Below are positions 1 to 64,000 of a DNA stretch of 64,000 nucleotides, piece by piece. Source of the DNA: Bacteroidota bacterium (GTDB lineage Bacteria; Bacteroidota; Bacteroidia; Bacteroidales; JACABE01). A program made the position numbers and the translations under genes. The notes beneath the pieces are model-generated. The model did not search any database, was not told the origin of the DNA, and saw nothing but the letters and a program-made list of their open reading frames with translations. Every line of letters starts with the position of its first letter. Position 1 is the first letter of the stretch. The stretch lies in contig JAPLDQ010000019.1 of the NCBI GenBank assembly GCA_026391675.1, forward strand, positions 151,780 through 215,779, given 5' to 3'.

Positions 1-1
1 C

Positions 2-511
2 GACAGCTTTATTGAAGTCATATCAGGCTTTGGCATTGCCATGATGATTATACGTATCAAAAGAAACCCTGAAAGTCCGGTAAGTAAATTTGAAACAAGA
101 GCACTGAGAATAACAGGTTTTGCCTTTTATATGCTGGCTGCAGGATTATTGTTTGGTATTATCACTAATCTGATCTATCATCACAAACCCGAAAACACCA
201 TTTGGGGCGTAGTTATTTCACTGATTTCCATTGTAGTGATGATATGGCTGCTGATGGTTAAAAAAGCAATTGGAAAAAAGCTAAATTCTGCACCTATCAT
301 TGCCGATGCCAATTGTACCAAAATTTGTATTTATATGTCTTTAACCTTGCTGGCTTCCAGTTTAATTTATAAAATAACAGGATTCAGCTATATTGACTCT
401 ATAGGAGCTGTAGGACTCATCTATTTCTCTATCAATGAAGGCAAAGAAGCTTTTGAAAATGCAAAAACCGGCAAATGCAGCTGCGGACATGATTGTAAAA
501 CAAACAGCTAA
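2..511 (+). CDS. Cation-efflux (CDF)-like membrane transporter, C-terminal part
   Basis: The reading frame is open to the left edge of the window, so this is the 3' part of a longer gene; the internal ATG at 41 is not the true start. The visible part begins DSFIEVISGFGIAM, which resembles the Asp/Glu-containing helix of cation diffusion facilitator proteins, and contains about four hydrophobic segments. It ends in a Cys/His-rich tail, CSCGHDC, that could bind a soft metal. The position just upstream of a likely copper cassette fits a metal-transport role. Family assignment rests on the partial topology and context only; substrate unknown. It converges with the next gene, with an 11-bp gap between stop codons. 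Confidence 0.55.
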   Translation, partial: DSFIEVISGFGIAMMIIRIKRNPESPVSKFETRALRITGFAFYMLAAGLLFGIITNLIYHHKPENTIWGVVISLISIVVMIWLLMVKKAIGKKLNSAPIIADANCTKICIYMSLTLLASSLIYKITGFSYIDSIGAVGLIYFSINEGKEAFENAKTGKCSCGHDCKTNS

Positions 512-522
512 TTTTTATTTTT

Positions 523-981
523 TTATTCTGCAGCAGTACAATATCTTTTTATTCGGGGAGATAATAATACAAAAATCCAGAAAGACGGAATTATAAACAC
601 CCATAATGGTCTCCACTCACTCATTCTGAGATAAGGGTTGGGATTCACAAAATCGGCCTTTTCCAGACTTAAAAATTGGTATGCTTCAGCAACAATATTT
701 ATTAGCAATAAAAATATCAAAATATTTCTTACAAAAATCAAGTTCTTTTTAATCGGTACAAAAAGAAGTGCAGAACAAACAATCACACAATTTGGATAAG
801 AAATTGGAAGAGACCAGCCTGTAATGGGAATAATCGATTCAATAAAATGTTTTGAACAAAAAATCTGAATTACAAATGCTATTAAAGAAACCAGCAATGA
901 AAAGAAAAAAAAGATTTTAAGTTCTATGGGTGCTGAAATAAATGTTTTTTTGGACTGGGATAAGAATTCTGAGAATCTCAT
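523..981 (-). CDS. Hypothetical integral membrane protein
   Basis: A 152-residue protein with about four hydrophobic segments (around residues 23-45, 63-77, 84-101 and 130-145) and a short basic cytoplasmic N-terminus. I do not recognise a family. It is a single gene on the minus strand, convergent with the preceding transporter and divergent from the HYC_CC_PP gene. An inner-membrane location is inferred from the hydrophobic segments; no catalytic motif is visible. Confidence 0.6.
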   Translation of the reverse strand: MRFSEFLSQSKKTFISAPIELKIFFFFSLLVSLIAFVIQIFCSKHFIESIIPITGWSLPISYPNCVIVCSALLFVPIKKNLIFVRNILIFLLLINIVAEAYQFLSLEKADFVNPNPYLRMSEWRPLWVFIIPSFWIFVLLSPRIKRYCTAAE

Positions 982-1063
982 AATCTATTAATTGAAATGA
1001 AATACAAATATATACTAATAATACTATTGTATACAAAAAAAGTAAAATTTAATTTCGAAGCAC

Positions 1064-1120
1064 CAATAACTTAATAACTTATTAACCTAATAACCTAATA
1101 ACTTAATAACCTAACAGCCT
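1064..1120. repeat. Low-complexity 8-9 bp tandem repeat (AATAACYT)
   Basis: About seven imperfect copies of an AATAACTT/AATAACCT unit lie in the divergent intergenic region. The same unit recurs near 6545-6580 and, inverted, near 16672-16705, so it belongs to a dispersed family in this genome. Confidence 0.75.
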
Positions 1121-1182
1121 AAAATTGTTAATTAACATTTATTTATAAAAATATTAATGAATTGATTCATATATTTGTAGCG

Positions 1183-1674
1183 GTGAAAAAAATAACAACA
1201 TATATTGTAAGCATAGCAATTATTTTGCTTATTCTGGCTTCTTCAAGCGGGATCAGCTTTGTTATTCATCATTGCTATACTTCTAAAACCGAGCATGTAA
1301 AGCTGTTTGCCGATAATTACAAATGCAAAACCGAAACAGAAGCCGAAGCCGAACAGGCGAAACCAAGTTGCTGTTGTTCCAGACACCATGAGTCTATTGA
1401 AGACCATAGCTTAAATCATATTAATAAAAGTGATTGCTGCACCAATACTTATAAATTTCTTAAATTTACTTATCAGTATGAAAATGGTATTTCTGCTTTT
1501 AAATTGATTATCAGCCAAATTCCTGTTATTTTCAGCTTTTCTGCTTTATTAAATACAGCGCCAAAAATTCAGGAAAATACTTATTTATACCGACCGCCTC
1601 CCCTTATAATGGCCGGAAAATATTTAATTCATTTCGTACATAATATCAAGATACCCTTCCCTGCTCATTTCTAA
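1183..1674 (+). CDS. HYC_CC_PP family protein (Cys/His-rich, metal cassette)
   Basis: About 163 residues with one N-terminal membrane segment followed by HHCY, two CC/CCC clusters (PSCCCSRHH and SDCC) and a proline-rich YRPPP near the C-terminus. This order of motifs matches the Bacteroidota HYC_CC_PP family, whose genes usually sit beside copper/heavy-metal uptake genes. The TonB receptor follows 69 bp downstream and the HMA protein after that. I chose GTG 1183 because a TTG at 1162 would lie upstream of a TAnnTTTG-like box (TATATTTG, 1170-1177). With that box the mRNA would have almost no leader. Molecular role is unknown; metal binding or sensing is inferred. Confidence 0.75.
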   Translation: MKKITTYIVSIAIILLILASSSGISFVIHHCYTSKTEHVKLFADNYKCKTETEAEAEQAKPSCCCSRHHESIEDHSLNHINKSDCCTNTYKFLKFTYQYENGISAFKLIISQIPVIFSFSALLNTAPKIQENTYLYRPPPLIMAGKYLIHFVHNIKIPFPAHF

Positions 1675-1743
1675 TTATTTTTAATTCAGGAATACTGTAT
1701 TGTATTCCCCTGTTTATTTATTAATAATATAAAATATATAGAA

Positions 1744-4053
1744 ATGCGAATAAAAACATTAATTATAGCGGCTATACTGCTGCTCAATACTCTGTCAGTT
1801 ATTTCTCAGAATGTCTCTGGAAATATTTATGAAATAAACGAAAAAAAAGAAAAGAATCCTGTAACAGGTGTAAATGTTTTCTGGTTAGGGACAACAATTG
1901 GAACGACCAGCAATACAGAAGGCAAATTCCAGCTTTCAACAGTTGGAATTACTGATAAAAAATTAGTTTTCAGATTTCTGGGTTTTAAAACAGATACAGT
2001 TGATACAAGAGATAAAAATAAGATAGATCATCTGATGACAACAGAAAACCAGGAGCTTGGGACTATTGAAATAAAAGAAAGAAACGACAGCTATGTATCA
2101 AAGATGAATACCCGAAATGTTCAGGTAATTACTACAGGTGAATTATTTAAAGCCGCCTGCTGTAATCTTTCCGAAAGCTTCGAAACCAATGCATCAGTAG
2201 ATGTTTCATACAGCGATGCAATTACCGGTGCCAAACAAATTCAGATGCTGGGTTTATCAGGTATTTACAGTCAGATTCAAACAGAAAACTTTCCATCTGT
2301 CAGAGGCATGGCTTCTACTTTCGGATTGAATTACATTCCCGGTTCGTGGATGGAATCCATACAAATAGCAAAAGGTACATCATCTGTTATCAATGGTTTT
2401 GAATCCATTACCGGTCAGATTAATGTGGAATATAAAAAACCTGCAAAATCCGATCAGCTGTTTGTAAATATTTATGCCAACAACCATGCCAGGCTTGAAA
2501 GCAATGTTACAACTGCATACAAACTCAATGATAAGCTGAGTACCATGCTGATGCTGCATACCGATAATTTCAACAATAAGATTGACAATAACCACGACAA
2601 TTTCATGGATTTACCACGGTTGAATACCATTAACTTATTCAACCGCTGGGATTATATGGTTCCCGGTAAATTTACCTCAAGGTTTGGCGTTAAATACATG
2701 GAAGAACACCGCAGCGGTGGAACTATGGATTATGATGAAAATACCTTTGTTGATGATACGGCAAAAATCAATAAACAAACACAACCGTATGGTTTCAGCC
2801 TGACTACAAGAAGAGGTGAAGTTTTCTGGAAAAACGGCATTATCTTTGCCAAGCCCTATACAAGTCTGGCTTTAATTGTAAATGCCACCAATCATGAACA
2901 GAAAGGTTATTTCGGAATTAACAATTACTATGGCCGCGAAAGGACATTGTATGCCAATTTAATGTATCAGTCAACCATCGTTAATACCGACAATAAATTC
3001 ACTACCGGTTTGAGTTATATGCTGGATAATAATGTAGAAGAATATCATCAGAAATTATACATATATAATTATCAGGTTTTTAATAATGGTGATTTATTTA
3101 CAGTCAATCATTCAATAAATAATTATTACAATTTAAACCGTCAGGAAGATATACCCGGAGCTTTCCTGGAATATACCTATTCCCATAAGGATAAAATTAC
3201 GGTTATTGCCGGTATCAGGGCTGATCATCATAATAAATACGGTATGTTCTACACACCACGTTTAAATATTCGCTATCATTTGAATGAAAAGACAACTGTA
3301 CGCGGCTCAATAGGCTATGGCTACCGAACAGCCAATCTGATTTCCGAAAACCTTTCACTGCTGGCCAGTCAGCGTGCCTTTGTTTTTGCAACTGACATAA
3401 AGCAGGAAAAAGCCCTGAATTTCGGGGTAAATTTCACCAAAGAATTTACATTGTTTGAACGCAAAGCTGAATTTGATGTGGATATTTACCGTACCAATTT
3501 CGAAAATCAGGTGATTGTTGACCTGGAGAAAACGCCTACAACTGCTTACTTTTATAATCTTGACGGCAAATCCTATTCCAACAGCTATCAGGCACAATTA
3601 AGTATGGAACCCATCAAAAGCCTGACTGTATTGGTTGCTTACCGTATCAATGATGTAAAAACCACCATTGACGGCAATCTGGTACAACGTCCGTTTGTAA
3701 ACAAATATAAAGGACTGGTAACCCTATCCTATGCTACAAGGTTTGACAAATGGAAATTCGATTTTACCACACAGTTTAACGGAAGTGCCCGTTTGCCGAA
3801 TCAGAGCTTAATGCCGGCCAAAATCAAAAGAAGCGAAACCACACCTGAATATATCATCATGAATGCACAGATTACTAAAAAATTCAAGCATTTTGATATC
3901 TATCTGGGTGGCGAAAATCTTGGCAATTTCACACAAAGTGATCCAATTACCGAAGCTTTTGCTCCTTATCATACACACTTTGATACTACCATGACCTGGG
4001 GACCCATTATCGGCACTACAATTTATGCCGGTTTAAGGTTAACTATTAAATAG
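1744..4053 (+). CDS. TonB-dependent outer-membrane receptor, probable metal (copper) uptake
   Basis: A 769-residue outer-membrane receptor. It has a signal peptide (residues 1-21), a carboxypeptidase-regulatory-like beta-sandwich (about 22-105), a plug domain (about 120-240) and a C-terminal beta-barrel ending in an aromatic/hydrophobic strand (YAGLRLTIK). A vicinal Cys pair, C139-C140, opens the plug in the context ACCNLSESFETN, which is characteristic of a receptor subgroup I associate with metal cassettes. Its genomic partners, a Cys-rich HYC_CC_PP protein upstream and an HMA-domain protein downstream, suggest copper or another soft metal as cargo. Length is normal for a receptor with this N-domain. 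Substrate is inferred from context. Confidence 0.87.
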   Translation: MRIKTLIIAAILLLNTLSVISQNVSGNIYEINEKKEKNPVTGVNVFWLGTTIGTTSNTEGKFQLSTVGITDKKLVFRFLGFKTDTVDTRDKNKIDHLMTTENQELGTIEIKERNDSYVSKMNTRNVQVITTGELFKAACCNLSESFETNASVDVSYSDAITGAKQIQMLGLSGIYSQIQTENFPSVRGMASTFGLNYIPGSWMESIQIAKGTSSVINGFESITGQINVEYKKPAKSDQLFVNIYANNHARLESNVTTAYKLNDKLSTMLMLHTDNFNNKIDNNHDNFMDLPRLNTINLFNRWDYMVPGKFTSRFGVKYMEEHRSGGTMDYDENTFVDDTAKINKQTQPYGFSLTTRRGEVFWKNGIIFAKPYTSLALIVNATNHEQKGYFGINNYYGRERTLYANLMYQSTIVNTDNKFTTGLSYMLDNNVEEYHQKLYIYNYQVFNNGDLFTVNHSINNYYNLNRQEDIPGAFLEYTYSHKDKITVIAGIRADHHNKYGMFYTPRLNIRYHLNEKTTVRGSIGYGYRTANLISENLSLLASQRAFVFATDIKQEKALNFGVNFTKEFTLFERKAEFDVDIYRTNFENQVIVDLEKTPTTAYFYNLDGKSYSNSYQAQLSMEPIKSLTVLVAYRINDVKTTIDGNLVQRPFVNKYKGLVTLSYATRFDKWKFDFTTQFNGSARLPNQSLMPAKIKRSETTPEYIIMNAQITKKFKHFDIYLGGENLGNFTQSDPITEAFAPYHTHFDTTMTWGPIIGTTIYAGLRLTIK

Positions 4054-4060
4054 CACGTTA

Positions 4061-4092
4061 TTTGCTGTATCTTAAATAAAAATATAATTTTG
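4061..4092 (+). promoter_or_regulatory. Bacteroidota housekeeping promoter for the HMA protein
   Basis: TTTG at 4061-4064, a 20-bp spacer, then TAATTTTG at 4085-4092 match the Bacteroidota consensus TTTG-N19-21-TAnnTTTG. The leader to the ATG at 4181 is about 85 nt. Confidence 0.65.
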
Positions 4093-4180
4093 TAAAAATA
4101 ATTTACCTCTAAGGCAGTAAGGGCAATTAGAATCACTAAGAAAAAATAAAAATAAATATTAATCAATAAATAAAAACAAA

Positions 4181-4540
4181 ATGAAAACTAAAGTAATCGT
4201 AGCCATTATAGCAGTAATGGCATTTTTAGCACAAACAACAATGGCTCAGGACAAAAAAGCCGGCAATATGGCAACCATCAAAATCAAAACATCCTCAGTT
4301 TGCGGTATGTGTAAAGAAACCATTGAAAAAGCCATGGCATTCGAAAAAGGAGTAAAAACTTCGGATCTGGATACAAAAACCAAGATTGTAACAGTTACCT
4401 ACAATACTGAAAAAACCACTCCTGAAAAAATAAAACTTGCCATAAGCAAAGCAGGATATGATGCAGATGAAGTAAAAGCTGACCCAAAAGCCTATGCAAA
4501 ACTTTCACCTTGCTGCAAAAAAGACAGTAAAATGCACTAA
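4181..4540 (+). CDS. Periplasmic heavy-metal-associated (HMA) domain protein
   Basis: 119 residues: a cleavable signal peptide (1-22, ending TMAQ), then one ferredoxin-like HMA fold with the metal-binding pair C41-GM-C44 in SVCGMCKETIEKA. An extra C-terminal LSPCCKKDSKMH tail adds two cysteines, a methionine and a histidine. It is probably exported and probably binds Cu(I) or a similar ion, passing it to or from the adjacent TonB receptor. It has its own housekeeping promoter, and a perfect hairpin follows 23 bp after the stop. The HMA call is strong; the metal is inferred. Confidence 0.87.
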   Translation: MKTKVIVAIIAVMAFLAQTTMAQDKKAGNMATIKIKTSSVCGMCKETIEKAMAFEKGVKTSDLDTKTKIVTVTYNTEKTTPEKIKLAISKAGYDADEVKADPKAYAKLSPCCKKDSKMH

Positions 4541-4563
4541 TTCTTAATAGTAGCGATTTATTT

Positions 4564-4596
4564 AAACCTGCCAGATTTTAAAAATCTGGCAGGTTT
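4564..4596. terminator. Perfect palindromic hairpin after HMA gene
   Basis: AAACCTGCCAGATTTT pairs with AAAATCTGGCAGGTTT, giving a 16-bp stem with almost no loop. It is likely a bidirectional terminator or one of the dispersed palindromes of this genome. Confidence 0.7.
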
Positions 4597-4606
4597 TGAA
4601 AAAAGC

Positions 4607-4635
4607 AAAGCTGTCCGAAAAAAGGCAGCTTTTTT
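4607..4635 (+). terminator. Second terminator-like hairpin
   Basis: AAAGCTG and CAGCTTT flank a 12-nt loop and are followed by a T run. The text CTGTCCGAAAA resembles a degenerate sequence at about 5438-5465, after the next gene, and the outer arm of the 38.2-kb MITE-like element. Confidence 0.55.
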
Positions 4636-4761
4636 ATTATCAGAAAAAAAATAAAATCATTACAATGAAGTAATGTTATTTATTATAAATTTACCAAAAA
4701 TTGTCTTTTAGCGATTATCCCGGATATTACTAAATATATGGTATTTCAAAAAATACATTTT

Positions 4762-5400
4762 ATGAATCGATTTAAAATCATTATCCTGTTGTTCTCTTTT
4801 TCCTGCCTGTTTTCCTGCGAAACACCGGTAACTTTCAGTGAACCACAACCTGTAGGTATAAGCAATTTATCCGGATTCCCTAAGCTTATTCAAGGTCAAT
4901 ATATAAGTTTTACTGACAATTCCATACTTTCGATCAGTGAAAATTTAATGCTCAGAATTTATGATTTTGATGAAAAAATTCACAAAAACCAGCTTGACAG
5001 TACCTCAAGACTTATAGGTAATACAATTGTTGACTTAACAACAAATGAAAAAACTCATATTAAACATGAGGGCGACAGCCTGATTTCTCACATTCATTAC
5101 ATTGACACCTTATTTCAAATTGACAATGAAAATGTGGTGAAAAAGTTTAAAGGATATTATTTCTTAAACAAATTTTATGGAAATACCAGTTGGGAAGTTA
5201 AAAAACTGGAATTATCAAAAGGAAAACTTATTATCAGCCGCATATCCACAAAAATAGAGATTGAGAATCTAAAAACAATTACAGAATCATCACAGGATAC
5301 TATTGCTCCTTATAAATTCACAATTACAAAAAAACAATTTAAAAAATTCATCAAAAGTGATGGATTTAGTGACAGTGAAGTATTTATAAAGCAAAAATAA
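4762..5400 (+). CDS. Hypothetical lipoprotein
   Basis: From ATG 4762 the protein has 212 residues and begins with a lipoprotein signal peptide (MNRFKIIILLFSFSCLFSC; lipobox LFSC, lipidated Cys at 19). An upstream in-frame ATG at 4738 would add eight residues ahead of the charged N-region and is less likely. The mature part is mixed alpha/beta in appearance with many Lys and no motif I recognise. It is probably anchored in the outer membrane facing the periplasm, as is usual for such Bacteroidota lipoproteins. It is a single gene between two hairpins. Function unknown. Confidence 0.65.
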   Translation: MNRFKIIILLFSFSCLFSCETPVTFSEPQPVGISNLSGFPKLIQGQYISFTDNSILSISENLMLRIYDFDEKIHKNQLDSTSRLIGNTIVDLTTNEKTHIKHEGDSLISHIHYIDTLFQIDNENVVKKFKGYYFLNKFYGNTSWEVKKLELSKGKLIISRISTKIEIENLKTITESSQDTIAPYKFTITKKQFKKFIKSDGFSDSEVFIKQK

Positions 5401-5489
5401 TTGATATACTCAAAGCTGTAGGAATTTGAAGAATATAAAAGTTGTCTGAAAAGCAGTTTTTTTTATATTTTCATTAAGAATATTATTTG

Positions 5490-5497
5490 TAATTTTG
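5490..5497 (+). promoter_or_regulatory. -7 box (TAATTTTG) upstream of Sua5/YciO gene
   Basis: A TAnnTTTG match 20 bp before the ATG at 5518. No convincing -33 TTTG is visible, so it is supported only by the -7 box. Confidence 0.4.
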
Positions 5498-5517
5498 GAA
5501 ATAGATTACAATAAGCC

Positions 5518-6138
5518 ATGTTACTGAAAATTTATCCTGAGAATCCCAATCCACGCGATGTTCAAACTGTAATAGAATGTTTGAAAGACGGAGGTATTAT
5601 TATTTACCCTACAGATACTGTTTATGGTATGGGTTGCGATATTTTCAAGAATAAATCTGTTGAAAAGATAGCAATGATTAAGGGTATAAAAGTGGAGAAA
5701 ACCAATTTTTCATTTATCTGCTATGATTTAAGCCATTTGTCAGATTTTTGCAAGCCCATCAGCAACTCCACCTATAAGCTGATGAAAAAGGCGCTGCCCG
5801 GACCATTTACCTTTATTCTTGATGCCAACAACAATGTACCCAAACTTTTCCAGAGCAAACGTAAAACGGTAGGTATCCGTATTCCGGATAACAATATTGC
5901 CCGGATTATAGTTGATGAATTGGGCAATCCTATTATGTCCACTTCCATTTATGATGAAGATGATGTTGTTGAATACACCACTGACCCGGAGCTGATTTAT
6001 GAAAAATGGGGTGAAATCGTTGATATTGTTATTGATGGTGGCTATGGTGATAATGAACCCTCAACCGTGGTAAGCTGTATAAACGATGAAATTGAAGTTA
6101 TCCGCCAGGGAAAAGGAATGATAGAAGATTATATCTAA
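5518..6138 (+). CDS. Sua5/YciO/YrdC/YwlC family protein (L-threonylcarbamoyladenylate synthase-like)
   Basis: 206 residues forming one YrdC-like alpha/beta domain. Family proteins bind tRNA or make threonylcarbamoyl-AMP from threonine, bicarbonate and ATP for t6A37 of ANN-decoding tRNAs. Visible hallmarks are GGIIIYPTDTVYG near residue 24, ALPGPFTFIL near 93, and TVGIRIPDN near 119. The length, without the C-terminal Sua5 domain, fits the short YrdC/YciO type. The motif that would be KR..KxxP is replaced by KGIKVEKTNFSF, so YciO-like divergence is possible and the tRNA role is not certain. A cupin gene follows after 8 bp, probably as one operon. Confidence 0.85.
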   Translation: MLLKIYPENPNPRDVQTVIECLKDGGIIIYPTDTVYGMGCDIFKNKSVEKIAMIKGIKVEKTNFSFICYDLSHLSDFCKPISNSTYKLMKKALPGPFTFILDANNNVPKLFQSKRKTVGIRIPDNNIARIIVDELGNPIMSTSIYDEDDVVEYTTDPELIYEKWGEIVDIVIDGGYGDNEPSTVVSCINDEIEVIRQGKGMIEDYI

Positions 6139-6146
6139 TCCACAAT

Positions 6147-6464
6147 ATGCTGAATAATATATTTGAAAATATAGCTGCAGCTTCTGAAAATGAACGCATT
6201 GAAGTAATTCTGAACGATGAGAACATTGTGATTGAAAGGATTATTTCCTATGGAAATCCTACACCGGAAGGTTACTGGTATAATCAGGACAAAAATGAAT
6301 GGGTTTTATTGCTCTCAGGCGAAGCAAAATTAGAATTTAAGGATAAGAAAACAATTAATCTGAAAGCCGGAGATTATCTGATGATAAATGCCCATCAGGA
6401 ACACCGGGTTGTTTATACCAGTAAAGAACCCAACTGCATATGGCTGGCTTTTCATTTTAAATAA
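6147..6464 (+). CDS. Small cupin-domain protein
   Basis: 105 residues with a single cupin barrel. Cupin motif 1 is recognisable as EWVLLLSGEAKLEF (residues ~51-64) and motif 2 as GDYLMINAHQEHRVVYT (~75-91), with candidate metal ligands among the histidines of HQEH. It lies 8 bp after the Sua5/YciO-like gene and is probably co-transcribed with it. The usual motif-1 HxH is absent or degenerate (EW...), so metal binding may be reduced. Substrate unknown. Confidence 0.75.
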   Translation: MLNNIFENIAAASENERIEVILNDENIVIERIISYGNPTPEGYWYNQDKNEWVLLLSGEAKLEFKDKKTINLKAGDYLMINAHQEHRVVYTSKEPNCIWLAFHFK

Positions 6465-6465
6465 T

Positions 6466-6507
6466 TGGTGATTTGGCGATTTAGTGATTTGGCGATTTAG
6501 CGATTTA
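6466..6507. repeat. Low-complexity repeat of GATTTGGC/GATTTAGY
   Basis: Five consecutive 8-9 bp units in the gap before rarA. Related units occur at 19341-19360 and 19498-19512. Confidence 0.7.
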
Positions 6508-6540
6508 TTAGATATCGGAATTATTCATTAAGGTATAAAA

Positions 6541-6635
6541 TATGAATAACTTAATAACTTAATAACTTAATAACCTATTAACTATATAACTTTACAAACC
6601 TAATAATTCATAATTCATAATTTATAACTCATAAC
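6541..6635. repeat. AATAACTT tandem run and AATTCATAATTCATAA run
   Basis: The AATAACTT/AATAACCT family from 1064-1120 recurs here, followed by repeats of TAATTCATAATTCATAAT and TAACTCATAACTCA that end immediately before the rarA start codon. Confidence 0.7.
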
Positions 6636-6638
6636 TCA

Positions 6639-7907
6639 ATGAACCCTCTTCCTCCATTAGCCGAACAATTGCGACCAGGCAGTCTTGATAGCTATATCGG
6701 GCAAACCCATCTGGTGGGAGAAAAAGCTATTTTGCGGACAGCCATAGAATCGGGCAATATACCTAGCATGATTTTATGGGGACCACCGGGAGTAGGCAAA
6801 ACCACATTGGCATATATTATTTCCCAATACCTGAACAAGGAATTTTACACCCTGAGTGCTGTTAATTCCGGGGTAAAAGATGTGAGGGATGTAATTGAAA
6901 AAGCTGCAAATTCTGTTCATAATGCAATTCTTTTTATTGATGAAATTCACCGTTTCAATAAATCGCAGCAGGATTCCTTATTAGGAGCTGTTGAAAAGGG
7001 AATCATCACTTTAATTGGAGCAACTACCGAGAATCCGTCTTTTGAAGTTATTTCACCTTTGCTTTCCCGTTGTCAGGTCTATATATTAAAAAATCTGGAG
7101 AAAGATGATTTACTGCAATTGCTGGAAACTGCACGTTTGCATCTTGAAATGCAATTTAAAATCTCTATATCTATTCCTGAAACCGAAGCATTATTAAGAA
7201 TTTCAGGTGGTGATGCCCGCAGATTGCTCAATGCCATTGAACTGGTTGTGAATATTGAAAAGAAAAAAAACAAGGTTGAAATTACCAACGAATTGGTATT
7301 GCAGATTGTGCAACAGAACCTTGCTTTGTACGACAAAGGTGGCGAGATGCATTATGATGTAATTTCTGCTTTTATCAAATCCATACGCGGCAGCGATCCC
7401 AATGCAGCGGTGTATTATCTGGCGCGCATGATAGCCGGAGGCGAGGATTTGAAATTTATTGCCCGCCGCATGCTGATTTTAGCTTCAGAAGATATCGGCA
7501 ATGCCAATCCCAATGCGCTATTACTTGCCAATGCCTGCTTTGAAGCCGTGAATAAAATCGGTTATCCTGAATCAAGAATTATACTTTCACAAACAGCTAT
7601 TTACCTGGCAACATCAGTAAAAAGCAATTCCAGCATAGTCGCCATCGAAGAAGCCTTATCGGCAGTGAGCAAAACGGGTGACCTCGCAGTTCCGCTGGAT
7701 TTAAGGAATGCCCAGACCAAACTCATGAAAGATATCGGCTATGGAAAAGAATATAAGTATGCCCATAGCTTTGAGCATAATTTTGTTGATCAGGAGTTTT
7801 TACCCGAGAAAATTAAAGGTAAAAAGTTTTATGAGCCTCAGAATAATCAGCGGGAAAATGAAATCAGAGCAAGGCTGAAGGCCCTCTGGAAGAAATACGG
7901 ATATTAA
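6639..7907 (+). CDS. rarA: Replication-associated recombination protein A (RarA/MgsA AAA+ ATPase)
   Basis: 422 residues, normal length for RarA. This AAA+ clamp-loader-like ATPase acts at stalled replication forks. Visible elements: N-terminal PLAEQLRP and LVGEK, Walker A GPPGVGKTT (residues 48-56), Walker B ILFIDEIHRFNKSQQD, sensor-1 GATTENPSFEV, arginine-finger region LLSRCQVY, then sensor-2 GGDARRLLNAIE and the C-terminal MgsA oligomerisation domain (ASEDIGNANP...). It stands alone between two repeat-filled gaps. The low-complexity repeats run up to the ATG, so its promoter must lie within them. Identification is very secure. Confidence 0.96.
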   Translation: MNPLPPLAEQLRPGSLDSYIGQTHLVGEKAILRTAIESGNIPSMILWGPPGVGKTTLAYIISQYLNKEFYTLSAVNSGVKDVRDVIEKAANSVHNAILFIDEIHRFNKSQQDSLLGAVEKGIITLIGATTENPSFEVISPLLSRCQVYILKNLEKDDLLQLLETARLHLEMQFKISISIPETEALLRISGGDARRLLNAIELVVNIEKKKNKVEITNELVLQIVQQNLALYDKGGEMHYDVISAFIKSIRGSDPNAAVYYLARMIAGGEDLKFIARRMLILASEDIGNANPNALLLANACFEAVNKIGYPESRIILSQTAIYLATSVKSNSSIVAIEEALSAVSKTGDLAVPLDLRNAQTKLMKDIGYGKEYKYAHSFEHNFVDQEFLPEKIKGKKFYEPQNNQRENEIRARLKALWKKYGY

Positions 7908-7973
7908 ATTTAGAATTCAGAAGGAAGAAGGAAGAGTTATGAGTTATGAGTTATAAATTATTGCGGTGAGGAC

Positions 7974-8066
7974 TTTTGTCATTCCGAGCGATAGCGAGGA
8001 ATCTCAATTAAATAATTTATACATTTTAATTGAGATGCTTCACTTCTTACAGAATGACAAAGAAAA
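7974..8066. repeat. Long imperfect inverted repeat
   Basis: TTTGTCATTC at the left and GAATGACAAAG at the right form the outer arms. GAATCTCAATTAAA and TTTTAATTGAGAT form the inner arms. The whole 90-bp unit could fold into a long hairpin. Fragments of the same sequence occur at 16726-16735 and 16998-17018. Confidence 0.7.
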
Positions 8067-8103
8067 GATTAATATTACAAAACCAAATTGTCAAATTATA
8101 TTC

Positions 8104-8134
8104 CAACTGCGCTTCGACTCCGCTCAGCGCCCGA
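8104..8134. repeat. Dispersed repeat containing CTTCGACTCCGCTCAG
   Basis: The GCGCTTCGACTCCGCTCAGCG core also occurs twice, in opposite orientations, at 22388-22476. It is unrelated to the adjacent genes and belongs to a dispersed intergenic family. Confidence 0.7.
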
Positions 8135-8181
8135 TAAAAAGTAGCCGTATCAATGCATTATCGCATAAACACATCAGCACA

Positions 8182-9567
8182 TTAACAAATTCCTCTAATA
8201 TCATCCATAATCTTATGTGCCAGTTTATCGGCATTTTCCATCGTATTACTTTCTGAATAAATACGAATAATCGCTTCGGTATTCGATTTGCGTAAATGAA
8301 CCCATTCATTCGGAAAATCAATTTTTACACCATCAATGGTATTTATATGCTGTTCTTTATAGATTTCCTGTACTTTTTCAAGTATCAGATCTACATCCAT
8401 TTCAGGAGATAATTCGATCTTATTTTTCGAAATATAAAAATCAGGATAGGTATATCTTAATTCTGAACAAGTTTTACCGGACTTAGCAAGATGAGTCAAA
8501 AATAAAGCAATACCGACCAAAGCATCACGACCGTAATGCAATTCCGGATAAATAATACCTCCATTGCCTTCGCCACCAATAACAGCCTGGTTTTCTTTCA
8601 TCATTGCCACTACATTCACCTCTCCTACTGCTGAAGCATAATAATTACCACCCGCTTTTTCTGTTACAACCATTAAAGCTCTGGTAGAAGATAAATTGGA
8701 AACGGTATTCCCTCTTTTATTTTTTAATATATAGTCAGCCACAGCAACCAGGGTATATTCTTCGCCAAACATTTCGCCGTTTTCACAAACAATGGCAAGC
8801 CTGTCCACATCAGGGTCAACAACAAAACCCAAATCAGCACTTGATGTTACCACTGTTTTAGCAATTTCTGTCAGATTTTCGGGTAAGGGTTCCGGATTAT
8901 GCGGGAATATGCCATTGGGTTCACAGTATAATTCTATCACTTCTTTTACACCTAAAGCTTTCAGTAATTGCGGAATTGAAATTCCTCCTGTGGAATTTAC
9001 ACAATCCACAGCAACTTTAAATCCGGCATGTTTTATAGCATTTACATCAACCAATGGCAATTGCAAAATCATATCAATATGCTTCTGAATATAGCTATCG
9101 TCTTTTTCGTATTTGCCGATATTATCTATTTCAGCAAAGCGGTAATTGTCTGAAGCAGCATTTAGTAATACTTCTTCACCTTCGGCAGCATTAATGAATT
9201 CACCTTTGTTGTTCAGTAGTTTCAGTGCATTCCATTGTTTAGGATTATGACTTGCCGTGATGATGATACCTCCATCAGCATTTGAGTCGGTAACAGCCAC
9301 TTCAACAGTTGGTGTGGTTGATAATCCAATATCCAGCACATCTACACCCATACCTGTCAGCGTTCCGCAAACCGATTGATTCACCATTTCGCCTGATATG
9401 CGGGCATCACGACCAACAACAAACTTCAAGTGCTCTTTACCCAATGATTTTTTGATAAATGATGCAAACGCGGAAGTGAATTTTACCACATCCAATGGGG
9501 TTAATCCATCATTTGGCTTACCGCCGATAGTTCCTCTGATCCCTGAAATTGATTTTATTAAAGTCAT
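8182..9567 (-). CDS. glmM: Phosphoglucosamine mutase / phosphohexomutase
   Basis: 461 residues of the alpha-D-phosphohexomutase superfamily. It would convert glucosamine-6-phosphate to glucosamine-1-phosphate for UDP-GlcNAc synthesis, or act on mannose/glucose phosphates. Visible: N-terminal ISGIRGTIGG, catalytic phosphoserine loop ITASHNPKQWN, metal-binding DPDVDRLA, sugar-binding GEGNGG, and C-terminal phosphate loop RKSNTEAIIRIY. All four active-site loops are intact. Bacteroidota enzymes of this type are commonly annotated glmM, but substrate cannot be fixed from sequence alone. It sits downstream of sucC in the same direction, separated from it by a terminator. Confidence 0.88.
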   Translation of the reverse strand: MTLIKSISGIRGTIGGKPNDGLTPLDVVKFTSAFASFIKKSLGKEHLKFVVGRDARISGEMVNQSVCGTLTGMGVDVLDIGLSTTPTVEVAVTDSNADGGIIITASHNPKQWNALKLLNNKGEFINAAEGEEVLLNAASDNYRFAEIDNIGKYEKDDSYIQKHIDMILQLPLVDVNAIKHAGFKVAVDCVNSTGGISIPQLLKALGVKEVIELYCEPNGIFPHNPEPLPENLTEIAKTVVTSSADLGFVVDPDVDRLAIVCENGEMFGEEYTLVAVADYILKNKRGNTVSNLSSTRALMVVTEKAGGNYYASAVGEVNVVAMMKENQAVIGGEGNGGIIYPELHYGRDALVGIALFLTHLAKSGKTCSELRYTYPDFYISKNKIELSPEMDVDLILEKVQEIYKEQHINTIDGVKIDFPNEWVHLRKSNTEAIIRIYSESNTMENADKLAHKIMDDIRGIC

Positions 9568-9585
9568 ATGCTGATAAATTTATTT

Positions 9586-9624
9586 ATATAAAAAACAAGC
9601 TGCTTAATATCCTTAAACAGCTTG
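9586..9624 (-). terminator. Rho-independent terminator of sucC
   Basis: On the minus strand CAAGCTG and CAGCTTG form a stem with an AT-rich loop, followed by a T run (A run at 9590-9595 on the plus strand). It lies between sucC and the mutase gene. Confidence 0.75.
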
Positions 9625-9659
9625 CAAATTTCGTAAAGAAAACTCAGATTGAGAAACTT

Positions 9660-10850
9660 TTATTTTAAAACTTCGGTTACCAATTTTGCGGCATCGCTTA
9701 AGGAAATAGCCGAAAAAACTTTCAGGCCTGAACCATCAATAATTGCTTTACCTTCAATAGCATTGGTACCCTGTAACCTTACAATAATAGGTATATCGAT
9801 TTCTCCGATATTATTATAGGCATCCACAACACCTTGTGCAACGCGGTCGCAGCGAACAATACCCCCAAAAATATTCAATAAAATAGCTTTTACATTCGGA
9901 TCTTTCATAATGATTCTAAAGCCTTCTTCTACCCTTTTTGAATTGGCTGAACCGCCAACATCAAGAAAATTAGCAGGTTCACCACCTGAAAGCTTGATGA
10001 TATCCATGGTAGCCATGGCCAATCCTGCTCCATTAACCATACAGCCGACATTTCCGTCCAATTTCACATAGTTTAACGAGAATTGACTGGCTTCAACTTC
10101 AATAGCATCTTCTTCAGCAAAATCTCTCATTTCAACAATATCAGGATGACGGAAGAGTGCATTGCTGTCAATAACAACTTTTGCATCAGCTGCAAATATC
10201 TTATCATCAGAGGTTTTAACAACCGGATTAATTTCAAACAATGATGCATCAGAACCCACATAAGCCTGATAAATTGACTTGGCAAAAGCAATCATTTCCT
10301 TGTTGGCATTACCGCTTAAACCCAGGTTAAAAGCTATTTTACGTGCCTGAAAATCCTGTAAACCAACTTTTGGATCAATTTCTTCAATAAAAATATCCTG
10401 AGGTGTTTCTTCAGCAACTTTTTCGATATCCATACCACCGCGTGGAGAATACATCATCATAAACCTGCCTGTCATTCTGTTTAACAGCACACTCATATAT
10501 AACTCCCTGATTTCAGTAGCGCCGGGATAATAAATATCCTGTTGTACCAATACCTTGTTAACTTTTTTACCTTCGGCTGAAGTCTGAGGTGTAACCAACT
10601 GCATTCCAATCATTGCATGCGTTATATTACGAACATCGTCCAGGGTTTTTGCAAGCTTTACGCCACCACCTTTTCCTCTGCCACCGGCATGAACCTGCGC
10701 TTTGATAACCAGAAAACCCTGACCAATTTTCTCGTAAAGTGTCTTTGCTGCCAGTATAGCTTCTTCTGCATTAAATGCAACAATGCCTTCAGGTACCTGA
10801 ACACCATATTTTTTAAGTATTTGTTTGCCTTGATATTCGTGTAAATTCAT
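9660..10850 (-). CDS. sucC: Succinyl-CoA synthetase (ADP-forming) beta subunit
   Basis: 396 residues, standard for SucC. With SucD it makes succinate plus ATP from succinyl-CoA in the TCA cycle, in the cytoplasm. The N-terminal MNLHEYQGKQILKKYG and AQVHAGGRGKGGGVKLAKT form the ATP-grasp nucleotide site. The C-terminal flavodoxin-like part carries NGAGLAMATMD, NFLDVGG and NIFGGIVRCDRVAQG. sucD is not adjacent: the upstream neighbour is a divergent ABC ATPase. The gene has its own promoter and terminator, so it is probably monocistronic. Confidence 0.97.
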   Translation of the reverse strand: MNLHEYQGKQILKKYGVQVPEGIVAFNAEEAILAAKTLYEKIGQGFLVIKAQVHAGGRGKGGGVKLAKTLDDVRNITHAMIGMQLVTPQTSAEGKKVNKVLVQQDIYYPGATEIRELYMSVLLNRMTGRFMMMYSPRGGMDIEKVAEETPQDIFIEEIDPKVGLQDFQARKIAFNLGLSGNANKEMIAFAKSIYQAYVGSDASLFEINPVVKTSDDKIFAADAKVVIDSNALFRHPDIVEMRDFAEEDAIEVEASQFSLNYVKLDGNVGCMVNGAGLAMATMDIIKLSGGEPANFLDVGGSANSKRVEEGFRIIMKDPNVKAILLNIFGGIVRCDRVAQGVVDAYNNIGEIDIPIIVRLQGTNAIEGKAIIDGSGLKVFSAISLSDAAKLVTEVLK

Positions 10851-10874
10851 TTTCTAAAATTTTATTTGATGTTT

Positions 10875-10908
10875 CAAAAATAAGAATAAATAGCTTTGGT
10901 TTTTCAAA
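10875..10908 (-). promoter_or_regulatory. Housekeeping promoter of sucC
   Basis: On the minus strand TTTG (10905-10908) precedes TATTTTTG (10875-10882) with a 22-bp spacer, slightly long. The leader to the sucC ATG is 24 nt. Confidence 0.5.
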
Positions 10909-10985
10909 GCATAACTTTTTTTTACACATTTTGTTCATTTTTGAATCAGAAATAATTTTTATAGCTGATGAATTAAGAATTTACT

Positions 10986-10993
10986 TATTTTTG
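10986..10993 (+). promoter_or_regulatory. -7 box (TATTTTTG) of the ABC ATPase gene
   Basis: A perfect TAnnTTTG 16 bp before the ATG at 11010. The -33 element is not clear. Confidence 0.5.
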
Positions 10994-11009
10994 TAAAAAA
11001 CAAATACAA

Positions 11010-11663
11010 ATGATTAAAGCAACTGGTATTCACAAGGCTTACGGTTCATTACAGGTACTTAAAGGTATTGATTTGGAAATTAAAAAAGGTGAAATTGTTT
11101 CTATCGTTGGAGCATCAGGTGCAGGAAAAACAACCTTATTGCATATAATTGGTACGTTAGACCGTGCTGATAAAGGCAGTATCACAATAAACAATGAAAT
11201 AATCAGCCAACTGAACGACAGAAAATTATCAGAATTCAGGAATAAACATATTGGATTCGTTTTTCAGTTTCATCATCTTTTACCTGAATTTACAGCACTT
11301 GAAAACATTTGTATTCCTGCCTTTATTGCAAAAATGAAAAAGAAGGAAGCAGGTGAAAAAGCATTTGAAATTCTTGATTATTTGGGATTACGGGATAGGG
11401 CTCATCATAAACCATCAGAACTATCAGGCGGAGAGCAGCAGCGTGTGGCTGTAGCAAGGGCATTAATAATGCAACCCAATGTTATATTAGCCGATGAACC
11501 TTCGGGGAATTTAGATTCAGCCAATGCCAAAGAATTACATAATTTATTTTTCAGTCTGAGGGATAAATTTAATCAGACTTTTGTAATCGTAACCCATAAC
11601 GAAGAACTGGCAACTATGGCTGACAGAAGACTTATGATGAAAGATGGAAATATTCTGAAATAA
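11010..11663 (+). CDS. lolD: ABC transporter ATP-binding protein, LolD/MacB-type
   Basis: 217 residues, one ABC ATPase domain. Walker [11 protein letters not shown]-loop [12 protein letters not shown], signature LSGGEQQR, Walker [13 protein letters not shown] and the H-loop VTHNEE are all present. The QFHHLLPEF and SGNLD details are typical of the LolD/MacB/FtsE group that powers lipoprotein release or membrane-protein efflux. No permease is adjacent, which is common for LolD in Bacteroidota. It could serve another MacB-like permease, so the symbol is tentative. It converges with the beta-barrel gene, with only 4 bp between stops. Confidence 0.82.
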
Positions 11664-11667
11664 ATTT

Positions 11668-13359
11668 CTAGAAAGCATAAGTAAATCCACCCATCAGGCT
11701 AAAGCGCTGGTTTGGATAATTGTACCAGTCCTGATAACGGACAGCACCCAGATTATTTAATTTAATGAATGCTGAAAGTATTTTTGAATAGCGGTACTCT
11801 ACGCCAAGATTAACATCAAATGCTTTGGTAGCATCTTTAACTTTTATTTGTCCGGCTTCAATAGTTTTGGGCGATAATCTTGAAATCATAAAAACATCTG
11901 CATTGCAAATAATCTTATTGCTGATATTATAGTGTAAGCTCAAAGTAGCTTCAAAACTGGGTTTCTGCCAGGCTTTAAGTTCCCTGGTTGTAGTATATTT
12001 ATAAAAATTTGCAGTAATTGCAATATTAAATTTTTCATCATATTTGTACAATAAACCGGCACTTAATTCAAACAAATTTACTTTATCATAAACAAGGGTA
12101 AATTTGTTGTGTGTAATATTATTGGTATCATTAACATAGAAGGGTTCATTATCAATTGTGGCATCAGAAATGCCGGCATTAAAGTCAATTGATTTGGTTA
12201 AACTTGTATTAATACCTCCGAAAATCCTGAATTTCTCATCGGTTAATGCTAAGGGTACATTTGTTTTTATGAAAGGATTCTCGTCAGATATTGATTTAAA
12301 TGTGTTTTGATGAACTCCACCACTAATACCTGCGTATACATTTAGTACTTTTGGAACAACAATCATACTGGCTTCCAGATCAGGAGAGAGGTAGAGCTCG
12401 GTTGTACCTCCGGAAGCTGAAGCTATAGTAGCATCAAACCCAACTAAAAAATTAAAAGCATTAAATTCGGTGGTAATATAAGGGTTTAGTTTCAATAAAG
12501 TACTGTTAACAGTAGGAATAAGACTACCACCATTGTTATTATAATCCAGCTGTGTTTTTATACCAATCAATTGTTTATCGGTAAAATCAAACAAATGCAA
12601 TTCCTTATCCAGATTTACACCTAATTTTATATTGTTTTCGTGACGGCTGTAATTATCTGATAAATTATAAAAGCCCAGGGTAAACTGATGGTTTAGTTTT
12701 GTAGAATCTGTATAATTACTGCTATAGCTGGAATTAAATCCAAACAATGCATAATATTGTTTGGTATCTTCAGAAAAGCCGGGGAAATCAGCAGGTTTAT
12801 AACCATAATAATGAACGATATTGTGATTAAAGAAAACTTCGCCATCCAGTGCTGCTTTTTTCAGATAATATTTCCCGTTTATATTGATTTCATTATCTGC
12901 AAATCCGCTATTTCCATAACCAGTAATTTTGCCAGAAGATGATAAATGTTTTGCATGAATGCCATAAGCATATGACTTTGATCTTACTGAATTGGAGAAG
13001 AATTCAAAATATGGAGTGGTATACGTACCAAGTCCGACTTTTACAAGGTTCTTATAAAGCTTTGTAATAGGTTCTCCGACAATTTTGGCAGCTTTAATAG
13101 GTTCAATCTGAAAACTGGTAGGAATCTTAACACTTTGAATACTATAGCTTAACTGCGGTTTTTCAAAAACAGTATCCTTAATTACAGGACTGAAATTTAT
13201 CTTGAAAGCATCTGAAATTGTTGGCTCATAAGCTGCCACAACAGTTACTTCGTTTCTATTATCATCCAGCTGACAAAAAACATTAAAAGAAATAAATACT
13301 AATGGAATCATTAATACCATTCTGCTTAAATGCATTTTATTAAAATATTTTTTTGACAT
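11668..13359 (-). CDS. Outer-membrane beta-barrel protein, partner of TPR protein
   Basis: From ATG 13359 it has 563 residues with a signal peptide ending near NVFCQ. The rest is an amphipathic beta-strand-rich protein with alternating polar/aromatic strands and a C-terminal FSLMGGFTYAF strand typical of outer-membrane barrels. No TonB plug is recognisable. The start at 13386 would prepend nine residues to the signal peptide and is less likely. The upstream gene encodes a large TPR protein 42 bp away, and the two are probably one operon. I infer an outer-membrane channel or scaffold working with the periplasmic TPR protein; function unknown. Confidence 0.75.
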   Translation of the reverse strand: MSKKYFNKMHLSRMVLMIPLVFISFNVFCQLDDNRNEVTVVAAYEPTISDAFKINFSPVIKDTVFEKPQLSYSIQSVKIPTSFQIEPIKAAKIVGEPITKLYKNLVKVGLGTYTTPYFEFFSNSVRSKSYAYGIHAKHLSSSGKITGYGNSGFADNEININGKYYLKKAALDGEVFFNHNIVHYYGYKPADFPGFSEDTKQYYALFGFNSSYSSNYTDSTKLNHQFTLGFYNLSDNYSRHENNIKLGVNLDKELHLFDFTDKQLIGIKTQLDYNNNGGSLIPTVNSTLLKLNPYITTEFNAFNFLVGFDATIASASGGTTELYLSPDLEASMIVVPKVLNVYAGISGGVHQNTFKSISDENPFIKTNVPLALTDEKFRIFGGINTSLTKSIDFNAGISDATIDNEPFYVNDTNNITHNKFTLVYDKVNLFELSAGLLYKYDEKFNIAITANFYKYTTTRELKAWQKPSFEATLSLHYNISNKIICNADVFMISRLSPKTIEAGQIKVKDATKAFDVNLGVEYRYSKILSAFIKLNNLGAVRYQDWYNYPNQRFSLMGGFTYAF

Positions 13360-13401
13360 TGTATTGGGATTTATTTGTATAAACAATTAGTATTTAAATA
13401 A

Positions 13402-16400
13402 TTAAAATGATTCTTTATTGATTTTGGCTCCACCTCCATCAGTATTTTTATTCAGATTTATCTTGATTTCATTTTCCTTTGCCTTGTTTTCCTCTTCTTT
13501 TTTCTTGGCATCTTCAGCTTGTTTTTCGAGGAGTATTATGGCATCGAATTTATCTTTGGCAACTTTCACTAAATCGGCACCTTCGTATTTATCAATAATA
13601 CTTTGTAAGGTAGCTTTTGCCTGAGGATAATTTTTTTGCTGAACATATATATCCGACCAAAGTATTAAGGTTTTTGCAAGCCAGAATTCGCTTGAAGGAG
13701 CTGCGCTGATATATTCATAAATTATACTTTCAGATTTAATAAGGTTTCCCTGTTTAAATTGTATCAGGGCAAGATGATAGCGTGCTTCAGCATTGATTTC
13801 ACCATTTTTCGATTTAGTTAACAAGGCAAATTCTGATTGCGCCAATGCAATGCTGTCATTTGCAAATGCTGATTTTGCAATGCATGAATGTGCTTCATCA
13901 ACATATTCATTAGAAATTTTAGGCGTATTCAGTAATTTATTGGATGAAACAATAGCAATATCATATTTATTGATTAAGAAGCTGGATCGCATCACACCAA
14001 TTCTTGCAGTTAATATATTATTGTTGAATTCAGCAGTAGTATCCAGGCGTTGATAATAAGCTAAAGACTTATCATATTTTTTAAGTTTATAGGCAATTTC
14101 GGCAGCATTCAGTAATGCTTTCTCCGTAAATTTAGAGGTTGGAATATTCAGCAGGTATTCATAGCCACCCAATGCATCAGTAATATTCCCTGACTTATAA
14201 TCGCATTCGGCTTTATAGAATTTTGCCGGAGCAATAAATGCGCCTGAAGGGAATTTCTGCATATAATTTGCAAAACCTGAAGTTGCTTTCTGGCAATCGC
14301 CTTCCATATATCGGTTTTCGACAGCAATATAAGTAATAGAATCCTGCTCTTCGATACTGATATTGGCTGTTGGATAGGATTTAACACGTTCCAGAAATTC
14401 GTCAACCTTATCCATTTCAACATAAATATTACGCATGGTAATTAATGCTTCCTTGGCAGAAGCTGTTGCAGGATATTTCTTAATCACATTATCCAGTGTC
14501 TTGATGGCCAATTCATTATGATGCATATTATAATGAATCAGACCAATTTTGAGCAATGCATCCTTTGCATAAGAACTGTTAGGATAATTGTCGACAATCA
14601 GCTGAAAGTTCTGCAGGGCTTTTTCGTTATTTTCAGTAATCAGATAGGTACGGGCCAGTTCGTAAATTGAAGCAGCCAGATAGGTAGACTTTTTATAATT
14701 AGTCACCAGCAAAACCAGTGTATTGATTTTATTCTCAAACTTACCCTGTGCACCCAGCGATAATGATTTCTGGTACAAAGCATAATCACCATCAGTTTGT
14801 TTAAGTGCAATGGCTTTATCATAATTTTCTATGGCATTGGCATAATCTTTAGAGATAAAATAGCAGTCGCCGGTTCTCAGTAATGCATCGTCTTTAATAC
14901 TTACACTTTCGGCTTTGGCATTCAAATTAAATTTCTTGAAATAAGCTAATGCATCAGTATAATTTTTCTGCTGAAAATAAATATAGGCAATATTATAATT
15001 CGAGGTATTATATTCAGGTAAACTGTAAGCACCTGAAGAAACCTGAAACTTTTTATAGGATTTTAAGGCATTTTCATCATCCTTTAATTTATAAAATGCC
15101 TCCCCTATCCAGTTATAGCTCAATGCAACCAATACATCGTTATAATCATTCTCAATGGCTTTATTGAATAAGAGCTGTGATTCTTTTAATTTACCTTCGT
15201 TAAACAACTCAACGGCACGGTTAAAACTGATACGCTGATAAGCTTCAAGTAAACGCGCATCTTTCTTGTTTATCTTTTCAATGGATTTTAACGCATCTTT
15301 ATAATTTTTTGTCGATATATAAATGTTTACAAGATAGCCATTGGCTTCATCAATACGGCTTGATTTCGGATAATCAGCTATGTATTTATTAAATGATTCG
15401 ATGGCATCATTATAAGGATTAATGGATAATTCATAGCTTAGTTTGGCAAACTGAAACAGTGCATCTTCAGACATCTGTTTATCAAAACCTAATTTATAAA
15501 CAGCTGCGAATGCATTTCTTGCAAATTTCTTCTGAGAAGTCCTGATATAGCAATCGGCCAGGTGATATTGTGCATTTTGCGTAAGCGTATCATCTTCTGT
15601 AATCATTTTATTAAATTCAACTATAGCGGTATCGCAGAATCCGGCTTTATAATAAGCAAAGGCAAGCTGATAATTATCGCTGCGTTCGATATGCAAAGTT
15701 GTTTTTTCCTGATATAAACGCAAATATGGAATTGCTTCTTTAAAACGATTGGTTCTGTAATATGATTCACCAATTAAACGGGAAATCTCAGGTGCTCTTT
15801 TGGGTGTGGACGATTTCAGCAATTCAGGAGCAACCTTAAGCAATTCATCATATTTGTCCTGTAAATAGTATAATTGTGTTATATAATAAGGAACAACTGA
15901 TCCGAAATTCTCATCGGTGGTCAGTTTTTCAAAATGCTGTAATGCGGTTTGATAATTCTTTTCGGTATACAATATATGCGCATAATAATAAGTAGCAGGT
16001 GCCGAATATTGTGATTTCTCTTTCTTTACTTCGATAAAGGCTTTTTTAGCAGCTTCATAATCTTTGTTGATAAAACAGGAATAGCCTTTTTTAAAATAAT
16101 ATTCGTTCAACTGATTTGGCGTTAAATCATTGATATCAACCATTTCAAATGACTCAACCGCATCTTTGTATTTGGATATGGCATACTGATAACTGCCTAA
16201 ACGAAACCAGGCAATGTTAAGCTTTGAATTTTCGGGATATTCTTCAATGAAACTGTAAAGCTCATACTCAGCATCATTATTGTACAATTCAACGGCACAA
16301 ATGGCAGCATAAAACATGGCATCAGCAGAAATAACTGATTTTTCATCATCAATCTGAGTTATAACCTCATTAAATTTCTGACGGGCTGCTCCGTATTTTT

Positions 16401-16527
16401 CTTTTTCGAAAAGCTCGACAGCGTCGCGATAATTTGCTTCGGGTTGCCGGTAAATTGCTGTTTTCTGAGCTTGTAAAAATGGGGAAAGAAAAACTAAAAC
16501 AGTAATGAATGATAGTATCTTACGCAT
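13402..16527 (-). CDS. Large periplasmic tetratricopeptide-repeat protein
   Basis: 1041 residues: signal peptide (1-20, LSPFLQAQ), then TPR/TPR-like (Tol-Pal YbgF-type) helical repeats along almost its whole length, many with the A..Y/F..A...Y..A pattern (for example YYKAGFCDTAIVEFNKMI and DALFQFAKLSYEL). The C-terminus is a low-complexity charged segment rich in Lys, Glu and Asn (about residues 1000-1041). Such proteins are protein-interaction scaffolds. The beta-barrel encoded 42 bp downstream is the natural partner. An envelope-assembly role is inference only. Its frame is intact despite high repetitiveness. Confidence 0.85.
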   Translation of the reverse strand: MRKILSFITVLVFLSPFLQAQKTAIYRQPEANYRDAVELFEKEKYGAARQKFNEVITQIDDEKSVISADAMFYAAICAVELYNNDAEYELYSFIEEYPENSKLNIAWFRLGSYQYAISKYKDAVESFEMVDINDLTPNQLNEYYFKKGYSCFINKDYEAAKKAFIEVKKEKSQYSAPATYYYAHILYTEKNYQTALQHFEKLTTDENFGSVVPYYITQLYYLQDKYDELLKVAPELLKSSTPKRAPEISRLIGESYYRTNRFKEAIPYLRLYQEKTTLHIERSDNYQLAFAYYKAGFCDTAIVEFNKMITEDDTLTQNAQYHLADCYIRTSQKKFARNAFAAVYKLGFDKQMSEDALFQFAKLSYELSINPYNDAIESFNKYIADYPKSSRIDEANGYLVNIYISTKNYKDALKSIEKINKKDARLLEAYQRISFNRAVELFNEGKLKESQLLFNKAIENDYNDVLVALSYNWIGEAFYKLKDDENALKSYKKFQVSSGAYSLPEYNTSNYNIAYIYFQQKNYTDALAYFKKFNLNAKAESVSIKDDALLRTGDCYFISKDYANAIENYDKAIALKQTDGDYALYQKSLSLGAQGKFENKINTLVLLVTNYKKSTYLAASIYELARTYLITENNEKALQNFQLIVDNYPNSSYAKDALLKIGLIHYNMHHNELAIKTLDNVIKKYPATASAKEALITMRNIYVEMDKVDEFLERVKSYPTANISIEEQDSITYIAVENRYMEGDCQKATSGFANYMQKFPSGAFIAPAKFYKAECDYKSGNITDALGGYEYLLNIPTSKFTEKALLNAAEIAYKLKKYDKSLAYYQRLDTTAEFNNNILTARIGVMRSSFLINKYDIAIVSSNKLLNTPKISNEYVDEAHSCIAKSAFANDSIALAQSEFALLTKSKNGEINAEARYHLALIQFKQGNLIKSESIIYEYISAAPSSEFWLAKTLILWSDIYVQQKNYPQAKATLQSIIDKYEGADLVKVAKDKFDAIILLEKQAEDAKKKEEENKAKENEIKINLNKNTDGGGAKINKESF

Positions 16528-17066
16528 GGTTTTAATTATTGATATTTGGATATAAAATTACGCTTTAAAGCATTATTTATTTTTAGCCAAAAATTTAATT
16601 ATTAACAATGCTTGTTTAACAACTTTAGGAATTCAGGCTATAGGTAATTAGGCTGTAGGAAGGGTATTAAATTAGGTTATTTGGTTATTAAGTTATTAAG
16701 TTATTTGCGGAAGTGTAATTTGCTTGTCATTCTGAGTTTTTAGATTTAGAAAAATGCCTGAAGGTACGCTGACAAATTTATATAATCATTGCTTTCTTAA
16801 TCTCTGCGGCACAGTTCGACAAGCTAACTGCATCGCTTAGCACCTTCTTTGCTAATCTCTGCGGTTAAAAAAAAATTACCGCGGAGAACAGCTGAGTTTT
16901 TACGCGGAGAATCGCAAAGATAAAAGTATCATATAGTTTAAATTTTAATGTTATGCTTTTTATATAAACTAAAATATAAACAATAACTTATCATTTATAG
17001 CGATAGCGAAGAATCTCAATAAGATAAAGAAAATAAAACAAATGAGTTGAATTGAAGTGTACATTT
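16528..17066. repeat. 539-bp gene-free region made of dispersed repeat fragments
   Basis: After about 90 bp of likely promoter for the TPR gene, this gap holds only short repeats. It contains TTATTAAGTTATTAAGTTATT (16684-16704, 21 bp, inverted AATAACTT family), TGTCATTCTGAG (16726-16737), two copies of TAATCTCTGCGG (around 16798 and 16854) with inverted partners CCGCGGAGAA and CGCGGAGAAT (16878-16916), and GCGATAGCGAAGAATCTCAAT (17000-17020, 21 bp). The last is related to the inverted repeat at 7974. No ORF with gene-like features is visible. Confidence 0.65.
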
Positions 17067-17579
17067 TTAATCAGCTATGACCGGAGTCGATTTTTCTATT
17101 TCCATAATTTCTAAATCACGGATATCTGAACCATCAATAACAAAACGGATAAGGGTTATAACTTTATGAAATCCGTATTTACCGGCGGCACCCGGATTGA
17201 TGTGGAGCAATTTGTACTTTTTATCATACATTACTTTTAAAATATGCGAATGACCCGTGATAAACAAATCAGGAGGATGCTGAATAATGGCTTGTCTGGC
17301 CAGAGGCATATATTTACCCGGATAGCCGCCAATGTGAGTAATGATAACCCTGACTTTTTCGCAAATAAAATAGGCTGTTTCAGGATATGTTTTGCGGAGT
17401 ATATGTCCGTCAATATTTCCATAAACAGCAACAAAGGGCTTAAAAGCACTTAATTCTTCAGCAACATCAACACTTCCTATATCTCCGGCATGCCATATCT
17501 GCTCACAATCCTTAAAAAAATCGTACAGCCTTGGATGAACATAGCCATGAGTATCAGAGATTAAGCCTATCCGGGTCAT
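17067..17579 (-). CDS. YfcE/MJ0936-type metallophosphoesterase
   Basis: From ATG 17579 the protein has 170 residues, the normal size of this single-domain phosphodiesterase family. Motifs in order: metal-binding LISDTHG at the N-terminus, AGDIGS, YGNIDGH, and the C-terminal GHSH, followed by INPGAAGKYG. All Asp/His/Asn ligands for a di-metal centre are present. The frame stays open to 17732, but the extra 51 residues have no family counterpart and would run through the divergent promoter. Substrate is unknown; family members hydrolyse phosphodiesters. Divergent from the EamA transporter gene. Confidence 0.88.
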   Translation of the reverse strand: MTRIGLISDTHGYVHPRLYDFFKDCEQIWHAGDIGSVDVAEELSAFKPFVAVYGNIDGHILRKTYPETAYFICEKVRVIITHIGGYPGKYMPLARQAIIQHPPDLFITGHSHILKVMYDKKYKLLHINPGAAGKYGFHKVITLIRFVIDGSDIRDLEIMEIEKSTPVIAD

Positions 17580-17596
17580 TATTAAAAGTTTTTCAG

Positions 17597-17604
17597 TACA
17601 TTTG
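17597..17604 (+). promoter_or_regulatory. -7 box (TACATTTG) of the EamA transporter gene
   Basis: A TAnnTTTG match in the divergent intergenic region. It argues against the TTG at 17602 as the start of the transporter, because that codon overlaps the box. Confidence 0.5.
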
Positions 17605-17649
17605 CAGCCGTCAAAATTATCATTTATTATTTTATTAATTAAAATTTGT

Positions 17650-18585
17650 TTGAATACCAATAAAAAATATTTCATTTTTCTGCTGGCCATGCTTTCCATG
17701 CTCTTTTGGGGCATGTCGTTTGTATGGACCAAAATTGTGCTTGAATTCTATGCTCCGATTACTACTATATTTCTGCGATTAATTATATCATCCACCATTT
17801 TATATATCGTTCTTAAATTATCCAAACAATTACAAACAGTTAAAAATGAACATTATGGCCTGTTTATGATTTCAGCCTTGTTTGAGCCCTTGCTTTACTT
17901 CATGGGTGAGAACTTTGGACTCAGAGAAGTTTCCTCGACCGTAGCATCGGTAATTATTGCAACAATACCTGTAATAACACCCGTTTTTGCGCATTATATA
18001 CTGAAAGAAAAAGTCACCATCTATAATATTTTGGGTATTATCATATCATTTATCGGAATAATTGTAATGATATTCGACCGCAATCTGAATTTTACCGCAT
18101 CACCCAAAGGTATTGCATTGCTTTTTGTAGCAGTATTTTCTACCATAGGTTATGCAATATCTATTAAGAAATTAGCCATTCATTATCAATCACCGACAAT
18201 TATAACATTTCAGAATATTATTGGTGTTTTTTACTTTTTACCATTGTTTATGTATTTCGACATGAATGAGTTTTTAGCTATAAGACCTTCATTCAAAGCA
18301 GTAGCATCTTTGTTCGAGCTGGCTATATTTGCATCTTCACTGGCTTTTATCTGTTATATACATGTTGTAAGTAAAATCGGTGTGAGCAGGGCCAATATAT
18401 TTACGAATTTAATCCCTATAGTAACAGCTGTCTTCTCCTATTTTTTACTCGACGAAAGCTTTAATATTGCTAAAATTATAGGTATTACTATCGTAATCGG
18501 AGGTGTTTTCCTCTCGCAAATGGATAAATTAATATTGCGGGTAAATAATGCTAATGAATTGAGACGAAACGCCAGACAAGAATAA
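17650..18585 (+). CDS. EamA/DMT family transporter
   Basis: About 311 residues with ten hydrophobic helices arranged as two EamA repeats (roughly residues 8-135 and 150-290). Hallmarks are the N-terminal FWGMSFVWTK and the repeat-2 end LDESFNIAKIIGITIVIGGVFL. The family exports small metabolites such as amino acids or nucleotide precursors; the substrate is not predictable. The start is uncertain: TTG 17650 gives a normal N-terminus, ATG 17689 would begin just before the first helix, and TTG 17602 lies inside the promoter box. Confidence 0.85.
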   Translation: MNTNKKYFIFLLAMLSMLFWGMSFVWTKIVLEFYAPITTIFLRLIISSTILYIVLKLSKQLQTVKNEHYGLFMISALFEPLLYFMGENFGLREVSSTVASVIIATIPVITPVFAHYILKEKVTIYNILGIIISFIGIIVMIFDRNLNFTASPKGIALLFVAVFSTIGYAISIKKLAIHYQSPTIITFQNIIGVFYFLPLFMYFDMNEFLAIRPSFKAVASLFELAIFASSLAFICYIHVVSKIGVSRANIFTNLIPIVTAVFSYFLLDESFNIAKIIGITIVIGGVFLSQMDKLILRVNNANELRRNARQE

Positions 18586-19102
18586 TGTTAGCCACTAAGG
18601 CACGAAGACACAAAGAATTAAAAGTTAAGAATTAATAATGAATAATGAAGGCAACACTGTTTACTGTTTACTAATTTCCTAATTCCTAATTAATCATTGT
18701 TGTCCGGTTAAAATAATTTTATGTAAAAAACACCCATATTTTATTATGTCCCTACGGGACATTAAAAAAAGCAGGGTTTATTTTTTTCTACCAACATTTT
18801 ATCCCTACGGGATTGTCCCGTTAGGGACATGATATTGGTAGAATGTATGTTATAATAAAATCTAAACGTCCCATTAGGGACGTGATAAAGTTTAACCGGA
18901 CAACAGTGATTACTAATTCCTAATTCCTAATTATTCTCCGTACCTTAGTATCTTTGTTGTAAAACATATTTGATTCTTTGTGCATTCTTGCATTTGTGAA
19001 AAAAACAATTGATTCTTAGTGCCTTAGTGCCTTTGTGACAAAAAATAAATTAAATTTATTAAAAAAAATCAGAAAAAAGGCTTTTAAAATTAAATATTTT
19101 TA
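18586..19102. repeat. Gene-free region with repeat families around a MITE-like element
   Basis: Contains CACTAAGGCACGAAGACAC-type repeats (18592-18612), a CTAATTCCTAATTCCTAATT run (18671-18690) that resumes after the MITE-like element (18913-18932), and the reversed form CTTAGTGCCTTAGTGCC (19017-19035). No ORF. The MITE-like element is listed separately. Confidence 0.65.
18698..18905. mobile_element. 208-bp MITE-like element with 15-bp terminal inverted repeats
   Basis: TGTTGTCCGGTTAAA (18698-18712) and its exact complement TTTAACCGGACAACA (18891-18905) bound a non-coding segment. The interior holds three palindromes of one theme: ATGTCCCTACGGGACAT, ATCCCTACGGGAT followed by GTCCCGTTAGGGAC, and ACGTCCCATTAGGGACGT. 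It is inserted in a CTAATTCCTAATT repeat. No transposase is encoded, so movement would need one in trans. A target-site duplication is not evident. Confidence 0.6.
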
Positions 19103-19110
19103 TATTTTTG
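19103..19110 (+). promoter_or_regulatory. -7 box (TATTTTTG) of the tRNA pair
   Basis: A perfect TAnnTTTG ending 12 bp before the first tRNA base. Confidence 0.55.
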
Positions 19111-19122
19111 CAGTCCCAATTT

Positions 19123-19196
19123 GGCGAGGTAGCTCAGATGGTTAGAGCGTCGGATTCATAACCCGGAGGTCACGAGTTCAACTCTCGTTCTCGCTA
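19123..19196 (+). tRNA. tRNA-Met (CAT)
   Basis: A 74-nt cloverleaf. The acceptor GGCGAGG pairs with TCTCGCT (G-U at both ends), the D arm is GCTCAGATGGTTAGAGC, the anticodon loop TTCATAA carries CAT, and the T arm is ACGAG-TTCAACT-CTCGT. The discriminator is A and no CCA is encoded. The last anticodon-stem pair is A-C. A tRNA-Ile2 (lysidine-modified CAT) cannot be excluded, but the overall sequence resembles elongator Met. Confidence 0.88.
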
Positions 19197-19217
19197 CTGA
19201 AAATGTTCTTAAATTAT

Positions 19218-19293
19218 TGTCCTGTGGTGTAATTGGCAACACGTCTGATTCTGGATCAGAAGAGTTTAGGTTCGAGACCTAACAGGACAACCA
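19218..19293 (+). tRNA. tRNA-Gln (CTG)
   Basis: The acceptor TGTCCTG pairs perfectly with CAGGACA. The anticodon loop TTCTGGA carries CTG, the T stem TTAGG pairs with CCTAA, the discriminator is A, and CCA is encoded (19291-19293). It is 21 bp after tRNA-Met and shares its promoter and terminator. Confidence 0.9.
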
Positions 19294-19300
19294 TAATATA

Positions 19301-19333
19301 AAGGTTTACAATCAGTTTGTAAACCTTTTTTTA
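19301..19333 (+). terminator. Terminator of the tRNA operon
   Basis: AAGGTTTACAA and TTGTAAACCTT form an 11-bp stem with a short loop, followed by a T run. Confidence 0.88.
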
Positions 19334-19617
19334 TTTCGAGATTTGGTGATTTGGCGATTGATTTAAATTGGCACGCAGATGACACTGATTTATAATGATT
19401 TGCGCTGATACTGTTGCCTATTGTCTAATGCCTATTGCCTAGTCCCTTTTTTACCACTAAGGCACTAAGGACACTAAGTTACACTAAGAAGATTTGTTGA
19501 TTTAGCGATTTATAAAAAAAATGAAACGTGGAGAACACGGATTATTATCGATTTACACTGGTACTACAAAGGGTACCTTAACTCCAAGTACTCCAAGTAC
19601 TCCAAGTACATCTTTAG
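19334..19617. repeat. Repeat-filled gap after the tRNAs
   Basis: Holds GATTTGGTGATTTGGCGATT (19341-19360), a GCCTATTGTCTAATGCCTATTGCC run (about 19416-19440), ACCACTAAGGCACTAAGG (19453-19470) and four 9-bp units of ACTCCAAGT (around 19579-19610). Each has relatives elsewhere in the window (22502, 26645, 25182). A 61-codon ORF here is only repeat translation. Confidence 0.65.
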
Positions 19618-20148
19618 CTATAAAATCAGAAAAAATCCATCCAAAAAGAAAAATAAACCTACTGAGCCGACTGCCATTGCCAGATACCAGAGGAATTTCC
19701 TTTTAATCAAAGCAGCTATTGATGAAAGTAAAATAGATATTTGCAGAAAAATCACTGCTTCACCAAAAGTTTTGGAATGTTTTTGAGCATCATCTCTCAA
19801 TGTTTCCAGTTTTTCAGCATCCTTCTTTATTTCTTCCTTTTCTGCTTCATACTTTTTTACCTGATCAGCATACTTATTTATTTTATTGGTATAAGCCTCA
19901 ATATTCTCTTTGTCATTCTTAGGAATTCTGTTTAATTCCAGTTCAAGTTCATCTTTCCCGATTTCGTGAAGATACAATTTGAGACTTTTGTTCTGGAAAT
20001 ACGACCATTTATTGGATGCCTCTTCCTGATTTAAAACAGATTTTGTTGAAAAACCGCCACCTTTAAATGTTGACAGTGTGGCACAAACCGCAAAAATAAT
20101 AGTTGTCAATGCTAAATAATTCAGCCATGGTTCTTTATCTTCAGCCAT
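19618..20148 (-). CDS. DUF4337-type membrane protein
   Basis: 176 residues with an N-terminal membrane helix (LNYLALTTIIFAVCATLSTF), a periplasmic or cytoplasmic coiled-coil segment rich in Lys/Glu (about 60-125), and two C-terminal helices. The N-terminal EPWLNYLALTT and GFSTKS followed by NQEEASNKWSYFQNKSLK match my memory of the DUF4337 family. Function unknown. It is a single gene on the minus strand, divergent from the GH2 gene. Confidence 0.75.
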   Translation of the reverse strand: MAEDKEPWLNYLALTTIIFAVCATLSTFKGGGFSTKSVLNQEEASNKWSYFQNKSLKLYLHEIGKDELELELNRIPKNDKENIEAYTNKINKYADQVKKYEAEKEEIKKDAEKLETLRDDAQKHSKTFGEAVIFLQISILLSSIAALIKRKFLWYLAMAVGSVGLFFFLDGFFLIL

Positions 20149-20274
20149 ATTATTTGATATTTTATTTTAATTGATTATTTATATTTTTCTATTCTTAAAC
20201 ACTTAAATAAAATAAAAGTTATAAAAAAATATCGCTTCTTGTAAAAGCGAAATTTATCTATTAAATTATTTCCC

Positions 20275-20282
20275 TATTTTTG
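20275..20282 (+). promoter_or_regulatory. -7 box (TATTTTTG) of the GH2 gene
   Basis: A perfect TAnnTTTG 22 bp before the ATG at 20305. Confidence 0.5.
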
Positions 20283-20304
20283 TAAAAATTAAGATACTTA
20301 ACTT

Positions 20305-22353
20305 ATGAAAACTTCATCACTTAAACTAGGTATTATCGTAGTTTTATTGACGGCACTTCCTTTAGTTTCGTTTTCGCGGGATACTAAAGCTTTAAATAAC
20401 GGATGGGAATTTGTAAAGTCAACTACTACTATAGATTCTATAGTAAAAGTTGAAGGCTGGCAACAAATAAACATTCCCCATACCTGGAACAATACTGATG
20501 CTCAGTCAGGTAATGGATTTTATGCCGGTACAGCATGGTATCGCCACAAACTTGATATTACTGCTGACAGCATTAATAAAAGGTTTTATCTTAAATTTGA
20601 AGGTGTAGGTCAGGTAGCTGATATTTATATCAACGGCAAGCATGCCGGCAATCATAAAGGTTCATACAGTGCATTTTGCGTTGACATCAGCCGTTTAGTT
20701 AAACATAGCGGTGATAACTGGGTTTATGTAAGGGTAAATAACGAAACCAACCCTGCGTTGCTGCCTGCAGAGAATTTTCTTTTTACCACTTTCGGTGGTA
20801 TCTATCGTCCGGTTTCTTTTATTACTACCGAAGACCTTCATTTTACCTTACTCGATAATGGTGCTTCAGGTGTTTATATCCGTCAGAAAAATGTAAGTGC
20901 TGAATCTGCTGATATTTCTATTGCATGCAAGCTTGAGAATAATACGCATTTTAGCAAGGATATTCAATTGATAACTACTATTACAGATGCAAAAGGAAAT
21001 AAAGTAAGTGAAACAATCCTGCCTTTTAGTGTTTTGCCCACAGGTATCCGTTCCTATTCTACCGAAATCAAGCTTTTAAAGCCTCATTTGTGGAATGCCA
21101 AACCTGATCCTTACCTTTATAATGTAAAAGTAAGTTTAGTGTATGATGGAAAACCTATTGATGAAATAAATCAGCCTTTAGGGGTAAGAAGTTTCAGCAT
21201 CGACAAACAAAAAGGCTTTATTCTGAATGGTAAACCTTATCGTTTGTATGGCGTGAGCCGGCATCAGGAAATAGAAAACTACGGCAATGCTTTAAGCAAC
21301 GAACAGCATTTTGAGGATATGAAACTTATTATGGAAGTTGGAGCTACATCGGTTCGCCTGGCACATTATCAGCAATCAGAATATATGTATCATCTCTGTG
21401 ATTCATTAGGGATAGTATGCTGGGCCGAAATTCCCTTTGTAGGAATATGGACAGGACAGGAAACCGAGAATGCCAAACAGCAATTGGTTGAACTAATCAG
21501 GCAGAACTTTAATCATCCTTCCATCTATGTTTGGGGTTTGCATAATGAAGTGGGTAAACCCGATGGTTTGTATTCAGGACAGCTTACTGTGATATTAAAT
21601 GATGTGGCTAAAACAGAAGATCCTGACCGCTATACAGTATCCGTTACCAATCAGTGGTGGATTAAGGATCATCCTGTACATTTTCATGCCGATTTGCAGG
21701 CCTGCAATCAATACAGTGGCTGGTACGGTGGTAAGGCCGATGAGCTGAACAAGTTTATCAACAATTGGTATAAATCCACGCCTGATATTCCTATTTGCAT
21801 TTCGGAGTATGGTGCCGAAGGCAACCCTGCCCACCAAACAGCTGACATGACACCGCCGGCACCGCTGGGTAAGTTCTTCCCGGAAACCTATCAGACTTAT
21901 TATCATGAAAAGACCTGGGCCATCTTAAACAATCATCCCGAAGTATGGGCCAGCTATATATGGAATATGTTTGACTTTACCTGTCCGCTCTGGGACAGGG
22001 GCAGCATGAAAGGCCGCAATCAGAAAGGACTGATTACCTAAGACAGGAAATTAAAGAAGGATTGTTTCTACTGGTACAAGGCCAACTGGAGCAAAGAGCC
22101 GGTATTGTACATTACCGGACGTCGCTTTACTGAGCGCGACAGTCTGAACGATAATTTCACCGTTTATTGTAATTTCGACAAACCCATACTCGAAGTTAAT
22201 GGTAAGAAAATGCCTGAAATTAATGCCGGACTCACACCGGTTCATTATGTATGGAATAATATCAAGCTGCGCAAAGGAAAGAATAAGATAAAAACTTATG
22301 CAAAACTAAATGGCAAAACGATTATTGATAGCTATGAGATAAGTGTGAGATAG
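20305..22353 (+). pseudogene. GH2 beta-galactosidase-like glycosidase, interrupted by an in-frame TAA
   Basis: The frame runs from ATG 20305, stops at TAA 22039-22041 (578 codons), and continues in the same frame to 22353, giving 682 codons in all. Domains: signal peptide (~1-24), GH2 sugar-binding domain (27-180), Ig-like domain (~190-300), then a TIM barrel with acid/base E415 in LHNE and nucleophile E501 in SEYGAEG. Around the stop the protein reads NQKGLIT-stop-DRKLKKDCFYWYKANWS, where homologues have Tyr or His, so one base change from TAT/TAC explains the stop. The catalytic barrel is nearly complete before it; the lost part is the conserved barrel end and the C-terminal beta-sandwich. 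Call it a recent pseudogene or a sequencing error. A stable truncated enzyme is possible. Confidence 0.85.
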
Positions 22354-22387
22354 TTATAAGTTATGAGTTATGAGATACGGTGATATT

Positions 22388-22538
22388 CATCGGGCGCTGA
22401 GCGGAGTCGAAGCGCAGTTGAAATATGTCGATTTAATGATTTTGCAACTACACTTCGACTCCGCTCAGTGTCCGGCAATCCAAGTACTCAAGGCACTTTT
22501 TACCACTAAGGCACTAAGGGCACTAAGTTACACCAAGG
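22388..22538. repeat. Inverted pair of CTTCGACTCCGCTCAG repeats plus CACTAAGG repeat
   Basis: GCGCTGAGCGGAGTCGAAGCG (21 bp, from 22389) and ACTTCGACTCCGCTCAGTG (19 bp, from 22453) are inverted copies of the family seen at 8104. ACCACTAAGGCACTAAGGG (22502-22520) belongs to the family at 19453. Confidence 0.65.
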
Positions 22539-22636
22539 ATTGATATAATGAGGCAAACAATGAGATCAAAATTTTAGAATAAATTTTAATTTACATACTT
22601 AGTAAGTTACTCCCCTGAATCCTTTGCTTTTGAAAA

Positions 22637-22831
22637 TCAAAAATCAAGTTGTTTAAAATTATTCAACATAAAGAGATGACATATATTAATCCCTTCCTGT
22701 GCATTTTCATACTTGCGCTGTATTGAATGTGTTCCAACTTCCTGATCAATACTATTAACTTCCTGATCTTTATTAATAAATTCTGCAACTGCTGTTATAG
22801 AATTTATGTTATTCCCAATTATTGTTTCCAT
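22637..22831 (-). CDS. Small hypothetical protein (64 aa) with regulon promoter
   Basis: A 64-residue ORF beginning METIIGNNINSIT with no recognisable family, signal peptide or membrane segment, and two cysteine-free halves apart from one Cys near residue 51. By itself it would be weak. It is kept because a copy of the 66-bp regulon promoter (22888-22953) points at it, with a 56-nt leader from the -7 box to ATG 22831. No partner gene is adjacent. It could also be the remnant of a larger gene. Confidence 0.45.
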   Translation of the reverse strand: METIIGNNINSITAVAEFINKDQEVNSIDQEVGTHSIQRKYENAQEGINICHLFMLNNFKQLDF

Positions 22832-22887
22832 TTTTTATTAAATTAATTTCCGCTTCCGGCGGAACAAATTGAATTGTATTGATGATG

Positions 22888-22953
22888 TAAAATTACTTCC
22901 GTAAACCCGGGAAAGTGTTTTATAATTTTTTAAAAAACTTACATCATTCACAG
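22888..22953 (-). promoter_or_regulatory. Regulon promoter copy A
   Basis: Read on the minus strand: CTGTGAATGATGTAA, 11 bp, AATTATAAAA, 22 bp, TAATTTTA. This is the most distant copy, about 13 kb from the main island, in front of the 64-codon ORF. Confidence 0.7.
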
Positions 22954-23115
22954 ATTCACGCTGATAAAAAAGCTTATAAATTTTAAAGTATATTAATTAG
23001 CTGTTTAAAATATAATGTGTGATTAGTTATAAATCGTGAATTATAAAAAGTTAATAAACAATAAAACTTACCCTCCGGGCACAGGCTTTTAGTTTTAATA
23101 GTTTACCTTTACCGG

Positions 23116-23796
23116 ATGAGAAAGCTGATAATATACATTGTATTCCTGTGCATCCCTCTTGCCAATAACGCCCGTGTAAGTTCATATGAAGCGATTAAAA
23201 CTGATAATAATGATATTTACAGCCTGCTGAACCTGGCCGGAAGCGGTTTATCAAAAGATGTATTCCTGATGGCCGTTAAAGGAATGGGAAAGCTTGAACA
23301 GCAAGGCTTACTGCATAATTCCAATCTGCTTACCATCGCAGATTATTCGCAATCGAGCAATAAAAAGCGCCTCTATGTTATTGATTTAGCAAACAAAAAG
23401 CTGTTGTTTAACACTTATGTTGCCCATGGCCGGAATTCAGGGGATGAATTTGCAAAGAATTTTTCCAATGATAACGGAAGTTTAAAAAGCAGTCTGGGCT
23501 TTTTTATTACCGAGCAGCCCATTATGGGCAGTCATACCGGTTTTTCGCTACAGATTAAAGGGCTTGAAAAAGGATTTAACGATAATGCGCTTCAACGTGC
23601 CATTATTATCCATTCAGCGGAATATGCCACCGAAAATTTTATTAAAAAGAACGGCCGGCTGGGAAGAAGTTACGGATGCCCTGTCCTTCCTCCGGATATG
23701 AATAAAGCTATTATTGAAACTATAAAAGGTGGAAGCTGCCTGTTTATCTATCATCCCGACAAACATTATATCAGCAGTTCAGATTTACTTAATTAA
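23116..23796 (+). CDS. Murein L,D-transpeptidase catalytic domain protein (YkuD_2 type)
   Basis: 226 residues with a signal peptide (1-19) and a single catalytic domain. LYVIDLANKKLLFNTYVAHGRNSGD, the loop SSLGFF, IIHSAEY and the catalytic R-SYGCPVLP (C188) are the hallmarks of the secreted YkuD_2 transpeptidase-like family. It would form or edit 3-3 peptide cross-links or attach proteins to peptidoglycan in the periplasm. It converges with another L,D-transpeptidase gene and the two coding regions overlap by 12 bp at their 3' ends. Confidence 0.87.
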   Translation: MRKLIIYIVFLCIPLANNARVSSYEAIKTDNNDIYSLLNLAGSGLSKDVFLMAVKGMGKLEQQGLLHNSNLLTIADYSQSSNKKRLYVIDLANKKLLFNTYVAHGRNSGDEFAKNFSNDNGSLKSSLGFFITEQPIMGSHTGFSLQIKGLEKGFNDNALQRAIIIHSAEYATENFIKKNGRLGRSYGCPVLPPDMNKAIIETIKGGSCLFIYHPDKHYISSSDLLN

Positions 23797-25038
23797 TCCA
23801 TATTCATCTTTCAGAAAACTTACTTTATTTCCTGTTACCGTTAGTGGCATATAGATAATAAATACAGCCACCTTATGGCTTAATGCCAGGGATGAGGATA
23901 CCGTATTTTTCTTTCCTTTTTTCAATTCCTCAATATCAATTTTGCCTTTCAACAGAAAATCTGCGAGTTCAAATGGTTTTTCGAGCCGGACACAACCATG
24001 GCTCAGAAAGCGGTATTCCTTTGCAAATGCACCCTGCCAGCTGGTTGCATGTAAAAAAATGCTAAATGGATTTTGCAGGTTAAATTTCAAGACCCCCAGT
24101 GAATTTTCAGCACCTGTAGATTGGCGGAAATAATAAGGGAAATTGGTTTCATTATATGAATTCCAGTTGAGCTCAGCATCATCTATTACATTTCCTTTAC
24201 CGTCAACCACATCAAAATTATGCTGCTCAAGGTAATTCGCATTCTTCTGAACTTTTGGCAATATCTCTTTTCCGGCAACAGAAAATGGTACATTCCAGTT
24301 AGGAAAACAAATAATATTGGTAATATAAGATGCTATTGTAGGTGTCGGGGTTTTTGTTTTCCCGACGACTGTCCGCATCCTTATCAATAAGCTGTCATTG
24401 CGGTAATACTCAGCTTCAGTTGCTGGAATATTAACGACAATATATTCAGTATGATGATTAAAACTCAGAAACCGCCTGTAATTCAGGGCGAGTAAGAGCG
24501 TATTGTATTTTACACTGTCTTTTGAGCTGATGGAATCATTCAGGAATTTCTTTAAGATGAGGTAATCATGATCCTTACATTCGAGTTTCTTAATAATTTT
24601 TGAAATATTTGCCCTCTTCCTGAAATTCAGCAACTGACTGATAAAGATAGTGTCGTTGTTATGATTTACTTCATCGTAATCAAAACTTACATTACCCTGC
24701 TGACAGCATTTAATATAATTTAAAATGATGGAAGTAATCTGCCTGTCGGTTTGGGCCATGAGCAAACTGTCGATTGAGATGCTGTGAATAAAGGTATTTC
24801 GGATGACATCGATATCAGCCTTATTGGAATTCAAACCGGTATTCTCTGTTTTTTCGATAATGCTGAGCCAATCGTAGGCTCTTTTTAAATTTCTTCCGTT
24901 GGATAACCAATACAATTTCTGATGGGTAAAGGTATAGAATTTCTGAACGATTGCATCGTCCCTTACCACTACATGCTGGGTAAAAGCAGGGACTATCAGT
25001 AAACTAAATAAGAGGATAAAAAGAAGTCTGAGTTGCAT
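23785..25038 (-). CDS. L,D-transpeptidase with N-terminal scaffold domain (YcbB-like)
   Basis: From ATG 25038 it has 417 residues: a signal peptide (MQLRLLFILLFSLLIVPAFTQ), an N-terminal helical scaffold domain (about 20-190), then a YkuD catalytic domain with IVVNIPATEAEYY, IICFPNWNVP, IFLHAT and the active-site SHGCVRLEKP (C349). No peptidoglycan-binding domain is seen, so it is shorter than E. coli YcbB. An upstream TTG/ATG at 25140 would add 34 residues ahead of the signal peptide and is unlikely. It makes meso-DAP cross-links in peptidoglycan by family precedent. Confidence 0.87.
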   Translation of the reverse strand: MQLRLLFILLFSLLIVPAFTQHVVVRDDAIVQKFYTFTHQKLYWLSNGRNLKRAYDWLSIIEKTENTGLNSNKADIDVIRNTFIHSISIDSLLMAQTDRQITSIILNYIKCCQQGNVSFDYDEVNHNNDTIFISQLLNFRKRANISKIIKKLECKDHDYLILKKFLNDSISSKDSVKYNTLLLALNYRRFLSFNHHTEYIVVNIPATEAEYYRNDSLLIRMRTVVGKTKTPTPTIASYITNIICFPNWNVPFSVAGKEILPKVQKNANYLEQHNFDVVDGKGNVIDDAELNWNSYNETNFPYYFRQSTGAENSLGVLKFNLQNPFSIFLHATSWQGAFAKEYRFLSHGCVRLEKPFELADFLLKGKIDIEELKKGKKNTVSSSLALSHKVAVFIIYMPLTVTGNKVSFLKDEYGLIK

Positions 25039-25398
25039 TGTATCATATTTTATTTTTTTTGCATAAAAGAGGAAAACACATCTATCGAATAGATTTACAG
25101 CAACAAAATTAGCTATCACATACGCAATAGTGTTATACAATAAAGGAAATAAGTTATATCTTTCACACTTGATGGGACTTTAAGTACTTAGAGTACTTGG
25201 AGTACTTAAAGTTTGGGTGATTTCCCACTAATCAGCGTTAATCAGTTAATTTTGAATTGTATATTTTTGTTTTTAACACAACACCTCTTCAAGTTTAACT
25301 CTAAAATTACGATGCCGCCATTTAGATCTTCCGACTTAAATCAAATAATTCATAAATCTATGAACGATGTATATAATCAAATGCTAAGAAAAAACATT
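25039..25398. repeat. 360-bp gap with 31-bp GTACTT repeat
   Basis: The left part is the likely promoter region of the transpeptidase gene. At 25182-25212 lies a 31-bp AGTACTT-based repeat identical to one at 26506-26536. The rest is AT-rich with no supported gene; a 70-codon ORF from 25213 was rejected. Confidence 0.55.
25182..25212. repeat. 31-bp repeat, left copy
   Basis: Units of AAGTACTTAGAGTACTTGG, identical over 31 bp to 26506-26536 in the same orientation; the two copies flank the exchanger gene. Confidence 0.85.
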
Positions 25399-26463
25399 TT
25401 AACTTATCGCAAACAAACCCAATAATCCGACAAGGTAAATAATTACTACAATCAATGAGTCAATACCCATCCAGAATATCTGTTTTCGCGGGCGGAACAT
25501 TAATCCCCAGATATAGATAATGGTAAGGAGAACACCTAAAGCCGTAAGATAAATATCAGTATTTTGCGCCAGTGGAAGCGCAGATTTTCCTGAAAGATAA
25601 GTAGCCAGTATAAATAAAACTGGCAAAAATGCATTGCCGCCAAAAATATCACTCACAGCCATCTGATAATCCTTCAGTTTCATGGAAGCCAGTCCTGTAG
25701 AAACTTCTGGAAGTGCAGTGGCAGCAGCTAAAATGGTAGCGCCAAACAATACACCTGTCATGCCAATATTTTTTGCTATGGCTTCACCGGTAATTTCCAA
25801 AGCTACTCCTGCCAATAATGTAAGAAGTGAACAGACTGTAAAAACTAAAATTACTGAGGGAATAGTTGTTCCCTTTTGCATGGCTAGATCAAACTTCTTT
25901 ACCTTGCTGTGCCCTCTCTTCTCTTTCTGTGTATCGGGCAAATCGCCTAATTTATGCCATGGCAAACTGGTTCTTGCTTTGCCTATCATATAGATACCGG
26001 CAATCCATACTATCAAAATTACGATTTCTACAGGAGAAATACCATGATAAATTATTGTGGGCTTCAACTGGTTACCCAATACAACCAGGGTCAGAACTGT
26101 AATTACCATCAGGCCTTCAAGCACAAGTATCAGCGATGCTGCACGATAGGTAAGCGGATCCTTTTTACCCAGGCCGAAAACATCCAGTACAACCAAAACT
26201 ACTGTTTGAATGGCAATACCTCCGAGTATATTACCTATGGCCAGTTCCAGATTGTTATTTAATGCAGCACTGACTGTAATGGCAATTTCAGGAAGATTGG
26301 TTACAATGGCAAGCAAAATCATTCCGCCCAATGCTTCACCAAGACCAAAATGGGTAGTGAGAATATCAGCAGTTTTAGATAACTTGATTCCTGAAAACCA
26401 TATAACAATAACACTTACACCGAAAATAAGTATAAGTAGCGGCATCGAAAGGGTTTCTATCAT
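25399..26463 (-). CDS. Sodium/calcium exchanger (CaCA) family membrane protein
   Basis: About 354 residues with roughly 11 hydrophobic segments and two inverted alpha-repeats. The first is GEALGGMILLAIVTNLPEIA followed by GNILGGIA, the second GATILAAATALPEVSTG followed by SDIFGGNAF. These carry the conserved acidic residues of the cation pore. ATG 26463 is preferred because the TTG at 26487 only adds an unlikely N-terminal stretch. It would exchange Na+ or H+ for Ca2+ across the inner membrane; the ion is not certain. Flanked by identical 31-bp repeats. Confidence 0.86.
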   Translation of the reverse strand: MIETLSMPLLILIFGVSVIVIWFSGIKLSKTADILTTHFGLGEALGGMILLAIVTNLPEIAITVSAALNNNLELAIGNILGGIAIQTVVLVVLDVFGLGKKDPLTYRAASLILVLEGLMVITVLTLVVLGNQLKPTIIYHGISPVEIVILIVWIAGIYMIGKARTSLPWHKLGDLPDTQKEKRGHSKVKKFDLAMQKGTTIPSVILVFTVCSLLTLLAGVALEITGEAIAKNIGMTGVLFGATILAAATALPEVSTGLASMKLKDYQMAVSDIFGGNAFLPVLFILATYLSGKSALPLAQNTDIYLTALGVLLTIIYIWGLMFRPRKQIFWMGIDSLIVVIIYLVGLLGLFAIS

Positions 26464-26505
26464 TTGTTTAAAGATGAAGTAAAACAATAATTAAATTAGT
26501 ACTTA

Positions 26506-26536
26506 AAGTACTTAGAGTACTTGGAGTACTTAAAGT
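26506..26536. repeat. 31-bp repeat, right copy
   Basis: Identical to 25182-25212 and 42 bp upstream of the exchanger start, so it lies in its promoter region. Confidence 0.85.
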
Positions 26537-26644
26537 TATAGTAATTAATACCTTCTCAAAGTTAATCATAAATCAATTATATCTGTGTACTATTTAAAAC
26601 AAAAGTGTTAAGATATTTTTTCCAGTTTCCTGATTTCTGATTCT

Positions 26645-26690
26645 TATTTACTACTGCCTAATGCCTACTGCCTAATACCTATTGCCTCTT
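26645..26690. repeat. TGCCTAATGCCTACTGCC low-complexity repeat
   Basis: Four or five 9-10 bp units; related to 19416-19440. Confidence 0.65.
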
Positions 26691-27777
26691 ACTCACCTTC
26701 TTTCTGATGTTTTTTAACCTCATGGTCTTTATGCCGGAGAAAGATTTTAGCTTCTGCCGGTGTACCCAACAATATAGCAATCCAACGCGTTTTCTCTTTC
26801 TGTTCCAGTATAATTTTTATGGTCATCGTAATAGGAACCGAAAGAAACATACCCACTGTACCTAATATAAAACCCCAAAAGAGCAAGGAAAGAAATACAA
26901 CCATGGTTGATAATCCTAATCCTCTGCCCATTATCCTGGGCTCAATAAAGTTTCCGAGTACATTGTTAACCAGCATAATTGAACCCAATGTCCAGAGTGC
27001 GCCACCAGTACCAAGTTGCACTAACGCAAAGAGGACAACAGGAATTGCTGCAATAATAGAACCGATATTCGGAATATAATTCAGCAATGCAACTATCAAT
27101 GCCCATAACAGTGGATAGTCAACGCCAATAATTACAAAAGCTATATAGACCAAAATCCCGGTTAACAGACATAACATCGTTTTTATCCATAGATAGTGAC
27201 GGATATTTTGAATAATGGTTGAAATATATGAAATGGATTCATTTCCTGTCATAATTGCTTTTGCTTTTACATTAAAGCTCCCGAATTCCATTAAAATAAA
27301 CAGGAGGATAAGAAAAACAAGAAATGTATTGCCCAGCATACTTATTAATTCATTCATTGCTAGGGCAGTAAATTCCAGTATTTTTTCAGGCTGGAAAACA
27401 GTTAACATTTGATCCTGAGGAATTTTTATGCCATTCGCATTTAAATACTGAATAAATGTGTTGCTGATGGTTTTAAGCGCAGTTGTATATTTAGATACAT
27501 TGCCTGAGAAAGAAGACAATGTCCCTCCTATCAGAAATGTAAATCCGGAGAATAACAAAATAAGACTCAGAATCACAATAAGCAATGCAAGCCATTTTGG
27601 GAATTTCTTTTTCTGCAGGAATGAAATGGGTTGTGCACAGATTATACTTACAAAAAGCGCAATTAAAAACGGATTGATAATTGCTTTTGCAAATAAAACG
27701 CCTGCAAAAATGATGATTAATGCAGCTATTATGATAATGGGTGATTGTACTGAATACCCGTTATTTTTTATTTCCAT
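26689..27777 (-). CDS. AI-2E family transporter (PerM/TqsA type)
   Basis: 362 residues with about eight membrane helices and the family hallmarks: the N-terminal pair of helices ending with ICAQPISFLQKKKFPKWLAL, the long soluble region (about 90-150), ALLNYIPNIGSIIAAIPVVLFAL, and NNVLGNFIEPRIMGRGLGLSTMVVF near the end. The family includes AI-2 exporters, Na+/H+ antiporters and permeases with unknown cargo, so no substrate is claimed. The charged C-terminus is cytosolic. It may be read in tandem with the upstream tamL gene (57-bp gap). Confidence 0.92.
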   Translation of the reverse strand: MEIKNNGYSVQSPIIIIAALIIIFAGVLFAKAIINPFLIALFVSIICAQPISFLQKKKFPKWLALLIVILSLILLFSGFTFLIGGTLSSFSGNVSKYTTALKTISNTFIQYLNANGIKIPQDQMLTVFQPEKILEFTALAMNELISMLGNTFLVFLILLFILMEFGSFNVKAKAIMTGNESISYISTIIQNIRHYLWIKTMLCLLTGILVYIAFVIIGVDYPLLWALIVALLNYIPNIGSIIAAIPVVLFALVQLGTGGALWTLGSIMLVNNVLGNFIEPRIMGRGLGLSTMVVFLSLLFWGFILGTVGMFLSVPITMTIKIILEQKEKTRWIAILLGTPAEAKIFLRHKDHEVKKHQKEGE

Positions 27778-27834
27778 TATAAAACCTCCTGATTATTTTT
27801 AATGTATTCTAACTTATCGTTTTACTGATTTTTT

Positions 27835-30138
27835 TTAAAAAGGATACCCAATAGCAACATTTAATATCAAATTATCTTTACGCCATGCTGAACTTAAAAC
27901 GTTGATCTGATCGATTACCCATCTTTTATTTTCCTGTAACCAGGGTTTTCTGAGTGGTGTAGCTAAATCGAAACGTAAAATAAAGAAGGACACATCAATT
28001 CTTAGCCCAAAACCTGCACCAACAGCTATTTCTTTAATAAATTGCGAATATAAAAAAGAACTCCCTATAGTGGAAGGATTGGATGGCAGCAACCAGATAT
28101 TTCCGCCATCTACAAATAAACCTCCCTTAAAAAAACGGAATATATTAAAACGATATTCGGCATTCAGTTCCAGTTTTACATCCCCACCCAATTGCAAAAA
28201 TCCTTTATTATCAGCATTTTGATGATACGTTCCCGGTCCAATGGAATTTATCTGAAATGCACGTATACTATTAGGTCCGCCACTGAAGAATTGCCTGATA
28301 TAGGGCAATGTGGAAGAATTGCCGTAGGGTCTGGCCACGCCCATATAAGCTCTCAAAACCAGTTTATTTTTATTTTCAAAATTGTAATAGGTCCTTGCAT
28401 CCAGACTTATTTTAGCAAATTGTGAATATACAGAACCTATAACACTTAAAGGATGATCAGCGGAAATACTTTCTCCTGCTAATATTTTTGAGAACGAAAT
28501 TAAATTTCCGGCAACTTCTGCATTGAAGTTAAAATAGTATTGCGCTTTTTTATCCAATATACTCTGTTCGTCGTAAATAAATGAATACGTTGCTCCTGCA
28601 ATAAACTGTTCTTCATAACTCTTTTTAAGAAAAGGATTTGTGGCAAGTATTGCCGTAAATTTATCTGATTTGTTTAAAATGGACGTATAGCTTATACTTA
28701 TTGGATTTAATTCATGCTGCTTTTTAAAATCATTTTTCCACTTAAAACCATAAATAAACTGCAGGGTATGCATATCGAAATAATCTATTCTTTTTGTATA
28801 ATTATAGGAAAGCAGGAAATTTGTTTTCGGTATGAATTTACTGTTGGTTCTGTTTAAATTAAATGGGACAACAAAGCGTGGAAAAGTAAGTTCCATTTGT
28901 GGATTTATAGAATATGAATAAAGGTTTTCGCCCTTTCCGAAAAATTGTCCTTCAAAAGATCCGGCCAGACTCAATTTCAAGAATTCAGCACCTTTAAAGG
29001 TATTTCTGTTCAAAAAACTTACATCCAGTCTGGGTCCCATATAATTATTGGATTTAGAAACCACTTCAACTTCGGCTCTGAAAGTGCGCTTTGGCATAGG
29101 TGTCATCAATATAGTAACATCCAAAAAACTTACTGCTGAAGTATCACTATCGCTGAATTTCAGTCTTACAAATTTAAAATTACCCATCGACATCAGCCGG
29201 TTCAGTGTAATTTCATGTTTTTCTCTGGAATAGCGTTCGTATTTCTTTAAATAAATTGATCTTGATATCACATCAGGCCTGATTTTCATATCTGCTTCTT
29301 TTCCAAGAAAAAAACAATTATCAGATTTGACGGTATCAGAAATAGTAACATCATCTTTATCCAGTGAAAAGTCCTGATCAATAAATACTCTATTTATGAA
29401 AAATACTATTAAAGCATTATAAGGGACATCATCTTTTATCTTCAGACTTAATGTTACCGATTGATCTGCAGCAGCTGTATCCGCTTTAAACATCAGATAT
29501 TCAGGACTAAAGTAAAAGTAACCATTTTTTTTCATGAAAGCATCTATGCGGATTCTTTCGTTTTTAAGCATATTTAAGTTATAATCATCGCCGGGTTTTA
29601 TCAATGAATTATCTTTCTCTGAATTAATAAAATTATTTAAATTAATATCCCAGGTTGCATAAATAACTTCTTTCACAATATAAGGCTTATGGATATTTGA
29701 TGTATAAATAATTTTTGCCTTACGTTTTTTTTCAATGATTTTGAAAGCAGTAGAACTTTTGAAAATACCTATATTAAATAGCTTTGCATCAATAAAATCA
29801 GAAGTAAGCCGGGGTTTTACCTGACTTATCAATACAGGAGGTTCTCCCAGATTCTTAAGCCACTTATTGAATTTGCTTTTTGGAGCTTGACCTGCTATCC
29901 CATAAAGCCATAATTTTTGACGCATCCATAATACTTTCTGGTTTGGTTTAGGACGAAGTGCTTCTTCAGCAGTTGATTTAATAAATCCTTTATTTTTTAT
30001 TTTAACAGAAGATTCAAGTCTTATTTCTGCTCCGCTATATAGCTTTTCACCTTTTGGCAAATACCGCGTACCACTGCATGCTGTCATTAGCAGACAAATC
30101 AAGAAAAGAAAATATTTAGTTGACTTTGAATGTGTCAT
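27835..30138 (-). CDS. tamL: TamL-type lipoprotein, BamA/TamA superfamily outer-membrane protein
   Basis: 767 residues. The lipoprotein signal peptide (lipobox LMTAC, Cys near 21) is followed by GTRYLPKGEKLYSGAEI, POTRA-like periplasmic domains (to about residue 380), and a 16-strand barrel with the C-terminal LILNVAIGYPF. In the barrel FFSGGPNSIRAF matches the conserved loop-6 (V/I)RGF-like motif. Bacteroidota replace TamA by such a lipidated homologue that works with TamB in lipid or protein transport to the outer membrane. The ATG overlaps the TGA of tamB by 4 bp, so the two are translationally coupled. Confidence 0.92.
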   Translation of the reverse strand: MTHSKSTKYFLFLICLLMTACSGTRYLPKGEKLYSGAEIRLESSVKIKNKGFIKSTAEEALRPKPNQKVLWMRQKLWLYGIAGQAPKSKFNKWLKNLGEPPVLISQVKPRLTSDFIDAKLFNIGIFKSSTAFKIIEKKRKAKIIYTSNIHKPYIVKEVIYATWDINLNNFINSEKDNSLIKPGDDYNLNMLKNERIRIDAFMKKNGYFYFSPEYLMFKADTAAADQSVTLSLKIKDDVPYNALIVFFINRVFIDQDFSLDKDDVTISDTVKSDNCFFLGKEADMKIRPDVISRSIYLKKYERYSREKHEITLNRLMSMGNFKFVRLKFSDSDTSAVSFLDVTILMTPMPKRTFRAEVEVVSKSNNYMGPRLDVSFLNRNTFKGAEFLKLSLAGSFEGQFFGKGENLYSYSINPQMELTFPRFVVPFNLNRTNSKFIPKTNFLLSYNYTKRIDYFDMHTLQFIYGFKWKNDFKKQHELNPISISYTSILNKSDKFTAILATNPFLKKSYEEQFIAGATYSFIYDEQSILDKKAQYYFNFNAEVAGNLISFSKILAGESISADHPLSVIGSVYSQFAKISLDARTYYNFENKNKLVLRAYMGVARPYGNSSTLPYIRQFFSGGPNSIRAFQINSIGPGTYHQNADNKGFLQLGGDVKLELNAEYRFNIFRFFKGGLFVDGGNIWLLPSNPSTIGSSFLYSQFIKEIAVGAGFGLRIDVSFFILRFDLATPLRKPWLQENKRWVIDQINVLSSAWRKDNLILNVAIGYPF

Positions 30139-33100
30139 TTTTTGTTTTCTCCTTTCGATTCATCATTCTTATTTTTCGGTGCGCTGAAAAATTCCTTCCA
30201 GCTGTTAAAATCACGCACATATAAAACGCCAACACCCGTCTCAACCAATTGACCTTCCAACGCACCTTCATATTGATTGTGCCTGAATGCCTTTATTCTG
30301 TACCTGCCATCTTCAGTTATTCTGTATTCAATAGATACGTCACTGGTAATATCATTCATGGTATTCTGTTTTGCCCTGTCACCCTCAACATCGACACTTC
30401 CTCCAAGCTGAACCACTAATCTTTCATTAAAAAGCTGTTTTTTCACACCAATATCTACCTGTGTTCTGCCTGTAGCCTGACCTGCCAGAGATTCTTCATA
30501 TGACTGAATATCAAAATTTAATTCCACCCCCTGTAATACCTTAGAACCCCATTGATTTAACTGAGCTGACAACAGATTTCCAACGGTAGAACGAACTGCA
30601 GATACTGTTCCGTTTGATTCGGATTGAAATGGATTTTCCTGAATAAAACGTCCTAACACCAATAAAGCAAATACCTGTTTATTCAATGCCGAAGGATCTT
30701 CATTCAAAAGGTTCAATTTTGCATTTACAGCTCCGCCCAATATTCCTTTGTCTTCAGGTGCCAATTGTATTTCAAAGCTGATTTCAGGATGCATAATATC
30801 ACCTCTGAGTTTAAGTAAAACCAAAAAAGGATAACTTTGCTTGTATGCACTTTTATCGTCTGCACTCAGACCTATCATCTGATCAGCCACCAGATCATAA
30901 GGTGATGCGCGTACCGAATAAATGGCATTGATTGAAATATCTGCTTTCATTGGATCGCCACTCCAGGTTATAGTGCTTCCCTGTTCAATTTTAAATCTTT
31001 TTTTAATAACCGATTCCAATGAAACCAGATAACTGCCATCGTAAAGATTGTATGCACCGGTTAAACTCATTTTTCCACTGCGGTCAATGGTAAAACTCAT
31101 GGCAGCTTCCCCTTTAACTACCAAAGAATCGGATGATGATGGATCCATCAATAAACGAAGTGTTGCCTGTTTGTCAATTTCAATAACAGAGGAAATATCA
31201 ATACCTTTAAATAATGAAGTATTTTTTTGCTCTGCTTTCGTTTTACTTAAAATTGTATCAATTTTCGCAGCAACATCAAAATCAACCACAGCATTTCCTT
31301 TATCTTTTGTAAGCGTTTTTTCAGGTACGGCAAATGTAAAATTCGAACCTTTTTTCATTTTAACTTTTGCAACAACATGTGGAAGGGACATTGGTCCAAA
31401 TATATCTATTTTGCTATCAATAATCATTTGTCCGTAAAATTCAGGATTATCCTTGTCTGTAGTATTGAACAGCAGGAAATCCTTGGTATTCATCTGTAAA
31501 TTAAAAACAAAATCTTTAAAATGATTCATCTTAATTGAGCCATCAATAACTGCCTTATGCTTTTCAATATCTAAAATTGTAAATGAATCAAAATATATCC
31601 CATCTTTCTTTATTTTAATGGTTTCATGTTTCATTTCCAAAGGATTATTCAATGCAGCAGGGGATATTATTGCGTTATTAAATACCAGTTCACCTGTGAT
31701 ATCAGGAGACGATAAATTACCATCTATCAACAAATTACCACTAAGCGTACCCCTGGCATCAATAATATTACCTGACGAAAAAGCCTTGACCGTATTCAGT
31801 GAAAGCGATTGAATGGCAAGATTGAGATTAATTGTATTATTGCCATCTTTGGGGATAAAATTACCCTTCAGACTGAGTTTATTTTCGTCACCTGCTAATT
31901 TTAAATCTATAATAAACTTATCGGATGAAGGATTTTCAGCATTAAGTTGTATATCTCCAATGGCAATATTATGAAAAAATAATTTTGAAACGCTTACCGT
32001 TGCAACTAAACCATAGGTATTATTTTCTCTTTTCAGTAACAGATTACCATCCAGATTGCCTTTTACCAGACCTGAATCTTTTTCAATTATCCCGGAAATA
32101 TCCTCCAGCTTAAAATGCTTGAAGGCAATGTTCATATCATCATTAAATTTGTCGTGAACGGAAGCTATTTTGATATAACTACCTGAATTTTCGATAAAAA
32201 GATGATGTATTAAAAAGCCCTGTACTCCAAATTCAATATAATTATCGCCGGCAATATCCCAACGTTTATTCATCAGATAAAATTCCTTTGGTTCAAAACT
32301 GAGTTTGAAATTTTCATCTTCTTTTGTGATTTTTGTTTTGATGAATATTTTTTTGAACAATTTTTCATCAATAGAAGACAAATTGGCAGTTATGATTTTA
32401 TCTTCAATTTTTCCATCGAGAAAGAAATTATCAAGTTTTATTGTGGCATTTGAAACTTCATCACACGAAATTTTATAATTCATCACTTTTGGGTCACAAT
32501 TTACATTTACTGCTAAATCTTTTATTTCGATACTGCCAAAGTTTAAGTTTGCTGTTGACGCTTTTATTCTCAATTCGTTATTTATACTTTTATAGTTAGC
32601 AGTCACCACAGCTGTTTCAAAATCCTTTAACTGAGGCAATAATACTTCAGAAATTAAAGGATGATTGTAAAGCTTTAATTCAAATACAAAATCTTCCAGT
32701 TTGTTATTACTTTTCGATGGATTAGCTTTAGAAAACGGGAAATAGTTATTAATAAATTCATTAAGTTGTGAAGGCAATGCAAGCGGGAAAACACTTGCTG
32801 TATATTTTAAATCAATAATAGGGCAATTCACGGTTAATTCGCTTTTGCCTGTTTCGTTTTTAATCCCGATTAGCACTGAATCGAGTCTGTATTTTTTATC
32901 CTGATTCGCTATAATAATATTTGTAATGCAGGCATTACCGTTGAGATTACTCAATGAATCGCCTTTAAATTCGGCTGTTGCCTGTAGCCCAAATCTCAAA
33001 TCAATACCTGAAAAATTCAATTTCTGAAGATCAGCACCCAAAACATTCAGACTGAATTTATAGCTTTCTTTACCGGGATTAAGATTTGCCATACCATTAC

Positions 33101-35126
33101 ATTTTAAAACGGCATTTTTGTCATTCAGATTTATGTTTCCGGTTAGCTCCTGCCCTTTTATCTTTCCATCCAGCGTTAAATGATGATAGGTATATTTATT
33201 AAAAAAGGCTTCTGTCACATCAACTAATATTGAGGCTTTCATCGTTTTTACATCAAATCCCTGGCCATTGGCTTCAGCAATTAATGAAACAGGGCCATAC
33301 ATGGCTTTGTTTTTCAGCAAACTACCCAAATCGAATTTACTGAGTTCTGTTTTTGTCCTGAAATTTTTGCTTGTATCTGTAACAGCAAGGATATGGGCAT
33401 TTCCAAAACTGGTATTTATTGCCAGATCAGATGCAAAAGAAGTGAACTTACCGTTAAAAATGAGCTGCATATTTATGTTTTCAGGAAGCGCAATATTATT
33501 TGGCAATGATTCACCTAAAAGCATTTCAATATCCTGATTGCCAGTATTTATATTCATGTTTGGAACTTCAAACCAGGCCGTTTTATAATCAGGCAAACCA
33601 AGAATTCTAAAATCTGAAGCGATTGTAGTATTTATACCGGTACTGATTTGCAGGTTTTTAACATTAATATTCTTAAGTTTTCCATTAACAATTCCTGAAA
33701 CCAAAGTAATATTCATATTGTTTTTAAAAAACATCTGCTCGTTCAGTTTAGGATAAAAATATACGATTTCAGCATTTTGAAAACTTGATTTCTTAATTTT
33801 AAAATCCAGGGCCAGATTTTGTATGGAATCTTTCATTTCATTCAATGAGGTATAATTTAGCTGCAAATCAGCTTCTAAAGATGAGTTTGTGGTTTTTAGC
33901 TTAAGATTTTTTGCAACAATAATATGTTGATCCATACTAAAATCAGTCTGGAATTTTGTTATTGAAAATTTATGCTGATCTGTTGCAGTGAATTTTTTAA
34001 TTGAAATTTCAGTTTTGAGCTGAGAATAATTCAAATTATTGGCTTCAAGAGATAAATGATTGAATTCAAGGTGTGAAGCATCAAAACTATTCTTTGCTTG
34101 GGATTTATCTCCGCTGATATACACAACTGCATTTTCACTGAATTGTATATCCTTACAGGAAACTTTCCAGTTATTCGCTTTTTTTTCTGTTCCGGATATT
34201 AACTGAGTAGTGTCTTTCACAAATTTATCTTTGTTTATATAGCAAAATTTGCTTTTTGACAACATCAGCTTATTTAATTCAAGCACTTGTGTTTGAAGAT
34301 TGAGTATTCCTTTCTTCAATTCCAGTTGATTGATTGCAACCTCAATATTTTGATTGCTCACTTCATCTTTATAGTTCAACTTTGTATTGTTGATTTGAAT
34401 TAGTGTTGCCATTACTTCTGGTAAAACTGCTTGTGTTTTTTTATCGCTTGTAGTTGATGATTTTTTGGTTATTATATTTGCAGCTATTCCATCTACTTTA
34501 AATTCAGTTACATCAAAAAGCATTTTTTTGAGGTCTATCCTGTTTACTTCTATCTCTAGTTGATTTATGACTGTTGAAATATAAGCCCCTCCAAAATTAT
34601 CATCAAAAACAAAATGTATATTCTTTAATCCAATATCATCAATTGCAAAAGTCCAGGGTGATTTTGACGGAGGTTTTTCAATTTTCGGTTTAGTTGTATC
34701 GCTGAATGCTGTAATAAGAAAATTAAAATTAAAAAGAGAATCAGCTGTTTTGCGATTGATATGAATTACGGCTTGCTGTAATTCAAAATTGGTTATGTGT
34801 ATCTTATGACTGAACAAATCGCCAAATGAAATACCTGCTTTCAGCTTTCCTGCATATATCAGGGTATCTTTGTTCATATCCTCTAAAAAAAGGCCGTCTA
34901 TGACAACTGATTTAGGAAAGGAAATACTGATATTTCCAATTTCGACCCGGGTATGGGTTTTCTTGCTGATATAAGAAGTAGCAGTATCAACAATCTTATT
35001 TTGAATAGCAGGAATTTGAATAAGTATCGCAATAATAATGAATAACGACAGCATGGCTATTACTATCCATAAAATGAATTTTAAGGCTTTTTTAAGAAAA
35101 GAAACTGCTTTATTCCAATGTTTCAT
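30135..35126 (-). CDS. tamB: TamB / AsmA-like translocation and assembly protein
   Basis: 1663 residues: an N-terminal membrane anchor (about 17-37) followed by a long beta-rich groove (repeated beta-strands) and a C-terminal TamB domain with GSKVLQGVELNFDIQSYEE, QVDIGVKKQLFNERLVVQLGG and ASPYDLVADQMIGLS. Such proteins bridge the periplasm and pass lipids or outer-membrane proteins between membranes. It overlaps cbpM by 17 bp upstream and tamL by 4 bp downstream. Length is in the range of other Bacteroidota TamB proteins. Confidence 0.94.
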   Translation of the reverse strand: MKHWNKAVSFLKKALKFILWIVIAMLSLFIIIAILIQIPAIQNKIVDTATSYISKKTHTRVEIGNISISFPKSVVIDGLFLEDMNKDTLIYAGKLKAGISFGDLFSHKIHITNFELQQAVIHINRKTADSLFNFNFLITAFSDTTKPKIEKPPSKSPWTFAIDDIGLKNIHFVFDDNFGGAYISTVINQLEIEVNRIDLKKMLFDVTEFKVDGIAANIITKKSSTTSDKKTQAVLPEVMATLIQINNTKLNYKDEVSNQNIEVAINQLELKKGILNLQTQVLELNKLMLSKSKFCYINKDKFVKDTTQLISGTEKKANNWKVSCKDIQFSENAVVYISGDKSQAKNSFDASHLEFNHLSLEANNLNYSQLKTEISIKKFTATDQHKFSITKFQTDFSMDQHIIVAKNLKLKTTNSSLEADLQLNYTSLNEMKDSIQNLALDFKIKKSSFQNAEIVYFYPKLNEQMFFKNNMNITLVSGIVNGKLKNINVKNLQISTGINTTIASDFRILGLPDYKTAWFEVPNMNINTGNQDIEMLLGESLPNNIALPENINMQLIFNGKFTSFASDLAINTSFGNAHILAVTDTSKNFRTKTELSKFDLGSLLKNKAMYGPVSLIAEANGQGFDVKTMKASILVDVTEAFFNKYTYHHLTLDGKIKGQELTGNINLNDKNAVLKCNGMANLNPGKESYKFSLNVLGADLQKLNFSGIDLRFGLQATAEFKGDSLSNLNGNACITNIIIANQDKKYRLDSVLIGIKNETGKSELTVNCPIIDLKYTASVFPLALPSQLNEFINNYFPFSKANPSKSNNKLEDFVFELKLYNHPLISEVLLPQLKDFETAVVTANYKSINNELRIKASTANLNFGSIEIKDLAVNVNCDPKVMNYKISCDEVSNATIKLDNFFLDGKIEDKIITANLSSIDEKLFKKIFIKTKITKEDENFKLSFEPKEFYLMNKRWDIAGDNYIEFGVQGFLIHHLFIENSGSYIKIASVHDKFNDDMNIAFKHFKLEDISGIIEKDSGLVKGNLDGNLLLKRENNTYGLVATVSVSKLFFHNIAIGDIQLNAENPSSDKFIIDLKLAGDENKLSLKGNFIPKDGNNTINLNLAIQSLSLNTVKAFSSGNIIDARGTLSGNLLIDGNLSSPDITGELVFNNAIISPAALNNPLEMKHETIKIKKDGIYFDSFTILDIEKHKAVIDGSIKMNHFKDFVFNLQMNTKDFLLFNTTDKDNPEFYGQMIIDSKIDIFGPMSLPHVVAKVKMKKGSNFTFAVPEKTLTKDKGNAVVDFDVAAKIDTILSKTKAEQKNTSLFKGIDISSVIEIDKQATLRLLMDPSSSDSLVVKGEAAMSFTIDRSGKMSLTGAYNLYDGSYLVSLESVIKKRFKIEQGSTITWSGDPMKADISINAIYSVRASPYDLVADQMIGLSADDKSAYKQSYPFLVLLKLRGDIMHPEISFEIQLAPEDKGILGGAVNAKLNLLNEDPSALNKQVFALLVLGRFIQENPFQSESNGTVSAVRSTVGNLLSAQLNQWGSKVLQGVELNFDIQSYEESLAGQATGRTQVDIGVKKQLFNERLVVQLGGSVDVEGDRAKQNTMNDITSDVSIEYRITEDGRYRIKAFRHNQYEGALEGQLVETGVGVLYVRDFNSWKEFFSAPKNKNDESKGENKK

Positions 35127-35409
35127 AAAGTCTTAACCTGTTTCTGAGCGAAATAATTTCATTTTGCAATGCGATTTGCCGCTCTAATAAATGATTGATT
35201 GCTTCAATACCTTCGATGTTAATATCCAGTTCATGATAAAAACGGTGAATTTTTTCCAACTCCCGGATTTGATTTACTTTTACAAAATCAGTATTGCTAA
35301 TGCTAATAATTTCTACTAATCCGTTTGCCTGCAATAAACTGATAAAAGATATTTCGATATTATGAATTACACAAAATGACGCTAAAGATATTAATTTTTC
35401 GGTCTGCAT
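35110..35409 (-). CDS. cbpM: Chaperone modulator CbpM-like protein
   Basis: 99 residues with an N-terminal MerR-like winged-helix region (LISLASFCVIHNIEISFISLL), the middle HRFYHELDINIEGIEAINHLL and a C-terminal coiled-coil (IALQNEIISLRNRLRLYE). This matches CbpM, which binds the J domain of CbpA and inhibits it. It lies 20 bp after cbpA and overlaps tamB by 17 bp. Confidence 0.85.
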   Translation of the reverse strand: MQTEKLISLASFCVIHNIEISFISLLQANGLVEIISISNTDFVKVNQIRELEKIHRFYHELDINIEGIEAINHLLERQIALQNEIISLRNRLRLYETLE

Positions 35410-35429
35410 GGTTTCATTTCATTAAATTA

Positions 35430-36317
35430 TTATAGCTTAGCTAATTCAGCAATGAGTTCTTTTTGCTTTGCTGAAAGATTAGTTGGTATTTTAATTATAT
35501 AAGTCAGCTGTAAATCTCCAAATTCACCTTCTTTTTTATAAACCGGAAATCCTTTGCCTTTAAGATTTACTTTGGAGCCATTTTGTGTTTCGGGCTTTAC
35601 TTTAAGTTTTACTTGTCCGCTTAATGTATTGATAATGATTTCCCCACCTAATAATGCTGTGTATAAATCCAATTCCAGCGAAGTATATAAATTATTCCCC
35701 AGGCGCTTGAATTTAATATCATTAGCAACTGAAAACCCAATATATAAATCACCATTGGGACCACCATTAATGCCGAGACCACCATGTCCCGTAATTTTAA
35801 TGGTTTGTCCATTCTCGATACCGGCAGGAATAGTAATGCGTATATTTTTCCCGTTAACAGTAAGGGTTTGTTTGTGGGTTTTATAAGCATCAATCAGGTT
35901 TAACTGTAATTCAGCGTTATAATCTTCGCCCCTGAATCTTTGCTGACTGCTTCTGCCACTTCTTCCTCCTCCACCAAACATGGAGGCAAAGAAATCAGAA
36001 AAATCGTCTTCAGATTGAGCACCGGCATACCTTTGTCTGTTGGAATTTGATGATTGTTCCTGATATTGATCAGCTCTTCCTGATTCGGCTGAATTTTTCC
36101 AATCCTTACCATATTGATCGAATTTCTTACGTTTTTCAGGATCACTCAATACTTCATTGGCTTCGTTAATCTGCTGAAAATTCTTTTTAGCATCCTTATC
36201 ATTGGGATTTAAATCGGGATGGAACTTTCTGGCTAATTTTCTGTAAGCAGTTTTGATTTCCTTAGGTGTTGCTGTTTTATTAATCCCTAAAACTTTATAA
36301 TAGTCTACGAAATCCAT
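35430..36317 (-). CDS. cbpA: CbpA-like DnaJ-family chaperone
   Basis: 295 residues. The J domain (1-70) contains the HPD motif in RKFHPDLNPND. A Gly/Ser/Gln-rich linker (about 85-130) follows, then two C-terminal substrate-binding domains without the cysteine zinc finger of DnaJ, which defines the CbpA type. It would stimulate DnaK on unfolded clients, and CbpA proteins also bind DNA. It is the first gene of the cbpA-cbpM-tamB-tamL operon, behind regulon promoter copy B. Confidence 0.93.
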   Translation of the reverse strand: MDFVDYYKVLGINKTATPKEIKTAYRKLARKFHPDLNPNDKDAKKNFQQINEANEVLSDPEKRKKFDQYGKDWKNSAESGRADQYQEQSSNSNRQRYAGAQSEDDFSDFFASMFGGGGRSGRSSQQRFRGEDYNAELQLNLIDAYKTHKQTLTVNGKNIRITIPAGIENGQTIKITGHGGLGINGGPNGDLYIGFSVANDIKFKRLGNNLYTSLELDLYTALLGGEIIINTLSGQVKLKVKPETQNGSKVNLKGKGFPVYKKEGEFGDLQLTYIIKIPTNLSAKQKELIAELAKL

Positions 36318-36376
36318 TTGTTAGTGAGTTATTTTGAAATACAAAAGTTCATAAATAGTTATGAATTAGAATAGTA

Positions 36377-36442
36377 CTAAATTAGACATCATAAGCAAAA
36401 AAAGTATTACATAATTTCCGGAAACACTTACATAATTCACAC
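36377..36442 (-). promoter_or_regulatory. Regulon promoter copy B (cbpA-cbpM-tamB-tamL)
   Basis: Minus strand: GTGTGAATTATGTAA, 11 bp, AATTATGTAA, 22 bp, TAATTTAG (weak -7). It ends 59 nt before the cbpA start. Back-to-back with copy C. Confidence 0.82.
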
Positions 36443-36495
36443 AATTATTGCAAGTAAAATTGCAAGTAAATATTCCTTTTTTTTGATATAATTAA

Positions 36496-36561
36496 GTGTG
36501 AATGATGTAATTAATAATCAGAATTATATAAAGAAACTAAACACTCCAATTATTAAATTTA
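36496..36561 (+). promoter_or_regulatory. Regulon promoter copy C (AsmA-like gene)
   Basis: Plus strand: GTGTGAATGATGTAA (36496-36510), 11 bp, AATTATATAA (36522-36531), 22 bp, TAAATTTA. The only copy on the plus strand. The ATG at 36566 lies 4 nt after the -7 box, implying a leaderless mRNA. Confidence 0.82.
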
Positions 36562-36565
36562 CAGT

Positions 36566-38128
36566 ATGATAAGAAAAATTATACTGTGGTTTTTAGCAGG
36601 AATAGTAACTTTAATATTATTGTTGCTTATATCAATTCCACTGGTAATAGAGCCAATACTTGAGAAAAAAATCCGAACTTTAATACAGGACAAAAGCACA
36701 AATTATATTGTTAAAATAGCAATGGTAAAGGTTAATATTTATAAATCAAGTATTGACATAGAAGGAATTTCTATATTTTCCAGAATAAAGAATATTAAAA
36801 ATCAAGGTGTAACGGCAACTATTGCGTCAGTAAATTTTAATGGTATAAGTCTTTTCAAAGCAGTATTCAAACAAAGTTTTATGATTTCTGCAATAAACAT
36901 TTCAGATGTTTTTGTAAAACGTGATACTCCTTTTGATACAAATATTAAAGCAGTAATGCTTTCACCTTCAAACATACATATAGGTGAATTCCATTGTAAA
37001 AATATCAATTTTAAAATACATGACTCCGCTACAGCAAAGTTTTACGCTATAAAGGGAGGTAATTTAAATTTTTCTGATTTAAATATTAAAAAAAATGACA
37101 CTGTTAACCCCAGTATGCTGAATCATTTTAGCTTCGAAAGCAATGAAATAAAATCAGTTTCAGCCGACAGTATGTATACATATATACTTAGTGGGATATC
37201 CTATTCCACTGCAACAAATCAATTAAAATTTAATACGTTTTCAATAATTCCCAGTTATAAAGATTATGATTTTACAGCTAAGTATAAGTATACTATCGAT
37301 TGTATTGAAGCCCGTTTCATCAATATTAAAATTCATAATTTCTCTATTCCGGCATATTTTCAATTTAAGGAAATAAAATCAACATTCGTTGAAATAGGAA
37401 AAATGAATCTCACCGCTTTCCGTGATAACCGGAGAAAAGATGATCACGCTAAGAAGCTTTGTTTTCAGGATGTTTTATACAATTTACCGTATAAAATTAA
37501 TATTGATACTTTTGGAATAACAAACGGAAATATTAAATATACAGAACATGATGAAGAGGCGAACAAGCCCGGGAGCTTACATTTTGATAACATTAATGCA
37601 AGGATATATCATATTTCAAACGATACAATTTACAAATCAAAAACTGCTTTTTTTGAACTTAAAGGAAAAGCCAAGTTGATGGGAAAAAGCAATATGCGAA
37701 TATTATTAAAAGCCAGGCTATTTGACAAAGAAAACACATTTTCGATGGAAGGAGATCTATCAGGTATTAAAGCAAACGATTTAAACCCAATGCTTATGAA
37801 CAATGCCTATGTTTATGCCAGGACATGCATTATTGATGGAATAAAGTTTAATTTTACAGCAAATAATCATAAGGCTTCGGGTAAATTAACCATGCGTTAT
37901 CATGCACTGGACATTACGGTGAAAGACAAGAAAAACGATGATACTACAGGCATTAAAGAAAAAATTGTATCTTTAATTGCCAATATAAAAGTGCATAATT
38001 CAAATCCATTGCCAGGTGAAAAAGTAAGGATTGGAATCATTTCTTACAAAAGAGATCCTGAAAGATTTCTTTTTAATTATTGTTTCAAATCAATGTTAAC
38101 AGGAATTAAATATTGCCTTATTGAATAA
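36566..38128 (+). CDS. AsmA-like/DUF748-type envelope protein
   Basis: 520 residues with an N-terminal membrane anchor (about 7-30) and a long beta-rich, Lys/Asn-rich periplasmic domain beginning VIEPILEKKIRTLIQDK. The C-terminal GEKVRIGIISYKRDPERFLFNYCFKS is a pattern I associate with AsmA-like proteins in Bacteroidota. It would belong to the bridge-like group related to TamB. It is divergent from the cbpA-tamBL operon and shares its type of promoter, which supports a common envelope role. Function is inferred. Confidence 0.65.
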   Translation: MIRKIILWFLAGIVTLILLLLISIPLVIEPILEKKIRTLIQDKSTNYIVKIAMVKVNIYKSSIDIEGISIFSRIKNIKNQGVTATIASVNFNGISLFKAVFKQSFMISAINISDVFVKRDTPFDTNIKAVMLSPSNIHIGEFHCKNINFKIHDSATAKFYAIKGGNLNFSDLNIKKNDTVNPSMLNHFSFESNEIKSVSADSMYTYILSGISYSTATNQLKFNTFSIIPSYKDYDFTAKYKYTIDCIEARFINIKIHNFSIPAYFQFKEIKSTFVEIGKMNLTAFRDNRRKDDHAKKLCFQDVLYNLPYKINIDTFGITNGNIKYTEHDEEANKPGSLHFDNINARIYHISNDTIYKSKTAFFELKGKAKLMGKSNMRILLKARLFDKENTFSMEGDLSGIKANDLNPMLMNNAYVYARTCIIDGIKFNFTANNHKASGKLTMRYHALDITVKDKKNDDTTGIKEKIVSLIANIKVHNSNPLPGEKVRIGIISYKRDPERFLFNYCFKSMLTGIKYCLIE

Positions 38129-38177
38129 GACTTTCAAAATATTGATTATATAGTATTTACAGAAAATATTATACTAA

Positions 38178-38343
38178 AAAACAAGAGGCTGTCTCAAAAG
38201 TCTTTGTGAACCTCTAAATTTTCTCTGTGTAACTCTATGTAAATTATTAAATATTTATTACACAGAGAATTAATGAGAAGTCACAGAGTTACACAGAGGT
38301 TGATATTCAAGTAAATTAAACTTTTGAGACAGCCTCTTGTTTT
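38178..38343. mobile_element. 166-bp MITE-like element with 24-bp perfect terminal inverted repeats
   Basis: ACAAGAGGCTGTCTCAAAAG with flanking bases (38178-38201) is exactly complementary to 38320-38343. Inner, imperfect arms based on CTCTGTGTAACTC (38223-38235) pair with GAGTTACACAGAG (38286-38298) and with TTACACAGAG (38258-38267). No ORF. The ends resemble those of Bacteroidota insertion sequences as I remember them. It may also act as a terminator after the AsmA-like gene. Confidence 0.68.
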
Positions 38344-38372
38344 GTCAATTAACAGCATAAAATACATTAGTA

Positions 38373-38594
38373 TTAGCCTGCCAAATCTTCCTGAAGGAGT
38401 TTTTTCTTTTCCTGATACTCTTCGCTTGAGATTTCACCAGAAGCCAGTCGCTTTTGCAGAATATCAAAGGGAGAATCCTTTATTCCCCTTTGTCCCGGAA
38501 TTCTGTATGGCAATGCAAATATCCAGACAAGTAATCCTAACCATACGATCCACCAAATAACATCCATTCCCCAATAATTATTCCCGTTATACAT
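38373..38594 (-). CDS. Small membrane protein with C-terminal SHOCT domain
   Basis: 73 residues: one membrane helix (about 9-31, IWWIVWLGLLVWIFALPY), then a SHOCT-type motif (ILQKRLASGEISSEEYQEKKKLL). SHOCT domains are found at the C-terminus of many small stress or membrane proteins and may mediate oligomerisation. It is a single gene behind regulon promoter copy D, with a 40-nt leader. Confidence 0.82.
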   Translation of the reverse strand: MYNGNNYWGMDVIWWIVWLGLLVWIFALPYRIPGQRGIKDSPFDILQKRLASGEISSEEYQEKKKLLQEDLAG

Positions 38595-38634
38595 AGTATA
38601 TATTTTTAAATGCAGATTAATTTCTACATGAATA

Positions 38635-38700
38635 CAAAGTTATATTTCTTAAACAATTATTATATTACATAATTACAGATAAAAATTGCATTATTCATCT
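38635..38700 (-). promoter_or_regulatory. Regulon promoter copy D (SHOCT protein)
   Basis: Minus strand: AGATGAATAATGCAA (diverged first part), 11 bp, AATTATGTAA, 22 bp, TAACTTTG. Confidence 0.75.
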
Positions 38701-38764
38701 ATTTCAGACTCATTATCTTAATAAGAATAATAAATAAAATTCAATATAATATGCTATTAATGAC

Positions 38765-38796
38765 AATGCTGTTAATGGTTAAATATTAACAGCATT
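38765..38796. terminator. Hairpin after the UspA operon
   Basis: AATGCTGTTAAT and ATTAACAGCATT form a 12-bp stem. No clear T run on the minus strand, so it may be a stabilising hairpin rather than a terminator. Confidence 0.45.
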
Positions 38797-38822
38797 GAAG
38801 TATAGAAGGGTATAATGATTTC

Positions 38823-39311
38823 TTATTGTTTTTTTGTTGGAATAATAAAAAGCGGAATATTGGTTTGACGTAAAACATCTTCGGTAACACTTCCCATTAA
38901 TATATTTTCCAACCACTTCTGGCTATGAGAACCCATTACAATAACATCAATATGTAATTTTTTAGCGGTTTTGAAGATTATATCAGCAAAATCGCCTTCC
39001 ATTATCAAAGTTTTGATAGATTTATCTCCCAGGTGGTCTTTGGTTTTATCCAGGAAAAATTGTGAGGCTTTTTTTAATCCATCCTCACCATTAACCAGCA
39101 TTTGAAAAGATATCATATCTGTTGCGCCAGTAAAACCTGTTATCGGAGAATATTCAGTTGTTGAATAATACACCGGATCTGAAATTACATGAAGTAAAGT
39201 TACCTCAGCACCCATAGATTTTCCTAAGGCATAACCCATTTCTGCCACTTTTTTTGCGGTTGGATTATAATCCAATGCAATTAATACTTTTTCCATTATT
39301 TTCGTTTTCAT
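38823..39311 (-). CDS. Universal stress protein (UspA family), copy 2
   Basis: 162 residues, one UspA fold: KVLIALDYNPTAKKVAEMGYALGK at the N-terminus, VTLLHVI, and the C-terminal DVIVMGSHSQKWLENILMGSVTEDVL. The ATP-binding signature G-2x-G-9x-G(S/T) is altered because the second Gly is Ser (GSHS). ATP binding may therefore be reduced, although the downstream GS is kept. It is 13 bp from the paralogue upstream and clearly a tandem duplicate. It belongs to the operon led by promoter copy E. Confidence 0.92.
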   Translation of the reverse strand: MKTKIMEKVLIALDYNPTAKKVAEMGYALGKSMGAEVTLLHVISDPVYYSTTEYSPITGFTGATDMISFQMLVNGEDGLKKASQFFLDKTKDHLGDKSIKTLIMEGDFADIIFKTAKKLHIDVIVMGSHSQKWLENILMGSVTEDVLRQTNIPLFIIPTKKQ

Positions 39312-39324
39312 ATTTTTTTATTAT

Positions 39325-39807
39325 TTAAACATGTTTTTTAGTTGGAATGATAAATACCGGTATAGTTGTATCATTTAAAACTTCATGTGTAACACTTCCT
39401 AAAACAATGTTTTCCAGCCATTTCTTGCTATGAGATCCCATTACAATCAAATCTGCATGCATAGTATTTGCCGTTTTTAATATTGTTTTTGCAATATCAC
39501 CTTCAACTACAATTGTTTGTATCATTTTATCGCCCAGATGCTTTTTTGAACTATCTAAAAATTGTTGCGCTGTTTTTTTTTCTTCATTGGCAGTTCTTGT
39601 ATTTACCTTAGCAGTTTGGTCTCCAACAAATCCCATGATTGTAACATGTCCTGTAAATGAATAATACATCTGATCTAAAATTACATGAAGCAAACATACT
39701 TCTGCATCCATTGTGTTTGCTAAAGAATATCCGATTTCAGCAACTTTTTGTGCTGTAGGGTCATAATCTAATGCAATCAGCACTTTTCCCATTTTTTTAA
39801 TTTTCAT
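39325..39807 (-). CDS. Universal stress protein (UspA family), copy 1
   Basis: 160 residues with the same layout as the neighbour: KVLIALDYDPTAQKVAEIGYSLA, CLLHVI, and DLIVMGSHSKKWLENIVLGSVTHEVL. The same Gly-to-Ser change (GSHS) is present, so it predates the duplication. The differences concentrate in the middle (TGHVTIMGFVGDQT versus the other copy), where a ligand or partner might bind. It is the third gene of the operon. Confidence 0.92.
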   Translation of the reverse strand: MKIKKMGKVLIALDYDPTAQKVAEIGYSLANTMDAEVCLLHVILDQMYYSFTGHVTIMGFVGDQTAKVNTRTANEEKKTAQQFLDSSKKHLGDKMIQTIVVEGDIAKTILKTANTMHADLIVMGSHSKKWLENIVLGSVTHEVLNDTTIPVFIIPTKKHV

Positions 39808-39845
39808 AATTGTTTAATTTTGAGTTTATAGATAAGTTCTTAATA

Positions 39846-40040
39846 TTAATACATTATTATATCTGAAATTATTTCCTGCATTTCCTCTTTTGTTTTACTG
39901 AGCTTGTATTCAATCATACGAAGCGTGTTTTCCTTTTTGTCTTCATTATCGTCCAGATCAGCTTCAGTTAACTGAGGATATATGTTTTTCAACCTGATTT
40001 TTAGCTCGTCCCATTTTTTCTTTTCTGTGCTTAATTCCAT
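39846..40040 (-). CDS. CsbD-like stress protein (divergent)
   Basis: 64 residues, helical and highly charged: W..LKIRLKNIYPQLTEADLDDNEDKKENTLRMIEYKLSKTKEEMQEII, matching the KxKxxxPxLTxxDL...LGKTKEE pattern of Bacteroidota CsbD/YjbJ-type proteins. The second member of this group is at 59093. Molecular role unknown; the family is stress-induced. It is followed 38 bp later by the UspA genes. Confidence 0.72.
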   Translation of the reverse strand: MELSTEKKKWDELKIRLKNIYPQLTEADLDDNEDKKENTLRMIEYKLSKTKEEMQEIISDIIMY

Positions 40041-40041
40041 T

Positions 40042-40242
40042 TTAGTAATATTTTGAAGGTGAATATCTTTTTTTATCTTTAAATTTGTTACTTTTCCCTG
40101 ATAATCTTTTTTCGAAAATCAAAGTAAACAGGATAATTGCAATTGCAAATGCAAGTATTAGATGCACAATTTCGTATGGTTTAAAAAGATTTACCCAAAT
40201 AATAATCAGCAAGCCTGCAATGATATAAAGTAAATATTTCAT
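40042..40242 (-). CDS. Small membrane protein (lmo0937-like), 66 aa
   Basis: 66 residues: two membrane helices (about 3-20 and 27-46) followed by a basic tail EKRLSGKSNKFKDKKRYSPSKYY. A close paralogue without the tail is encoded at 58157 (MKNLLYIIAGLVIIIW versus MKYLLYIIAGLLIIIW). It resembles the short two-helix lmo0937 family. It is the first gene of an operon with the CsbD-like and two UspA genes; the next gene starts 2 bp later. Behind promoter copy E. Confidence 0.75.
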   Translation of the reverse strand: MKYLLYIIAGLLIIIWVNLFKPYEIVHLILAFAIAIILFTLIFEKRLSGKSNKFKDKKRYSPSKYY

Positions 40243-40280
40243 ATAAAATATGTTATAATATTAATATGATAGTTAAGGAT

Positions 40281-40346
40281 TAAAATTACTAAGAAGCGAT
40301 AGTAAATTCATTACATAATTTAAACAAAAACTTACATTATTCACAT
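40281..40346 (-). promoter_or_regulatory. Regulon promoter copy E (small membrane protein-CsbD-UspA-UspA)
   Basis: Minus strand: ATGTGAATAATGTAA, 11 bp, AATTATGTAA, 22 bp, TAATTTTA. Leader to the ATG is 38 nt. Confidence 0.82.
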
Positions 40347-40361
40347 ATTTAATTTAAAGAA

Positions 40362-40394
40362 AAGACTGAAGTTTTAGTTAGAAACTTCAGTCTT
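40362..40394 (-). terminator. Terminator of the OmpA lipoprotein gene
   Basis: AAGACTGAAGTTT and AAACTTCAGTCTT form a 13-bp stem followed, on the minus strand, by T-rich sequence. It separates the OmpA gene from promoter copy E. Confidence 0.8.
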
Positions 40395-40429
40395 CAGTCA
40401 TATGATTTAAGTTAAAGGTTTACTTAATT

Positions 40430-41227
40430 TTATTGGTAAAGAAGTTTATAAATTTCTTTTAAATCGGGTGATAAAATAACTTCGGTTCTGCGGTTACTTG
40501 CACGACCTTCAAGGGTTTCATTGGTACTTACAGGATGAAACTGACCTCTTCCTGCAGCTGTTATACGATTTGAATCAAAACTTTTGTCTTTGGTTAATAT
40601 ACGTACAATAGAAATTGCTCTTGCTGTACTTAAATCCCAATTGTCCTTAAAAAGGGCTGTTTTAATAGGAACATTATCAGTATGACCTTCAATCAATACA
40701 GTTATATCTTTGGTACTGATTAAAACCTTTGCTAAGGTTTTAAGTGCTTCTACTCCTTTAGGATCAACCACATCACTACCTGATTTAAAAAGCAATTTTT
40801 CCTGAAGTGAAACATAAACATTACCATCTTTAATATAAACCGACAATTCGTCTGTTTTATAATTCAAAAGGGCTTCACTTATTGAATTCTTAAGTTTATC
40901 CATTACATTTTTCTGTGACTGAATAATGTCCTGGAAATTTTTTAACCTTTTTGCCTGTTCAGCAATGGTTAATTTAGATTCTGAAGCCAATGCATTTAAA
41001 TCATTTTGTGTGGAAGCATTTTTGCTTTGCAATGCAGTTTTTTCATCATTTAAATTGTTTAACTGAGTATTACAATCATTCAGCTGGTTATGCGTTTTAG
41101 TACTGTCCTTTTGTAATTTAGCAACTTTCGCTTCAGATACCAATAATTTTTTACTGGGTCCGCAAGAAATTAATAAAGTGCTGACTGTAAAAATTGTGAG
41201 CAGCACATAAAGAAATGTTTTTTTCAT
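40430..41227 (-). CDS. OmpA-family peptidoglycan-binding lipoprotein
   Basis: 265 residues: lipoprotein signal (lipobox LISC, Cys about 22), a long coiled coil (about 30-120, with KLQKDSTKTHNQLNDC) and a C-terminal OmpA domain. The OmpA domain has VLIEGHTDNVPI, the core NWDLSTARA, RITAAGRGQ and NRRTEVIL, with the Asp/Arg pair that binds diaminopimelate. It would tether the outer membrane to peptidoglycan. Single gene behind promoter copy F. Confidence 0.92.
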   Translation of the reverse strand: MKKTFLYVLLTIFTVSTLLISCGPSKKLLVSEAKVAKLQKDSTKTHNQLNDCNTQLNNLNDEKTALQSKNASTQNDLNALASESKLTIAEQAKRLKNFQDIIQSQKNVMDKLKNSISEALLNYKTDELSVYIKDGNVYVSLQEKLLFKSGSDVVDPKGVEALKTLAKVLISTKDITVLIEGHTDNVPIKTALFKDNWDLSTARAISIVRILTKDKSFDSNRITAAGRGQFHPVSTNETLEGRASNRRTEVILSPDLKEIYKLLYQ

Positions 41228-41260
41228 TTTATTTGTTTTAAGTGAATAATATTTTATTCA

Positions 41261-41326
41261 CAAAGGTAAGATGAGCTGCTCCTGAACTAATTACATAATT
41301 GTATTTAGTAATTACATTATTCACAC
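41261..41326 (-). promoter_or_regulatory. Regulon promoter copy F (OmpA lipoprotein)
   Basis: Minus strand: GTGTGAATAATGTAA, 11 bp, AATTATGTAA, 22 bp, TACCTTTG (perfect -7). Leader 33 nt. Confidence 0.87.
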
Positions 41327-41362
41327 ATTTTCAATAAGTTATTGATTTTTATTATAAATGGG

Positions 41363-42262
41363 TTATAATTTATTTATCTGAACGGAATAATCATTTGGAA
41401 TTATCTTTTTTCCATGGGTTAATGCATATACTTTTGTAAATTCGGCACCAAAATATAAAATAATTGCAGAATAATAAACCCATACAAGAATTATTATTAC
41501 AGAACCGGCAGCTCCATAAACTGATGCGAAATTGTAATTTCCCAAATAATAACCTATTCCAAATTTTCCAATCATAAAAAGGAATGCTGTAAATGAAGCG
41601 CCTATAAGACAATCTTTTAAAGCTATTTTACCATCAGGAAGGGTTTTAAAAATAATTGTAAACAGCATCGAAATAATTACAAAAATCACTAAAATATTTA
41701 CTGCATAAAATAAGAAAATGATTTCATGGGGGAATATGGTAAGTAATTGTTTATTAAGCACATCTACCAAAGAATTAATCACCAATCCAACCAATAAAAG
41801 AAAACCGACAGAACCTATCATTGAAAATGACATCAGACGATTGTAAAAGTATTTTACCAATCCTCGTTTGGGTTTTGCTTTAATTCCCCAAATATAATTG
41901 ATGGAGTCCTGTATTTCGGCAAAGACACCTGATGCTCCTATCAATAATATAATACTTCCTATTGTGGTTGCAAAAACATTGGTAGTAGATAATTTTACAT
42001 TTTTAATTGTTTCCTGAATCTGTAAGGCAGCCGGATTTCCAACCAGACCTTTAATTTGTCCGAAAATTTCACCTTTTACAGCTTCGGCACCAAAAAAAAG
42101 GCCACTTAATGATATGATAATGATAAGTAAAGGAGGTAATGAAAAAATTGTATAATATGACAATGCAGCACTTAATTTAATGGAATCATCTGCAATAAAG
42201 CCTTTAAAACTTTCTTTAAATAAATAGACTATCTTTTTAAGCAGTTTAATAATATTCGACAT
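41363..42262 (-). CDS. YihY/virulence factor BrkB family membrane protein
   Basis: 299 residues with six membrane helices. The family hallmarks are the N-terminal KLSAALSYYTIFSLPPLLIIIISLSG, GLFFGAEA, the middle KPKRGLVKYFYNRLMSFSMIGSVG, and the C-terminal YGAAGSVIIILVWVYYSAIILYFGAEFTKVYA. Biochemical role unproven; sometimes called RNase BN in error. It lies 30 bp downstream of the MlaD-like gene and probably completes the Mla operon. Confidence 0.92.
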   Translation of the reverse strand: MSNIIKLLKKIVYLFKESFKGFIADDSIKLSAALSYYTIFSLPPLLIIIISLSGLFFGAEAVKGEIFGQIKGLVGNPAALQIQETIKNVKLSTTNVFATTIGSIILLIGASGVFAEIQDSINYIWGIKAKPKRGLVKYFYNRLMSFSMIGSVGFLLLVGLVINSLVDVLNKQLLTIFPHEIIFLFYAVNILVIFVIISMLFTIIFKTLPDGKIALKDCLIGASFTAFLFMIGKFGIGYYLGNYNFASVYGAAGSVIIILVWVYYSAIILYFGAEFTKVYALTHGKKIIPNDYSVQINKL

Positions 42263-42292
42263 ATAATTACAATTAAAAAAATGAACTGAATA

Positions 42293-43042
42293 TTATTTTT
42301 TATTTTTTTTAGCCTTTTCTTTCAAATCATCTTTCCTTTTATCTTCAGCATCTTTTTTCTTTTCCTCTGCTTTTTTTGCTTTTCGTTTAAAATAACCTCT
42401 CAGTAAAAAGTTATCTTTAGCAGCATTCATGTTTTCATCCAGACCTTTAGAACTTTTTTTCAGGTTAATGATGGTTTGATTAATATTTTCGGCTATTGTA
42501 GTATCCTGAATGAGTCGCCCGAGCGTTCCTTTTCCACCGTTAACTTTAATTAATATTTCGGCCAACTGATCTGTAATAACAGCTGCATTTTCTGAAGTTA
42601 CCTGTAAATTAGCCATAATAGCATTTGTTTCCACAGGTTCTGTAGAAGTAAGTTTTTCTCCACCCCTGACTTTAAGGGCAGTTGCACTACCCTGAGTAAT
42701 AATCAACAGCCTGTCACCAATCAATCCTTCTGATCCTATTGCCACTTCGCAATCAGTTTTAATAAATTGCTGAACTTCTTTTTTTATCAGCATATCTATC
42801 ACAACTGTTGAGTCGTTTAAAATACTGATATTATCAACAGTACCAACATTTACACCTGAAAAACGAATATTATTTCCCACTTGCAAACCGCTTACATTAG
42901 CAAATGTAGTAGTTAGTTTAAATACAGGATTAAATAAGTTTTTTTGTTTTCCTATAATAAATATAGCAAGTACAAAAAGGGCCAATCCTCCAGCTACAAA
43001 TAAGCCTAATCGGATTTTGAATTTTTCAGTATGCGTTTCCAT
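42293..43042 (-). CDS. mlaD: MlaD-like Mce-domain protein
   Basis: 249 residues: one N-terminal helix (about 12-31), an Mce domain (FANVSGLQVGNNIRFSGVNVGTVDNI, 40-120), a helical region (about 140-215) and a strongly basic C-terminal tail of KKAEEKKKDAEDKRK type. Mce proteins form periplasmic hexamers that move phospholipids between membranes for the MlaFE transporter. The basic tail is unusual. Follows mlaF by 27 bp. Confidence 0.86.
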   Translation of the reverse strand: METHTEKFKIRLGLFVAGGLALFVLAIFIIGKQKNLFNPVFKLTTTFANVSGLQVGNNIRFSGVNVGTVDNISILNDSTVVIDMLIKKEVQQFIKTDCEVAIGSEGLIGDRLLIITQGSATALKVRGGEKLTSTEPVETNAIMANLQVTSENAAVITDQLAEILIKVNGGKGTLGRLIQDTTIAENINQTIINLKKSSKGLDENMNAAKDNFLLRGYFKRKAKKAEEKKKDAEDKRKDDLKEKAKKNKK

Positions 43043-43069
43043 TTTGTTTAAAATATTAATTCTATATAC

Positions 43070-43840
43070 TTAGTTAAAGAATGATTTTATTAATTTATCG
43101 TCAGATTTTTCGAAAAGATCAAGGCTACCTTCAAGGTAGACTTTTCCCTGGTGTAACATGATAACCCGGTTTGCTGTATGTTGGGCACATTTAATATCAT
43201 GTGTAATAATTATTGAAGATGTTTTATATTTTTTCTGGACTTCGTTTATAAGTGAACTTATTTCATCTGAAGTTACCGGATCAAGTCCTGTAGTTGGTTC
43301 ATCATACAATATAATAAGAGGATCCACAACAATGGTACGGGCTAAACTAATCCGTTTACGCATACCACCAGAAAGCTCTGAAGGCATTTTGTTTAATGCA
43401 TCGGCTAAGCCAACATTTTCAAGGACTTCCAGCACTTTAGCATCAATTTCTGATGTTGTAAGATTTTTTCTTAACCTGCGCAAAGGAAATTCCATATTTT
43501 GCTTTACCGTCATAGAATCATACAATGCACCACTTTGAAAAAGGAAACCTATTTTTTCTCTCATTAAATCCAATTCTTTCCTGTTTAAAGAAGCGAGATT
43601 TTTATCATATACATTAATAGTACCATCATCAAATTTTAATAAACCTACAATACATTTTATCAATACAGATTTCCCGCTGCCTGATTTACCAAGCACTACT
43701 AAATTTTCTCCTTCGAATAGTTTTAAATCAACGCCATTTAATACTGCATTGTTTGCGAATGATTTTTTAAGGTTTGTAATCTCAATGATCTGATTACGAC
43801 TCCTTTCTTTAACCGGAACTTCTTTTTGTATATTGTTCAT
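43070..43840 (-). CDS. mlaF: MlaF-like ABC transporter ATPase
   Basis: 256 residues: Walker A GKSGSGKS, Q-loop LFQSGALYDSMT, signature LSGGMRKR, Walker B LIILYDEPTTGLDP and H-loop ITHD. LFQSGALYDSMTVKQNM and LSGGMRKRISLAR are typical of MlaF. It powers lipid movement by MlaE. Its ATG overlaps the end of mlaE by 4 bp. Confidence 0.93.
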   Translation of the reverse strand: MNNIQKEVPVKERSRNQIIEITNLKKSFANNAVLNGVDLKLFEGENLVVLGKSGSGKSVLIKCIVGLLKFDDGTINVYDKNLASLNRKELDLMREKIGFLFQSGALYDSMTVKQNMEFPLRRLRKNLTTSEIDAKVLEVLENVGLADALNKMPSELSGGMRKRISLARTIVVDPLIILYDEPTTGLDPVTSDEISSLINEVQKKYKTSSIIITHDIKCAQHTANRVIMLHQGKVYLEGSLDLFEKSDDKLIKSFFN

Positions 43841-44688
43841 GATATCAGCATATCAGTTATTTGAACAGCTACCATATCTACAATTATTATCAGCAATGAT
43901 GCTAAAACTACGGCAGAATTTGCTGCTTTTCCTACGCTTTCTGTTCCCCGTCCGGCTGTATATCCTTTATAGCAACCAACCAGGCCTATTACAGCACCGA
44001 AAAAGAAAGATTTTATTATAGCAGGGTTAAAATCAATGAATTGAACATGACTAAAAGCCTGTGAAAAGAATAAGGTAAATGTAACATCACCTTTTAAATT
44101 TGCTCCCAAATAGCTACCGAGCATACCCAATGCATCAGCATATAAAACCAGCAGCGGTATCATAAGTGTTGCAGCCAATACTCTTGTTACAACTAAATAC
44201 CGCATTGGATTAGTAGAAGAAACTTCCATGGCTTCAATCTGTTCTGTCACTTTCATTGAACCCAGTTCGGCACCCATGCCTGAACCAATTTTACCTGCAC
44301 AAATAAGGGCTGTTATTACAGGGCCCATTTCTCTGATAAGTGATACGGCAACCATTCCCGGGAGCATGGTTACTGCTCCGAAACTTACAAGCACCGGACG
44401 TGACTGAATGGTAAGTACAAGCCCCATAATAGTTCCGGTAATTGAAATTAAAGGTAAAGTTTTATATCCTATCTGAAAACATTGACGAAAAAACTCTTTA
44501 AATTCAAAATCACGCGTAAATGTTTCTTTAAAAATACGGGCAATAAAAAGCAACACATTGGCAAAATCAGTAAAAAAACTATTAGCCAACAGTGTTTTCT
44601 CAAGGGTTTTTTCGCTGAGTTTTATGGCTTGTTTTCTAGCATTTCTGATACTTGGAATTGCTTTAATATCAGGTATTATTTTTTTCAT
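43837..44688 (-). CDS. mlaE: MlaE-like ABC transporter permease
   Basis: 283 residues with five or six membrane helices and the MlaE-family text: LPLISITGTIMGLVLTIQ, LIREMGPVITALICAGKIG, ELGSMKVTEQIEAMEV, and the C-terminal GCYKGYTAGRGTESVGKAAN. It starts the run mlaE-mlaF-mlaD-yihY. No regulon motif lies in its 93-bp upstream gap, so it may be transcribed from promoter G through the DUF6600 gene. Transport direction cannot be read from sequence. Confidence 0.93.
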   Translation of the reverse strand: MKKIIPDIKAIPSIRNARKQAIKLSEKTLEKTLLANSFFTDFANVLLFIARIFKETFTRDFEFKEFFRQCFQIGYKTLPLISITGTIMGLVLTIQSRPVLVSFGAVTMLPGMVAVSLIREMGPVITALICAGKIGSGMGAELGSMKVTEQIEAMEVSSTNPMRYLVVTRVLAATLMIPLLVLYADALGMLGSYLGANLKGDVTFTLFFSQAFSHVQFIDFNPAIIKSFFFGAVIGLVGCYKGYTAGRGTESVGKAANSAVVLASLLIIIVDMVAVQITDMLIS

Positions 44689-44781
44689 TACGCAAAAATC
44701 ATTGAATTTGTTATTTAAAACAGTTTCTTTAATAACTATATTCTATGTTTCAAATTAATTAAATTAAACTAAATTATTATT

Positions 44782-46038
44782 TCAATTAGAATGCCTCGGT
44801 TCATTTTTATTTTCCTGTGGCTGAGCTTGTTGACTATTGCGTTGCTGAGGTTGCTGATGTGGTTGAGGTTGAGGCTGAGGCTGAGCTTGCTGCACATTAC
44901 GTTGATGTTGTTGACTAGGCTGTTGCTTTGCTGGCTGCACATTACGTTGTTGTTGCTGAGCAGGCTGTTGCTTTACAGGCTGCACATTACGCTGCTGTGG
45001 CTGGGCAGGTTGTTGCTTTGCCGGCTGAACATTACGTTGCTGTTGTTGAGCAGGTTGTTGCTTTGCAGGCTGAATATTACGCTGCTGTTGTTGATCAGGT
45101 TGTTGCTTTGCAGGCTGAATATTACGCTGCTGTTGTTGAGCAGGTTGTTGCTTAACATCCTGATTTTTTCTTTGTAGTTGTTTATCAGCAGGATTTGATT
45201 TTTGAGTTGGATTTTCTTTTATCCTTTGTTCTGTAGATTTCACATCTTTCAGATTTGCAACCCTGGCAGGAGCCGGTTTTTGTTCAGCTGCTGTTGTCTT
45301 TTTAATTTGTGGTCTGTATATCTGAAGTTGATTATTACTTAATCTCTCACCGGGTTTAGTACTTTCTTTGATTGGAACTGCAGTAATTTTCTTACCTCCG
45401 CGTTTTTCCACTTCAGTTCTGTTAGGACCCATGCTATAAGTTGTATTCCGATGGGCATCCACTCTGGTATTATTAATTACAGTGGTATTATTTATAATAG
45501 TTGTATTATTTGAATTATTGATATAGTAATTATTAATATCCCTTCTTCCAAAATGTGAACCTCTTACAAAAGTATAATTATTAAAATGCTCATAATATCC
45601 ATTGCCATAAGCCAAACTAATACTAATTCCGGGTCCCATAGGTGCCCATCCATAGTAATCTGAAGAACTTCTCCAGCTAACCCAACCCGGGCCCCATTCA
45701 TTATCGGGTATCCACATAGGTCCATAATAAGGATCTGAATACCAGCGTCCATAATGGAAAGTTGCCCATCCCCATGAATAACCAGAAACCCATGTCCATC
45801 CATTTTCAGTATAAACCCAATATCCATTGGTTGCATAAGGTGCAAAACCGGGATCAACATCAGGAATCCATACATACCCATATTCAGGATTTTCTATCCA
45901 GGTACCATAAGGACTTAATTCGTCGTAAAATACCTGGAAGTTAACAGATGCATTTTGTGCCATTGTTTTTTGAGGCAATAAGTTATTAACTATACAGAAT
46001 ATAGAAAAAACAATTAATAATTTTATCTTAGTTTTCAT
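44782..46038 (-). CDS. DUF6600-type exported protein with Gln-rich repeats
   Basis: 418 residues: signal peptide (1-27, TMAQ), then a Trp/Tyr/Gly/Pro-rich globular part (about 30-160) with repeated WGPGWVSWR/YYGW and GYWVYTENGWTWVSGYSWGW. This is the recognisable DUF6600 (YXWGXW-like) pattern. The C-terminal third is low complexity: tandem 14-residue units of QQRNxQPAKQQPAQQ type and a PQPQPHQQPQ tail. It is probably periplasmic or surface-exposed. Behind promoter copy G. Confidence 0.8.
   Translation of the reverse strand: MKTKIKLLIVFSIFCIVNNLLPQKTMAQNASVNFQVFYDELSPYGTWIENPEYGYVWIPDVDPGFAPYATNGYWVYTENGWTWVSGYSWGWATFHYGRWYSDPYYGPMWIPDNEWGPGWVSWRSSSDYYGWAPMGPGISISLAYGNGYYEHFNNYTFVRGSHFGRRDINNYYINNSNNTTIINNTTVINNTRVDAHRNTTYSMGPNRTEVEKRGGKKITAVPIKESTKPGERLSNNQLQIYRPQIKKTTAAEQKPAPARVANLKDVKSTEQRIKENPTQKSNPADKQLQRKNQDVKQQPAQQQQRNIQPAKQQPDQQQQRNIQPAKQQPAQQQQRNVQPAKQQPAQPQQRNVQPVKQQPAQQQQRNVQPAKQQPSQQHQRNVQQAQPQPQPQPHQQPQQRNSQQAQPQENKNEPRHSN
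44862..45150. repeat. 42-bp tandem repeat inside the DUF6600 gene
   Basis: Around seven 42-bp units encode 14-residue QQRN-QPAKQQPAQ repeats. Some adjacent copies differ by only one or two bases, which points to recent unequal recombination and likely length variation. Confidence 0.85.
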
Positions 46039-46073
46039 TATTATTTTATTAGAGTGATAGAATTATCACCTTA

Positions 46074-46139
46074 CAAAAGTAAGTTCATTGAGTAGGGATT
46101 TCTTTACATAATTGTGGAAAAGACTTACATATTTCACAC
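46074..46139 (-). promoter_or_regulatory. Regulon promoter copy G (DUF6600, possibly the Mla genes)
   Basis: Minus strand: GTGTGAAATATGTAA, 11 bp, AATTATGTAA, 22 bp, TACTTTTG. Leader 35 nt. Confidence 0.85.
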
Positions 46140-46165
46140 TATTTTTTTAAAGTTAATTGATAATA

Positions 46166-46200
46166 AAAATGCTGCCCGATTTAACATCAGGCAGCATTTT
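46166..46200 (-). terminator. Terminator of the T9SS-linked operon
   Basis: AAAATGCTGCC and GGCAGCATTTT form an 11-bp stem with T-rich flank on the minus strand, after the OmpA/WD40-like gene. Confidence 0.85.
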
Positions 46201-46218
46201 AACTATTTTAATCAGGAT

Positions 46219-48837
46219 TTATTTAGCCGGAAGAATATCAATAATAACTGTACGGTTATAAAATCTTTCTTCAGGATATTTATTGGCAAATGGTGCTTGA
46301 GCCGGATCTTCACCAAATCCATTGGCTTCTATTTTAACATCTTTCCTATCGGCTTTTGCCAAGGCATTTTTAATAATATTTTTAACATCATTGGCTCTTG
46401 CAGCAGATAAATTTTGATTATAACCTTCCTCACCAATAATATCAGTATAACCATGAATAATAACGGTTCCACCCTGAGGTATTTTAGGACATACAATCTG
46501 AGTTAAATATTTATCATAAATTGCAATTGATTTTGAATCATTAAATTCATAGATAATGCTGAATCTCATCATTTCTTCTGCTTTAGCAGGAATCTTTATT
46601 TCAAGGTGAACCATCGCATCTTTTTTAATGATTTTATTATCTTTGGTAGTACCTATCATTGTTACTTTATAATCACCGGATTGACGATTACCTAAAATAG
46701 ATTTAGCAGGTAAACTTACAACTTCTTTATTGAATGGACCAAAATTAAGAATGCTGTCTTTATCATTTTTAATTTCCATTGACCATGAAGTGAATGCAGT
46801 ATCACTGCCTGAATTATTGAAAACAACATTACTTTCGGCAGGAGCAGATTTTGTACTTACAATTTGAACCGGTTTCAATGGTGCATCAGGACCACTCTGG
46901 AATTCCATCAAAATCTCTGGTGAAGTACTCCAGATTGATACTCTGCGGTCGCCCTGGCGTAGCAATTCAAGTTCCAGAACACCACCTTGATGTTCAGAAG
47001 GAATTCTTGGTTTTATTCTGCCTTCTGTAGCTATTCTGTTCCCTTTAATTCCAAACACATTAACAAGATAGGATTTTACTGATTCGGCCATAGCCAATCC
47101 GTCAGGAATACCCTGCATTGATGCTCCGGCAAGTCTGATTGAAGTTTCAGGATGTTTTTGCATACGATCACCCAATATGTTTAAAACATTATAGTAAACT
47201 GTCATTTGACGATCAGAACGACCTGACAATTTTTTCGGAGTAAATACTTCCAGCTGATCTTCTTTAAATTCTTTTACCTGTTCTTTTTTTATCAGAACAT
47301 AACGATCGGGAATTATTGTAGAACCCAAATCAAAGAATACATAGTTACGGACAGGAAAAGTTTCTCTTACCCTTAATTCAACCGGAATAAAATTAGGAGA
47401 ATTCACTGTAAATGTTACTTCGGGAGGATTACTGCTAATATTATCGATAATTGGAACTATTGGTTTGTGAAAATCAAAAGCATAAATATCATCATTACCT
47501 TTACCTCCATCCCTGTTGGACGAAAAATAGCCATTGGTTAAAGAATCATTTAATATAGCACCAAAATCATCAAACTGTGTATTCAGAGGATAACCGGCAT
47601 TATGAACATTTGTAACAACACCAGAAGCATCAATATTACACATAAAAATATCTAATCCGCCTAAACCATAATGTCCGTTTGAGCTGAATATAAACAGGCC
47701 ATCCTTGCCACCAATAAAAGGAAACAATTCATCACCTTCTGTATTAACTTTATCACCTAAATTTACAGCAATACTCCATTGACCATTCTCATTCTTTACT
47801 GATTTATAAATATCAGATCCGCCATAACCTCCTGACATATCGCTGGTAAAATACATGGTTTTTCCATCAGCAGTCAAACAGGGTTGCCCAACTGAAAACT
47901 CAACCTGATTATAGGCAAATGCAACTGGTTCGGCCCATTTACCGTCAGTATAATTACTAAACCATATCTGAAGTTCAACAATATTGTTATCAGTTTTTGA
48001 TTTATAATTATTTCTGGTAAATGCCATAAAATTACCATCTTTACTAAAACTTGCCGGACCATCATGTAGTTTGCCATTAATTTTTTTATCAAAATTCTCA
48101 GGTGATTTCATCTGTCCGTAAACAACTTCAGCAATTTCCATATTTCCAAATGGTTTTCTTGTCCAATTGTATATTTTTGGGAACATTTTAGAACTTCTGG
48201 TAGAAGCAAAAACTATACTGTTCTTATAATAGCAGGGGCCAAATTCTTTGGCATCTGAATTGAATTCCTGAGGTATAATTTTATATGTACCATCATCTTT
48301 TAATAGATTTGGCAACTCACTTTTATTGGCGACATAATCTTTTGCACGTAAATCTGTTGGTTTTAATTCAACAAACTTATCCATCCATGTATTAGCTTCC
48401 ATATATTTTGCATTTGCTCGTAAAGCCAATGAATAATTATAGTAATCATCAGCTAAAAGGACACCTTGAGAATTGAATAATTTAGCATAAGCTGCTTCTG
48501 CTTCAGTATTCTGTCCCATTTTATGATAACTTAATGCTAATCTTCTCTGACCATCCATGGTTAACAAATCAGCTTTAGTATAAGCTTCAATAGCATCATC
48601 ATATGCATATCTGAAAGCATATTTGTCTCCTTGAAGCTCTTTTCTTGATTTTTCCTGGGCTGTAGCAGCTTTATTGGCATTTTTATCTCCGGGAATTTCA
48701 TTACTTGACTTTTGCTGTGCAGGAACATTGCTAGAAGTGTATTTATCTCCCTGAAGTTTTTTTTCTGTTTTTTCCTGGGCTGTAACATTAAAGCATATAA
48801 ATAGTAATGCTGAAACGAGTATTGTTATTTTTTTCAT
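46219..48837 (-). CDS. OmpA-family protein with TPR and PD40-like repeats
   Basis: 872 residues: signal peptide, then a degenerate repeat (QEKTEKKLQGDKY, QQKSSNEIPGDKN, QEKSRKELQGDKY; residues 21-75). Next come TPR helices (about 70-150) and a PD40/WD40-like propeller with FTSDMSGGYGGSDIYKS and FSSNRDGGKGNDDIYAF. The C-terminal OmpA domain is VIIHGYTDIIGEEGYNQNLSAARAND and NRTVIIDI. Bacteroidota encode such proteins downstream of PorP/SprF. It would link a type IX-secreted adhesin complex to peptidoglycan. The N-terminal repeat is coded by near-identical DNA. Confidence 0.9.
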   Translation of the reverse strand: MKKITILVSALLFICFNVTAQEKTEKKLQGDKYTSSNVPAQQKSSNEIPGDKNANKAATAQEKSRKELQGDKYAFRYAYDDAIEAYTKADLLTMDGQRRLALSYHKMGQNTEAEAAYAKLFNSQGVLLADDYYNYSLALRANAKYMEANTWMDKFVELKPTDLRAKDYVANKSELPNLLKDDGTYKIIPQEFNSDAKEFGPCYYKNSIVFASTRSSKMFPKIYNWTRKPFGNMEIAEVVYGQMKSPENFDKKINGKLHDGPASFSKDGNFMAFTRNNYKSKTDNNIVELQIWFSNYTDGKWAEPVAFAYNQVEFSVGQPCLTADGKTMYFTSDMSGGYGGSDIYKSVKNENGQWSIAVNLGDKVNTEGDELFPFIGGKDGLFIFSSNGHYGLGGLDIFMCNIDASGVVTNVHNAGYPLNTQFDDFGAILNDSLTNGYFSSNRDGGKGNDDIYAFDFHKPIVPIIDNISSNPPEVTFTVNSPNFIPVELRVRETFPVRNYVFFDLGSTIIPDRYVLIKKEQVKEFKEDQLEVFTPKKLSGRSDRQMTVYYNVLNILGDRMQKHPETSIRLAGASMQGIPDGLAMAESVKSYLVNVFGIKGNRIATEGRIKPRIPSEHQGGVLELELLRQGDRRVSIWSTSPEILMEFQSGPDAPLKPVQIVSTKSAPAESNVVFNNSGSDTAFTSWSMEIKNDKDSILNFGPFNKEVVSLPAKSILGNRQSGDYKVTMIGTTKDNKIIKKDAMVHLEIKIPAKAEEMMRFSIIYEFNDSKSIAIYDKYLTQIVCPKIPQGGTVIIHGYTDIIGEEGYNQNLSAARANDVKNIIKNALAKADRKDVKIEANGFGEDPAQAPFANKYPEERFYNRTVIIDILPAK

Positions 48838-48859
48838 TTTTTTATTTATTTATGAAGGT

Positions 48860-49801
48860 TTAAAAATTTCTTGGTGAGTGAATTTGTTTTTTACTTGGAA
48901 AAATAAAGTCATATCTCAAAACCAACTCATGACTGCCATTATTATACCTGGAAGTTTCCAATCCGTAAGACCAGTCAAATGAATATCCAAGGTGTAATTG
49001 ATCAGTAATATCAAGACCTACAAGAATACCAACAGCATCGCCTGTACGAATCATTGCGCCTACCAATAATGTTTTCATAATGATAAACGATGCTGTTACA
49101 TCGGCTTGAACCGGTGCAGCATTTGTTATTTTTATCAATGTTGTTGGTTTAAAGGCTAAATTATCTGAGATTGGAAGTAAAGTACCCATAATAAAGAAGT
49201 AATGACGTTGTTCTTTTGCAATCAACTGATTACCATTACCCTCAGTAACTTTAGAATAATTATTTTCCAATAAATAAGGAATAGAAAGACCAGCATAAAA
49301 ACGTTCTCTGGAATAATAAGCTCCGAAACCAAAATTAGGGGTTACATTATTACTTATATCCGTTTTAAATACAGGGTCATTTTGTTGTTCCAATAAGAGT
49401 GTACTTAAGTCAGCCTGAAATACATTAATTCCGCCACTAATACCAAGAGCTAATCTTGATTTGGCTGTTAATTGCATAATATATGCAAAATCAATTAATG
49501 CAGACGTAGTATTGGTAGGTCCGATTTTATCATTAGATATTGACAACCCTAAACCAATATGTTCGTTTCGTAGTGGTGAATGTAAAGTTAACGTCTGAGT
49601 TGATGGTGCGCCTGCAAAACCCACCCATTGCGAACGATGAAGTGCCGTTACTGTTAAGGCATCCCTGCTCCCGGCATAAGCTGGATTTACTACTAATGTA
49701 TTATACATATAATGTGTATACATTGGTAATTGCTGTGCACGAATGTTAAACATCCATGTGGTCAGAACCAATACTAATACTATTTTTGTTAGTGTTTTCA
49801 T
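48860..49801 (-). CDS. PorP/SprF family type IX secretion-associated outer-membrane protein
   Basis: 313 residues: signal peptide (1-22), then LPMYTHYMYNTLVVNPAYAGSR, the signature opening of the PorP/SprF family, followed by an outer-membrane beta-barrel ending with the strand HELVLRYDFIF. SprF-type proteins attach CHU_C (type B) cargo to the cell surface. Here the cargo gene lies immediately upstream and the OmpA gene 23 bp downstream, forming the typical three-gene unit. Confidence 0.93.
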   Translation of the reverse strand: MKTLTKIVLVLVLTTWMFNIRAQQLPMYTHYMYNTLVVNPAYAGSRDALTVTALHRSQWVGFAGAPSTQTLTLHSPLRNEHIGLGLSISNDKIGPTNTTSALIDFAYIMQLTAKSRLALGISGGINVFQADLSTLLLEQQNDPVFKTDISNNVTPNFGFGAYYSRERFYAGLSIPYLLENNYSKVTEGNGNQLIAKEQRHYFFIMGTLLPISDNLAFKPTTLIKITNAAPVQADVTASFIIMKTLLVGAMIRTGDAVGILVGLDITDQLHLGYSFDWSYGLETSRYNNGSHELVLRYDFIFPSKKQIHSPRNF

Positions 49802-49927
49802 TTGTTATTTTTTTTTATTTCAATTAAAGAATGGAATCAGCTATGATGAGAATATTCATCGATTTTTGATTTGATTCAAACCATAGCTTAATTCATACAT
49901 TTTTTTATTTATTTTTATTATTTATTT

Positions 49928-52900
49928 TTATTTATTAAGATAAATTGTTCCTTTTATAACATCTGAGTTATTGCCCAAATTAAGTATGTAGAAATATGTT
50001 CCGATTGGCAGTCTGTCACCGTCTCCTATAATCAATCCCATTTTTGCTTTGCCATCCCAGGTATTCTGGTAAGGACTTGCCTCAAAGACTTTATTGCCCC
50101 ATCTGTTAAAGATTACAATTGAATTGGCAGGATATAGTTCGATTCCTCTGATTACAAATAAATCATTAATTCCATCACCATTTGGTGAGAAGCCCTGAGG
50201 TATAAAGAAATCAGTGGGAATAGTTTCAATGGTTGATGTATTATTGGTAAGTATTACATCAATTTCATTTCCCGTTATGGTTGCAGTATTTACATAACTA
50301 CCCGTTGAATTTACAATTGCAGTTATATATAAAGTACTGCTGGCTCCAACGCTTAGATTGCCTATTGTCCAAATGCCTGTTACAGGATTATAGACTCCTG
50401 ATGGACTGGATGTATAGGAAACAAAAGTATATCCACTCTGTAAATAATCGGTAACTATTACACCTGTTGCAGTATAAGGTCCATTATTGGTGGCAACTAT
50501 AGTAAATACGACTGTAGTTCCTTTCAAGGGGTTACTAATGTTTACAGTTTTAACAACTGATAAATCAGAAGGACAAATATTTACGACAACTGCAACAGTT
50601 GCTGGTAATGATATACATCCATTTGCTGTAACGGTTAAAATATAGTTTCCTGCATTAGCTAATATTGCTGAAATAATTACCGGATTCTGAACTATAGTTG
50701 AATAGCTGTTAGGACCTGTCCATGAATAAGTTCCACCTGTTACTGTTTGCGCAGTCAGGTTTAACGGACTATTCACGCATACAGGAGAATTACTGCCTGC
50801 TACAGCAATAGGTAAAGGTATTACAGTTACAACTCTGTTAGCAGTTGTGGTTCCACAAAGACCGGTTGAAGTAGCAGTTATTGTTGCTGTTCCGCTAAAA
50901 TTCACATCCCAGTTCATTACACCTGTTGATGAATTAATAACACCAGCAGTTGCAGGTAAAACAGAATAGACAATTGAAGTACTGCTGGTTGCAGATGCAA
51001 TATAGGTTTCATCTGGTGAATTCTGACAAATATATGTTGCACCAAAAATAAAAATTGTTGCTCCTATTGTTGAATTAACAGTTATCGTACCATTGATTGA
51101 AATTATTCCGCAGCCTCCGGTTAAATTAATTGTATAATTAAAAATTCCGGTTGCAGTTGGAGTTCCGCTTATAGTAATCAAATTGGCTAACCATGTTGCT
51201 GTTATTCCTGCGGGTAATCCGCTGAAAGTTGCTCCTGTTGCTCCTGTTGTTGCATAAGTTATATTTGTAATTGCAGTATTTACACATGGGAACTGATTAT
51301 CAGTTCCGGCTACTGATGTCAATACTATCGTATTATTTGGATTTACCGTGATTGTTCCTGTTGCAGAAATTGTTCCGCAACCTCCTGTTAAGTTAACAAT
51401 ATAGTTAAATATTCCGGATGCAGTTGGTGTTCCGCTTATGGTTACCACATTAGCTAACCAGATTGCTGTAATTCCGGCAGGTAAACCGCTGAAAGTTGCT
51501 CCTGTAGCTCCTGTTGTAGTATAATTTATATTTGCAAAAGCTGTATTGATACAAAGGTTTTGATTATTAGAACCAAATCCAGAAGTTAATACAATTGTAT
51601 TATTTGGAGTTACAGTAATTGAACCGGTTGTAGAAATTGTTCCGCAGCCTCCTGTTAAGTTAACAGTGTAGTTAAAAATACCCGCTGCTGTTGGAGTTCC
51701 ACTTATTGTTACCACATTAGCTAACCAGTTTGCTGTTACTCCGGCAGGTAAACCGCTGAAAGTTGCTCCTGTTGCACCTGTAGTTGCATATATAATATTT
51801 GTTATCGCTGTATTGATACAATGGGTCTGATTATCAGTACCTATAGCTGAAGTCAATACAATTGAATTAATTGGAATTACAGTTATTGAACCTGTTGTAG
51901 AAATTGTTCCGCAACCTCCTGTTAAATTAACAGTATAGTTAAATACTCCTGTTGCAGTTGGTGTTCCGCTAATCGTAATAACATTAGCTAACCAGCTTGC
52001 GGTTATTCCGGCGGGTAAAAGGCTGAAATTAGCGCCTGTTGCTCCCGTTGTGGTATAAGAAATATTTACGATTGGTGAATTTACACATACAGTTTGATTA
52101 TTTGTACCAATTGCAGAAGTTAATATAATCGTATTATTGGGAATAACTGTTATATAATTCAGTACTGTTTTTGTATTTGATGCACCGTCAGTTATGGTTA
52201 AACTTACAGTACTAGAACCTGAACCTGAATAAATTACAGTATGAGGACCAATTCCGGTTATTGTTGCCGGTGTTGCACCTGTTCCAAAATTCCAGCTGTA
52301 GGTTGTTGTAGGTGTTGTTCCTGTGGAAGTATTGGTAAATACTACACTTGACCCACTACATACAGATGTTATATTTGCAGTAAAGTTTGCAATTAAACCG
52401 CATCCTAACAGTGTAATAGTTTTGGAAACCTGACTTCCAACGCATGCATTACTGGTTGTTTCAATAACACTTATATTTCCATTGGTTGTTCCGAATGTAA
52501 CAGTAATACTATTTGTACCACCACCAGCTGTAATAATAGCTCCTGCAGGGACAGTCCATGCATAAGTAGATCCGGGAGTATTGGTTACACTATATATCTG
52601 TGCAATTGCATTACAATTTGGTGTTGCATTTCCTGATATTACTGAAGTTACAGGCAATGGTGTTACGACTAAAGACACAATTGTTGAAGTCAATGTTGTA
52701 CCATTTGCTGATGCAGCAGAAGGATTGTTAATGATATTTGTACCTGATAAAACTACTGCACCATTTCTGGCGAGTAATCTGCCATCAATAGATGAACCTG
52801 TATTCATCGTTATGGATGTTAAGGCCAGTATATTTCCTTTAAAAGAAGTTCCATTACCAATAGTTGCAGAACTACCAATCTGCCAGGTTACGTTTTTAGC

Positions 52901-55900
52901 CTGTGCACCTCCGGTAAGAATAACACTACCACCAGCTCCACCAACTGTAGTAAAATCAGAGGCAACCTGAAAAATCCAAACAGCATTTGCATTACCTTGT
53001 CCATCAAGGGTTAAATTACCTGATTGTATCAGAAGTGTAGAAGTTGATTTATAAATACCAGGGGCAAGAGTTATACCACCCTGATCGCCTGCAACGGTAA
53101 CTGGAGCAGGTGCAGTTGCACCTTCAGCAAAAAGATATGCATTGGTTAAATCCTGTTTTGCTTGTATTAACATTGCAGCTACTCCCGGAGGAGCAACATC
53201 ATCGGATGCATAAATGGCTCCATTTACAATTGAGGCTGGAGGGAATCCTGTTATTGATGAACGAACACCAGGACTTATGCCAACATTCATATTACTTATT
53301 ACACTAAAACCAGTACTGCTGATTCCAACACCTGCAAGAATACCAAATTCACCGGCTGTATTAAGGTTAGTAACATTAGAATTTACGGATGAACATAATC
53401 CTGTAACTACAACATTGTAGTTATAAGCAGTGTCAGCTAATGTAGCAGGATTAATTCTGAGTGTATCAGAAGTAGCTCCTGAAATATTTCCACCATTAAT
53501 TAAATTTACACTTCCTTTTCTCCATTGATAGGTATTACCTGATCCTGAAGCAACTACTAAAAAATAAACAGAATTGCCAACGCAAACTGTTTTATTAACA
53601 GGTTGTGTTATAATTGTCACTACAGTATCAACTAATAATGAAGCATTTAAAGAAGTATCATTTGGTAAACAGCCTCCACTTACAATAACATTATAATTGA
53701 CAGCAGCATTAGCTAAATAAGCAGGATTAAAAGTAAGCGTATTTGAATTAACACCTGAAATATTTGCACTGGTTATAAGGTTTACATTTCCTTTTCTCCA
53801 TTGATATGTCAGGTTAGTACCGGTTGCACTTACTGTTAAATAGGCTGAATTTCCTGAACAAACGCTTTTATTAACGGGTTCAGTAGTTATAATTGGAGGA
53901 GATGCTCTTAATAAAGAAACATTTATTGAAGTATCTTTTGGCAAACATGCTCCTGAGATGATAACATTATAGTTTGACGCAGTATCAGAGATAAGCATAG
54001 CATTAATTCTGACTGTATCAGAAATTGCACCGGATATATTAGCTCCATTAATTAAATTTACAGTTCCTTTTCTCCATTGATAAGTTAAGTTTGAACCGGT
54101 TGCTACTACTGAAAAATAGACTGCACTTCCTAAACAGGCTGTTTTAGTTACAGGCTGTGTCGTTATTAAAATTGGGATGTTTACTATTATAGATGCATTT
54201 ATTGAGGTATCATTTGGCAAACAACTACCATAAACAATTACATTATATTGAGTTGAAGTATCTGAAATACTGATAGAATTAAATTTCAATGTATCAGAAG
54301 TTGCACCGGATATATTTACTCCATTTATTAAATTTAAAGTTCCTTTTCTCCATTGATAGGTTAAATTAGAACCGCTTGCAATAATGAATAATTTTACTGC
54401 ATTTCCTACACATGCATTTTGATTGCTTGGTTCGGTTGTTATAATTGGAGGTGTATTAACTACCAAAGAAACATTTACTGAAGTATCATTTGGTAATAAT
54501 AAACCACTTACAATAACATTATAGTTAGAAGAAGTATCTGATAAACTGGCTGGAAAAATTCTTAAAGTATCAGAAGTAGCACCGGATATATTTCCTCCGT
54601 TAATTAAATCTACATTTCCTTTTCTCCATTGATAGGTAAGTGAAGATCCTGATGCTGTTACTGTATATTTTACTGAATCACCTGAACAAGCAGTTTTATT
54701 TACCGGCTCTGTAATAATTAATGGACCTGCAGTAGCACTACAACCAGGAGGCATAATGGCTGTTATTGCCGCAGTATTTAATGCACCTGTTGTTGTAAGC
54801 GCTCTTCCATCTATTTTAGCACCTGTATTTAAATTCATTGCACCATTGTTACAAACAATAGTTCCGACAAATTCCGAATAATCATTAATAGTTACAGCAC
54901 CACTTATCATCCAATACACATTTTTTGATTGTGTTCCGTTTATCATTTTAACTTTTGAATAGGTGCTTGTATTTATCGCACCATATATTTTTATAACAAA
55001 TACAGCATTGGCATCATTCATAGCATCCAGAAAAAGGGTATCTGTAAATGTTACCGCACCATTCATTAAATAAGTATGAGGTGTAAGAACCAATTGATTT
55101 CCAAATTGAGCTGGATAAAGCAATTCAATATCATAAGGTAAGGTATTGAGATAACTGTATGCATTAAGCAAATCAGCGGCTGCGGCTGCGGTTGATCCAT
55201 CAGGAATCGGATGAATTAAACCGGTTACAAATAATGGATTAAAACCTGTTGTTAATCCTGAATTTGTTCCTACATCACCTGTAATATTTGTTATGCCAAC
55301 ATTGGTAACAGGTCCGTTTGAGGAAAATATTGCATAACATGCAGCTGAAACCAAATTTGGAGCCAATGGTCCTGTAAGAGATGGACTTCCACAACCAACA
55401 GGAGTATATGCCAGCACTCCGCTAACATTTACAGCTCCATTGGTTGAAAGGACTCTTCCTTCGAGTACACAACCTGAACTCATATTAATAGCGGCGTTGT
55501 TTGCAATTACTGTTCCTTTCATTGAAGTGGATGGAGCCATGCTTACCAAACCTTCTATTTTCCAGAATACATTACATGCTTTAGCTCCATTAAGTAATAT
55601 CACTTTTGAGCTTGCAGCTGTTGAAAGAGGACCCTGAATCTGAAGAATAAATACAGCATTGGAATTGCCCAGGGCATTTAAATAAAGAGTTCCGTTCATG
55701 GTTGTTGCACCCGTTACTGAATAAACCCCTGCAATAAGAGTATCACCGTTTCCTAATAAAGGAGCCGGAAAATAGGTTGGAACAGTGCTGTTTAGCTGAT
55801 TATAAGCTATGAGCAAATCTGTTGCACATTGTGCACTTTTTGGATCACTGGTAAAGGTCATTACACCATTTACATTTCCAAAACCTGTCACACCTCCGTT

Positions 55901-56074
55901 ATTTGTTCCTACATTTCCTGTAAGATGCGAAATGCCTGTATTTCCTACTGCTCCAATTGTAGTAAACATTACAAAATTGGCAGAAGTTCCTAAAGGAGGA
56001 GCCTGTGCGAAACTTAAAGTTGGTATTAATAGCAGCAAAGTGAGCTTTAATACATTTAGTATTCGTGTTTTCAT
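49928..56074 (-). CDS. Giant DUF3494 (ice-binding-like) adhesin with type B T9SS sorting domain
   Basis: 2048 residues. Signal peptide (1-24). Three DUF3494 ice-binding-like domains, two near the N-terminus (about 27-225, 238-445) and one in the middle (about 905-1135), each with GVY/GIYKS-type strands and NVFWKIEG/NVYWMISG-type signatures. Between them lie five Ig-like repeats of about 90 residues (TEPVNK.AC..., TYQWRKG). A PKD-like segment, four nearly identical 88-residue repeats (GATGATFSGLPAG), DUF11-like (TGVIVTDYLQSG) and a CHU_C domain (GFSPNGDGINDLFVI, FNRWGNKVFE) follow. It is exported by the type IX system and surface-bound through PorP. Ice or surface adhesion is inferred from the domain. 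Confidence 0.93.
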   Translation of the reverse strand: MKTRILNVLKLTLLLLIPTLSFAQAPPLGTSANFVMFTTIGAVGNTGISHLTGNVGTNNGGVTGFGNVNGVMTFTSDPKSAQCATDLLIAYNQLNSTVPTYFPAPLLGNGDTLIAGVYSVTGATTMNGTLYLNALGNSNAVFILQIQGPLSTAASSKVILLNGAKACNVFWKIEGLVSMAPSTSMKGTVIANNAAINMSSGCVLEGRVLSTNGAVNVSGVLAYTPVGCGSPSLTGPLAPNLVSAACYAIFSSNGPVTNVGITNITGDVGTNSGLTTGFNPLFVTGLIHPIPDGSTAAAAADLLNAYSYLNTLPYDIELLYPAQFGNQLVLTPHTYLMNGAVTFTDTLFLDAMNDANAVFVIKIYGAINTSTYSKVKMINGTQSKNVYWMISGAVTINDYSEFVGTIVCNNGAMNLNTGAKIDGRALTTTGALNTAAITAIMPPGCSATAGPLIITEPVNKTACSGDSVKYTVTASGSSLTYQWRKGNVDLINGGNISGATSDTLRIFPASLSDTSSNYNVIVSGLLLPNDTSVNVSLVVNTPPIITTEPSNQNACVGNAVKLFIIASGSNLTYQWRKGTLNLINGVNISGATSDTLKFNSISISDTSTQYNVIVYGSCLPNDTSINASIIVNIPILITTQPVTKTACLGSAVYFSVVATGSNLTYQWRKGTVNLINGANISGAISDTVRINAMLISDTASNYNVIISGACLPKDTSINVSLLRASPPIITTEPVNKSVCSGNSAYLTVSATGTNLTYQWRKGNVNLITSANISGVNSNTLTFNPAYLANAAVNYNVIVSGGCLPNDTSLNASLLVDTVVTIITQPVNKTVCVGNSVYFLVVASGSGNTYQWRKGSVNLINGGNISGATSDTLRINPATLADTAYNYNVVVTGLCSSVNSNVTNLNTAGEFGILAGVGISSTGFSVISNMNVGISPGVRSSITGFPPASIVNGAIYASDDVAPPGVAAMLIQAKQDLTNAYLFAEGATAPAPVTVAGDQGGITLAPGIYKSTSTLLIQSGNLTLDGQGNANAVWIFQVASDFTTVGGAGGSVILTGGAQAKNVTWQIGSSATIGNGTSFKGNILALTSITMNTGSSIDGRLLARNGAVVLSGTNIINNPSAASANGTTLTSTIVSLVVTPLPVTSVISGNATPNCNAIAQIYSVTNTPGSTYAWTVPAGAIITAGGGTNSITVTFGTTNGNISVIETTSNACVGSQVSKTITLLGCGLIANFTANITSVCSGSSVVFTNTSTGTTPTTTYSWNFGTGATPATITGIGPHTVIYSGSGSSTVSLTITDGASNTKTVLNYITVIPNNTIILTSAIGTNNQTVCVNSPIVNISYTTTGATGANFSLLPAGITASWLANVITISGTPTATGVFNYTVNLTGGCGTISTTGSITVIPINSIVLTSAIGTDNQTHCINTAITNIIYATTGATGATFSGLPAGVTANWLANVVTISGTPTAAGIFNYTVNLTGGCGTISTTGSITVTPNNTIVLTSGFGSNNQNLCINTAFANINYTTTGATGATFSGLPAGITAIWLANVVTISGTPTASGIFNYIVNLTGGCGTISATGTITVNPNNTIVLTSVAGTDNQFPCVNTAITNITYATTGATGATFSGLPAGITATWLANLITISGTPTATGIFNYTINLTGGCGIISINGTITVNSTIGATIFIFGATYICQNSPDETYIASATSSTSIVYSVLPATAGVINSSTGVMNWDVNFSGTATITATSTGLCGTTTANRVVTVIPLPIAVAGSNSPVCVNSPLNLTAQTVTGGTYSWTGPNSYSTIVQNPVIISAILANAGNYILTVTANGCISLPATVAVVVNICPSDLSVVKTVNISNPLKGTTVVFTIVATNNGPYTATGVIVTDYLQSGYTFVSYTSSPSGVYNPVTGIWTIGNLSVGASSTLYITAIVNSTGSYVNTATITGNEIDVILTNNTSTIETIPTDFFIPQGFSPNGDGINDLFVIRGIELYPANSIVIFNRWGNKVFEASPYQNTWDGKAKMGLIIGDGDRLPIGTYFYILNLGNNSDVIKGTIYLNK
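51080..52145 (-). repeat. Four 264-bp tandem repeats in the adhesin gene
   Basis: Each encodes an 88-residue Ig-like unit. The four units are highly similar, so this stretch is recombination-prone and easily misassembled. Confidence 0.85.
53400..54730 (-). repeat. Five ~270-bp Ig-like repeats in the adhesin gene
   Basis: The units share TYQWRKG and the SDT..YNVIVSG pattern. They are more diverged than the 264-bp set. Confidence 0.85.
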
Positions 56075-56111
56075 TTTTATAATTTATTTATGTGAATGAT
56101 TTTTCACTGCA

Positions 56112-56177
56112 CAAAGGTAGATTTGAAGACATTGGTTTACATTACACAATTAAGGGAAAGAATTACATCATTCACAC
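56112..56177 (-). promoter_or_regulatory. Regulon promoter copy H (adhesin-PorP-OmpA operon)
   Basis: Minus strand: GTGTGAATGATGTAA, 11 bp, AATTGTGTAA, 22 bp, TACCTTTG. Leader 37 nt. Confidence 0.87.
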
Positions 56178-56200
56178 TAAATGTTAAAAACACATAAAAT

Positions 56201-56232
56201 AAAAGGCCCGCTATTTAATCATAGCAGGCCTT
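56201..56232 (-). terminator. Terminator of the second DUF3494 gene
   Basis: AAGGCCCGCTAT and ATAGCAGGCCTT form a 12-bp stem with one mismatch; the T run lies on the minus strand. Confidence 0.82.
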
Positions 56233-56251
56233 CCATTCTTTTAATAAGTTT

Positions 56252-57880
56252 TTATTGTGAAATCAGTTTACCTGATTGTATCGTTTTATTGTTAACATCC
56301 ACTTTATAGAAATATAGTCCTGAAGGAAGATTTGATGTTTCAATTGTTGTTGACTGTTTTGTAAGAAGTTTGTTAATCATAACTTCACCTAAGATATTAT
56401 ATATCCATAATTCAGTATTTTTTGTATAAGTAACATCATTTAGCCTGATGGTTGTATAAGTTTTAAATGGATTAGGATAAAATTCAACAGCTTTATTAGA
56501 TTTTACAGCAGCAGGATTTGCTATACCTACACTTCCGCAACTCGGTGGAATCATAGGAGCTACTGCATTTATTGCTGTTGTAGTAACAGCTCCTGTGGTT
56601 GTCAGTGATCTGCCATCCAGTGTTACACCTGTATTAAATGCACCCAATGCGCCATTATTACAAATAATCGTTCCCCTGAAAGTTGAATAATTATTGATAC
56701 TAACAGCACCTTCTATTTTCCAGTATACATTTTTGGATTGAGCTCCATTTATTAATACGACATTAGAATAAGTAGAAGTGGATAGCGCCCCGTTTAACTG
56801 TATTACAAATACTGCATTGGCATTTCCAAGTGCATTCAGAAAAACTGTATCAGTAAAAGTTGCAGCGCCATTCATACGGTAAGTATGAGGTGTTAGAACC
56901 AGATTATTTCCAAACTGGACTGGATACAACAATTCTATATCATAAGGCAAGGTATTTAAATAGTTGTATGCAACAAGCAAATCAGCGGCACATTGTGCAG
57001 TAGAAACATCGGGCAAAGGATGTATACTTCCGTTTACCAGTAATGGATTAAAGCCGGTTGCAGAACCATTGTTACTTCCTATATCACCTGTAATATTAGT
57101 AATTCCTGAATTAGAAACTGCACCATTGCCAGAAAATATGGCATAACAGGCTCCATAACCTAATGTAGGTGCTGATGGCCCGTTAAGTACCGGACTGCCG
57201 CAACCTATCGGAGTATATGCTAGTACACCATCAACTGTAACAGCTCCTGCAGTTGACAACGCTCTGCCTTCGAGTGTATCACCTGTATTCATTTCAATAG
57301 CTCCATTATTGGCAATTATTGTACCTTTCATGGATGTTCCTGTAGCCATGCTTACTAATCCTTCAACTTTCCAAAACACATTACATGCCTGAGCTCCATT
57401 AATTAATTTAATTTTTGAATTCGCGTTTGTCGAAAAAGATCCTTGAATTTTAATTATAAATACAGCACTTGTATTTCCCTGAGCATTCAACGTAAGATCC
57501 AGGTTAAGTGTAGCTGCGCTTGAAATGGAATAAATACCATCAATCAGTATCTGGCCATTCCCTAGTAAAGGAGCAGGAAAGAATGCAGGAATTGAACTGT
57601 TCAGTAAATTATATGTAATTAACAAATCAGCAGCAGCCTGAGCACTTGCGGCATCTCCATCGTGCATTACACCATTTACATTCCCAAAAGCTGTACTTGA
57701 ACCATTATTGGTTCCAATATTACCTGTAAGATGAGAAATTCCGGAATTACTTACAGCACCATTCGTAGAAAACAGTACAAAATTTGCCGTTGTTCCCAAA
57801 GGAGGTGCCTGAGCAAAATTTAAAGTTGGCAGTATTAGTAATGCAGATACAATAAATGTATTAATAAATCGGGTTTTCAT
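56252..57880 (-). CDS. DUF3494 (ice-binding-like) protein with type A T9SS sorting domain
   Basis: From ATG 57880 it has 542 residues: signal peptide, two DUF3494 domains (about 25-220 and 230-440) and a C-terminal sorting domain (VEFYPNPFKTYTTIRL ... LPSGLYFYKV). The N-terminal two-domain arrangement closely matches the first two domains of the giant adhesin, so the genes are related by duplication. Promoter copy I places the start at 57880, giving a 39-nt leader like the other units; the upstream ATG at 57922 would overlap the -7 box. Released or cell-attached ice-binding/adhesion function is inferred from the domain. Confidence 0.92.
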   Translation of the reverse strand: MKTRFINTFIVSALLILPTLNFAQAPPLGTTANFVLFSTNGAVSNSGISHLTGNIGTNNGSSTAFGNVNGVMHDGDAASAQAAADLLITYNLLNSSIPAFFPAPLLGNGQILIDGIYSISSAATLNLDLTLNAQGNTSAVFIIKIQGSFSTNANSKIKLINGAQACNVFWKVEGLVSMATGTSMKGTIIANNGAIEMNTGDTLEGRALSTAGAVTVDGVLAYTPIGCGSPVLNGPSAPTLGYGACYAIFSGNGAVSNSGITNITGDIGSNNGSATGFNPLLVNGSIHPLPDVSTAQCAADLLVAYNYLNTLPYDIELLYPVQFGNNLVLTPHTYRMNGAATFTDTVFLNALGNANAVFVIQLNGALSTSTYSNVVLINGAQSKNVYWKIEGAVSINNYSTFRGTIICNNGALGAFNTGVTLDGRSLTTTGAVTTTAINAVAPMIPPSCGSVGIANPAAVKSNKAVEFYPNPFKTYTTIRLNDVTYTKNTELWIYNILGEVMINKLLTKQSTTIETSNLPSGLYFYKVDVNNKTIQSGKLISQ

Positions 57881-57919
57881 TTTATTGAGTTTTAAATTTG
57901 TGAAAAAATCTTCACTTAG

Positions 57920-57985
57920 CAAAGGTATTGATGCTAAAATTGGAAAGTATTACATAATAAAATTAAAGTCTTGTATCATTCACAC
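57920..57985 (-). promoter_or_regulatory. Regulon promoter copy I (second DUF3494 gene)
   Basis: Minus strand: GTGTGAATGATACAA, 11 bp, TATTATGTAA, 22 bp, TACCTTTG. Leader 39 nt to ATG 57880. Confidence 0.85.
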
Positions 57986-58156
57986 TTATAAAGTTTGACT
58001 ATTGAATGATTTGTTTTGGAAAAGCAGTTATTATATAATTCTAAAAATCTGAAATTATTGACCAATAATGTACTTATAGCTATGGACATAAAGTTCATAG
58101 CTATAATTTACAGGAACAAACAATCAATTTATTATTGATTATTTAATATTTACTTT

Positions 58157-58309
58157 TTACTTTTTTGACAGCCTCTTTTCAAAAACAATAGTAACCAGAA
58201 TAATAGCTACTGCTAATCCAATCAGAAAATGAATATTTTCAGCTGGTTTAAAAACTATGGTCCAGATAATTATTACCAATCCGGCAATGATATAAAGTAA
58301 ATTTTTCAT
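58157..58309 (-). CDS. Small membrane protein (lmo0937-like), 50 aa
   Basis: A 50-codon gene on the minus strand: MKNLLYIIAGLVIIIW, then IVFKPAENIHFLIGLAVAII and the end FEKRLSKK. It has two membrane helices. It is clearly a paralogue of the 66-residue protein at 40042: the first 16 residues differ at two positions and FEKRLS is shared. The basic tail of that paralogue is missing. It lies 42 bp after the beta-barrel gene and probably ends the CsbD operon from promoter J. Confidence 0.8.
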   Translation of the reverse strand: MKNLLYIIAGLVIIIWTIVFKPAENIHFLIGLAVAIILVTIVFEKRLSKK

Positions 58310-58351
58310 AATATTAAAAATTAAGTTGAAAATTGAAATTTTGGAAGAATA

Positions 58352-59002
58352 TTAATTGATTGAAAAAGATAAGTAAAAACTTGTTACAGCATTGTGTGCT
58401 GAAGGAATTGTATAGAATGTATCCAAAACAGAACTTTCTTTTGCAACTTTAATAAATCCATAACTATATCTTATTCCCATACCTAATTTACCAATATCTA
58501 TACTTAAACCTGCAGCAAATCCGGCATCAAAATGACTATTATTGCTTTTATTTATATTTTTCTCAAAATCAAAGAGATTGCCACCTGATACATTGCTCAC
58601 TTTATTGCTAATCAGAAAAGCTGCATAGGGACCAGCCTGGATATTGCAATTTTCAAATAAATTATATACTATTAATAAAGGAACTTCAAGGTAATTATAA
58701 TTAAACCTGACACTTCCATTTAAAAGCAAATCATTATAGGTTATCTCTCCTCCTTTGGGCGAATAATTAATTTCAGGCTGAATTGCAAAAGAATGGGATA
58801 AAGTAAACTTAGCAAACAATCCAAAATGAAATGTGCTTATCATTTTAGTACTGTATGCATTATTTGTATAAAGCAGAATCTTATTAATGCCTCCTTTAAT
58901 ACCAAATCTCGTTTTACTAATTTCGTCCTGTGCTTTTATTTGGGAGTTGGTAATAAACAGAACCATAATTATTAAAAATGCTGCTTTTAATATTTTTTTC
59001 AT
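58352..59002 (-). CDS. Outer-membrane beta-barrel protein (PorT-like/OMP_b-brl)
   Basis: 216 residues: signal peptide (1-24), then an eight-stranded beta-barrel pattern with RFGIKGGINKILLY, IQPEINYSPKGGEI, NYLEVPLLIVYNL, GPYAAFLIS, AGLSIDIGKLGMGIRYSYG and the C-terminal FYLSFSIN. This is the common Bacteroidota porin-family/OMP_b-brl fold. Function unknown. It follows the CsbD gene by 90 bp and precedes the small membrane protein gene. Confidence 0.87.
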   Translation of the reverse strand: MKKILKAAFLIIMVLFITNSQIKAQDEISKTRFGIKGGINKILLYTNNAYSTKMISTFHFGLFAKFTLSHSFAIQPEINYSPKGGEITYNDLLLNGSVRFNYNYLEVPLLIVYNLFENCNIQAGPYAAFLISNKVSNVSGGNLFDFEKNINKSNNSHFDAGFAAGLSIDIGKLGMGIRYSYGFIKVAKESSVLDTFYTIPSAHNAVTSFYLSFSIN

Positions 59003-59092
59003 CTTGTTAATTTTTTATTTTAACAATGAATATAAAATCAAAAAGTATTGCACATCATTTAGTTTCACAATACTTATTGATTTTTTAAATAA

Positions 59093-59278
59093 TTAAAGAG
59101 AAGTAATAATCTTTTTCAATTCTTCTTTAGTTTTACCAAGTTTTATCTGAAGCCTTCCCATCATTTCTTCTTTTTTACCTTCTTCAAATAATAGATCGTT
59201 ATCAGTTAAGGTTGCAAATTTTTGTTTTAGTATGCCCTTTTGCTCATTCCAGTTCCCTTTTATTTCTTTTAAATTCAT
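59093..59278 (-). CDS. CsbD family stress protein
   Basis: From ATG 59278 the protein has 61 residues: [35 protein letters not shown]..., with [12 protein letters not shown] at the end, the CsbD/YjbJ pattern. An upstream start at 59329 would add 17 unrelated residues and overlap promoter J, whereas 59278 gives a 36-nt leader like the other units. It is stress-inducible in other bacteria; molecular function unknown. First gene of a three-gene unit. Confidence 0.9.
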
Positions 59279-59314
59279 CTTAGTCGTTATTAATGTGAAT
59301 GTATTTTCACGGAA

Positions 59315-59380
59315 CAAAGGTAAATACAATGATGCCCTGAAACATTACATAATTTCATAAAAGACTTGTATTATTCACAC
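59315..59380 (-). promoter_or_regulatory. Regulon promoter copy J (CsbD operon)
   Basis: Minus strand: GTGTGAATAATACAA, 11 bp, AATTATGTAA, 22 bp, TACCTTTG. Leader 36 nt to ATG 59278. Confidence 0.87.
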
Positions 59381-59437
59381 TTTTCAGAATAAACTATTTA
59401 ATAAAACCTATAGTTAATTTTATTATTATTTTAAATC

Positions 59438-59473
59438 AAAAAGCACTTTCATATCTATCTGAAAGTGCTTTTT
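59438..59473. terminator. Hairpin between promoter copies J and K
   Basis: AAAAAGCACTTTC and GAAAGTGCTTTTT form a 13-bp stem, with a T run on each strand, so it can work in both directions. Confidence 0.85.
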
Positions 59474-59500
59474 GACAATTAACTATGAAAAAAGATTTAC
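59438..59500 (-). ncRNA. Candidate small RNA downstream of orphan promoter K
   Basis: Promoter copy K points to a predicted start near 59500, and transcription would meet the 59438-59473 terminator after about 60 nt. No ORF longer than a few codons lies between. The product would be a 25-30 nt leader plus a terminator hairpin. It may instead be a relic of a deleted gene. Confidence 0.35.
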
Positions 59501-59504
59501 AGTA

Positions 59505-59570
59505 CAAATTTACGTCAAAACTTGTGTGAAGTTGTTATATAATTTTAAATAAAAATTACATAATTCACAG
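59505..59570 (-). promoter_or_regulatory. Regulon promoter copy K (orphan)
   Basis: Minus strand: CTGTGAATTATGTAA, 11 bp, AATTATATAA, 22 bp, TAAATTTG. The CsbD start is 226 nt away, behind a terminator, so no gene is assigned. Confidence 0.8.
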
Positions 59571-59595
59571 ATAATGAGGAATCAATATATTAAAT

Positions 59596-60237
59596 TCAAA
59601 CTATATTCAAAGGCAATAGCCATTTCCTTGCATCACTAAAATTAGCTGTTTTCCAGAAAGCTTCAGCTCTGGGAGTTGTTTCAGCTTCCCAACTTTTTTT
59701 ATTAAAACCATAGGTTTCTGTTATGATTTTATATTTCTTCATCCATATTTCTTTTTTTAACAATTGATAAAAAGAGGCAGGATTTACAGCTTCCGGATAA
59801 TATTCACTACAACCATCTTCATATGCAAAATTCCAGAGCTGATCTGCTGCAATTTTGCCTGAATTCCATAGTTTAATGACTGCTTTGCCAACAGCTTCCT
59901 CATTGTCAGGATTTTTTCTGAATTCGCCTGAAGGATTATGCGATAAAATCATATCAAAATGCTTATGAGGCAGCAATTTAAGAATTTCTTGCCTTATTTT
60001 TTTTATATCTTTAGGATTCATTCCATCTTCATCATCCAGATTACCTATAATTCCTTCTGCTTTAAGACTTTTTAATGCTTTATAAAAATTAGCTGAACTT
60101 TCAGGAAATTTTCCTTTAAAAACACTTATAATGAAGCATTTCCATGAAGGATTACTCATTATTGTTCCACCAGCCCATAAGGTTTCATCATCAGGATGGG
60201 CAACTATACATGCTACTATTTTTTGCTTTGTATTCAT
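59596..60237 (-). CDS. PIG-L family deacetylase (GlcNAc-type)
   Basis: 213 residues with the zinc-binding AHPDDE (residues 13-18), the middle motif ILSHNPSGEFRKNPDNEEAV (His and Asp for zinc) and EDGCSEYYPEAVNP. PIG-L proteins remove acetyl groups from GlcNAc-containing metabolites, lipids or bacillithiol/mycothiol precursors; the substrate is not predicted. It lies 59 bp after the radical SAM gene and is probably its operon partner. Confidence 0.86.
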   Translation of the reverse strand: MNTKQKIVACIVAHPDDETLWAGGTIMSNPSWKCFIISVFKGKFPESSANFYKALKSLKAEGIIGNLDDEDGMNPKDIKKIRQEILKLLPHKHFDMILSHNPSGEFRKNPDNEEAVGKAVIKLWNSGKIAADQLWNFAYEDGCSEYYPEAVNPASFYQLLKKEIWMKKYKIITETYGFNKKSWEAETTPRAEAFWKTANFSDARKWLLPLNIV

Positions 60238-60296
60238 TTTGAGATATTTATTAGATTTATATTTATTTTATTTATTGCTTATAATTTTGCGAATCT

Positions 60297-61799
60297 TTAA
60301 TATTCTTTACCTCTTAAACCATAAACCGTTCTGAAATGATAGCCGTATACAGTAAATGTAATTGCTTCAATAAATAATGCCGGTCGCATGAATAAAGTCC
60401 AGCAAAGGAATTTCCAGTATTCAGCCCTGCCCTTATTCTTAATACCAATAATATATACTGCCTGTAAAAAGCCAATCAGAAAGCTCATTTTAATCAATTT
60501 CATCTTTTTATGCTTTGCTTTTGGCTGTTTGTAATTCAAAAAAAACAGCCGTATTCTTTTGTAATAGGGTTTGATTGAATAAATGCTGTGAATTATTTTT
60601 TTATACCCTTCCAGCAATTCATTGGAATTCATTACAGGAGTAAAATTCATTGAATAATCAGTATTATTTCCAGATAAGTCCGATAGTAATCTGTTCTCCG
60701 ATTCAAGTCTTTTATAAAGTTTGGTGTTTTTAGGAGCATTTAACATGCCAACCATAGCAGTAACAATACCACTCTGCTGGATAAAATCAATCTGCCTTTG
60801 AAAAACACTTGAAGTATCGCTGTCGAAACCTACTATAAAACCTGCCGAAACTTCCATTCCAGCTTTTTGTATCGTTTTTACACTTTCCAACAGGTTCCTG
60901 TTAATATTCTGAAGTTTATTGCAATCTTTCAGCGAATTTTCCACCGGAGTTTCAATACCAATAAATGTTGAGTTAAATCCGGCTTCAATCATTAACAACA
61001 GCAGTTCATTGTCATCTGCAAGATTAATAGTAGTTTCAGTGCTAAAAGTAAAAGGGAAATTATGTTCCTTCTGCCATTTTATAATAGCAGGTAATAAATT
61101 GGATTTTATTTCATTTTTATTCCCTATAAAATTATCATCCACTATGAGTATTGGTCCCAGCCAGTCCTGATTATAAATTGTTTCAATTTCTTTTAACACC
61201 TGTTGTGGTGATTTCATTCTTACTTTATGTCCCAACAGGGTTGTAATTTCGCAAAAATCACAGGCATAAGGGCAACCCCGTGAAACCTGAATATTCATAT
61301 AGGCGTAATCTTTTTTCGACAACAATTGATATTCAGGAACAGGACTTGTTGTTATATCAGCATATTCATCTGTTTTATACGTTTTTAACGGGAATATATC
61401 ATTTTCTATATCGCTTAAAAATAAAGGCAGGGTAATTTCTGCTTCATTCAGAATAAAATGATCAATTTGAGGAAAATTTGAATATTCCTGGGTAAATAAT
61501 GGTCCACCGGCAATCATTTTTGTATTTTGCTGGAGACATTTTATAACTATTTCTTTTACTGATTCCAGCTGAATGTTCATTGCACTGATAAAGACATAAT
61601 CAGCCCATATTATGTCATTTGTTTGAAGCGCTTCTATATTTAAATCTACAAGCTTCTTTTCCCATGTTTCTGGCAGCATTGCTGCAACAGTAATTAATCC
61701 TAATGGAGGTACTGTTGCTTTCTTTGCAATAAAGCGGATAGCATGTTTAAAACTCCAGAAAGAATCCGGGTATTGCGGAAATACTAATAATATCCTCAT
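60297..61799 (-). CDS. B12-binding-domain radical SAM protein (DUF4070 type)
   Basis: 500 residues: an N-terminal B12-binding-like Rossmann domain (about 1-135), the radical SAM core with the [4Fe-4S] motif C176-PYA-C180-DF-C183 in SRGCPYACDFCEI, and a C-terminal DUF4070-like region with FVGFDSD-like FIVGFDSD and MNFTP. These enzymes use SAM and often cobalamin for methylations or rearrangements in lipid or natural-product pathways. Substrate unknown. The 5' leader from promoter L would be about 280 nt. The upstream region contains no ORF. Confidence 0.88.
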   Translation of the reverse strand: MRILLVFPQYPDSFWSFKHAIRFIAKKATVPPLGLITVAAMLPETWEKKLVDLNIEALQTNDIIWADYVFISAMNIQLESVKEIVIKCLQQNTKMIAGGPLFTQEYSNFPQIDHFILNEAEITLPLFLSDIENDIFPLKTYKTDEYADITTSPVPEYQLLSKKDYAYMNIQVSRGCPYACDFCEITTLLGHKVRMKSPQQVLKEIETIYNQDWLGPILIVDDNFIGNKNEIKSNLLPAIIKWQKEHNFPFTFSTETTINLADDNELLLLMIEAGFNSTFIGIETPVENSLKDCNKLQNINRNLLESVKTIQKAGMEVSAGFIVGFDSDTSSVFQRQIDFIQQSGIVTAMVGMLNAPKNTKLYKRLESENRLLSDLSGNNTDYSMNFTPVMNSNELLEGYKKIIHSIYSIKPYYKRIRLFFLNYKQPKAKHKKMKLIKMSFLIGFLQAVYIIGIKNKGRAEYWKFLCWTLFMRPALFIEAITFTVYGYHFRTVYGLRGKEY

Positions 61800-62080
61800 G
61801 ATAATTTTTATTTCAGTTAATAGTATAAATTAAATATTCATACCTGGTTTAACGGGTTTTAAAAATTTTCAGAAGTCTAAGATGTATTCTTGAAAAGCTA
61901 ATTTATTTTTGGGAGAGAATGAGAAGTTTATCTGTTTGATGCTAATGATAAAATTTTTATTTTTGATTTATAACTTTCTTAAATACATTGGCATTAATTG
62001 TATGTAATACACTTATTTATAAAGATAGCAAAAATCAATATGCCTGTTTTATTTATCCATTTTATTTGAATATTATGATG
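61800..62080 (-). other. 281-nt untranslated leader or silent gap upstream of the radical SAM gene
   Basis: No ORF above about 10 codons on the minus strand and no TAnnTTTG box at a normal distance from the start at 61799. Transcription from promoter L would run through it. No hairpin with a T run that would end the transcript was seen. Confidence 0.4.
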
Positions 62081-62146
62081 TAAAGATAATATTGCATTGA
62101 TCAGATTTTGTTATATAATATTTGAAAAAAATTACATTTTTCACAC
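62081..62146 (-). promoter_or_regulatory. Regulon promoter copy L (radical SAM-PIG-L)
   Basis: Minus strand: GTGTGAAAAATGTAA, 11 bp, TATTATATAA, 22 bp, TATCTTTA (weak -7). Confidence 0.78.
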
Positions 62147-62157
62147 TTTTTGGAATT

Positions 62158-62198
62158 AAAAAGAGCACTCCTATTTTTGAATAAAAGTGCTCTTTTTT
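62158..62198 (-). terminator. Terminator of the histidine kinase-response regulator operon
   Basis: AAAAAGAGCACT and AGTGCTCTTTTT form a 12-bp stem, T runs on both sides. Directly upstream of promoter L. Confidence 0.88.
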
Positions 62199-62216
62199 AT
62201 ATTTTAAATAAACAAA

Positions 62217-62342
62217 TTACAATATCATGCTTGTTTTATTTTTTTCGTCGCGTTTGGTTGCTTTTGCAGCTCTTTTTTCTTTCAGGTTTTTTGCAGGTAA
62301 TTTTTTAATTAATTTTTCTTTACCTTCTTTTGCTTTTGACAT
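62217..62342 (-). CDS. Small basic protein (41 aa)
   Basis: A 41-codon gene: MSKAKEGKEKLIKKLP, then AKNLKEKRAAKATKRDEKNK and the end TSMIL. It is rich in Lys, Arg, Ala and Glu, so probably helical, possibly nucleic-acid or ribosome associated. Not in any family I recognise. It starts 31 bp after the response-regulator stop and ends 19 bp before a strong terminator, so it belongs to the kinase operon. Confidence 0.68.
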   Translation of the reverse strand: MSKAKEGKEKLIKKLPAKNLKEKRAAKATKRDEKNKTSMIL

Positions 62343-62373
62343 TTTATTTAGTATTAATTTATAGTTTTAACTT

Positions 62374-62808
62374 TTACATTCTTTCCATATACCAGTTTAG
62401 TTCTTTTTCCAATTTTTTAAATTTGAATATACTGGTAATAATCTTTTGCAACCGGATAAAGGCTGTTTCACTTTTCACAACATAATCGTAAGCTTTGTGA
62501 TGCATACAATCCACAGCCACTTCAATTTTATCCTGTCCTGATAACATCACAACAGGCATATCAGGATACTTTGCTTTAATTTTGTCAAGGGTTTCTATTC
62601 CATTCATAGCATCTTTCTCAATACCATCAAGCATATAATCCAGAATAATCACATCAGGATTCTTTGACAGGTTTAACATACAAAGTTCACCGGTAGCATA
62701 AGTTTCTATCGAAAAGTCGGCATGGGAAAGGAATTCAATTTCTAATGATTTTAAATAGACAACATCATCATCAACAAGGAAAAGTTTTATTTTATTTAGA
62801 TTGTTCAT
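62374..62808 (-). CDS. Receiver-only response regulator
   Basis: 144 residues: a single REC domain with acidic pair VDDD (residues 13-16), the phosphoacceptor Asp in VIILDYMLDG, Ser in MLSGQD and Lys in VVKSET. After the domain there is only a short helix (FKKLEKELNWYMERM), no DNA-binding or enzymatic output. It would relay phosphate or act by protein contact, most simply with the hybrid kinase encoded immediately upstream (17-bp overlap). Confidence 0.91.
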   Translation of the reverse strand: MNNLNKIKLFLVDDDVVYLKSLEIEFLSHADFSIETYATGELCMLNLSKNPDVIILDYMLDGIEKDAMNGIETLDKIKAKYPDMPVVMLSGQDKIEVAVDCMHHKAYDYVVKSETAFIRLQKIITSIFKFKKLEKELNWYMERM

Positions 62809-64000
62809 CTTTTGTTTTTTTAATAGTAATTAAATCTTCTTCTAATTCTATACATGCCTGATTACAAACAGTTTCAATCTGAAGCACCATATCAGATATA
62901 CCTTCTGTCTGTTGTTGGTTTTTTGCAAAATCCTGTATCCTTTTTGCCATTTCTTCATAATCGGTATTAATGCCCATAATTACAAATGAAGGAATCATTT
63001 TATGAACTGCTGCATACAAAGATGCCCAGTCCTTTTCTTTCCAGCTCTGTTTCATCGCACTGATTAATGGAGGAGTTTGTTCAAGGTATAACGAAATCAT
63101 TTCCATCATCAGTACCGGGTTGGACTTAGTACGCTGAATTAAATAATTTAAATCAGTATATTTCAATGTTTTAGCTTTTATTATTTCTTCAACTACATTA
63201 TATCCATAGATTAGTTTTGATTTTTTAACCGCACCAATAATTTTAGTATATAATAGTTTTTCATCAACAGGTTTTGCTATGTAATCATTCATACCCACAG
63301 CAGTACATTTTGCCAGATCAACCGTGGTTACATCTGCTGTTAATGCAATAATTGGGATATTAGAATTCATTTCTTCCCTGATATAGCATGTGGCTTCAAA
63401 TCCGTTCATTTCAGGCATCTGTAAGTCCATGAGCACAATATCGTATGATTTGGTTTTTAGTTTTTCAATGGCTATTAATCCGTTGTCAGCTATATCACAT
63501 TCAAATTCAAAATCGTCCAGCAATGTTTTCATCAACAGTTGATTCAATTTAATATCTTCAACAACCAATACTTTAATGCCTTTAATTTCATTATCCAATT
63601 CTATTAACTCATCTTCAGATGCAACTTCAGCTTTTGTCTTTAAAAATTCCAATATAAAACTAAAGGTGGAACCTTCGCCAACTTTACTTATTACATGAAT
63701 ACTTCCATCCTGTGCTTCTACCAATTGTTTAACAATGGCAAGTCCCAATCCGGTCCCTCCGTATAATCTTGAAGTAGTGCTGGATGCCTGTTGGAAATTT
63801 TCAAAAATCTTTTCAATCTTAGTTTCTGATATTCCGATTCCTGTATCCTTTATAGCAAATTCGATACTTACTTTTTTTTCATCTTCAGCTAATAAACGTA
63901 CACTTACAACAATTTTTCCGGTATTTGTGAACTTTACTGAATTACTTACCAGATTCAAAATAATCTGGTGCAAACGTACAGGGTCACCAACTAAAACTTC
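62792..64000 (-). CDS. Hybrid histidine kinase, 3' part (HATPase-REC-HPt)
   Basis: The frame stays open to the right edge: the sequence before LHQIILNLVSN reads EVLVGDPVR, so the start lies outside. Visible: the ATPase domain (N box NLVSNSVKF, G1 DTGIGI, F box and G2 GGTGLGLAIV), a REC domain (LVVEDIKLNQLLM, DIVLMDLQMPEMNG, ALTAD, KPVDE) and a C-terminal HPt domain with His in AAVHKMIPS. Input domains and HisKA are beyond the window. It likely controls the receiver-only regulator downstream. Confidence 0.93.
   Translation of the reverse strand, partial: EVLVGDPVRLHQIILNLVSNSVKFTNTGKIVVSVRLLAEDEKKVSIEFAIKDTGIGISETKIEKIFENFQQASSTTSRLYGGTGLGLAIVKQLVEAQDGSIHVISKVGEGSTFSFILEFLKTKAEVASEDELIELDNEIKGIKVLVVEDIKLNQLLMKTLLDDFEFECDIADNGLIAIEKLKTKSYDIVLMDLQMPEMNGFEATCYIREEMNSNIPIIALTADVTTVDLAKCTAVGMNDYIAKPVDEKLLYTKIIGAVKKSKLIYGYNVVEEIIKAKTLKYTDLNYLIQRTKSNPVLMMEMISLYLEQTPPLISAMKQSWKEKDWASLYAAVHKMIPSFVIMGINTDYEEMAKRIQDFAKNQQQTEGISDMVLQIETVCNQACIELEEDLITIKKTKDEQSK

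Follow-up and report, generated by a model that had tools for sequence, protein, structure and literature searches.

A single type IX secretion system (T9SS) probably exports one ice-binding module in two forms, as a released protein of the IBPv type and as an ice adhesin held statically on the cell. The window analysed here, a 64,000-nt stretch of a Bacteroidota contig (JAPLDQ010000019.1), encodes a short DUF3494 protein with a type A sorting domain and a giant DUF3494 protein with a type B sorting domain. Two modes of display for the shared module is the reading that our analysis supports best. The computational support consists of the domains, the gene order, the T9SS parts found in the genome (SprA, PorU, PorV and PorP), a terminator and the recurrence of the gene set, together with an ice-associated PorP clade, the absence of gliding-track cysteines and the predicted insertion of a third DUF3494 domain.

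The two DUF3494 proteins carry different sorting domains

The genes for a PorE-like protein, a PorP/SprF-family carrier, the giant and the short paralogue all lie on the minus strand (Table 1). PF11999 matched the giant in three stretches (E 3e-121, 403 bits) and the short paralogue in two (E 2e-76, 256.5 bits; cut-off 28.7). The C terminus of the giant matched CHU_C (PF13585, E 5e-27, 94.2 bits, cut-off 27) and the type B model TIGR04131 (51.7 bits, cut-off 35), whereas that of the short paralogue matched PF18962 (E 1e-12, 48.3 bits, cut-off 27) and the type A model TIGR04183 (46.1 bits, cut-off 23). The short paralogue has a signal peptide, read by eye, and its reading frame gives 556 aa from a TTG at 57922, although an ATG at 57880 is the more likely start. 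The carrier adjoins the giant, its type B substrate, and scored 263.7 bits on TIGR03519 (cut-off 90.55). The PorE-like protein has a C-terminal OmpA domain (PF00691, 43.6 bits, cut-off 27.2). These results agree with the first-pass annotation on the gene positions, the two sorting classes and the PorP and OmpA partners of the giant, and the domain search confirmed its proposal of DUF3494 in both proteins. It had also described an N-terminal DUF3494 pair in each protein correctly, but had overlooked the third DUF3494 domain of the giant.

Table 1. Features of the ice-binding locus (positions in the window)
Feature	Position	Strand	Basis
OmpA/PorE-like gene, 872 aa	46219..48837	-	PF00691 at C-terminal end; PorE-like N-terminal half
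PorP/SprF-family carrier, 313 aa, without cysteine, ice-associated clade	48860..49801	-	TIGR03519
Giant type B protein, putative ice-binding adhesin, 2048 aa	49928..56074	-	Pfam/NCBIfam
Giant: type B sorting domain CHU_C, residues 1957-2048	49931..50206	-	PF13585, TIGR04131
Giant: DUF11 domain, residues 1837-1950	50225..50566	-	PF01345, E 1.4e-32
Giant: PKD-like and Ig-like stalk, residues 1141-1832	50579..52654	-	PF19408, PF18911, PF00801; repeats read in sequence
Giant: predicted G strand completing Ig repeat 5 past the inserted domain, residues 1129-1138	52661..52690	-	Model, pLDDT about 65
Giant: DUF3494 domain 3, residues 903-1117, predicted in F-G loop of Ig repeat 5	52724..53368	-	PF11999; AlphaFold2
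Giant: five Ig-like repeats, residues 451-898	53381..54724	-	Domain search
Giant: DUF3494 domain 2, tip tandem, residues 238-445	54740..55363	-	PF11999
Giant: DUF3494 domain 1, tip tandem, residues 25-228	55391..56002	-	PF11999
Intrinsic terminator between type A gene and giant gene	56196..56239	-	19-pair stem and T tract
Type A paralogue, putative ice-binding protein, 556 aa from TTG	56252..57922	-	Pfam/NCBIfam; co-linear with IBPv
Type A sorting domain (Por_Secre_tail) of the short paralogue	56258..56479	-	PF18962, TIGR04183

Both proteins have signatures of ice binding

The closest solved relatives of the DUF3494 domains in the window are antifreeze and ice-binding proteins. Using the ice-binding row positions and Leu174 defined in the IBPv study (PMC5673226), we compared both proteins with IBPv. 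The row in domain 2 reads AAAAA in the short paralogue and PAAAA, starting with Pro, in the giant, so that the small residues of IBPv domain B (AGAAA), a row tested there by mutation, are largely kept. The bulky Leu174 is kept in domain 1 of both. On these sequence features, both proteins are inferred to bind ice. The scores on the ice-binding equivalog NF045625 were 166.4 and 94.7 bits, below its cut-off of 400. It is unlikely that the domains instead bind a different target, such as a glycan or another cell, which would make the locus an adhesin set of a general kind. Such a role would fit the irregular row 1 of domain 3 in the giant (-ASSD), the numerous Ig and PKD repeats and at least one carrier of the set (L057) that is, by its title, from groundwater; the kept domain 2 row and the antifreeze proteins among the closest relatives argue against it. 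An icy origin is not evident for every carrier, and presumably the GWF2 and RIFCSPLOWO2 genomes among them are aquifer samples.

A third DUF3494 domain is predicted inside an Ig repeat

Domain 3 of the giant was modelled by AlphaFold2 from 70 rows at a pLDDT of 86.8, compared to 40.4 in an earlier fold of the region from 4 rows. The model is a beta-solenoid with a long helix (149-169), as in DUF3494 proteins, and VIA-align superimposed it on 6eio with a Z of 32.7 (213 aligned residues, rmsd 2.1). It is predicted to be inserted into the F-G (CDR3-like) loop of Ig repeat 5, with the strand that completes the repeat lying in the tail beyond it; among the 9 Ig rows viewed, of 36 in the 70-row fold, only the last two residues aligned to this tail. 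Removal of domain 3 brought no rise in the Ig score of the window repeat, which was 120.3 bits when the tail was left off, 119.8 when it was joined on and 119.9 with a shuffled tail. The same test gave a higher score with the shuffled tail (132.1) than with the real one (128.9) in L032, no gain in L044 and a gain of 3 bits in L033. Taken by itself, the tail gave matches to the end of the Ig repeat at E 3e-4 in L033, 0.006 in L044 and 0.036 in L032, but barely in the window (0.25).

The giant has a probable carrier of its own and a putative periplasmic anchor

In a survey of 295 genomes of the class, 11 PorPs other than that of the window were at least 65% identical to it. Seven lay directly behind an intact frame running from a DUF3494 tandem to CHU_C, one (G073) behind a split frame and three at contig ends. 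DUF3494 was present in 10 of the 11 genomes with a PorP of this clade compared to 36 of the 283 others, the 11 being genomes that share families and at least two of them also being in the locus scan. The window PorP thus belongs to an ice-associated clade. The PorE-like protein scored 220.6 bits on NF052230 over residues 75-456 only, below the curated PorE cut-off of 600; its first half is PorE-like, and comparison with 12 other genes of this kind showed its C-terminal half to be different. We regard it as a putative periplasmic anchor that would be tied to peptidoglycan.

Operons of F. johnsoniae comprising a substrate, a SprF-like and a PorE-like protein were proposed to be static anchors (PMC12618676), and a complex of PorE, PorP and a type B protein has been reported (PMC9143113). 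It is very improbable that the giant acts as a gliding adhesin and travels along a track as SprB does. Such movement would be in keeping with the type B domain, the SprF-family carrier and a gldKLMN-like gene order, noted by eye, and SprB, Fjoh_4750 and a small part of the foci of Fjoh_1123-CTD did move in F. johnsoniae (PMC12618676). Against it stands the adjoining PorE-like gene, which in F. johnsoniae was linked with static anchoring (PMC12618676). SprF is coupled to the gliding track via a C-x-C disulfide with GldK (PMC12635249). Cysteine is absent from the entire window PorP, and a disulfide of the SprF-GldK type is therefore not available to it. The ice-associated clade is not alone in lacking Cys-x-Cys: the motif was found in the last 40 residues of none of 18 PorPs compared, a set that included the other three of the host and no gliding SprF. 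Static anchoring of the giant, by which cells would be held to ice, is the reading that we infer from the carrier and its PorE-like neighbour.

The type A paralogue is most likely released

The short paralogue is a full-length, co-linear homologue of IBPv (PDB 5uyt, E 6.8e-162). It has the two domains, both disulfide pairs, the small-residue row in domain B and the type A tail of an IBPv-type protein. IBPv was reported to be secreted by its own bacterium (PMC5673226). Swapping type A and type B sorting domains in F. johnsoniae switched proteins between release and anchoring, and the type A domain of AmyB led to release (PMC12618676). A less likely outcome, which we nonetheless take seriously, is that both proteins stay on the cell, PorU joining the type A paralogue to surface lipopolysaccharide, so that covalent display would stand beside PorP-held display. 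PorU is present in the genome, P. gingivalis attaches type A proteins covalently (PMC9143113) and the type A domain of RemA led to anchoring as well as release (PMC12618676); the reported secretion of IBPv and the release by the AmyB domain point the other way. Release of the type A paralogue from the cell is most likely on this comparison.

The two genes are separated by a terminator and are old paralogues

The terminator between the two genes has a folding energy of -27.7 kcal/mol (z -6.8). Beside or between them we recognised no regulator in a scan that covered all but the smallest frames, the neighbours being a 50-aa frame that matched no family and genes for a beta-barrel, a CsbD-like protein and a PIG-L protein. 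A kinase/response-regulator pair at 62374-63973, the closest signalling genes that we saw, came without evidence of a link to the ice-binding genes. A scan for sigma-70 consensus promoters found 61, compared to 66.9 expected from shuffles. The strong terminator and the lack of a recognised regulator speak against one operon or one regulator for both genes, and the earlier suggestion that the pair stands under one regulator is thus unsupported.

The N-terminal tandems, which had been called duplicates, are 70% identical between giant and short paralogue in domain 1 and in domain 2. On the tree, the nearest relatives of the giant tandem are L032 and L033 and that of the short tandem is L068, all in other genomes. 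The tandems are therefore duplicates in the sense of old paralogues, and a recent local duplication is ruled out.

The type B set recurs beside type A tandems

We found the type B ice-binding form at 14 further loci. PorP and PorE-like genes followed it in 13 of the 13 with downstream sequence, and a type A tandem was also present in 9 of the 14. No PorP lay within 400 bases downstream of any of 74 type A tandems, 65 of which had at least 1300 bases of downstream sequence. Carriers of a type A tandem include two culturable species, Flavobacterium luteum (L079) and F. psychrotolerans (L097). A hairpin with a T tract was present in all seven gaps examined between adjacent type A and type B genes, that of the window included, and in every case it surpassed the best of 20 shuffles.

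Sorting class switches three times on the tandem tree. In the free tree the window's type B tandem grouped with the type A protein L033 (support 100/98), which shares the three-domain architecture of the giant. This grouping suggests that the type B form of the window may have arisen independently; an AU test did not reject a single origin of type B (p 0.119). The switches and the architecture of L033 would also suit redundant copies without division of labour, types A and B being interchangeable carriers of the module. We consider such redundancy improbable, given the type A tandems that accompany most type B loci, the hairpins that separate adjacent pairs and the AU result.

Discussion

Division of the module between release and static display could work as follows. 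The short paralogue would be exported via SprA and shuttled by PorV, and PorU would cut off its type A domain; most likely it would be released as an IBPv-type antifreeze protein that shapes the ice around the cell. The giant would leave by the same translocon and then pass to a PorP/SprF carrier of its own, remaining attached to it through the type B domain. We propose that the PorE-like protein ties this carrier to peptidoglycan, so that the stalk does not move; it would bear the ice-binding tandem at its tip and, partway along its length, a third ice-binding domain.

The ice-binding fold and the secretion system of MpIBP, the ice adhesin of Marinomonas primoryensis, differ from the DUF3494 domains and the T9SS type B export of the giant. 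SfIBP_1 of Shewanella frigidimarina is not known to have a T9SS carrier or PorE. MpIBP resembles the giant as a long protein with several regions, one of which binds ice (PMC5014055), and SfIBP_1 (6bg8), a structural match, as a proposed ice adhesin combining DUF3494 with beta-sandwich domains; the giant differs from SfIBP_1 in the third DUF3494 domain predicted inside an Ig domain. In a survey of the central Arctic Ocean (PMC9957290), triple-domain proteins have up to three DUF3494 domains, sometimes separated by other domains, as well as Ig-like repeats; the text mentions neither 'T9SS' nor 'type IX'. The stalk of the giant, but not its ice-binding domains, matched the Ig-like repeats of Grappling hook protein A of Aureispira (9flp) in 18 stretches, the best being 1750-1839.

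IBPv of Flavobacteriaceae strain 3519-10 (5uyt) shares with the window the DUF3494 tandem, both disulfides, the C-terminal type A sorting domain and Leu174 in domain A, the weaker of its domains, domain B being the stronger. The window differs in that it also encodes a type B giant, which combines this tandem with a stalk and a third DUF3494 domain and has a carrier of its own. The type B substrate, PorP/SprF and PorE of Fjoh_3952-3951-3950, for which static anchoring to peptidoglycan was proposed (PMC12618676), and the same three kinds of partner in PG1035-PorP-PorE of P. gingivalis (PMC9143113) parallel the set in the window, which departs from both in its putative ice-binding substrate, its ice-associated PorP clade and the different C-terminal half of its PorE-like protein.

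Our literature search, made mostly without subscription journals, found no paper linking T9SS sorting to DUF3494 or to ice binding; the passages of PMC8570120 that we consulted had no bearing on that link. It likewise found nothing on lipoprotein export signals. We put forward tentatively, at slightly less than even chances, a recurring ice-binding island of Bacteroidota that shows DUF3494 domains in up to three ways, as lipoproteins, as type A tandems (released or LPS-linked) and as static type B adhesins with a dedicated PorP/SprF clade; in the lineage of the window, an ice-binding solenoid in the CDR3-like loop of an Ig repeat would let the stalk grip ice at a second point, partway along its length.

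For IBPv, whose authors called the contribution of its C-terminal 88 residues to activity unexplained, the match of these residues to a type A sorting domain of the T9SS offers a possible explanation. If the reading of two displays is true, one export system would turn a single module into both a soluble antifreeze protein and an ice adhesin tethered to the cell. The sorting-domain swaps made in F. johnsoniae would then have a counterpart in nature, and the PorP carrier clade could be used to find ice adhesins in genomes.

Two DUF3494 proteins with different sorting domains

The window contains four adjacent genes encoding a pair of DUF3494 proteins, a PorP/SprF protein and a PorE-like protein (table). 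In profile searches, the 556-aa protein matched two DUF3494 domains followed by a type A T9SS sorting domain. The giant, a protein of 2048 aa, matched three, a tandem at its tip and a third at residues 903-1117, together with five Ig repeats, repeats of PKD/Ig-like type and DUF11; it ends in a type B domain. These profile matches bear out the first-pass annotation, which had assigned DUF3494 to both proteins and a different T9SS sorting domain to each. The 4.04-Mb host genome has five DUF3494 matches, all within these two proteins. The annotation had also given the giant PorP and OmpA partners, and these are present: the PorP/SprF gene lies 126 bases after the giant gene and the PorE-like OmpA gene 22 bases further on. 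The PorE-like protein, with an OmpA domain at its end, is a putative peptidoglycan binder. In their second half, beyond the propeller, this protein and its L032 counterpart are unlike the products of 12 other genes from such DUF3494 gene sets (islands). MlaD, ABC ATPase and MlaE permease genes lie downstream of the window's island.

Coordinates of the gene set and of other features
Feature	Sequence	Position	Strand
Four adjacent genes (DUF3494 pair, PorP/SprF, PorE-like)	window	46219-57922	minus
PorE-like gene	window	46219-48837	
Giant (type B) gene	window	49928-56074	minus
Type A paralogue gene	window	56252-57922	minus
MlaD, ABC ATPase, MlaE permease genes	window	42293-44688	
Beta-barrel gene	window	58352-59002	
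Response regulator; frame with histidine-kinase ATPase and receiver domains	window	62374-63973	
PorE-like gene	L032	16801-19275	
Three-gene set	L032	5943-9506	
Three-gene set	L027	585-4069	
Split type B gene, then PorP	L128 (G073 C54)	3396-6649	

The tandem resembles IBPv

The tandem of the window is IBPv-like. The alignment of the short protein with IBPv, the antifreeze protein of Flavobacteriaceae strain 3519-10 (PDB 5uyt), covers almost all of its mature chain (E 6.8e-162), and the four disulfide cysteines are conserved in both window proteins. In IBPv, mutating a row of small residues in domain B impaired function, and domain A is weakened by the bulky Leu174 (PMC5673226). The small-residue row is largely retained in domain 2 (AAAAA in the short protein, PAAAA in the giant), and Leu174 in domain 1 of both (AAALS, AAALP). 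Domain 3 of the giant has the row -ASSD and no cysteine. Domain for domain, the two tandems are 70% identical; the giant's own domains 1 and 2 share 39% identity. The C-terminal 88 residues of IBPv, without electron density and called unexplained by the authors (PMC5673226), match the type A sorting domain TIGR04183 at 46.4 bits (cut-off 23).

A third DUF3494 domain, predicted to lie within an Ig repeat

The third domain occupies the same site of the fifth Ig repeat in the type B proteins of the window, L032 and L044 and in the type A protein of L033. In L032, L044 and L033 it is 86-89% identical to the window's, and the flanking tandem and Ig repeats are 54-78% (L044, L033) and 68-92% (L032) identical. 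The nearest relatives outside these four are the 565-aa L104 protein (75%) and the L026 protein (60%), followed, among the matches listed, by lipobox proteins (46-52%) and tandem domains (34-40%). A second fold model, of the third domain with its Ig repeat, had a mean pLDDT of 86.8 (~65 at the closing strand). In VIA-align, whose ranges give first and last residues only, model residues 77-305 aligned with 6eio (Z 32.7), and Ig domains spanned residues 1-3 to 322-325 with 83-92 residues aligned (for example Robo1 Ig5, Z 13.8, 90 of 92 aligned). Since the Ig match spans both sides of the solenoid, the model suggests that the Ig fold is completed beyond the inserted solenoid. By sequence alone, taking out domain 3 did not improve the match of the window's Ig repeat 5 (119.8 bits with the tail, 120.3 without it).

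Type B tandems are followed by PorP and PorE-like genes

Scanning genome contigs with the tandem alignment as query yielded 308 relatives, of which the best 80 (79 loci) were used. Custom profiles sorted 99 tandems, including the window but not L022 (same contig as L032), into 74 type A, 15 type B, 7 cut and 3 other. Among these tandems, the 14 type B loci besides the window were L032, L038, L044, L049, L059, L063, L069, L077, L087, L088, L095, L098, L100 and L107; the L032 gene is interrupted by a run of N. A PorP and then a PorE-like gene followed in 13/13 type B loci with downstream sequence (L049 is cut). No PorP lies within 400 bases downstream of any of the 74 type A tandems; for 65 of these at least 1300 bases of downstream sequence are available. 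Within locus sequence, 9 of the 14 type B loci also carry a type A tandem (cut at its start in L087); L032, L038, L044, L077 and L095 carry none.

Seven of these 14 loci contain a single-DUF3494 protein of ~250 aa, a form absent from the window's genome in the genome-wide DUF3494 search. A lipobox was seen by eye in 15 of 16 single-DUF3494 proteins among the matches listed (loci L041-L102), which may represent a third form of display. At L032, a three-gene set adjoins the giant at the position of the window's type A paralogue; it encodes a DUF3494-PKD protein, a 462-463-aa protein and a small CHU_C protein, and recurs at L027. The first two proteins share a C-terminal motif (TSSIYHQ/TSAIYHQ and TSAIWHN/TSPIWHN), also found at L024 (TSLIFHF).

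An ice-associated PorP clade

Island PorPs were 66-79% identical to the window's, three other host PorPs compared 20-31%, and the PorP of L055, whose type B neighbour lacks a DUF3494 match, 43%. We surveyed 295 genomes of the class, defining the clade by at least 65% identity to the window PorP; as the contigs of G278 and G226 have the lengths of those of L077 and L098, survey and scan are not wholly independent. Eleven clade PorPs besides the window's were found, all followed by a PorE-like gene. Seven (G278, G158, G311, G335, G064, G241, G226) directly follow an intact tandem-to-CHU_C frame, and in G231, G297 and G327 the contig stops within the preceding type B gene. The type B gene before the PorP of G073 (L128) is in two frames, one tandem-PKD and one short PKD-CHU_C; either the gene is broken or the assembly is at fault.

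Below the clade, the next PorP (G251, 62%) adjoins a 3602-aa substrate, and the 56% PorP of G226 a 2513-aa substrate, both without DUF3494. Of the 75 other genomes with a PorP match, 40 were searched for DUF3494; it occurred in one of the 28 of these with a best match of at most 54%, away from that PorP. Overall, 47/295 genomes had DUF3494: 10/11 clade genomes (not G327) versus 36/283 others (Fisher p 3e-8, ignoring shared ancestry).

A terminator-like hairpin between the genes and a possible switch of sorting class

The proposal that both proteins stand under one regulator was not upheld: the type A gene ends in a 19-pair hairpin and T tract (-27.7 kcal/mol, z -6.8), and the stretch from 56 to 61.8 kb of the window yielded no recognisable regulator. 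All 7 gaps examined with a type B gene directly after a type A gene contain a hairpin and T tract, and in each case 20 shuffles of the gap gave no hairpin as stable. Upstream of the type A gene, at a distance of ~4.5 kb, lie a response regulator gene and the frame with histidine-kinase ATPase and receiver domains (table). A beta-barrel gene is also upstream, and L028 has a weakly similar one (42 bits) before a type A tandem.

A tree of 90 tandems (75 type A, including IBPv, and 15 type B) requires a minimum of 3 changes of sorting class, against a mean of 14 after shuffling. A 39-row tree of all 15 type B and 24 hand-chosen type A tandems, with the two longest branches omitted, placed the window giant in a group with type B L032 and type A L033 (support 100/98), away from 12 of the 15 type B rows. 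The AU test does not reject a single origin of type B (p 0.119). The grouping thus hints that the same module may have switched sorting class.

Possible surface display and anchoring

The host genome encodes SprA (E 0), PorU (1338 bits), PorV (E 2e-154) and five PorP/SprF proteins, one weak. Another host PorP is followed by a gene order that, by eye, we take to be gldKLMN-like. Of its 56 CHU_C matches, 42 exceed the cut-off (two only together with neighbours), versus five PorP/SprF genes, suggesting that many type B substrates share carriers or that many matches are cross-hits.

Published work (PMC9957290) already describes proteins with up to three DUF3494 domains and other domains interspersed, as well as possible tethers that combine DUF3494 with Ig-like repeats. 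In literature queried for ice binding with T9SS or for ice adhesins, we found no published account of an island that pairs type A with type B display, of an ice-associated PorP clade or of DUF3494 inside an Ig domain.

Sustained movement requires a bond from the SprF C-terminal Cys-x-Cys to GldK (PMC12635249). The window PorP has no cysteine, as is true of 12 of the 13 island PorPs compared (one has Cys17 only). The motif was absent from all 18 PorPs in the comparison, including three others of the host, and its absence is therefore no mark of the ice-associated clade. In F. johnsoniae, SprB bearing the AmyB type A domain was released, AmyB and RemA bearing the SprB type B domain were anchored and moved, and the RemA type A domain gave both release and anchoring; operons of a substrate with SprF-like and PorE-like genes are proposed to form static anchors (PMC12618676). 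PorE, PorP and PG1035 form one complex, in which PorE binds peptidoglycan (PMC9143113). The window's trio of type B substrate, PorP/SprF and PorE-like genes corresponds to this known anchoring set.
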